Source of the DNA: a virus
Virus record (IMG/VR): IMGVR_UViG_3300020139_000039
Coordinates: 1-24,962 of that record
Length of the DNA: 24,962 nucleotides
Direction: 5' to 3' (one strand)
The position numbers and the translations under genes were made by a program. Numbering within the stretch: position 1 is the stretch's first letter; each line of letters begins with the position of its first letter. The notes beneath the pieces are model-generated. The model was not told the origin of the DNA. It saw nothing but the letters and a program-made list of their open reading frames with translations, and searched no databases. Shown here one piece after another: positions 1-24,962 of this stretch.

Positions 1-192
1 TTCGAACGCTCTAGGGAGATAGGATAGCAGACGAGAAAGCTGGTCAGGTAGATTAACTACAAAAGGCACTAACTTCTTGATAGCGTCACCAAGCAGTTCG
101 AACGCTCTAGGGAGATAGGATAGCAGACGAGAAAGCTGGTCAGGTAGATTAACTACAAAAGACACTAACTTCTTGATAGCGCCACCAAGCAG
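1..192 (-). repeat. In-frame 96-bp tandem repeat (32-residue unit)
   Basis: Bases 1-96 and 97-192 are two copies of one 96-bp unit with only two mismatches (positions 66 and 86 of the unit). A third copy starts at 193 but matches for only about seven bases. The unit length is a multiple of three and encodes a 32-residue amphipathic helical segment of the tape-measure-like gene. The array probably continues beyond the left edge. Confidence 0.95.
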
Positions 193-1518
193 TTCGAACA
201 CCTTTGATCCTAACTCTTTCAACATAGAGACCACAGACTTCAACAGTCTGTCTAACATACGTCCAATAAGTGCACCAATCGACTTTCCAATATCAGGACC
301 GTACTTGACTAAAAAGTAAATAAGAGCTCCTTTGAATGCTACACCTAGTACAGGTGCTAACACAGAACCTAAGCCTCTTGCTAACATACCTACTAACTTA
401 AAAGGTGTACCTAGAATAGTTTTTAGCAATCCACCTAGCGTAAGTATACTGAGAGCTTTCTTCAAAAGACGGTGAATAAAACTTGTAGACTTAGTTCCTT
501 CTTTTACATGCTCCTCAGTCTTCTTTGATGACTCAAAAAGAGAGCTGATGTTTTGCTTCACTTCTTTGAATAAGTCGAGTTGCTCCTCCCCCTTCTTGCC
601 AAACACACTCTCCTTCAGTCCTTCAAGTATTTTGAGTATAGGATCTGTGAGTCCAAGAAAGTAACCAGCAAGAGAGGCCTCTATAGCAGTAGCCAACGGA
701 CTTGGAAGCAGTCCAACTTCCTCAAGTGCCTCCTTCACTGCCATGCCCATCTCGACAGTTGGCTCTCGTTCCCGAATAACGCCAGCTCCACGAATAAGAA
801 CTCCTATACTTGCAATATATCCACCTAGCTTCTTAAGGCCTATCTTCTCTAGTGCAGATCCAAAACCACCCACAATTCCACCAATACCCTTAAGCAATTC
901 TATCTTGAGTTTCTCAAGGAGCCTATCGATCTGCGTAACCCTTCTGAAGACTCTAGCGAACCAAGCTAGTGGTTTCTTTACAACGGAAAGAAATGGCTTT
1001 GTAATTAAACCTAGTGGAGAAAGTGAAGTTAGCAACGCATCATAGAACGATGAAGTATCAGATACAGCTTGTGGTAGTACATCCTCTTCTATATGCTCCG
1101 CGACCTGAGCAGTCTTTTGTAGCGCAGTCGCTAACGGACTTGGCCAGATATGCCTCATAAATAGAACAGCAGCTGCTCCGAAAGCAGCTCTCCATTTAGC
1201 AGCTTCCCTAGGAATTTTAGCTCCTAACTCTACGTAAGCCCTCACCAATTTACGAAGAGGTAGCACCTCCTCACCTCGTCTAGCCGCTCTGAATGCAGCC
1301 TCAACGTCTTTGGCTACTTTTTCTACGGGTGCTCCAGATAAGATAAGCGGTAGGATTCTTACGAAAGTAGGCACTACAGGTAGACCTGCAATAGTGAACG
1401 ATCCACCTAGACCCGTAAGGAGAGCACCAAAAGGCATCAGAGCTCTCTCTCTGCGAGTCTCCATCAGTTCGACTCTACGCTCAGCAAACTGACGTAGTAA
1501 GGAAGCTATTTCTGCCAT
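1..1518 (-). CDS. Tape-measure-like, membrane-active virion protein (partial, C-terminus beyond window)
   Basis: An uninterrupted reading frame of 506 codons starts at the ATG at 1518 and runs off the left edge. AGGAG lies 7 bases upstream of that ATG, and the start overlaps the terminase stop by 13 bases. The visible protein is rich in amphipathic and hydrophobic helices with many Gly and Ala. The strongest membrane-like stretches are around residues 127-145, 210-250 and 345-420. At the open end it contains 32-residue tandem repeats (unit begins LLGGAIKKLV). The peptide PSPLATA occurs twice, at residues 126-132 and 272-278. Long helical proteins with hydrophobic patches and repeats next to tail genes are typical of tape-measure proteins, and the hub-like gene two places upstream fits that. 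No enzymatic motif was seen. A non-tape-measure membrane or injected virion protein is equally possible. The gene is certain; the function is tentative. Confidence 0.62.
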   Translation of the reverse strand, partial: MAEIASLLRQFAERRVELMETRRERALMPFGALLTGLGGSFTIAGLPVVPTFVRILPLILSGAPVEKVAKDVEAAFRAARRGEEVLPLRKLVRAYVELGAKIPREAAKWRAAFGAAAVLFMRHIWPSPLATALQKTAQVAEHIEEDVLPQAVSDTSSFYDALLTSLSPLGLITKPFLSVVKKPLAWFARVFRRVTQIDRLLEKLKIELLKGIGGIVGGFGSALEKIGLKKLGGYIASIGVLIRGAGVIREREPTVEMGMAVKEALEEVGLLPSPLATAIEASLAGYFLGLTDPILKILEGLKESVFGKKGEEQLDLFKEVKQNISSLFESSKKTEEHVKEGTKSTSFIHRLLKKALSILTLGGLLKTILGTPFKLVGMLARGLGSVLAPVLGVAFKGALIYFLVKYGPDIGKSIGALIGRMLDRLLKSVVSMLKELGSKVFELLGGAIKKLVSFVVNLPDQLSRLLSYLPRAFELLGDAIKKLVPFVVNLPDQLSRLLSYLPRAFE

Positions 1519-3128
1519 AAGTCATCTCCTAAGAAGGTCCTTTGGGAGTATCGCATATCAAATAACTTGTTCACGATATCTAGTTCGCGGGTACCCTCTG
1601 TCTTAGTTGCAGTACCAAGTATGGAGAATACTCTTTGTGTGTGATACTTGAGTGCCCAGAGTGTGAATGCAAACGCAAAGACAGCATCATCCGGATCTCC
1701 AACAATCTTTCCTCCACGATTCCTTAAAGTTAGAAGCTGGCTCAATAGTTTGGGAGATTTAATACTCTCCAAACTTTCACTCACTATATCATACACACAC
1801 GACAGGAGCTGTTGCCGAGTCACCTTCTCGTTTACGAGTCCATATTTCTTTTCCCACGTCTGTTGCTTCCTTACTAAAGTGTAGAAGAGTCTTCTCTTCA
1901 GTGTATCGTTCTCCAAGCAATACTCTACCACTTGGTTTCCTACACCGTTAGACTCAACTACAATACAGCAATTCTTATAGAGGTTAACTATCTCCTCCAA
2001 CACCTTACACAAAACAGTTGTAGACGGCTTACCTAGGAACTCCGCAACTTGTTCCTTAGTGTTAACATCTACAACGCAGATAGCAGATAGAGAGTTACCT
2101 GTTTGTGTGGCTGTATCTACTCCAATTATGTAAGCCCCCTTCTCTTGAGGCTCACACCATATGTGTACTCTCTGCCCCTCAATTAAACGCTCTTTGGGAG
2201 GTGTCTCTGGATGGTACTCTTGGATCCGCTTCAGAAGGTCATCTGAGAAGAAACTATCCTTGTCTCCTAAGAAGATGAGATCAAGCTCTTGAGCTATCTC
2301 CTCTGGAGACTTGTCTTTGCAAACGGTTTGATACCATGTTTCATCAAATTCGGGAACATCACTCCAATGAAACTTTACGGGAGTAAATCCATTTGAGTTG
2401 TTTTGCGCACCGATCCAATATTGGTAGAAGGTTGCACCTACACCAGTCATCCTGTTTGGTGTCGAACTGAGAACTAGTCCGTAAGGGATGCCCGCCTTCT
2501 CACACCTCACAAACGACCTATTCGTAGTATGCGACAACCCAGAGAGAACATCCTTCAATGCAGGTATGAAAGCTGCCTCGTCGATGAATATGAAGTTAGC
2601 CCTCAAGCCTCTTCCTGCTTCTACAGGATTTTCTTTTCTGACTGTAATGCTTTGCACTACCGATTTGTTTGCTAGCCTGATGTTGCTCTCGAGCTTCTTC
2701 TCAACGTGAGAAGTCTTCTCAAAAGACACCGTAAATGGTTCTCCTAGAGTTTCCAAACATCTTCTTACTTCGTATACAATTTGGTTGGATGCTTCCTGCT
2801 TTCGCGACAACACTGCAACGATGTAATTTGGATGAAAGAGTACCAACCAAGAGATGAGAAGTACTATGCAAAGTGTCTTCCCTACTTGACGAGACCCCAA
2901 GATTATAACACGATGGTTCCTCAACACAGCTTCAATCATTTTCCGCTGTATGGGATATAGTTTAATAGGAGGTAGATCTGGTACTGTATAGTCTCTACAA
3001 TACTTCTCGATGAAATAGAAAGGATCTTTCTTACATCTCACATACTCTTGTATAAACTCAAGTGACTCTTTGGAGAGCTCACCAGACTCTGTTTGGTTCT
3101 CTAGTAGCTCATTTCTTCCAATACTCAT
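1506..3128 (-). CDS. terL: Terminase large subunit (DNA-packaging ATPase and nuclease)
   Basis: This is the 540-residue motor that packages DNA into the prohead and cuts it into headful or unit lengths. The ATPase domain comes first: Walker A GSRQVGKT at residues 78-85, Walker B with IDE at 182-184 (catalytic Glu 184), and a coupling motif SST at 221-223. An RNase H-like nuclease domain follows, with candidate metal ligands Asp338 in IIGVDTA, Glu392 in IVVESNG and Asp480/481 in GDPDD. The length suits the T4 gp17-like group. The ATG at 3128 is preferred over the upstream GTG at 3137. It overlaps the hub gene's stop as ATGA, and AGGAAGG sits 8 bases upstream of it. The gene overlaps the tape-measure-like start by 13 bases, so hub, terminase and tape-measure-like protein form one coupled unit. 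Confidence 0.95.
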   Translation of the reverse strand: MSIGRNELLENQTESGELSKESLEFIQEYVRCKKDPFYFIEKYCRDYTVPDLPPIKLYPIQRKMIEAVLRNHRVIILGSRQVGKTLCIVLLISWLVLFHPNYIVAVLSRKQEASNQIVYEVRRCLETLGEPFTVSFEKTSHVEKKLESNIRLANKSVVQSITVRKENPVEAGRGLRANFIFIDEAAFIPALKDVLSGLSHTTNRSFVRCEKAGIPYGLVLSSTPNRMTGVGATFYQYWIGAQNNSNGFTPVKFHWSDVPEFDETWYQTVCKDKSPEEIAQELDLIFLGDKDSFFSDDLLKRIQEYHPETPPKERLIEGQRVHIWCEPQEKGAYIIGVDTATQTGNSLSAICVVDVNTKEQVAEFLGKPSTTVLCKVLEEIVNLYKNCCIVVESNGVGNQVVEYCLENDTLKRRLFYTLVRKQQTWEKKYGLVNEKVTRQQLLSCVYDIVSESLESIKSPKLLSQLLTLRNRGGKIVGDPDDAVFAFAFTLWALKYHTQRVFSILGTATKTEGTRELDIVNKLFDMRYSQRTFLGDDLWQK

Positions 3129-4222
3129 ATTCCACACCTTCCTAAAACTATCGTTGTAGACTGCTTATGTACTGTTTGGAACGCATAGGTTCCAGAAAAC
3201 TCCAATACAAGATACCTTCCACTTAAGTGAGCAAACCTCGTATCCTCACTCTTGAACTCTACACACATACCTGGTACTAAACCTACAGGATCGATATAGG
3301 AACAGGATACGTGTAGCATTAATGAGGAAAATAGTTCACTACTCATACTTGCCTTAACACTAGAGCCACCAAACACTCTTTTCTTGTCAAAGGTATCAAA
3401 CAAATGCTTGAAACCCCCCAAAGTACTCAATTGTGTAAAGGGGAACTCGTTTTGGAGATATAGCTGATCATGAGTGAGATCTACACAAGCAAGAGTCTGT
3501 GGCACTTTCATAGAACTTTGTGCGTAAGAATGTAGCACATGAACCATCTGTGCGAAGCTCTTTCCAGCATATCTTGAGAAGTCAGTAAGATCGGGTAAGT
3601 AGTATAACTCTTTCACAGGATCGTTCATAGATCGCGTACTATCAATTAAGTATGATCCATCCAGATCGGCAACGAAAAAAACCAACTGGTTATAGACATT
3701 ATATCTCCGTACTACAGTGCTCAATGCTTGTAGACGATTCATTGTAGGCAAGTACACACTTCTCAGAGTGGAAATCTGTGGTGGATCTAATCTCTTAAGG
3801 TTACCACCACAGATTTCTCTGATAAGAGACTCGCTCGATACCGAGTCATAGAACGCTTCATAGGCTTTCCATAAAAACAAACTTGTATAGGGTATAGCAT
3901 GCAAACCAAGTGTGCTCAGAACAGGAGTGGTTTGTGGCTCACCACCATAAGAACCTAACACGCCTGCATCGGTGGGCTCAAATCCAACAATTTGTAACTC
4001 TAAAGTGATCACATCTTCTTTCGTGAGTGTCTGTAGCTCCCACTCGACGATAGCTTTCTTGCACGATGCAATCTCGTCGGTGGTAACATACTCACGATCG
4101 AATCTCAAACTGACGAACACTTGTGTAACTGGAAGAGAGATAGACTTCTTAACAGAAAGGGAAATTACCAAAGGCGTAAGATCCAGTTCTCTGGTAGCCG
4201 TCTGGACTACAAATCTATTCAT
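3125..4222 (-). CDS. Baseplate hub / tail protein (gp27/gp44-like)
   Basis: A 365-residue protein. Its C-terminal part (about residues 305-363) has the pattern of tail hub proteins: a beta-rich segment with VPGMCVEF (the usual PGxxV site), then LSGRYLV and a final strand ending in LGR. Its middle contains YLPTMNRLQALSTVVRRY followed by FFVADLDGSYLI. This resembles the 'few sites, many residues, ring-forming' domain of Mu gp44 and T4 gp27 hubs. It would form the trimeric or hexameric ring joining tail tube and spike. The start at 4222 has no convincing SD; GTAACAAAAA lies 7 bases upstream instead. The ATGA overlap with the terminase is classic coupling. The family assignment rests on pattern, not on an alignment. 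Confidence 0.72.
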   Translation of the reverse strand: MNRFVVQTATRELDLTPLVISLSVKKSISLPVTQVFVSLRFDREYVTTDEIASCKKAIVEWELQTLTKEDVITLELQIVGFEPTDAGVLGSYGGEPQTTPVLSTLGLHAIPYTSLFLWKAYEAFYDSVSSESLIREICGGNLKRLDPPQISTLRSVYLPTMNRLQALSTVVRRYNVYNQLVFFVADLDGSYLIDSTRSMNDPVKELYYLPDLTDFSRYAGKSFAQMVHVLHSYAQSSMKVPQTLACVDLTHDQLYLQNEFPFTQLSTLGGFKHLFDTFDKKRVFGGSSVKASMSSELFSSLMLHVSCSYIDPVGLVPGMCVEFKSEDTRFAHLSGRYLVLEFSGTYAFQTVHKQSTTIVLGRCGI

Positions 4223-4229
4223 CTTAGTC

Positions 4230-4239
4230 TTTTTGTTAC
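4230..4239 (-). promoter_or_regulatory. GTAACAAAAA element just upstream of an SD-less start
   Basis: On the minus strand GTAACAAAAA lies 7 bases before the ATG of the hub gene, where an SD would be expected but is missing. The same ten bases occur as both arms of the inverted repeat at 21889-21924. One of those arms is 4 bases before the only plus-strand gene, which also lacks an SD. It could be a promoter initiator for one of the phage polymerases (leaderless or short-leader mRNA) or an enhancer of translation. Confidence 0.4.
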
Positions 4240-4254
4240 CAGGTCAATGCTCCC

Positions 4255-4296
4255 TTCGATCGTCAGCGCAAAAACGCGATCGTCAACGAAAAAAAA
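4255..4296 (-). repeat. Two direct copies of a CGATCG-containing 20-bp element
   Basis: The plus-strand sequences CGATCGTCAGCGCAAAAA (from 4257) and CGATCGTCAACGAAAAAAAA (from 4277) are direct repeats spaced exactly 20 bp apart. They lie between the terminator of the upstream unit and the hub gene. A third close copy lies at 22639-22659 beside another terminator. The spacing and position suggest an operator or phage promoter element; the A-tract of the second copy also serves as the terminator U-tract. Confidence 0.45.
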
Positions 4297-4331
4297 CTGG
4301 CTGGCATGGTTGACTAAGCTATGCCAGCCAG
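4289..4331 (-). terminator. Intrinsic terminator
   Basis: A perfect 11-bp inverted repeat, CTGGCTGGCAT at 4297-4307 and ATGCCAGCCAG at 4321-4331, has a 13-base loop. In the minus-strand direction it is followed directly by eight T residues (plus-strand A8 at 4289-4296). It lies 11 bases after the stop of the small coiled-coil gene and separates it from the hub-terminase unit. Confidence 0.93.
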
Positions 4332-4341
4332 GCAGAGACTG

Positions 4342-4524
4342 CTATTCGCTCGTCTCTGACTCGATCGACTCCTCTTCCGCTACCATGCTCATGAATACCT
4401 GTAACTTGGCTAGCAAGGCAACCGCCTCTTGCCGAACGGCAGCTTCTGCTTGGAGTTGCTTGCGAAGCAGCTCCAGTCCCTCTTTGAGCAGTGTGTAGGT
4501 GGCTTTTTCAATAACTCCCTTCAT
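4342..4524 (-). CDS. Small helical (coiled-coil) protein, unknown function
   Basis: A 60-residue protein, almost entirely predicted helix, with heptad-like Leu/Ala spacing between residues 10 and 50 (LLKEGLELLRKQLQAEAAV). The C-terminus is acidic (EEESIESETSE). AAGGAGG lies 6 bases upstream of the ATG, one of the best ribosome-binding sites in the window, and a strong terminator follows the stop. It therefore looks like a separately transcribed, well-expressed small gene between the beta-1 terminator and the hub unit. No family recognised. A small scaffold, capsid-associated or regulatory protein are all possible. Confidence 0.75.
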   Translation of the reverse strand: MKGVIEKATYTLLKEGLELLRKQLQAEAAVRQEAVALLAKLQVFMSMVAEEESIESETSE

Positions 4525-4536
4525 GGAATCCTCCTT

Positions 4537-4671
4537 TTAGTCTGCCTCTAATGGACTCTGCTGCTGCTGCAGCATTCTTTGGTCCATAGAGGTCTTACGA
4601 CTTCCTCTTTCGAATAAAAATATATGTGTGGTTGCCTCTCTCATAGAGGATAGCACGAGAACGTCACTCAT
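4537..4671 (-). CDS. Possible 44-residue ORF in the leader of the small coiled-coil gene
   Basis: An ATG at 4671 opens a 44-codon frame that ends at TAA 4537-4539, directly touching the SD of the next gene. It begins MSDVLVLSS and includes a QQQQ run. There is no SD; the ATG follows the T-tract of the beta-1 terminator by only six bases. The frame also contains an ACATATATT motif and most of a strong hairpin, which argue for a non-coding leader instead. It could be a leaderless leader peptide. Confidence 0.22.
   Translation of the reverse strand: MSDVLVLSSMREATTHIFLFERGSRKTSMDQRMLQQQQSPLEAD
4545..4592 (-). other. Hairpin in the leader of the coiled-coil gene
   Basis: CCTCTA (4545-4550) and TGGAC (4552-4556) pair with GTCCA (4582-4586) and TAGAGG (4587-4592). 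This gives 11 bp with one bulged base and a 25-base loop containing a palindromic CTGCAG and CAG/CTG repeats. It ends about ten bases from the SD of the next gene, so it could modulate translation or stabilise the mRNA 5' end. It has no T-tract, so it is not a terminator. Confidence 0.5.
4615..4629 (-). promoter_or_regulatory. ACATATATT motif (candidate phage promoter), copy 1
   Basis: On the minus strand ACATATATTTTTATT (core 4619-4627) lies about 95 bases before the coiled-coil gene and after the beta-1 terminator, where a new promoter is needed. The nine-base core occurs only three times in the window by my reading, always on this strand and always outside the recognised genes. No clear -35 box accompanies it. 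Confidence 0.35.
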
Positions 4672-4677
4672 ACGCGC

Positions 4678-4714
4678 AAAAAAATAAGGACAGAGAGGAG
4701 GGAGCCTCCTCTCT
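4678..4714 (-). terminator. Intrinsic terminator of the beta'-1/beta-1 unit
   Basis: AGAGAGGAGG (4692-4701) and CCTCCTCTCT (4705-4714) form a perfect 10-bp stem with a 3-base loop. In the minus direction it is followed by GTCCTTA and seven T residues (plus A7 at 4678-4684). It lies about 50 bases after the beta-1 stop. Confidence 0.88.
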
Positions 4715-4742
4715 ATCTCAAGTCTACTATCTCTTTACTTAA

Positions 4743-4755
4743 GAATAATATATGT
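4743..4755 (-). promoter_or_regulatory. ACATATATT motif, copy 2, between the beta-1 stop and its terminator
   Basis: The minus-strand ACATATATTATT core (4747-4755) begins six bases after the beta-1 TAA. The terminator follows about 30 bases later, so a transcript starting here would be short. The motif may therefore act in RNA (processing, 3'-end definition) or start a small terminated RNA. Confidence 0.3.
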
Positions 4756-4761
4756 AACTTT

Positions 4762-7686
4762 TTACTCCGCGAGTAAGAGCTCTTTATAATACTGTTGTAG
4801 GCTTTCTTGAGACATAACCTTCTCAGTACCGAGGGGTAAGCCTAGCGCATAAAGGAAGTGATAAAGCATTTGGTTGGATTGTACGGACTCAGGTTGTGAG
4901 GGTAAGGAGCCACTCTTCAATGCTAAAGCGATCAAGCTTTCCTTTGAGAGGATATCGTCAGCCTTCGGACCTAGTACCTCTATACAGTTCTCTAGAGCTC
5001 CATAGGCAAGCAAGTTCCATATCTCCATCTCCCCCACTCTTTGTCCAGAGGGAGTACTCTCATCTTCAACAGGCAAGAGTGTTCTAGAGTGATAAGGACC
5101 CACACTACGGACTGAGAACTTTGCGTCTACAGTATGGACGAGTGGTATAGTGTATATAGACCCGTAACCACATTCAAGAGACGTACGTGGGAACTTCCAA
5201 CGTCTCGTAAGTGGTACATCAAATAACTTACATACTCTTTCAACCATTATGTGTGAGTTCTTAGTATAGAGTGGTAGTTCCAGAGTAATCCCATTCTGCA
5301 AGAGTTCTTGTAGTTGCTCTTCTGGTGAGAGATCTTGTATATGGATGTACGGTATCGCCCCTCCAGTCTCTCTCTCCAAAATCTTCAACAAGGAGATGGC
5401 CTCATTATACTTCCGACGAGAGACCAAAGACTCAACCTTACGTGAGACTACCTTAATAACCTCACCTAAGTGCATTTCCAATATCTGTCCTACGTTCATC
5501 CTAGACACAACGCCCAAAGGATTAAGTACTATGTCAGGCACAAAACCATCTTCACTAGTGAACAACTCGTTAGGTACTATCCGTGAACATACGCCTTTGT
5601 TTCCGTGTCTGTTTCCAACTTTGTCTCCTACTTTAAAGGATCGTGTAACGACTGCTTGTACTTTGATGTGAATGCAATTAGGTCGACCTACTAATTCATA
5701 CTGTTCGGGGTAGTACAGTGGTATGTATTTTGCAATATGTGGTGGTAGGACTTTCTTCAAATGTCTAGGACGATTATGAGCAACTATCCAAGACAGAACT
5801 TGCGAGGAAGACTTATGATGAGAGAGAACTCTCTCATCTCTGAAGTAAGTGTAGATTCGATCTACTACGAGATCGTAATCAGCAATAATCTTAGACTCAT
5901 CCGCTCCTGCACACAAAATATTCACAGGATTCTTAGGTGAGGGTATCCATTTGAATAACACATCACCCTTTCTATAGAACTTGTTTTCTTGAGGACATAC
6001 AAGGAGAACTTCATCTGGTCTCAGAGTTAACTCATACTCGATTACCTGTTTAGTAGCTAGTTTGGAGGCACCTTTCTCAGTGACAACTACAGCGTCCTCA
6101 TAGTTCCAACCGAATGCTGGTACAAACACTACATCTAGATTCACTCCAGGACAATGCCTGTGGAACTTGATGGAATAATGTGACATAATAGAAGATTGTG
6201 GCTCAATAGTGTCTTTGGTAGTAGGACTCCAAAGAGCATTGGGCACTCTACATAAGAATATGTGATCTGTGTCATCCTTTATAGCAATCACTTCTTTGTC
6301 CCTATAGATAACGGATCCACTTCTGGATGCACGTTTGTAGTAAAGAGATTGCTTGGTTGCTTCTGCTAAGTAATGGGTGGAGACATAAGGGATTTCTGGA
6401 CGAACAGGAGTTAATGCTTGTCTCAAAAAGTTTGCACCCATTTGTAGCCTATTACCATCGTCGTGAGCATTGAATGGTACACAACTAAGAGCTACACTCA
6501 AAATAGAACCATCTTTCTTGTGCCCAACGAAAAAGCCCCAGGGTCCTAGCTCACAGTCAAACGCGAGCTGAAGTCGAGTTCCAATACCTTGGTCATCAGG
6601 TGTGTCATAACAACATATGGATCCTAACATAGTGGGATGAACATCTCTCATATCGTAGGGTGCAAATTCTACAGGCATGAGAATCTTGTATTTCATCGAG
6701 AGTTCTTTGAACATTGAAGAGACATCATAGTATTCAAAGAATCTTTGTAAGCGTATATCCACAAACATACGCTTGAGTAAGAAGTCGCTTGCGAGACGAG
6801 GCACCTTTTGGTGTTTCGCTTGTGCTGCGAGTTCCGCTAGCTTCTCATACAAAACGATCATAACGTTCTCATAAGAACGCACTCGTTTGAACGCAAGATT
6901 AGAACTCACCAAATCGCCCTCTTTGAACTTTAGTAACTGGTCACACGTATATCTTATCAAGGATCGAGCATCCTCTAGCTTGTAAATGACTCTAGTAATT
7001 GGATCCAAGAGTATTTCCTCTATAAACTCTACTACTTCAGGAGATAATGTAGCAGCCGAGCGTAAGTCAACATTCACCGCAGCAGGTCTAGCATGCATTG
7101 ACAGACTATGGGCAACAATCCTCTGGAGAGGATGTAGTGTATCTAGTGGCTGTCCAATCTTCAAATACAACTTAGATCTCTTAAACCCCAAACTGTAGGT
7201 CTCCTGCTTATCAGTCAACTCCCACAGTAAACCTCTTTGCTTAAGCTCCTCTTCTGTGAATGCCCAATAGAAGAGAGTCCACAAAGGTACAAGCTCATTT
7301 TTGAGCTTGATCCTTCCAAACTCGTCACTAACGCATGCGACTGTAGATCCTTGCCAACGAATGATCAAATGGTGTCCAATACTCCTAGGGGATACTAATT
7401 GGTCTGTGAGCTCATTAGTGAGCACTCGGAATGTGTCTTCGACCACATACAAGTCATCTTCATTTGGTATGGGCAGTTTGAATGTTAGAGAGAAAGTGGA
7501 GAATTGTGCAGTCACATTCACAACGTTTGAAAAGTGAAAACCACATAACTGAGACCTCGTTGGAGGTTGAATCTGCCATTCTTGAAGTTCACATCCAAGC
7601 TTTCTAGCAGTCCATTGTAATAAGGTAGGAAGTAGTTCCTGAATGCAAGAGTTAAACTCGTGTCTCCGCCACTGCGGTACTCTCAT
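4762..7686 (-). CDS. Phage DNA-directed RNA polymerase beta subunit, set 1
   Basis: A 974-residue unsplit homologue of bacterial RpoB, shorter than cellular beta (about 1,100-1,350). Numbered from the ATG, YDTPDDQGIG (about 360) corresponds to cellular ETPEGPNIGL. HDDGNRLQMGANFLRQA (about 408-424) matches the DDANRALMGANMQRQA segment, and WNYEDAVVV (about 527-535) the FED segment. GDKVGNRHGNKG at about 687-698 has both active-site Lys residues. GQRVGEMEIWNLLAYGA near 881-897 is the C-terminal anchor. The N-terminal 350 residues are highly diverged. The start is the ATG at 7686, 5 bases after GGAGG, rather than the GTG at 7692. The gene overlaps the beta'-1 end by 35 bases, so the order is rpoC-like then rpoB-like, the reverse of bacteria. 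No alpha or omega gene is nearby, as in phiKZ-type enzymes. The catalytic machinery appears functional. Confidence 0.95.
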   Translation of the reverse strand: MRVPQWRRHEFNSCIQELLPTLLQWTARKLGCELQEWQIQPPTRSQLCGFHFSNVVNVTAQFSTFSLTFKLPIPNEDDLYVVEDTFRVLTNELTDQLVSPRSIGHHLIIRWQGSTVACVSDEFGRIKLKNELVPLWTLFYWAFTEEELKQRGLLWELTDKQETYSLGFKRSKLYLKIGQPLDTLHPLQRIVAHSLSMHARPAAVNVDLRSAATLSPEVVEFIEEILLDPITRVIYKLEDARSLIRYTCDQLLKFKEGDLVSSNLAFKRVRSYENVMIVLYEKLAELAAQAKHQKVPRLASDFLLKRMFVDIRLQRFFEYYDVSSMFKELSMKYKILMPVEFAPYDMRDVHPTMLGSICCYDTPDDQGIGTRLQLAFDCELGPWGFFVGHKKDGSILSVALSCVPFNAHDDGNRLQMGANFLRQALTPVRPEIPYVSTHYLAEATKQSLYYKRASRSGSVIYRDKEVIAIKDDTDHIFLCRVPNALWSPTTKDTIEPQSSIMSHYSIKFHRHCPGVNLDVVFVPAFGWNYEDAVVVTEKGASKLATKQVIEYELTLRPDEVLLVCPQENKFYRKGDVLFKWIPSPKNPVNILCAGADESKIIADYDLVVDRIYTYFRDERVLSHHKSSSQVLSWIVAHNRPRHLKKVLPPHIAKYIPLYYPEQYELVGRPNCIHIKVQAVVTRSFKVGDKVGNRHGNKGVCSRIVPNELFTSEDGFVPDIVLNPLGVVSRMNVGQILEMHLGEVIKVVSRKVESLVSRRKYNEAISLLKILERETGGAIPYIHIQDLSPEEQLQELLQNGITLELPLYTKNSHIMVERVCKLFDVPLTRRWKFPRTSLECGYGSIYTIPLVHTVDAKFSVRSVGPYHSRTLLPVEDESTPSGQRVGEMEIWNLLAYGALENCIEVLGPKADDILSKESLIALALKSGSLPSQPESVQSNQMLYHFLYALGLPLGTEKVMSQESLQQYYKELLLAE

Positions 7687-10525
7687 TGACACCTCCTCTT
7701 AATTCTCTCAAACCTTTGAGATCTGAGAGCGCAAGTCTCTCTAATGGAGAGAGTTGTCGTGATGACTGGGTGTAGACCATTTGTAAGAAGAACTTCCTGA
7801 AGTTCTCAAAGCATAGGCTCAAGAGCAATCTATGATGTGGGAGTGAAGAGATGCTCTCTAAAAGGACTTCTGTCTGAGAATCTATAGGAGAATCGGTAAA
7901 CCTAAGAGGGTGTCCCGTAGAAGGATTCCTCATTCTCTCGCTCCACAGTACCTCTCCATGAATACCCAATAGTACATGGTAGTTATCATATATCTTCTCC
8001 AACCGCTCTAGAGCCTCCAAAGCTCCTGCAAGTGTAGTCTTGGTGTTCGATCCTAGGATCCTGCTCACAAACAGTAAGTCTGTTGCTAGGTCACTAGCAC
8101 TGACAACGATCTTCAGTACTGGAGTGTTTGCCTTAACCCTAACCTCTTCCCCACTACTCTCTAGCAACCATTTTGTATTAATTGGAATAGTGACTTCGTA
8201 TTCGGTGTCTTCACCCACACGAATGCGTATATCGAACTCTTCACTGACGATACCTTCTCTATCGATAGGTAGCGGAGTGGGTAATACTAGAGTGCAATCT
8301 GTGGTAGTTGTCACAATATCATCATCGCCCACACGAAGAGCGGGGGAGAGGTCTGCAAACTGAGCCTCAGCAGCACCACCTACATGGAATGTTCTCATCA
8401 CCAACTGTAGAGAGACTTCACCAAAAGATTGTGCACTTACGATGCCAGGGAAATCGAACTCATAAGGATAGCATCTCTTACAGAAATCAGATGACTTGCA
8501 AAACAGTGGAGAACGTAGCACAACAGTCTTCCCAATATAAGATGTAATGTTGTCCCTAGTAATTCTCTCGCCTTCCATTGTATATCTGCCTATCCACTTG
8601 CGCTTGTTTTGCGTAGTGATCTCCACAATACGTCCTCGAGTAGTACCACAGTCCTCTAATTGACCCTTCCTTAGATGTTGGAGTGAGAACACTAGTTTCC
8701 GCAGTAAGTAACCTGCTGTTGCTGTATTGAGCGCTTTATCTATTGCGCCCTTTCGATTACCTGCAGAAGATAGTACCATCTCCAATGGGGAGAGTCCTTC
8801 TGTGAGCGAGGATAGGATTGGAGGAGTGATAAGCTTTCCTAAAGTATTCCTCACAAGTCCCTTAAGGCCTACTACTTGCATCCACTGACCTATATTTCCT
8901 CTTGCGCCAGAGTGTATCATCGCTGCAATATTGGAGGATAGTTGGAGAGACTCACGTGTATTCTTCATCTTCTCCCAGAACTCTTTCACTTGAGAAGTTG
9001 ACCATTTCTTCACAGAAGCATAAGACTGCTTCCAATCGGAAGGTGGCACTATCAAGTCTTTCAATGAGATACTGACACATGCAGTGAATGGTAACAGATA
9101 TCTCTGCAAGTTGTATAATCGTTGTGTGAAGTCCTGAGGGGACAACTGGTGAGATAATCCTTCACAAATATCGTATAGTTGGGACTTTCCTAGCACTCTA
9201 TCAATGGGTACACCCAATAGTTCAGATACAACTGCTCTGCCCGCTGTAGTTACTCTTCCATTCCACTTTATCCATGTATGTGGATCCAACATAGGAAGTT
9301 CTTGTTTTGAGCAAGGACGGGGATCGTCAGGACAAGGCTCCTTAGGATCGGATGTCACATACCAAAGAGCGATGACCAAGTCTTGAGTAAAACTATCAAA
9401 AGTTAACGAGCCTGGCTTCAATGGATTGTGAGAGAATGTCATCTTTGAAGCCTCTTCTTGGGCAGCTTTTGTAAGAGGTACATACATAGCCATAGTGTCG
9501 CCATCGAAGTCAGCATTAAAGCCGGTTGTTACCAACATAGGTATTGCTATAGCGTCACTATCTGTTGCGAGTTTTGGCTTGAACGCTCTAATGGAAGGTC
9601 TATGTAGAGTGGGCTGTCTATTGAGCAATATGTAAATTTGTTTGCTTAGTTCTGCTGCCACATGTTCAATTTCTTTCCTCAATTGTAGAGAGACGCTATC
9701 TGGATTCCTTATGAATGCTTCTACTAATTTTTGCGTACTCAGTGGGTCTCTATGTCGTGATAGTTCGTAGATGACTACTGGCTCTAGAGCGGCTACCAAC
9801 ATTCTCGTTGGAATGCGAGCCTCATCTGGATGTAGAGTGGGATCTATAACAATGACAGACCTACCTGTGAAATCATTTCTCTTTCCAAGAATGCTTTGAC
9901 GAATGAGACCCTCTTTCTTGGATAAGAGCTGAATGATATACTTGTAATAGTTCACACATACTCTCAATACGGAGAACTTTGTGAAAGTACTATGTGAGAG
10001 GCTCTCTCTAGCTGCATTCAGAAGGTGCAATAGACTAAGGTAGAAGAAGTTGATCCTATCCATCTCTCTGATGCCATCTCTCTGTGAGATAGGTCTGTAG
10101 AGAGGAGGGATGACTGTAATCCTATCTATGAATAGTGGGAAGGACTCTGCAAACTTTTCAAACTTCTCAGGATGTTGTCTAATGTACTCTTCGATTTGAG
10201 TGTACCGGTTTGCGTCAGCAACTCTTTGAGATACATCTCCCAAAGTACTAGGAATCAAAAACATTACTGCTAGTGGGTTGGGGATAGAGAAGGGCAACTG
10301 AATGTAGCTCACTACGTGCCTTCTCAACAAGGAAGGACCAATCAAGACATTACACTCAGGGCACCTCTGTCCTAGGTAGGTGAATCCTTGGAGCTTTCCA
10401 CACTGACATTGGTAGTCCTTTACTGGACCGAATATGACTTGCGACCAGAGACCTAGAGGGTGGAACTGATCTCCACCAATCCAGATCTCTGTACTCGAAA
10501 CAGGTATCTCAGATACGATAATCAT
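7652..10525 (-). CDS. Phage DNA-directed RNA polymerase beta' subunit, set 1
   Basis: A 957-residue, single-chain RpoC homologue. The N-terminus retains the cellular zinc-binding domain, preceded by FGPVKDY, with Cys40, 42, 55 and 58 at the same spacing as Escherichia coli Cys70/72/85/88. FTGRSVIVIDP (219-229) and LLNRQPTLHRPSIRAF (300-315) follow. The catalytic NADFDGD is at 337-343 (Mg-binding Asp339/341/343). The bridge helix is near 584-612 (SAGNRKGAIDKALNTATAGY). A second zinc site has Cys626, 676, 682 and 685, and the trigger-helix segment VMRTFHVGGAA is at about 709-719. The C-terminal part is much shorter than in bacteria but still ends in a plausible jaw/clamp tail. AAGGAGG precedes the ATG. 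A putative terminator directly upstream suggests its own regulation. Phage jumbo polymerases normally split this subunit; here it is whole. Confidence 0.96.
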   Translation of the reverse strand: MIIVSEIPVSSTEIWIGGDQFHPLGLWSQVIFGPVKDYQCQCGKLQGFTYLGQRCPECNVLIGPSLLRRHVVSYIQLPFSIPNPLAVMFLIPSTLGDVSQRVADANRYTQIEEYIRQHPEKFEKFAESFPLFIDRITVIPPLYRPISQRDGIREMDRINFFYLSLLHLLNAARESLSHSTFTKFSVLRVCVNYYKYIIQLLSKKEGLIRQSILGKRNDFTGRSVIVIDPTLHPDEARIPTRMLVAALEPVVIYELSRHRDPLSTQKLVEAFIRNPDSVSLQLRKEIEHVAAELSKQIYILLNRQPTLHRPSIRAFKPKLATDSDAIAIPMLVTTGFNADFDGDTMAMYVPLTKAAQEEASKMTFSHNPLKPGSLTFDSFTQDLVIALWYVTSDPKEPCPDDPRPCSKQELPMLDPHTWIKWNGRVTTAGRAVVSELLGVPIDRVLGKSQLYDICEGLSHQLSPQDFTQRLYNLQRYLLPFTACVSISLKDLIVPPSDWKQSYASVKKWSTSQVKEFWEKMKNTRESLQLSSNIAAMIHSGARGNIGQWMQVVGLKGLVRNTLGKLITPPILSSLTEGLSPLEMVLSSAGNRKGAIDKALNTATAGYLLRKLVFSLQHLRKGQLEDCGTTRGRIVEITTQNKRKWIGRYTMEGERITRDNITSYIGKTVVLRSPLFCKSSDFCKRCYPYEFDFPGIVSAQSFGEVSLQLVMRTFHVGGAAEAQFADLSPALRVGDDDIVTTTTDCTLVLPTPLPIDREGIVSEEFDIRIRVGEDTEYEVTIPINTKWLLESSGEEVRVKANTPVLKIVVSASDLATDLLFVSRILGSNTKTTLAGALEALERLEKIYDNYHVLLGIHGEVLWSERMRNPSTGHPLRFTDSPIDSQTEVLLESISSLPHHRLLLSLCFENFRKFFLQMVYTQSSRQLSPLERLALSDLKGLRELRGGVNESTAVAETRV

Positions 10526-10541
10526 CCTCTCCTCCTTTTTA

Positions 10542-10552
10542 CTTTTTGTAAG
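10542..10552 (-). promoter_or_regulatory. CTTACAAAAAG, weak copy of the GTAACAAAAA element before beta'-1
   Basis: On the minus strand CTTACAAAAAG lies between the T-tract of the putative terminator and the SD of beta'-1. It differs from TAACAAAAAG by one base. If the element is a phage promoter, this position would restart transcription for the second polymerase pair. Confidence 0.25.
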
Positions 10553-10585
10553 AAAAAAATGCTTCTTAGACTCCGGTGAGTCTAA
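10553..10585 (-). terminator. Probable intrinsic terminator or attenuator before beta'-1
   Basis: TTAGACTC (10566-10573) and GAGTCTAA (10578-10585) form a perfect 8-bp stem with a 4-base loop. Six bases further on, in the minus direction, come seven T residues (plus A7 at 10553-10559). The six-base gap between stem and T-tract makes it weaker than the other terminators. It may reduce read-through from the long operon into the second polymerase pair. Confidence 0.55.
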
Positions 10586-10612
10586 ATCTACAACAAAAGA
10601 GATAAGTGCGAG

Positions 10613-10891
10613 CTATCTTTGCACAACAGAATAGGTAGCTAGCAACTTCTCCACTGTTGTTAGTATAGAGTCATACTCCGCCTTCTTCTTTTCGATCTCA
10701 GATTTTACAGTAGTGAGGGATTTGCGAGCTTCCACCAACCATTGCAAGAGATCCTCTTCTTTCTCAGAACGTAGAAGTGTTCCCTCTCTAATGACTCCTA
10801 TCAGTGGTCTCTGAAACTGTGGAGGTAGTGTTGCTTGTAGAGTCCTCAGTTCTTGTACCAATCTCTTCATCTCTCGAAGATTTACTTTCAT
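10613..10891 (-). CDS. Small coiled-coil protein downstream of the spanins, unknown function
   Basis: A 92-residue, charged helical protein. Residues 1-25 and 45-85 look like coiled coil with many Lys/Glu and regular Leu. No membrane segment, signal peptide or known motif was seen. The start at 10891 is chosen because GGGAGGG lies 5 bases upstream; the frame extends further only without a better site. Its first 104 bases overlap the end of the outer-membrane spanin gene in another frame. It is the last gene of the long operon before the putative terminator. A role in lysis timing is suggested only by position. Confidence 0.65.
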   Translation of the reverse strand: MKVNLREMKRLVQELRTLQATLPPQFQRPLIGVIREGTLLRSEKEEDLLQWLVEARKSLTTVKSEIEKKKAEYDSILTTVEKLLATYSVVQR

Positions 10892-11207
10892 CTTGTCCCT
10901 CCCTTGATAGATGCTCGTAGACAAAATTAAGGATCTGCTCCAAAGTACGAGTGTATTCTTGGAGAGAACTCACATTGACATACAAGTTGACTCCATTCTG
11001 CTTATCCACACAGTACAACTCTCCACACTTCTGCCATAATACTGAGCTCATCTCTGGTGGAGTAGGCTTTGGGGGTAGAGGAACGGTTACATATACATAC
11101 TCAGTTTGGATTATGGGTTCGCACTTTCTGTGATGGCACGAAGAGAGAATTAAGCATATCAAGCAACACATCGTCACCAGACCCAATACTTTCACTTGGT
11201 TGTACAT
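10788..11207 (-). CDS. Outer-membrane spanin (Rz1-like lipoprotein)
   Basis: A 139-residue protein with a short, Cys-rich hydrophobic signal peptide ending in a lipobox, Leu21-Ser-Ser-Cys24, so it is predicted to be lipidated and sorted to the outer membrane. The Pro-rich stretch VTVPLPPKPTPPE follows at about 40-53, as in Rz1 proteins. The C-terminal 35 residues are a Ser/Thr/Glu-rich low-complexity tail. It starts inside the inner-membrane spanin gene in another frame (107-base overlap), the typical overlapping Rz/Rz1 arrangement. GAGGGGG precedes the ATG. Its role is outer-membrane fusion at the last step of lysis, which implies a diderm host. It is longer than classical Rz1, mainly because of the tail. 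Confidence 0.82.
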   Translation of the reverse strand: MYNQVKVLGLVTMCCLICLILSSCHHRKCEPIIQTEYVYVTVPLPPKPTPPEMSSVLWQKCGELYCVDKQNGVNLYVNVSSLQEYTRTLEQILNFVYEHLSREGQDESKSSRDEEIGTRTEDSTSNTTSTVSETTDRSH

Positions 11208-11556
11208 CTTGACCCCCTCGAGTATCAGATTGTGAACACGTTTGAAGAAGTTTCCTCAGTTGAGAAATGTGGGCATCTTTTGATGAGATAATACTTCCGT
11301 ACTGATTGAGGGCGTTTTGGGTAGCTGCTTGTACTTTCTTTAGTGTTTGGTTGCAAGATTGTAAGCTAGCGTTAGAAGACGCCAATTCTGTCTGGACTAT
11401 AGTAATTTGTTTCTCTAACTCAATGACTTGTTTCTCCAAGCGGGAGATCTTTGCATTGTAGTGTGCACGCTGAACATAGATACCTACAAGGAGAGCTAGA
11501 ACCACTACGCCTGCGCCTATTGTCAAATATGACCTTAAACTCGAGAGAGCTAACAT
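11101..11556 (-). CDS. Inner-membrane spanin (Rz-like)
   Basis: A 151-residue protein with an N-terminal signal-anchor helix at about residues 11-28 (LTIGAGVVVLALLVGIYV). A periplasmic coiled coil follows at about 34-110 (RLEKQVIELEKQI), then a flexible hydrophilic tail, the architecture of Rz-type i-spanins. It would pair with the overlapping Rz1-like lipoprotein to bridge the periplasm. AGGAGG sits upstream and the ATG overlaps the end of the phosphoesterase gene by 7 bases. No holin or endolysin gene was recognised nearby, so the lysis genes are not clustered in this window. Confidence 0.85.
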   Translation of the reverse strand: MLALSSLRSYLTIGAGVVVLALLVGIYVQRAHYNAKISRLEKQVIELEKQITIVQTELASSNASLQSCNQTLKKVQAATQNALNQYGSIISSKDAHISQLRKLLQTCSQSDTRGGQDVQPSESIGSGDDVLLDMLNSLFVPSQKVRTHNPN

Positions 11557-12125
11557 TCACCTTTCCTCCTCTTCTTACCCGTACGCAACAAACGCAAGTA
11601 GCCTCCCTTAGCGTACGGTGTTGCATAGGGCGTCAAAGCAGACGCAAAATTGGCCTCATTAGATTGAGACACTCTAACGGCAAGCAGTGTTTCCGCTTTT
11701 TCCTTTGCTAGTGGGGCTTTTACGAGTGCGAACCTAAATGATGTCCCAGATTGTGAGGACACTAATTCAAGTACAATAGCTTTGTCACTCGACTTGACAA
11801 TATTGTATACACCTCTATCTACAATCTCAACTATCCCTTCTCCGTAACCAGACTTAATCTCTCCTTCAAACTTTAACCAAGACACTTCATGTACATCTGT
11901 AGCAATCAACATAATTCGTTTGTTCTTTCCCTTTACAAAATCTGCCCACTTCCTTGTGGTCCACGAAAGAAGGGCACAACCTTTTTGTCCATACTGAACC
12001 TCAAGTCTGAGATCGTAATGTAGTCCTGCACGTACAGCGTCATGTTTATGGATAACATAGCGTTTGGGGCACTCCGATGGTCCCAACAAATAGGGAAAAC
12101 TATTCTTATGTGGAGGTGCTACCAT
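11550..12125 (-). CDS. Stand-alone LigD-type DNA 3'-phosphoesterase
   Basis: A 191-residue protein whose residues about 20-150 match the phosphoesterase (PE) domain of bacterial NHEJ ligase LigD, which trims 3'-phosphates and 3'-ribonucleotides from DNA ends. YVIHKHDAVRAGLHYDLRLE (23-42) corresponds to the signature with two catalytic His and an Asp (here His28, His36, Asp38), with two extra residues between the His. WTTRK, KNKR, then VHEVSWLKFEGEI (third His at 79) and YGEGIVEIVDRG complete the active site. The tail (150-191) is basic and unrelated. No ligase, polymerase domain or Ku is fused to it. The ATG follows the stop of the membrane-protein gene by two bases, with AGGGGG as SD. The family assignment is strong; the in vivo substrate is unknown. 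Confidence 0.87.
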   Translation of the reverse strand: MVAPPHKNSFPYLLGPSECPKRYVIHKHDAVRAGLHYDLRLEVQYGQKGCALLSWTTRKWADFVKGKNKRIMLIATDVHEVSWLKFEGEIKSGYGEGIVEIVDRGVYNIVKSSDKAIVLELVSSQSGTSFRFALVKAPLAKEKAETLLAVRVSQSNEANFASALTPYATPYAKGGYLRLLRTGKKRRKGEC

Positions 12126-12127
12126 AG

Positions 12128-13174
12128 TTAACGCCCCCTTAACGAGAGTATAACTGCCACTCCTAACAGCGATGTTATGACTATAGTGGGTACTTTACCT
12201 ATGTGTGCTCTCACAATAGACCACAGCTCGAAAGCAGAGTCTTTCCACGTAAGGCCTTGCCTGAACTTATGCACAACAAAGATAGCTATCAAACCTAGTC
12301 CACAACCGATTAACAACAACTTCCAAGCAGGTTGCTTAGATAGTTGCGATCTCTCACGCTTACGGAACACTGCATTGAATACTTTCACTACTATGTTCTT
12401 CACCTTCTGGGAAATCCTACCAAATGCTTTCTCTTGGATACAACTCACGAAATACAAATTTTTCGGCAAGCCCCATTCTGTTAGCGCAGATGAACTCTTT
12501 TTCGCAAAGAGTGATCTCACAAGAGGATAAACGAGCACGAACACTACTGAGGCTATAAGTATGAGCAATGCTACTCTAGCTCCTACAGATACGATAGTTG
12601 CTATCGTCGTCTTCCACTTGTGTGCCTCCACTTTGGTGAGAAACTTTCTGTACACCTCATAGTTCTCGATAATATCCTTGACAGACTCGTATCCTAACCC
12701 TGCGAGGTTTCGCTCATCGTCAGCACTAATCACCCCTGCAATAGTCAACGCCGCTATCTGTCTTCTGAAACTTGCGTCATCGGTCGAGGTCTTGAGCACT
12801 GCTTCTAGTGTCTCTCGCTTCCTTCGAAATACTCCGGACAGAAATAGTGATTTAGTCACCTCTAGCACGTCGCTTATTGCGTTCTCATGATCTATTGCCT
12901 TCTTCATCACATATGTATTCACCATGCTACTAAGATTAGCTGCATATTTCCTCAACCTGTTTTCAGCAAACCTCCAAAGTGCAAATAAGGTCACAGCTAA
13001 CAAACCTGCTCCCAGGAGGTACTTTTTCCAATCTTTCTGGATTTCATTCACTATATCGTCCAATTGCTGTACCCAAGTAGCTACCTGTTGATGGGCATCA
13101 CTACCGAAGATGTCTTCATCTTCGATCTGTGTCTCGTCACCTGTAAGTGCTGCCTTTAGTGTATCGGAGTACAT
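12128..13174 (-). CDS. Polytopic membrane protein, unknown function
   Basis: A 348-residue protein with about four predicted transmembrane segments (52-70, 199-219, 285-302, 328-345) and an acidic N-terminus. A soluble, helical domain of about 125 residues lies between helices one and two. That domain contains AGVISADDERNLAGLGYESVKDIIENY (about 146-172 in part), which looks like two short helices with a GLGY turn, reminiscent of a helix-hairpin-helix but not proven. TAAGGAGGT lies 6 bases before the ATG. It lies between the primase-like gene and the phosphoesterase gene, so it may anchor a DNA transaction at the membrane, or it may be a virion or lysis membrane protein. No family recognised. 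Confidence 0.72.
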   Translation of the reverse strand: MYSDTLKAALTGDETQIEDEDIFGSDAHQQVATWVQQLDDIVNEIQKDWKKYLLGAGLLAVTLFALWRFAENRLRKYAANLSSMVNTYVMKKAIDHENAISDVLEVTKSLFLSGVFRRKRETLEAVLKTSTDDASFRRQIAALTIAGVISADDERNLAGLGYESVKDIIENYEVYRKFLTKVEAHKWKTTIATIVSVGARVALLILIASVVFVLVYPLVRSLFAKKSSSALTEWGLPKNLYFVSCIQEKAFGRISQKVKNIVVKVFNAVFRKRERSQLSKQPAWKLLLIGCGLGLIAIFVVHKFRQGLTWKDSAFELWSIVRAHIGKVPTIVITSLLGVAVILSLRGR

Positions 13175-13194
13175 AGTCTACCTCCTTAAACTTG

Positions 13195-13884
13195 TTAGAC
13201 TCTCGTCTTGCCGGAGACTACTTTGGAGGCTCCCCAAGGAGCTTCCGTCCAAGGCAACAACATTCGTGGTAGTGTGTAGTTGGCGAGTATGTGTCCAAAC
13301 TGCATCCGAGTAGGCAAGCTATGGACTTGTTGCTTGATGAGTTCCTCATAAGAAGATCCCAAGAACTGTGTAACCATAACAGGTCTCATCACGAACCTAC
13401 CTGTAGAGTCCACAGAAGGTACTCTACGAATAGGTAAATGTCTGATACTAGAGGTGATATCCAGATGCTCATATGAACGAAATCTCTCGTGTAAGTATTC
13501 TCTCAATACAGTTATCTCATCCTCTTTGATAGGTCCATATGCTATACGACTTACGATATGTACAGAGGTTCCTGTAACTTCTACAAAATACTTGCTATAA
13601 GAGGACAGTTCTTCTTTACAGAACTGTTTCGCTACCGAGATACTCTCGGGTGTATCAAAATCGATTACAGGTTGCCAAACAAAGGAGCTTCTAAGTCCAT
13701 AAAACGGAGATACATGTAACTCTAGCTTTAAGGATACATACTCCTTATACTTTTCTACTATAGATGTAAGAAATGATTTAGCAGACTTCTGGTACACAGG
13801 CATCTCTTTGACATATTTGTAGTACACAATCAGCGAACTAGGTGAACCAAGGGGTGTACTACTCTCGAAGACAACAGTAGCCAT
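13195..13884 (-). CDS. Archaeo-eukaryotic primase (PriS/LigD-Pol)-like protein
   Basis: A 229-residue protein carrying the motif order of AEP-superfamily polymerases. Motif I is PVIDFDT with Asp75 and Asp77. Motif II is TGTSVH at 104-109, ending in the expected His. Motif III is a hydrophobic-Asp site (LDIT, Asp142), followed by RHLPIRRVPSVDSTGRF (148-164), which resembles the R-x-R-x-P-x-S-x-x-x-x-x-G segment after motif III in many primases. Such enzymes make RNA/DNA primers or fill ends. The ATG at 13884 has GGAGG 7 bases upstream; an upstream in-frame GTG is less likely. The 5' end overlaps the preceding gene by 55 bases. A phosphoesterase is encoded two genes downstream, so two LigD activities are carried as separate proteins. 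A more remote fold match remains possible. Confidence 0.6.
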   Translation of the reverse strand: MATVVFESSTPLGSPSSLIVYYKYVKEMPVYQKSAKSFLTSIVEKYKEYVSLKLELHVSPFYGLRSSFVWQPVIDFDTPESISVAKQFCKEELSSYSKYFVEVTGTSVHIVSRIAYGPIKEDEITVLREYLHERFRSYEHLDITSSIRHLPIRRVPSVDSTGRFVMRPVMVTQFLGSSYEELIKQQVHSLPTRMQFGHILANYTLPRMLLPWTEAPWGASKVVSGKTRV

Positions 13885-14210
13885 GGATTCTCCTCCAAAC
13901 ACTTTGTAATCCAGTCAGCGAACTCTGCATCACTCATATAGAGCACCAAACATGCAATTTCTGGATCAATAGGTTTCAGCGTATCTACTAACGCTAACCT
14001 TACAGGGTTGTTATATAACAGGACCCTAAGTGCTTTTATGTAGTAGTCCAGCGGCTTCGATAAAGAGGTAGAGACAGGTGGCTCGAGTGATCCACTACCA
14101 GCGATACGTCCGTAAAGCAAAGACAGAGTTGAAACCACTAAGCTATACAATGTGGATAGAGTACACTCGACGTGAGACTTCTTCATTTGACTCCAGTTAG
14201 AGGGACTCAT
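13830..14210 (-). CDS. Unknown small protein between beta-2 and the primase-like gene
   Basis: A 126-residue, mostly helical protein with hydrophobic stretches near residues 20-33 and 58-75 that are not long enough for confident membrane helices. There is an acidic segment, MSDAEFADWITKCLEENPW, near 92-110. GAGG lies 6 bases upstream of the ATG, and its last 55 bases overlap the primase-like gene. Its place directly before an AEP-like gene is where a primase helper subunit could sit, but there is no sequence evidence for that. No family recognised. Confidence 0.62.
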   Translation of the reverse strand: MSPSNWSQMKKSHVECTLSTLYSLVVSTLSLLYGRIAGSGSLEPPVSTSLSKPLDYYIKALRVLLYNNPVRLALVDTLKPIDPEIACLVLYMSDAEFADWITKCLEENPWLLLSSRVVHPLVHLVR

Positions 14211-14243
14211 GCTCTACCTCACCATTCTCCTTTAGGATTCCCA

Positions 14244-17200
14244 CTATACACCTACTTTTAGGGTTACACCTAAAGCTAACAACAGTCGCTCTAAGTACTC
14301 CCTATTTCTAGGAGGTATAGTCAGCTCTCGCAAAGAGACACTTCCTGTATCTATAATCCTTCTCCAGATCTGTGGAGACACATCTTTAGGCACTGCAAAG
14401 AGCTCTTTTACAAGTGCAGGAGTATCTCTGCTCAACAAGACCCAACTCATTTGCTCGTCAATCTTTTGTCCACCAAATTTCTTCTTCCCCTGTAGTGCAC
14501 TACCAAGAGAAGCATAAGATCCTACGGATCTAGCTGTCTCCTTTGCTCTAGCTTCATGTACGAGTTTGTATATGTAAAGGTATCCTACATGTACAGCAAT
14601 AGCGCTTAATCCGAACTTGGATCTCACCCTAGTGGTAGTAGGTATGTTGTAAGTAGCAAGTACCTTCTTTATCTGTTCCCAAGTTGGTTCCTTGAATGGA
14701 GGCACAAAGATAGGTACGAACTGTTTCTGCTTTGCTAAAGCTTCACACATCGAGGTTACAGCCTTCTTTGAGGTATTATCCAACGAGTCAACAATAGTTC
14801 TCATTGTCTCTATAGCTCGTGAGCTGTAACCCTCTTTAGTGAGTAACTCGTTATACCAGTGTACGATATTTGAGAGTGCTAGCTCGTAGAGCTGTCCAAC
14901 ATTCATTCTATTGAATACACCTATAGGGTTTAGTACTAGATCGAATGGTCTCCCACGTTCGTCTTTGAACATCTCTTCATCTGGGAACACTACACTAATA
15001 ACTCCTTTATTCCCATGTCTATTGGTCAACTTATCTCCCTCACTTGCTATACTTTGCCACTCTAAGTAGAACTCAAATACGCCCAGTACTGGTTCATCTT
15101 TGTAGAGAACTCTGGATTGTACTGTGAGATCTTTTTCGTACGTCTTTAGTGCGAGACTAGTCTGCAACAATTGTGGAGTAACAACTGCTCGTTTCAGACG
15201 CACATGGACGTCAGTGTGTGCTATAACCGATTGCTGATTACCTAATCTTTCAAACACTACATCCTGTTTTGAGAAATCCTCTACCATCTCAGACTCAGAG
15301 GAAGCAGTACCACTAATTACAAAAATAGGATCTCCTCTCTTCACCAAACCAGTGCTAATCTTAGTAACCGATTGACGAGGTAGTACCTTGATGACGATTC
15401 TATTGCCTGCACTAGAGGTCAACTTTTTGGATGCGCTTTCAGATACGATCACTGCATCCTCAAAAACTGTGAGGGACGGAACGAATGCTGTATAGAGGTT
15501 TACTCCAAGTGTAAGAGGACCTCTAGAGTGGAACTCTTCCGCAACAGCTACCTCATCACCTACCTTAACTTTACTGCCAAGCTTCACTACTGGTGACCAA
15601 TGAATAAAATTGCTGTATCCTGATAGAGTAGGCTCTAACGAGATGGTGTACTTTCTTTTTGGAGAGGAAGCAATCACGATATGGTCTCTAGTCACTTCCA
15701 CTACCTCACCTGCTACAGGGGATCTCTTGTTGTATGTAGTTAGCTCCCTTATCGTGTACTCCCAACCTGTTTGTACATAGGGCACTTCACTGTAGACTAG
15801 TGGTATAGCTTGTCGTACATGGTTAGCCGCCATATGTAGTCTGTTTCCATCATTGAACCTAGCATATGGCACAGTACTAAGAGCTACACCAAAGGGATAC
15901 TCCTCATCTGCAGTCTCCAAAGTGGAGTTTGGAGTGATTCTAGCTGGCAGAGCTAAACGCTGAACCAAACCAACTGCGTCTCCACTAGGAGTGTCCACAG
16001 GATCAATAATACCCTTTGCTTTTGGATGGAAGTTCCTAGATGAGAAACTAGCATGCTCTCCCATATGCTGATAACTTACAGAAGTCAGAGAAGAGAGTGC
16101 ACTTACAGCATTGGTAGTATCAAGGAGCACTACTCTACCTTCTGCTATCAAACTCTTCACTAGAATCTCCTCACCAAATGCAGACAGTTGCTTTCCTGCG
16201 CGAGCTACATATACAGCAACCAGATGTGCCAACACTTCGTCTAACTCTTGAGACTTAACATTCAGTAGGGAGACATCTGTAGGAGAATGTACTACCCCTC
16301 TAGCAGATAAAGTAGCTAGCGTATAGAAGACTCCCAATGAGTCGTTCGGATCTAGATTCCAACGTTTGCTCTCCATTTGCCATGCAACATCATTTATGAG
16401 TCCCACTTGCCTCTCAAACTTCCTTATCAAAGTAGGATCACCAAATCTCTCAGTTAATGCTTGCGTCCATGTTAGTGAGCTCAATGGATCTCCCGTTTTA
16501 GGCGTATAAACTTTGAGGCCATTTAGGAGGGCCTCTTGCAATCTATTGGTCACTTTGAACGTAGTACGTGCGTGTGAAGTGTTCATAACAATGTCTTGTG
16601 TCTCTTTGTAGACACTCTCAGTCTGAATGCCAAACTTCTCAAGTACTTGGTTAGGAGGGTAGAGCGCAAACAGGAACTGTACTAGAGGAAGTGAGGTTCC
16701 TAGTACGGAGACATAAAGCATAGGTTTCCTATATACTTCTCTGAACACGACTTCGAAGAATGTCAATGTGTTATTGAACTTTGCTACAAAGATCTTAGGT
16801 GTAGAGATAACGGGTGGTGCTAGCTTGTAACGCAAAACATAAGGGTTTCCTCTATACCAGAACACTGAATGTTCGTCAACGATAGGTACAAGGACAGACC
16901 AAGTTTGTCTCTCTTTGGAGTCTATATCTTCGAGTACATAGGTCCATCTCTCGAGTGTGGAGTAAGTAACTTCATCACCGGGATCATAGGGCTTTCTAGA
17001 GAAGGAGACTACACGAAAACCTAACATTGGAGGGAAATGTAATGAGGAAAGTCTCTTGGCTATCACTTCGTTGTCTCGCGTGACCAAAGTAGGATTGTAC
17101 GAGACTCCTAGTGCAGTAGTCCTTACATCCTGACGTGCGCTTAATGTATGAGCCATTCTCACTACTTGCGGTCTCAGATGTTGGAGAAATCTTTGTACCT

Positions 17201-18182
17201 CTTTCTCGGTGGGCTCCACTTGAGCATTAGAGAGTGCTAGCCAAAGAGCCTTAGTAATGATACGTTGGGCTGCTCTCTTACGATAGTCCTGTACAGACAT
17301 TGTAGGGCGTTCTCGTGTGGTGGCGTCATCTGGAGAACGTTCGAACTCCTCAGCTTGCTCAGGTGTATCCTTAGCGGGTTCGGGCAGAGCTAGATCCAGA
17401 TCGCTAAACTTAACTAGTCTCACATATCGTGTCAGAACCGCCTTTGCTTGAGAAGCTTCCCTAGGTGGAAGGATAGACTCGAGTTCCTTGTTAGCAGTAT
17501 CAAGCACCTCCCTAGTATGTTTCTTTTGTCTCTCTTTGTCTAACAGATCGGGACGTAGCTTGACTCTCAAGAATGGTAGTACGAGTCTGAAGTTAGACTC
17601 GCTACCGTACTTTACACATATCCACGAAAGCTTACCACCTGTTTGGTAGGCTCCCACCAAGATTCCATTCAAGTGAGGACAATTCTCCAATAGCCTAGCT
17701 AACCATACAGGGTGAGTCATTAGATCTGCGTAGGAGTCTAGGTTCTTTCCCGTCCAATCACTGGCACTACTCACAATTAGAAGCCACTTGCTCTCTCTCT
17801 GTATCTCCTTCAAATATTCACACAAAGACGAAGCTAGTGCTTTCCATTGAGGACGTATGAAGTAATCGCCATACAATCCTATAGCTTGCCTGATTAATGG
17901 ATCTATGGGCCACAACAAAGAGACGTTCCTATCGTTCACATCTCGGAGGGTTCTCACAATTGCTCTCCGCCAAGGAGCGCGCTGGTGGAGTTCGGTATAG
18001 CCTTGCGTTAGTGTCCATTGACGTTGGAGGTGTATAGTTTGTGGTTCGTAGGCTACCTTAATAGGCTTGGACCAAGGCATGTAGAACCCCTCTTGTGTAC
18101 CATATGTAATGCATAAAACATCATAGGGGTCTACATAGAGACTGGTTGTGGTCTGTCCCAATTGGATTGTGTCTAATCTCAC
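14244..18182 (-). CDS. Phage DNA-directed RNA polymerase beta subunit, set 2, with long N-terminal extension
   Basis: A 1,312-residue RpoB homologue starting at GTG (GTGA overlap with beta'-2; GGAGG ten bases upstream). Residues 1 to about 380 show no cellular beta motif and include an acidic Glu/Asp/Pro-rich linker at about 265-292. The beta core begins near 385, with LVPIVDEHSVFWYRGNPYVL (431-450) taking the place of the ING/ERV region. VDTPSGDAVGLV (729-740) corresponds to ETPEGPNIGL. NDGNRLHMAANHVRQA (777-792) matches the DDANR segment, and FEDA is at 907-910. GDKLTNRHGNKG (1049-1060) has both catalytic Lys, and FGGQKIDEQMSWVL (1236-1249) is the C-terminal anchor. It is only distantly similar to beta-1, so this is not a recent duplication. 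It is longer than most phage beta parts, which are usually split in two. Confidence 0.95.
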   Translation of the reverse strand: MRLDTIQLGQTTTSLYVDPYDVLCITYGTQEGFYMPWSKPIKVAYEPQTIHLQRQWTLTQGYTELHQRAPWRRAIVRTLRDVNDRNVSLLWPIDPLIRQAIGLYGDYFIRPQWKALASSLCEYLKEIQRESKWLLIVSSASDWTGKNLDSYADLMTHPVWLARLLENCPHLNGILVGAYQTGGKLSWICVKYGSESNFRLVLPFLRVKLRPDLLDKERQKKHTREVLDTANKELESILPPREASQAKAVLTRYVRLVKFSDLDLALPEPAKDTPEQAEEFERSPDDATTRERPTMSVQDYRKRAAQRIITKALWLALSNAQVEPTEKEVQRFLQHLRPQVVRMAHTLSARQDVRTTALGVSYNPTLVTRDNEVIAKRLSSLHFPPMLGFRVVSFSRKPYDPGDEVTYSTLERWTYVLEDIDSKERQTWSVLVPIVDEHSVFWYRGNPYVLRYKLAPPVISTPKIFVAKFNNTLTFFEVVFREVYRKPMLYVSVLGTSLPLVQFLFALYPPNQVLEKFGIQTESVYKETQDIVMNTSHARTTFKVTNRLQEALLNGLKVYTPKTGDPLSSLTWTQALTERFGDPTLIRKFERQVGLINDVAWQMESKRWNLDPNDSLGVFYTLATLSARGVVHSPTDVSLLNVKSQELDEVLAHLVAVYVARAGKQLSAFGEEILVKSLIAEGRVVLLDTTNAVSALSSLTSVSYQHMGEHASFSSRNFHPKAKGIIDPVDTPSGDAVGLVQRLALPARITPNSTLETADEEYPFGVALSTVPYARFNDGNRLHMAANHVRQAIPLVYSEVPYVQTGWEYTIRELTTYNKRSPVAGEVVEVTRDHIVIASSPKRKYTISLEPTLSGYSNFIHWSPVVKLGSKVKVGDEVAVAEEFHSRGPLTLGVNLYTAFVPSLTVFEDAVIVSESASKKLTSSAGNRIVIKVLPRQSVTKISTGLVKRGDPIFVISGTASSESEMVEDFSKQDVVFERLGNQQSVIAHTDVHVRLKRAVVTPQLLQTSLALKTYEKDLTVQSRVLYKDEPVLGVFEFYLEWQSIASEGDKLTNRHGNKGVISVVFPDEEMFKDERGRPFDLVLNPIGVFNRMNVGQLYELALSNIVHWYNELLTKEGYSSRAIETMRTIVDSLDNTSKKAVTSMCEALAKQKQFVPIFVPPFKEPTWEQIKKVLATYNIPTTTRVRSKFGLSAIAVHVGYLYIYKLVHEARAKETARSVGSYASLGSALQGKKKFGGQKIDEQMSWVLLSRDTPALVKELFAVPKDVSPQIWRRIIDTGSVSLRELTIPPRNREYLERLLLALGVTLKVGV

Positions 18183-21100
18183 AGTAGTAGTTCCTCCAGA
18201 GCGCTTTTGGGTTCTTTCTCGGATGAGTACAACATCCTCATGACTCCTACTCCTGGGTTAGCAAACATTAAGGCTAGCAATGGAGAGGTACTAGCGATTG
18301 CAGTCTGTAGAGAGACGATCTGTGGTGGCTTGTCTTGATGATGTCTCCAAAAGAGTTCAGGATCATCCTTCACTCGATTGAGAAAGCTCACTAAGAGTTC
18401 AAAATGTATGAGTGGAAGAGTAGCAACAGTCTTGTAACTGTTGTATATGGCTCTCAGTAGAGAGAGTGAGTCGAACACCGGCTTGTCAAGTAGAGAGGTG
18501 ACATATGCTACAAGAGAAGTTACATCGCTAGCTAAAGAGAGTAATTCACCTACCACATCCCCTGGCTTAAAGGTAAACGCTAGATGGTGTACATCGATAA
18601 CCTCAGGTCTAACGCTCACTGGTATAAGCAAAGATGTCGTAAGCCTCCAAGTTGTGCTTTGTCCATCTACTTTGACTTGCAGAGTTTGTGGATACACAAC
18701 TATTCCTTCACTGGTGGAAGATGCTAACTTCTTATCGAGTGTAATAAATAACTCCAATTGCTTGAGTGCTACAACTACACCTTTCTTTGCCTGTACAAAT
18801 GGTGGAACGTCAACAAAAGCTAACAACTCTGCTGCTCCACCTGTATGGAACGTTTTCAAGACTAACTGTGTACCCCTCTCCCCTAAAGTCTGAGCGCTTA
18901 TAAGACCAATCTCTTTTGAACGATGTATCTCCAAAAGTTTTCCATAACATACCTCACATATACCTTTAGGATCCCTACAGTAGATAGGGGAGCGAATGAC
19001 CACGGGCTTCTCCAACGCTTCGTGAGTTATCACACTTCCATCCATTGTATACCTACCAAGCAGAGCTCTGGAGGGGTAGTCGTTAGGTGATACCCTCAAT
19101 CCTGTAGAGGTCCTACAATCTCTGGACGCTAGTCTTACAGGTGCAAGCAAATAGGTTAACTTTCGTGTAAGGTATCCAGCATCTGCAGTACCCAAAGACT
19201 TGTCAATGATACCCTTCCTCCAGCCAGGAGCGGAAGCATATATGTCATTGGGAGACAACCCCACAACATAACTGTTTCTGATAGGTTCCACAATAATCCT
19301 TCCAGTAGGATCTGACACAAACCCTCTAGCAATTGCTATCTGTCTAAGTGCAGACATTCCTTTGGTTGCTCCACTATGTACAAAAGCCCAAAGATTTGGA
19401 CTGAGAGAGGGAAGTTTCTTCCGCACTTGCTCCTCAACCTTCGTTAGAGTAGTCTGGAAGTTTATAGGTTCTTTTGCTTGTGCTAAAGAGGAAAGCATGT
19501 CTTTTGGTATCTGGAAGTCACCTACGGATATGCTGACAGGAAATCTATGCAACACTAACTCACAAACCTTCGCTAACCTACGATAGAACACGTTCAGTCC
19601 AGAAGTGTCAAATCGAGAAGTGACTTGGGAGAGTATTCTGTCACCAGTCTTAGAGGTTACAACCTCATCGATCCACATATTGAGATTATGTATAGTGTTA
19701 AAGATATACCGCCCCAAAGTAGTTCTGAACGTCTTATTTGCATACCTCACATAGGTCTGAGAAGAGAGGTCATAGTTCCAAATGAGTTCCTCATAGGGTG
19801 GCTCTTCCTTTGCAGGAAATTCTACAGTACGATTGAACGCCTTTCCAACTTTGTACGCGATTGGTAACGACTCTGCGGTCAACAAAAAGAGAGCTAACAC
19901 ATAATCCAACTTCAAGTCGAACCAAACCGCTCCTGTACCACTAGCTCGGAGGTTCCTCGAAGGCAATAAAGAGAGAGCCTCCCGCTGTGCTTCTACTGTC
20001 TGCGGAGCAAACACAGACATAGTATCTCCATCAAAATCTGCATTTAGTGGGGATGTGATATGTGGAGGGATGCTCATGACATAAACGTCCTTAATAGGTG
20101 ACTTATAACCTATGGGCCTTACAGCAAAGACACTCCCCCTATGTAAAACAGGATCTCTCTTTACTATAACTACCTTATCTTCCACCACTATGTCGATTAC
20201 TTTAGAGAACAGTTCCTCTAGGTCTAATTCCAACCCTCTTGAATAGTAAGCCTTCAAGAGAGCAAACACAACTGATTCTGAAGTAGGAATCGTGAGTCCT
20301 TTTTGTGCTAGAAATTGGGAGACTGCCTTTGGTGGGTGTAGGAGTAAGCGAATGATATGTGGAGCAAAGAGCATTGCAAGAACCCTATACGGTATCTTAA
20401 CATAGTCGATATCCAGAGATGGATCCACTGTGATTACTAACCTAGCAGAGAAGTCAGTCCTCCTAACGAGCAATTGACTTCTGAAGATACCTTCCTTACC
20501 CCTCAGACCTTCAATTATCTCCTCTACCAGCTTGGACAGAGTTGCCTGTAAGAGTTGAGGAGACTTCTTAGTAGGCTCAATCTGCATGTATAGGAGGTCT
20601 ATAGGGTGTACAACCCAACCCCTTGCGGGATCTAGATAGAGGGGCCTTAGAGCTGGAGGTAGAATGAGAACCTTGGTAGGCAAAAGTACTTTCAAATTAG
20701 TGTTTTGTAGAATACGACGAATGAGGAGAGGGACCTCTTTGCTTAGAGATGCTCTAGCCTCCCAGAGTGCTTTCACTAGTTCCTTACCTGTAAGACCATC
20801 CTTCGGAACTTGTACAAGCACTCCATCTTTGATCACTACTGGAGTGATACCCAATAGGCCTTGATATAAGAGCTTGGACTTCTTTTTACATACATACACA
20901 AATAGTGGGTGAATGAATTCGACACCCACATCATAGTAACATACCTTCACTCTCTTATCATCTTCAGTCTTATAGATGGAAGGAGAGTGTAGCCCTTCTA
21001 CATCTAGTTGGTCCTTCGTCCTAAAAATACGCAGTCTGGGAATCTGCTCAAGAGCATTCTTCCGGATATACTCATCGATGTCTATTAACTCTAATCTCAT
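18179..21100 (-). CDS. Phage DNA-directed RNA polymerase beta' subunit, set 2
   Basis: A 973-residue, unsplit RpoC homologue. RRTDFSARLVITVDP (213-227), VLHRGSVFAVRP (318-329) and the catalytic NADFDGD (353-359; Asp355/357/359) are present. So is a bridge helix near 623-650 (GWRKGIIDKSLGTADAGYLTRKL). The second zinc site is intact (Cys662, 708, 715 and 718, the last three spaced exactly as in E. coli), as is the trigger segment LVLKTFHTGGAA at about 746-757. The N-terminal zinc ribbon seen in beta'-1 is lost: only two isolated Cys (54 and 71) remain there. The start overlaps the preceding stop as ATGA without a clear SD. It is followed directly by beta-2 (GTGA overlap), again in beta'-then-beta order. 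Confidence 0.95.
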   Translation of the reverse strand: MRLELIDIDEYIRKNALEQIPRLRIFRTKDQLDVEGLHSPSIYKTEDDKRVKVCYYDVGVEFIHPLFVYVCKKKSKLLYQGLLGITPVVIKDGVLVQVPKDGLTGKELVKALWEARASLSKEVPLLIRRILQNTNLKVLLPTKVLILPPALRPLYLDPARGWVVHPIDLLYMQIEPTKKSPQLLQATLSKLVEEIIEGLRGKEGIFRSQLLVRRTDFSARLVITVDPSLDIDYVKIPYRVLAMLFAPHIIRLLLHPPKAVSQFLAQKGLTIPTSESVVFALLKAYYSRGLELDLEELFSKVIDIVVEDKVVIVKRDPVLHRGSVFAVRPIGYKSPIKDVYVMSIPPHITSPLNADFDGDTMSVFAPQTVEAQREALSLLPSRNLRASGTGAVWFDLKLDYVLALFLLTAESLPIAYKVGKAFNRTVEFPAKEEPPYEELIWNYDLSSQTYVRYANKTFRTTLGRYIFNTIHNLNMWIDEVVTSKTGDRILSQVTSRFDTSGLNVFYRRLAKVCELVLHRFPVSISVGDFQIPKDMLSSLAQAKEPINFQTTLTKVEEQVRKKLPSLSPNLWAFVHSGATKGMSALRQIAIARGFVSDPTGRIIVEPIRNSYVVGLSPNDIYASAPGWRKGIIDKSLGTADAGYLTRKLTYLLAPVRLASRDCRTSTGLRVSPNDYPSRALLGRYTMDGSVITHEALEKPVVIRSPIYCRDPKGICEVCYGKLLEIHRSKEIGLISAQTLGERGTQLVLKTFHTGGAAELLAFVDVPPFVQAKKGVVVALKQLELFITLDKKLASSTSEGIVVYPQTLQVKVDGQSTTWRLTTSLLIPVSVRPEVIDVHHLAFTFKPGDVVGELLSLASDVTSLVAYVTSLLDKPVFDSLSLLRAIYNSYKTVATLPLIHFELLVSFLNRVKDDPELFWRHHQDKPPQIVSLQTAIASTSPLLALMFANPGVGVMRMLYSSEKEPKSALEELLL

Positions 21101-21564
21101 TGAGCAACCAATATAGCAGTATGGTATGTAGGAACGCGAGGTGAACTGACACCTATGAAGATAGGTCTCTCGCTTTCCACAACGAACACGTCACCACTGT
21201 ACGTGGAAGTTTCTACTTGAGAGACCAACTGTGTTACAAACAAACTCCTTGAGTAAGTAAATATACTATCTCCTACGGAGATGGCATTCGTAGGTGACCA
21301 GAAATAGATACCTACTTCTTTCAGACATAAGACTTTGGTGACATAAGGTAGTGTGATTGTCAAATTCCCTACAGTCAAATGTACTACAGCAAGTTGGCTA
21401 ACTCTTTCGGTATTCCACTTGACGGTCGTTCCTGTTAATTCGTATCCATCTGTACCCGCTAGTATAAGTGACTTCAAAATAGGAGCGTCATTACCCACTA
21501 TAAGTGTCCTCATCTTGTTGTCTATGAATAGAAACTCATGCGATGTTGGAACCTGTATTCTCAC
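21097..21564 (-). CDS. Beta-strand-rich protein upstream of beta'-2, unknown function
   Basis: A 155-residue protein dominated by alternating hydrophobic strands (LTVGNLTITLPYVTKVLCL). It has no cysteine cluster, signal peptide or membrane helix. It starts with GTG, 6 bases after GGAGG, within the end of the previous gene, and its stop overlaps the beta'-2 start as ATGA. That coupling suggests stoichiometric expression with the polymerase; a virion protein or accessory polymerase subunit are both possible. No family recognised. Confidence 0.7.
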   Translation of the reverse strand: MRIQVPTSHEFLFIDNKMRTLIVGNDAPILKSLILAGTDGYELTGTTVKWNTERVSQLAVVHLTVGNLTITLPYVTKVLCLKEVGIYFWSPTNAISVGDSIFTYSRSLFVTQLVSQVETSTYSGDVFVVESERPIFIGVSSPRVPTYHTAILVAQ

Positions 21565-21823
21565 TGTTCCCCTCCTTCTCGTCTCTCTCTTCTCTCCTTG
21601 AACGCTTGCGGGGGTTGGAAGTGGAGACCTCCTGTATAGATACGCTGTCGGTTACAGAAATCGAGGACGCAGGTTTCGAAGGCAGAATTGACGAAGCAGG
21701 TACTGACTTATACAATCTATGACCTACCAGTATGTCAAATGTGTTGTCAGTATTCACTTTGTCTACTAACCCATAGTGGACCTCATCTTGTTGGTAAGGA
21801 TCACGAAAATAAACATACCTCAT
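21536..21823 (-). CDS. Small first gene of the polymerase operon, SH3-like N-terminus and charged tail
   Basis: A 95-residue protein. Residues 1-48 look like a small beta-barrel (YFRDPYQQDEVHYGLVDKV, then a strand and a hairpin). Residues 50-95 are a Ser-rich and strongly charged disordered tail (RKRSRREERDEKEG). GGAGG lies 8 bases before the ATG. It is the promoter-proximal gene of the long operon, so it is likely among the first products. A nucleic-acid-binding role is suggested by the basic patch only. No family recognised. Confidence 0.68.
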   Translation of the reverse strand: MRYVYFRDPYQQDEVHYGLVDKVNTDNTFDILVGHRLYKSVPASSILPSKPASSISVTDSVSIQEVSTSNPRKRSRREERDEKEGNSENTGSNIA

Positions 21824-21839
21824 CTAATAACCTCCTCTA

Positions 21840-21853
21840 CAAAATTGTTACAC
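21840..21853 (-). promoter_or_regulatory. GTAACAATTTTG element upstream of the polymerase operon
   Basis: On the minus strand GTGTAACAATTTTG lies about 17 bases before the first gene of the long operon, next to its SD. It shares the TAACAA core with the GTAACAAAAA elements. A short CAGG/CCTG hairpin lies just upstream (about 21853-21870). This is a plausible start region for the operon transcript. Confidence 0.3.
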
Positions 21854-21888
21854 AGGCGAAAAAGACCTGCGAATCCTTAACTCTTCTC

Positions 21889-21924
21889 TTTTTGTTACGT
21901 ACTGTGGTGACGACGTAACAAAAA
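21889..21924. promoter_or_regulatory. Perfect 12-bp inverted repeat in the divergent region (two GTAACAAAAA elements)
   Basis: TTTTTGTTACGT (21889-21900) and ACGTAACAAAAA (21913-21924) are perfect complements separated by 12 bp. They sit between the minus-strand polymerase operon and the only plus-strand gene. Each arm therefore presents GTAACAAAAA in the direction of the gene it faces; the right arm ends 4 bases before the plus-strand ATG. It could be a divergent promoter pair, a dimeric operator, or a hairpin in the leader of either transcript. Confidence 0.5.
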
Positions 21925-21928
21925 CCTG

Positions 21929-22630
21929 ATGCCACTAACTCCTTCATCCTTACTAACATGGATTAAACAGGAGCTCGGACATCCGTACTTCGCAATTGAG
22001 CGAACGGATGAAGAGCTGTTAACATTGATTAGGGATGTCACACTTCCTTTGTTTTCAAAGTATGTACCTCTGGTAAGCTTTAAGCATCTTACGAGCGCAG
22101 ACTTAGCTCCGGGTACAGTGAACGAATACTTGTTGAACGATCCAGACGGAGTGATCACGGTGTTGGATGTACTATTGCCTATTACTATACCGTGGACACT
22201 AGGACACCCCTGGTTGTTAATGCCTGGATTCGATGAACTGCCAAATACAATTATAGACATACATGTCGCAAGAACGAGACAATTATACAGTTTGTGGAGA
22301 CACGCATGGGAGTTCATACCGCCTAACAGATTGTTTATCTATCCTAGTAGGTTACAAGGAGTATCGTTCCTAGTGAGATATGAGAAAATACACTTGAAGG
22401 ATTTCTCCACTATACCCGCTAGGTTTGAGCATTCCTTTAGGAACTTGGCACTAGCTACTGTCTTAGACAACATTGCGAGCGTTAGAAGTAAATATCAAAC
22501 AATAGCTACACCTTTTGGTGAGATAACTCTGAATGTAGAGGATTTGCGTACGAGAGCTGATACGCTGAGGACACAGGAGCTTGAGCGTCTCTCCACATTG
22601 CCTCCTAACACTATTGTTGAGTTAGCATAG
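21929..22630 (+). CDS. Probable virion neck/connector structural protein
   Basis: A 233-residue protein and the only plus-strand gene. Its layout resembles small neck or connector proteins of large myophages: a helical start with TDEELLTLIRDVTLPLFSKYVPLV, a strand-rich middle, YPSRLQGVSFLVRYEKIHL, and a C-terminal helix. That C-terminal part contains RSKYQTIATPFGEITLNVEDL and ends in LERLSTLPPNTIVEL. I recall that the PFGEI..N.EDL pattern recurs in phage structural proteins, but I cannot align it here. The ATG at 21929 has no SD; a GTAACAAAAA element ends four bases upstream, and no in-frame start with a better site exists nearby. The opposite strand carries a shorter frame that is a shadow. 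The gene is confident, the role moderate. Confidence 0.68.
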   Translation: MPLTPSSLLTWIKQELGHPYFAIERTDEELLTLIRDVTLPLFSKYVPLVSFKHLTSADLAPGTVNEYLLNDPDGVITVLDVLLPITIPWTLGHPWLLMPGFDELPNTIIDIHVARTRQLYSLWRHAWEFIPPNRLFIYPSRLQGVSFLVRYEKIHLKDFSTIPARFEHSFRNLALATVLDNIASVRSKYQTIATPFGEITLNVEDLRTRADTLRTQELERLSTLPPNTIVELA

Positions 22631-22638
22631 GTTTTTGT

Positions 22639-22659
22639 TTCGATCGACAGCGAAAAAAA
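22639..22659. other. Third copy of the CGATCG-containing element
   Basis: TTCGATCGACAGCGAAAAAAA matches the two repeats at 4255-4296 (one substitution in the core CGATCGTCAGCG). It again adjoins the T-tract of a minus-strand terminator. With TTTTTGTTTCG just before it, it can form an AT-rich hairpin after the plus-strand gene. Confidence 0.4.
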
Positions 22660-22688
22660 TAAGGAGGTGGTTGGCCAGGCCGCCTCCT
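22653..22688 (-). terminator. Probable intrinsic terminator after the Csx3-like gene
   Basis: AGGAGGTGG (22662-22670) and CCGCCTCCT (22680-22688) form a 9-bp stem with one imperfect pair and a 9-base loop. In the minus direction it is followed by TTA and seven T residues (plus A7 at 22653-22659). It ends the Csx3-like transcript before the convergent plus-strand gene. Confidence 0.75.
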
Positions 22689-22699
22689 CTTGACCACAA

Positions 22700-22951
22700 C
22701 TAAAATGGGTCGTGGTCGAAGATAACTAGATCACCAGTTACTGGCGATCTATAGATTAACTTTTTTGCAGAGCCGTGCAACGCGTGCGCTACTGCCAAAT
22801 ACAGCCATACTGGGCCTGCTCCAGTGAGTACAATTATGTTTCCCGCTCCTGCCTGCGAGCGCGCCTTGGTTATATACTCAGGTAGCATAGCCACCTTTGC
22901 TTGTTGACCGTGGCCGTACAGATCCTGCATGTCTATTATAACCTCAGACAT
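22700..22951 (-). CDS. Csx3-like small protein (candidate cyclic-oligoadenylate ring nuclease / anti-CRISPR)
   Basis: An 83-residue protein. Its second half, IIVLTGAGPVWLYLAVAHAL then H at 59 and LIYRSPVTGDLVIFDHDP, follows the order of the Csx3/Crn3 family: V-x-S/T-G-x-G-P-x-W-L, then L-x-H-x-x-H, then V-Y-D-P-R-L-G, then strands ending S/D-H. Conserved here are Gly44-Ala-Gly-Pro47, Trp49, His56 and His59. The YDPRLG acid and Arg are not conserved at face value (IYRSP instead), so activity is uncertain. Csx3 degrades cA4, the second messenger of type III CRISPR. In a phage such a protein would be expected to block immunity. The ATG at 22951 is preferred over 22957 because the SD is 9 rather than 3 bases away. 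It is followed by a terminator and flanked upstream by a structured leader. Another small alpha/beta fold is possible. Confidence 0.62.
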   Translation of the reverse strand: MSEVIIDMQDLYGHGQQAKVAMLPEYITKARSQAGAGNIIVLTGAGPVWLYLAVAHALHGSAKKLIYRSPVTGDLVIFDHDPF

Positions 22952-22957
22952 AGCCAT

Positions 22958-22967
22958 TCACCTCCTT
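22958..22967 (-). promoter_or_regulatory. Extended Shine-Dalgarno of the Csx3-like gene
   Basis: AAGGAGGTGA on the minus strand is complementary to nearly the whole anti-SD. Two in-frame ATGs follow, 3 and 9 bases from GGAGG; the second has the usual spacing. This is the strongest ribosome-binding site seen in the window and suggests high expression. Confidence 0.85.
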
Positions 22968-22994
22968 TCCTTCTAAAACGCCCACCCACCCCCT

Positions 22995-23089
22995 AGGATT
23001 TTGAGTCCTGCGAGGTTAACCCTAGCTTTCCAGGAGTGGCCAGCTCCCTTCCGGCTAGAGCCCTGAGCTCTGCAGCGCTCAGTAGGGCT
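22995..23089 (-). ncRNA. GC-rich, hairpin-dense leader or small structured RNA upstream of the Csx3-like gene
   Basis: About 60 percent G+C over 22981-23090 by hand count, clearly above the flanks. In transcript order on the minus strand it can form three hairpins. The first (23059-23089) has 6 plus 4 bp and a 3-base bulge. The second (23022-23058) is a CTAGC/GCTAG stem enclosing GGAG/CTCC with a palindromic TGGCCA loop. The third (22995-23009) is AGGA/TCCT with a 7-base loop. A self-complementary GGTTAACC lies between the second and third. None is followed by a T-tract. It could be a structured 5' leader, a small RNA or a tRNA-like relic; no known class was recognised. Confidence 0.4.
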
Positions 23090-23095
23090 TATTTG

Positions 23096-23110
23096 ATAAA
23101 AAATATATGT
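23096..23110 (-). promoter_or_regulatory. ACATATATT motif, copy 3, upstream of the structured leader
   Basis: On the minus strand ACATATATTTTTTATC (core 23102-23110) starts three bases after the TAG of the preceding gene and just before the hairpin-rich stretch and the Csx3-like gene. Here it is well placed to be a promoter for that gene. Confidence 0.4.
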
Positions 23111-23113
23111 AGA

Positions 23114-23566
23114 CTACTTCCTTACTTTGCGCCTACGCTTTTGCCCTCCCATGGGGGGTTGTAAATGTGCAAACAGTCGAGCGAGCTGTTCCATATCTGG
23201 AGCCTCTTCTTCTAATACCGAAGCAGGTTTATCCAGTGCTTCGAAGAGCTTAGCGGCTACACGTTCTGCTAGCTCTTCCTCATTCATATAAAGTCTGGGA
23301 TCCATTTTAAGCTGCAAAATGTCCCCCCAACGATTTTGCTCCATTTGCTCCAGAAACTGCCTGAGTATCTCTAAATTCTTCTGGAACATCACAGGCGAAC
23401 ATTCTTGAGCGGAGTTTACCTTCACGAAAGTATTGATGCATAACTGAGCACACGTAGATGGCACTCCTTGTAGCCTCTCTACAGTGAGCCAAGAGACGTC
23501 ATACTCCGGAATCTCCTCATTTACGAGTCTTCTTGTTTCGTCAACAAACAATTTCAGTTTGTCCAT
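23114..23566 (-). CDS. Unknown protein with basic C-terminus
   Basis: A 150-residue protein, mainly helical. Acidic helices occupy about 83-130 (EEELAERVAAKLFEAL, EEEAPDMEQLARLF), and a strongly basic tail (QKRRRKVRK) ends the chain. Three Cys lie at about 39-58 in no recognisable metal-binding spacing. The start at 23566 is chosen because GGAGG lies 5 bases upstream; the longer frame from 23593 lacks a site. It is separated from the previous gene by about 65 bases that hold only a short AGCT hairpin. The basic tail suggests nucleic-acid contact, or a structural role such as internal head protein. No family recognised. Confidence 0.66.
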   Translation of the reverse strand: MDKLKLFVDETRRLVNEEIPEYDVSWLTVERLQGVPSTCAQLCINTFVKVNSAQECSPVMFQKNLEILRQFLEQMEQNRWGDILQLKMDPRLYMNEEELAERVAAKLFEALDKPASVLEEEAPDMEQLARLFAHLQPPMGGQKRRRKVRK

Positions 23567-23631
23567 ACAAACCTCCAAATATGTTTTTAACAACAGCTAC
23601 ACGCAGCTAATTCCTAGGTTACGAAAACGAC

Positions 23632-24177
23632 TTAAATCTTATAGTAGACCTTAGCTAGGAACCTCAACGTCTGCCTAATGTTGTTAGAGAGCCTCACGAA
23701 GGCTCTGTATACAATTTGTCCTTGTTGTTGGATGTAGGGCAGTTGAGCATCTACTTGTGCACTTAGATAGTCCCAATAAGATGTATATCTGTTGAGATTG
23801 GAGGTAGCTCTCAGAGATTGTGAAGCAACCGACATACGAGTATCATTACAAATCTTGAAAAACCGGAGAAACTGGAAATAGAAGTGCACTAGCGCAAACA
23901 ACATGTAGACGGCCTTTAAGAACTCCTTATCGTCCACATTGTCGTAAGCCCACACAACAAGACAAAGTAGGAATGGTCTCTTCTGAATGAACTCTTTCTG
24001 TTCAGGCTTGAGATCCTTAGGAAGAACAGGTTCGGCCTGATTCAGAAACCTGTTCGTGATGTCTACGATCTCCCTCAGTACTTGCTTATCCACACGCAGA
24101 CATGTTCGCGTAAAGTAGTAAACAGAGAGCTTATTGACAATATGTCTAACTTGAGGTTTCAACACATCGTACGTCAT
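23632..24177 (-). CDS. Unknown helical protein with one or two hydrophobic segments
   Basis: A 181-residue protein. Hydrophobic helices at about 69-77 and 88-108 (AVYMLFALVHFYFQFLRFF) could be a membrane hairpin or a buried core. The C-terminal third is rich in Asn, Gln, Tyr and Arg (LRATSNLNRYTSYWDYLSAQ). The ATG overlaps the preceding stop as ATGA and has no clear SD, so translation is probably coupled to the membrane-protein gene before it. The two may act together at the membrane. No family recognised. Confidence 0.68.
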   Translation of the reverse strand: MTYDVLKPQVRHIVNKLSVYYFTRTCLRVDKQVLREIVDITNRFLNQAEPVLPKDLKPEQKEFIQKRPFLLCLVVWAYDNVDDKEFLKAVYMLFALVHFYFQFLRFFKICNDTRMSVASQSLRATSNLNRYTSYWDYLSAQVDAQLPYIQQQGQIVYRAFVRLSNNIRQTLRFLAKVYYKI

Positions 24178-24851
24178 GGGGTTGGGGAGGACGTACGAGC
24201 ATCAGACTTAGATTTAGATCCGGACTTGTGGTCTGCCGGAACCTCAACCCCAATCCAATGTTTGCCTGTTATGAAAGTTACAACATGCACAAGCACTTGT
24301 TTCAAATATGAACTCTTCTCATCGATCACTAACCAAGACGGAGGTATCAGAAACCTCACAACAAACGCTATTATTATTATCACTATTGCAGTACCAATGA
24401 CCTTCTTGAGAGCATTCCAAATGATTTCTGTAGCTACATACTTAGCACCCTTCTTAATCAGTCCCCATACCTCCTTCAAGAGATCACCTATACCGTATAT
24501 CTCTCCGTAAGCCTTCTTACGCTTGTAGTAGAGCACAAAAAGGGCTATTACCACTACTACTAGAGCACCTACCAGAAGGATAAGGAAGTTTCTCTTTGCT
24601 TTGGGAGAGCCTATAACTACGAGGGATTTCTTCTCGTCCTCTAATACAGACTCTACCATCTCCTCCTTTATATGCGAAACTATGTTCCTTCTTACAACAG
24701 GGTACACAGCACCCAGCCAATCGGGAGCAGCTACTCCCTCGAATATCTTCTGAAGATCCTTAACACCTCGACCTTCTCCAATCCTAGCGAACGTAGGAAG
24801 TGAGGTAGCTACCTCTGTGGGAGAGACTATTCTAGATAATTCTTCAAACAT
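24174..24851 (-). CDS. Bitopic membrane protein, unknown function
   Basis: A 225-residue protein with two clear transmembrane helices at about 89-109 (LILLVGALVVVVIALFVLYY) and 151-169 (VIGTAIVIIIIAFVVRFLI). The helical N-terminal domain is about 85 residues and the C-terminal tail is Ser/Lys-rich. The start at 24851 has AAGGAGG 6 bases upstream; an upstream in-frame ATG at 24875 would place the SD inside the gene. It is coupled to the following gene by ATGA. The general layout (helical N-domain, paired membrane helices) recalls the protein at 12128-13174, but I see no convincing sequence similarity. No family recognised. Confidence 0.72.
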   Translation of the reverse strand: MFEELSRIVSPTEVATSLPTFARIGEGRGVKDLQKIFEGVAAPDWLGAVYPVVRRNIVSHIKEEMVESVLEDEKKSLVVIGSPKAKRNFLILLVGALVVVVIALFVLYYKRKKAYGEIYGIGDLLKEVWGLIKKGAKYVATEIIWNALKKVIGTAIVIIIIAFVVRFLIPPSWLVIDEKSSYLKQVLVHVVTFITGKHWIGVEVPADHKSGSKSKSDARTSSPTP

Positions 24852-24871
24852 AAGCGTCCTCCTTATGGGTT

Positions 24872-24962
24872 TCAACTATTTGTTACGAGCGAGAGAATCT
24901 GGTCGTAGGTGTACTTCTCGAGGACGTCCTCCAAGTTATATATGAGCACCTCCCCATTAAGC
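24872..24962 (-). CDS. C-terminal end of an unknown protein (partial at right edge)
   Basis: An open frame enters from the right edge and stops at TGA 24872-24874, 20 bases before the next start. The visible 29 residues, from LNGEVLIYNLEDVLEKYTYD to the end LVTNS, look like a genuine helical C-terminus. The spacing to the SD of the next gene fits an operon. Too little is visible to name it. Confidence 0.55.
   Translation of the reverse strand, partial: LNGEVLIYNLEDVLEKYTYDQILSLVTNS

Follow-up and report, generated by a model that had tools for sequence, protein, structure and literature searches.

The analysed stretch of DNA (the window) corresponds to an IMG/VR contig with a length of 24,962 bases, a 25-kb fragment of a phage genome. 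It is marked as phage by a terminase large subunit gene (1506-3137, minus strand), and it also carries a tape-measure-like gene at its left end, where the open reading frame (ORF) remains open, and a member of the virion structural protein family phrog_18911 (21929-22630, plus strand; E 4.2e-23) that flanks the small gene considered here, csx3. Two full beta/beta' pairs of RNA polymerase (RNAP)-like subunits, four genes matching phage RNAP PHROGs, lie on the minus strand, with set 1 at 4762-7692 (beta) and 7652-10525 (beta') and set 2 at 14244-18182 (beta) and 18179-21100 (beta'). Taken together, these genes support the phage location of csx3 that was assumed in an earlier, sequence-only reading of this DNA. 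Both pairs (4762-10525 and 14244-21100) appear to be unsplit, and the set 2 beta' subunit shares ~25% identity with RNAPs of Salmonella-, Staphylococcus-, Vibrio- and Yersinia-associated phage records. Possibly, the phage belongs to a new lineage that has both virion and non-virion polymerases. No close relatives were identified in IMG/VR via the terminase or the virion protein, and hence there was no empty site for comparison; likewise, chimallin (ChmA), characteristic of the Chimalliviridae nucleus, was not seen among the proteins scanned from the 25-kb fragment. On the right flank of csx3, three ORFs (23114-24875, minus strand) have no convincing database match, one of them with hydrophobic segments, and no paralogy was found between a right-flank protein and one on the left. 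No cas genes besides csx3 were recognised in the part of the window's ORFs that was scanned for cas families.

The longest csx3 ORF (22700-22957, minus strand) encodes 85 amino acids from an ATG at 22957 (MAMSEVIIDMQDLYGHGQQAKVAMLPEYITKARSQAGAGNIIVLTGAGPVWLYLAVAHALHGSAKKLIYRSPVTGDLVIFDHDPF), with the C-terminal part ...GPVWLYLAVAHALH...YRSPVTGDLVIFDHDPF; in this 85-residue numbering, its key residues are the T45-G46 loop, W51, H58, H61, R70-S71-P72, D81 and H82. The Shine-Dalgarno sequence AAGGAGGTGA (22958-22967, minus strand) directly abuts the first ATG and is separated by 6 nt from a second ATG at 22951, so that the protein probably starts at the latter and has 83 amino acids (probable CDS 22700-22951, minus strand). 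With a pairing dG of -17.5 kcal/mol, versus -14.0 for the next gene, it is the strongest Shine-Dalgarno sequence among the starts checked in the window. Downstream of csx3, a terminator-like hairpin (~22653-22689, minus strand) with a 7+2 bp stem is followed by TTATTTTTTT; as its folding energy is no improvement over shuffles (z -0.17), the argument for a terminator rests on this T-run. The strong translation signal pointed out in the earlier reading is upheld. No sigma-70 promoter was listed for csx3, and promoter-like sites in the scan were no commoner than in shuffles.

Together with its leader and terminator, csx3 forms a 486-bp cassette of foreign composition (22631-23116) between phage genes. 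The tetranucleotide correlation of this cassette with the rest of the window is 0.046, against a background of 0.616 +/- 0.118, and none of 101 background stretches falls below it, which makes it the most foreign stretch of the window. The gene alone (0.012) and the leader alone (0.060) are similarly deviant, whereas the right flank (0.764) lies at the low end of its own background (minimum 0.759). This composition fits a recently inserted cassette, for which no match was found at the DNA level in phage and plasmid records. The leader itself is a G+C-rich intergenic stretch of 156 nt upstream of csx3 (22958-23113, minus strand), as foreign in composition as the gene. It folds into a cloverleaf-like shape with an energy no better than that of shuffles; no tRNA, Rfam or database match was found for it, and its assignment as a tRNA or Rfam RNA was rejected on these grounds. 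Comparisons of phage csx3 with its relatives in cells and viral contigs gave a dN of 0.15-0.44 but no estimate of dS, because of saturation at synonymous sites, and therefore the protein sequence has been under purifying selection over that divergence.

By profile and fold, the ORF at 22700-22957 is a genuine Csx3/Crn3-family gene, with matches that are not attributable to chance. Its product matched Pfam PF09620 (Cas_csx3) with 26.3 bits, above the cut-off of 21 (E 6.5e-6), as well as the PADLOC Csx3 profile (E 4.7e-14) and, most strongly, the C-terminal domain of CARF_HEPN_CSX3, the last 80 residues of that PADLOC profile (E 1.8e-30). The TIGR02579 score of 25.1 bits (E 1.6e-5) is below the equivalog cut-off of 55.4, and for this reason the protein should not be filed as a proven Crn3 equivalog. 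No DUF1874 (AcrIII-1) family appeared in the Pfam and TIGR profile searches. An AlphaFold2 model (pLDDT 94.2, pTM 0.83) had AfCsx3 of Archaeoglobus fulgidus as each of its best seven PDB matches, namely six chains of the cA4-bound structure 6YUD and 6VJG (TM 0.62-0.68, probability 1.00, E-values 0.004-0.02); no convincing match was found among the viral structures of BFVD. The Csx3/Crn3 layout first recognised from the letters alone is therefore borne out by both the profile search and the predicted fold, and neither of the two computable outcomes named beforehand as refuting it, a missing profile match or a different fold, came about.

The active site of AfCsx3 is built between stacked dimers, with H60 and D69 essential, R71 and H80 important and H57 conserved; the changes D69A and R71A abolish or severely reduce its activity, and cA4 fibres are formed by an inactive variant (PMC7371418). 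In the phage protein the equivalents of H57, H60 and H80 are H58, H61 and H82, which are invariant in 26/26 aligned sequences, and the pairs S44-T45, G45-G46 and I49-V50 are likewise kept or conservatively changed. Other positions are replaced: A47 stands for R46, R70/S71 for D69 and V73 for R71, so that Y-R-S-P-V-T-G is found where AfCsx3-type proteins have Y-D-P-R-L-G, and the catalytic D69 and R71 are missing. The whole cellular subfamily to which the protein belongs has the motif Y-x-SP-x-x-G, retaining the three histidines without D69 and R71; in the alignment, position 70 is occupied by R, D, E or S, and D81 is a near-invariant additional acid. The composite site thus has one face intact and the other rebuilt, equally in cellular and phage members. 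The altered YDPRLG motif noted before is real, but it does not indicate a change from enzyme to sponge in the phage, as relatives in type III operons have it too; a phage-specific loss of catalysis was rejected on the same ground. Because cells and phages have the same rebuilt face, the question of enzyme versus sponge extends to the entire subfamily, for no member of which an assay was found in the literature.

Close homologues of phage csx3 are encoded on 29 bacterial genome contigs, and the standalone proteins among them share 53-67% identity with the phage protein (25 aligned, from 25 bacterial genomes). As read from the cluster table, with its representatives identified, rather than from a scan of every neighbour, 27 of the 29 loci have CRISPR genes, mostly type III, within ~3.5 kb, which agrees with the type III connection originally proposed for the family. 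The neighbours include CARF-PDDEXK, CARF-RelE, CARF-HEPN, CARF-TM, Csm4, Csm5, Cmr6, Cas7-IIId, Cas1 and Cas2 genes, and those for CARF-PDDEXK nucleases often overlap or abut the csx3 start. Three loci (L003, L015, L025) have only cas1/cas2-type genes, and in two (L013, L028) no CRISPR genes were found within ~3.5 kb.

The same subfamily is independently present in three further IMG/VR contigs (L031, L033, L034); a single-query scan for them was empty, and the matches came from alignment and motif scans. L031 is certainly phage, with portal, terminase subunit and amidase/endolysin genes in addition to its csx3 relative. The L031 ORF (9869-10237) has an N-terminal extension of ~40 residues that is absent from the cellular standalone proteins. 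L033 (IMGVR_UViG_3300005573_000937) encodes an integrase, a primase-polymerase and a clamp, and L034 (IMGVR_UViG_3300033388_007410) a RecE-like exonuclease; as both also carry type IV cas genes, they may be phages or another kind of mobile element. In L033, a type IV Cas7 gene (1-669, minus strand) lies ~14 kb from csx3, while in L034 type IV Cas7 (Csf2) and Cas5 (Csf3) genes and a PAPS-reductase-like gene (2218-3818 and 3778-4467) are ~1-3 kb away. The four viral-contig proteins are scattered on the tree, with 4 label changes (bootstrap 5-95% range 4-4), although the well-supported branches alone require only one. Crn3 of the classical YDPRLG type occurs in three other IMG/VR contigs (L042-L044), and a Pyramidobacter record of 18 kb that looks like phage encodes it as well. 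One such gene (L043, 9942-10313) belongs to a phage-like element with a Toprim/AAA primase-like gene, and another (NZ_CP133039.1, locus L038, 11361-11645) lies beside the repressor region of an element with an integrase, a repressor and a holin. By tblastn, no Crn3 of either subfamily was found in 50,697 INPHARED phage records, and only AcrIII-1, Csx20 and Csx16, with no Crn3, were reported among 28,114 phages (Hoikkala et al. 2025).

We consider it probable that csx3 is a captured cellular type III ring nuclease of the Csx3/Crn3 subfamily that removes cA4 during phage infection. The virus would have acquired a gene with the Y-x-SP-x-x-G motif from a cellular type III CRISPR system and would express it at a high level upon infection from its own strong ribosome-binding site. 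The protein is predicted to dimerise and to stack head-to-tail around a cyclic oligoadenylate ring, most likely the cA4 produced by Cas10 upon detecting phage RNA, and a metal-dependent hydrolysis centred on H58, H61 and H82 would then open the ring. With the messenger removed, effectors such as Can2/Card1, Csx1 and CARF-RelE would stay inactive, and the virus thus probably uses the product to silence the type III alarm, a use unreported for the Csx3/Crn3 family. This reading draws on the profiles, the AfCsx3 fold, the kept histidines, the cellular CRISPR neighbours, the other viral contigs, the foreign cassette, the strongest Shine-Dalgarno sequence and the dN values. It also has a precedent in MmCsx3, which lowered cA4-dependent type III immunity in E. 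coli, more slowly than AcrIII-1 (PMC7371418), and it suits the exposure of phiKZ-type phages to type III systems. It is weakened by the lack of conservation of the essential D69 and the important R71, by the TIGR02579 score and by a dispute over whether even AcrIII-1 acts as an anti-CRISPR when natively expressed, according to a reference cited in PMC12751052.

Capture of a ring nuclease leaves room for a protein that stacks head-to-tail on cA4 or a different cyclic oligoadenylate, does not cleave it and protects the phage by sequestration. The missing D69/R71 half of the active site, neither residue being conserved, the impairment of the corresponding AfCsx3 variants, the cA4 fibres of an inactive one (PMC7371418) and a Shine-Dalgarno sequence strong enough for a stoichiometric binder would all suit such a sponge. 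However, the two residues are equally absent from cellular members that stand alone beside cA4-type effectors, where a signal-clearing enzyme is usual, and the histidine face used in catalysis and pinning is strictly kept along with D81. Cleavage of cA4 is likelier, since standalone genes adjoining those for CARF effectors point to removal of the signal by members of the subfamily, and we regard sequestration as unlikely. The replaced half-site might instead accommodate another ligand (cA3, cA6 or RNA 3' ends), with a role against CBASS, in RNA metabolism or in tempering a CRISPR-like module of the phage's own. Csx3 was originally described as an RNA deadenylase, as cited in PMC7371418, and type IV Cas7/Cas5 genes accompany csx3 on two related viral contigs; yet its partners in cells are type III effectors and the ORFs scanned in the 25-kb window gave no further cas gene, which makes this a very unlikely explanation. 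Least probable of all is that an assembly error linked a fragment of cellular DNA to the phage, or that the gene was captured recently and has no function. The most foreign stretch of the window and right-flank ORFs without convincing matches could be read in that way, but a misassembly would have to involve two separate joins less than 500 bp apart, in composition the right flank is like the rest of the window, if at the low end, the frame is intact with the invariant residues kept, and the same subfamily recurs in other viral contigs.

A broader proposal, on which we are evenly divided, is that captured ring nucleases of this kind constitute an unrecognised class of viral type III anti-CRISPR: a Crn3 subfamily with a rebuilt site (three histidines and D81, without D69/R71) that unrelated phages would have acquired on several occasions, in this case a phage with two RNAPs of its own, a kind exposed mainly to RNA-targeting CRISPR. 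If so, a further protein family would join the viral means of disarming cyclic-oligoadenylate signalling, and the hosts' own off-switches of the Crn3 family would have been taken over repeatedly. It would also provide a small Crn3 subfamily in which the need for D69 and R71 lends itself to a direct test. Surveys that drop ring-nuclease matches without key conserved residues may miss the subfamily; such discarding is described for false positives in general in the methods of Hoikkala et al. 2025. Should the phage be nucleus-forming, it would exemplify an answer to the one CRISPR class that its nucleus does not stop.

With respect to known viral systems, the earlier view that viral ring nucleases are confined to AcrIII-1 is outdated, as AcrIII-2/vSAVED (PMC12751052), phage Crn4b (PMC12830947) and phage Csx16 and Csx20 (PMC12409355) have also been described. 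Like these and AcrIII-1/Crn2 (DUF1874), which break down cyclic oligoadenylates or are expected to do so, the csx3 product is viral; they belong to families other than Crn3, and several have proven activity, whereas that of phage csx3 is predicted. Viral capture of enzymes degrading cyclic oligoadenylates is already known, but that of a Crn3-type protein is apparently new: neither it nor the Crn3 subfamily itself was found in the open-licence literature, though a report elsewhere may exist. Among cellular systems, the Csx3 domain of CARF-HEPN-CSX3 fusions (PADLOC PDLC01844) and the standalone homologues from Nitrospirota, anammox Planctomycetota, Deltaproteobacteria and Zetaproteobacteria, the latter with the same Y-x-SP-x-x-G motif, belong to the same subfamily as the phage protein and differ in being encoded by cells, within or adjoining type III operons. 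AfCsx3 (AF1864; 6YUD, 6VJG, 3WZI) has the same fold, GxGPxWL loop, AHxxH helix and terminal strand ending in a histidine; the phage-borne protein is ~20 residues shorter, with ~20% sequence identity, and lacks the D69-P-R71 motif. Finally, the two beta/beta' sets are a feature shared with phiKZ-type phages, which are shielded from DNA-targeting CRISPR but leave their exported transcripts open to type III systems (PMC13282480).
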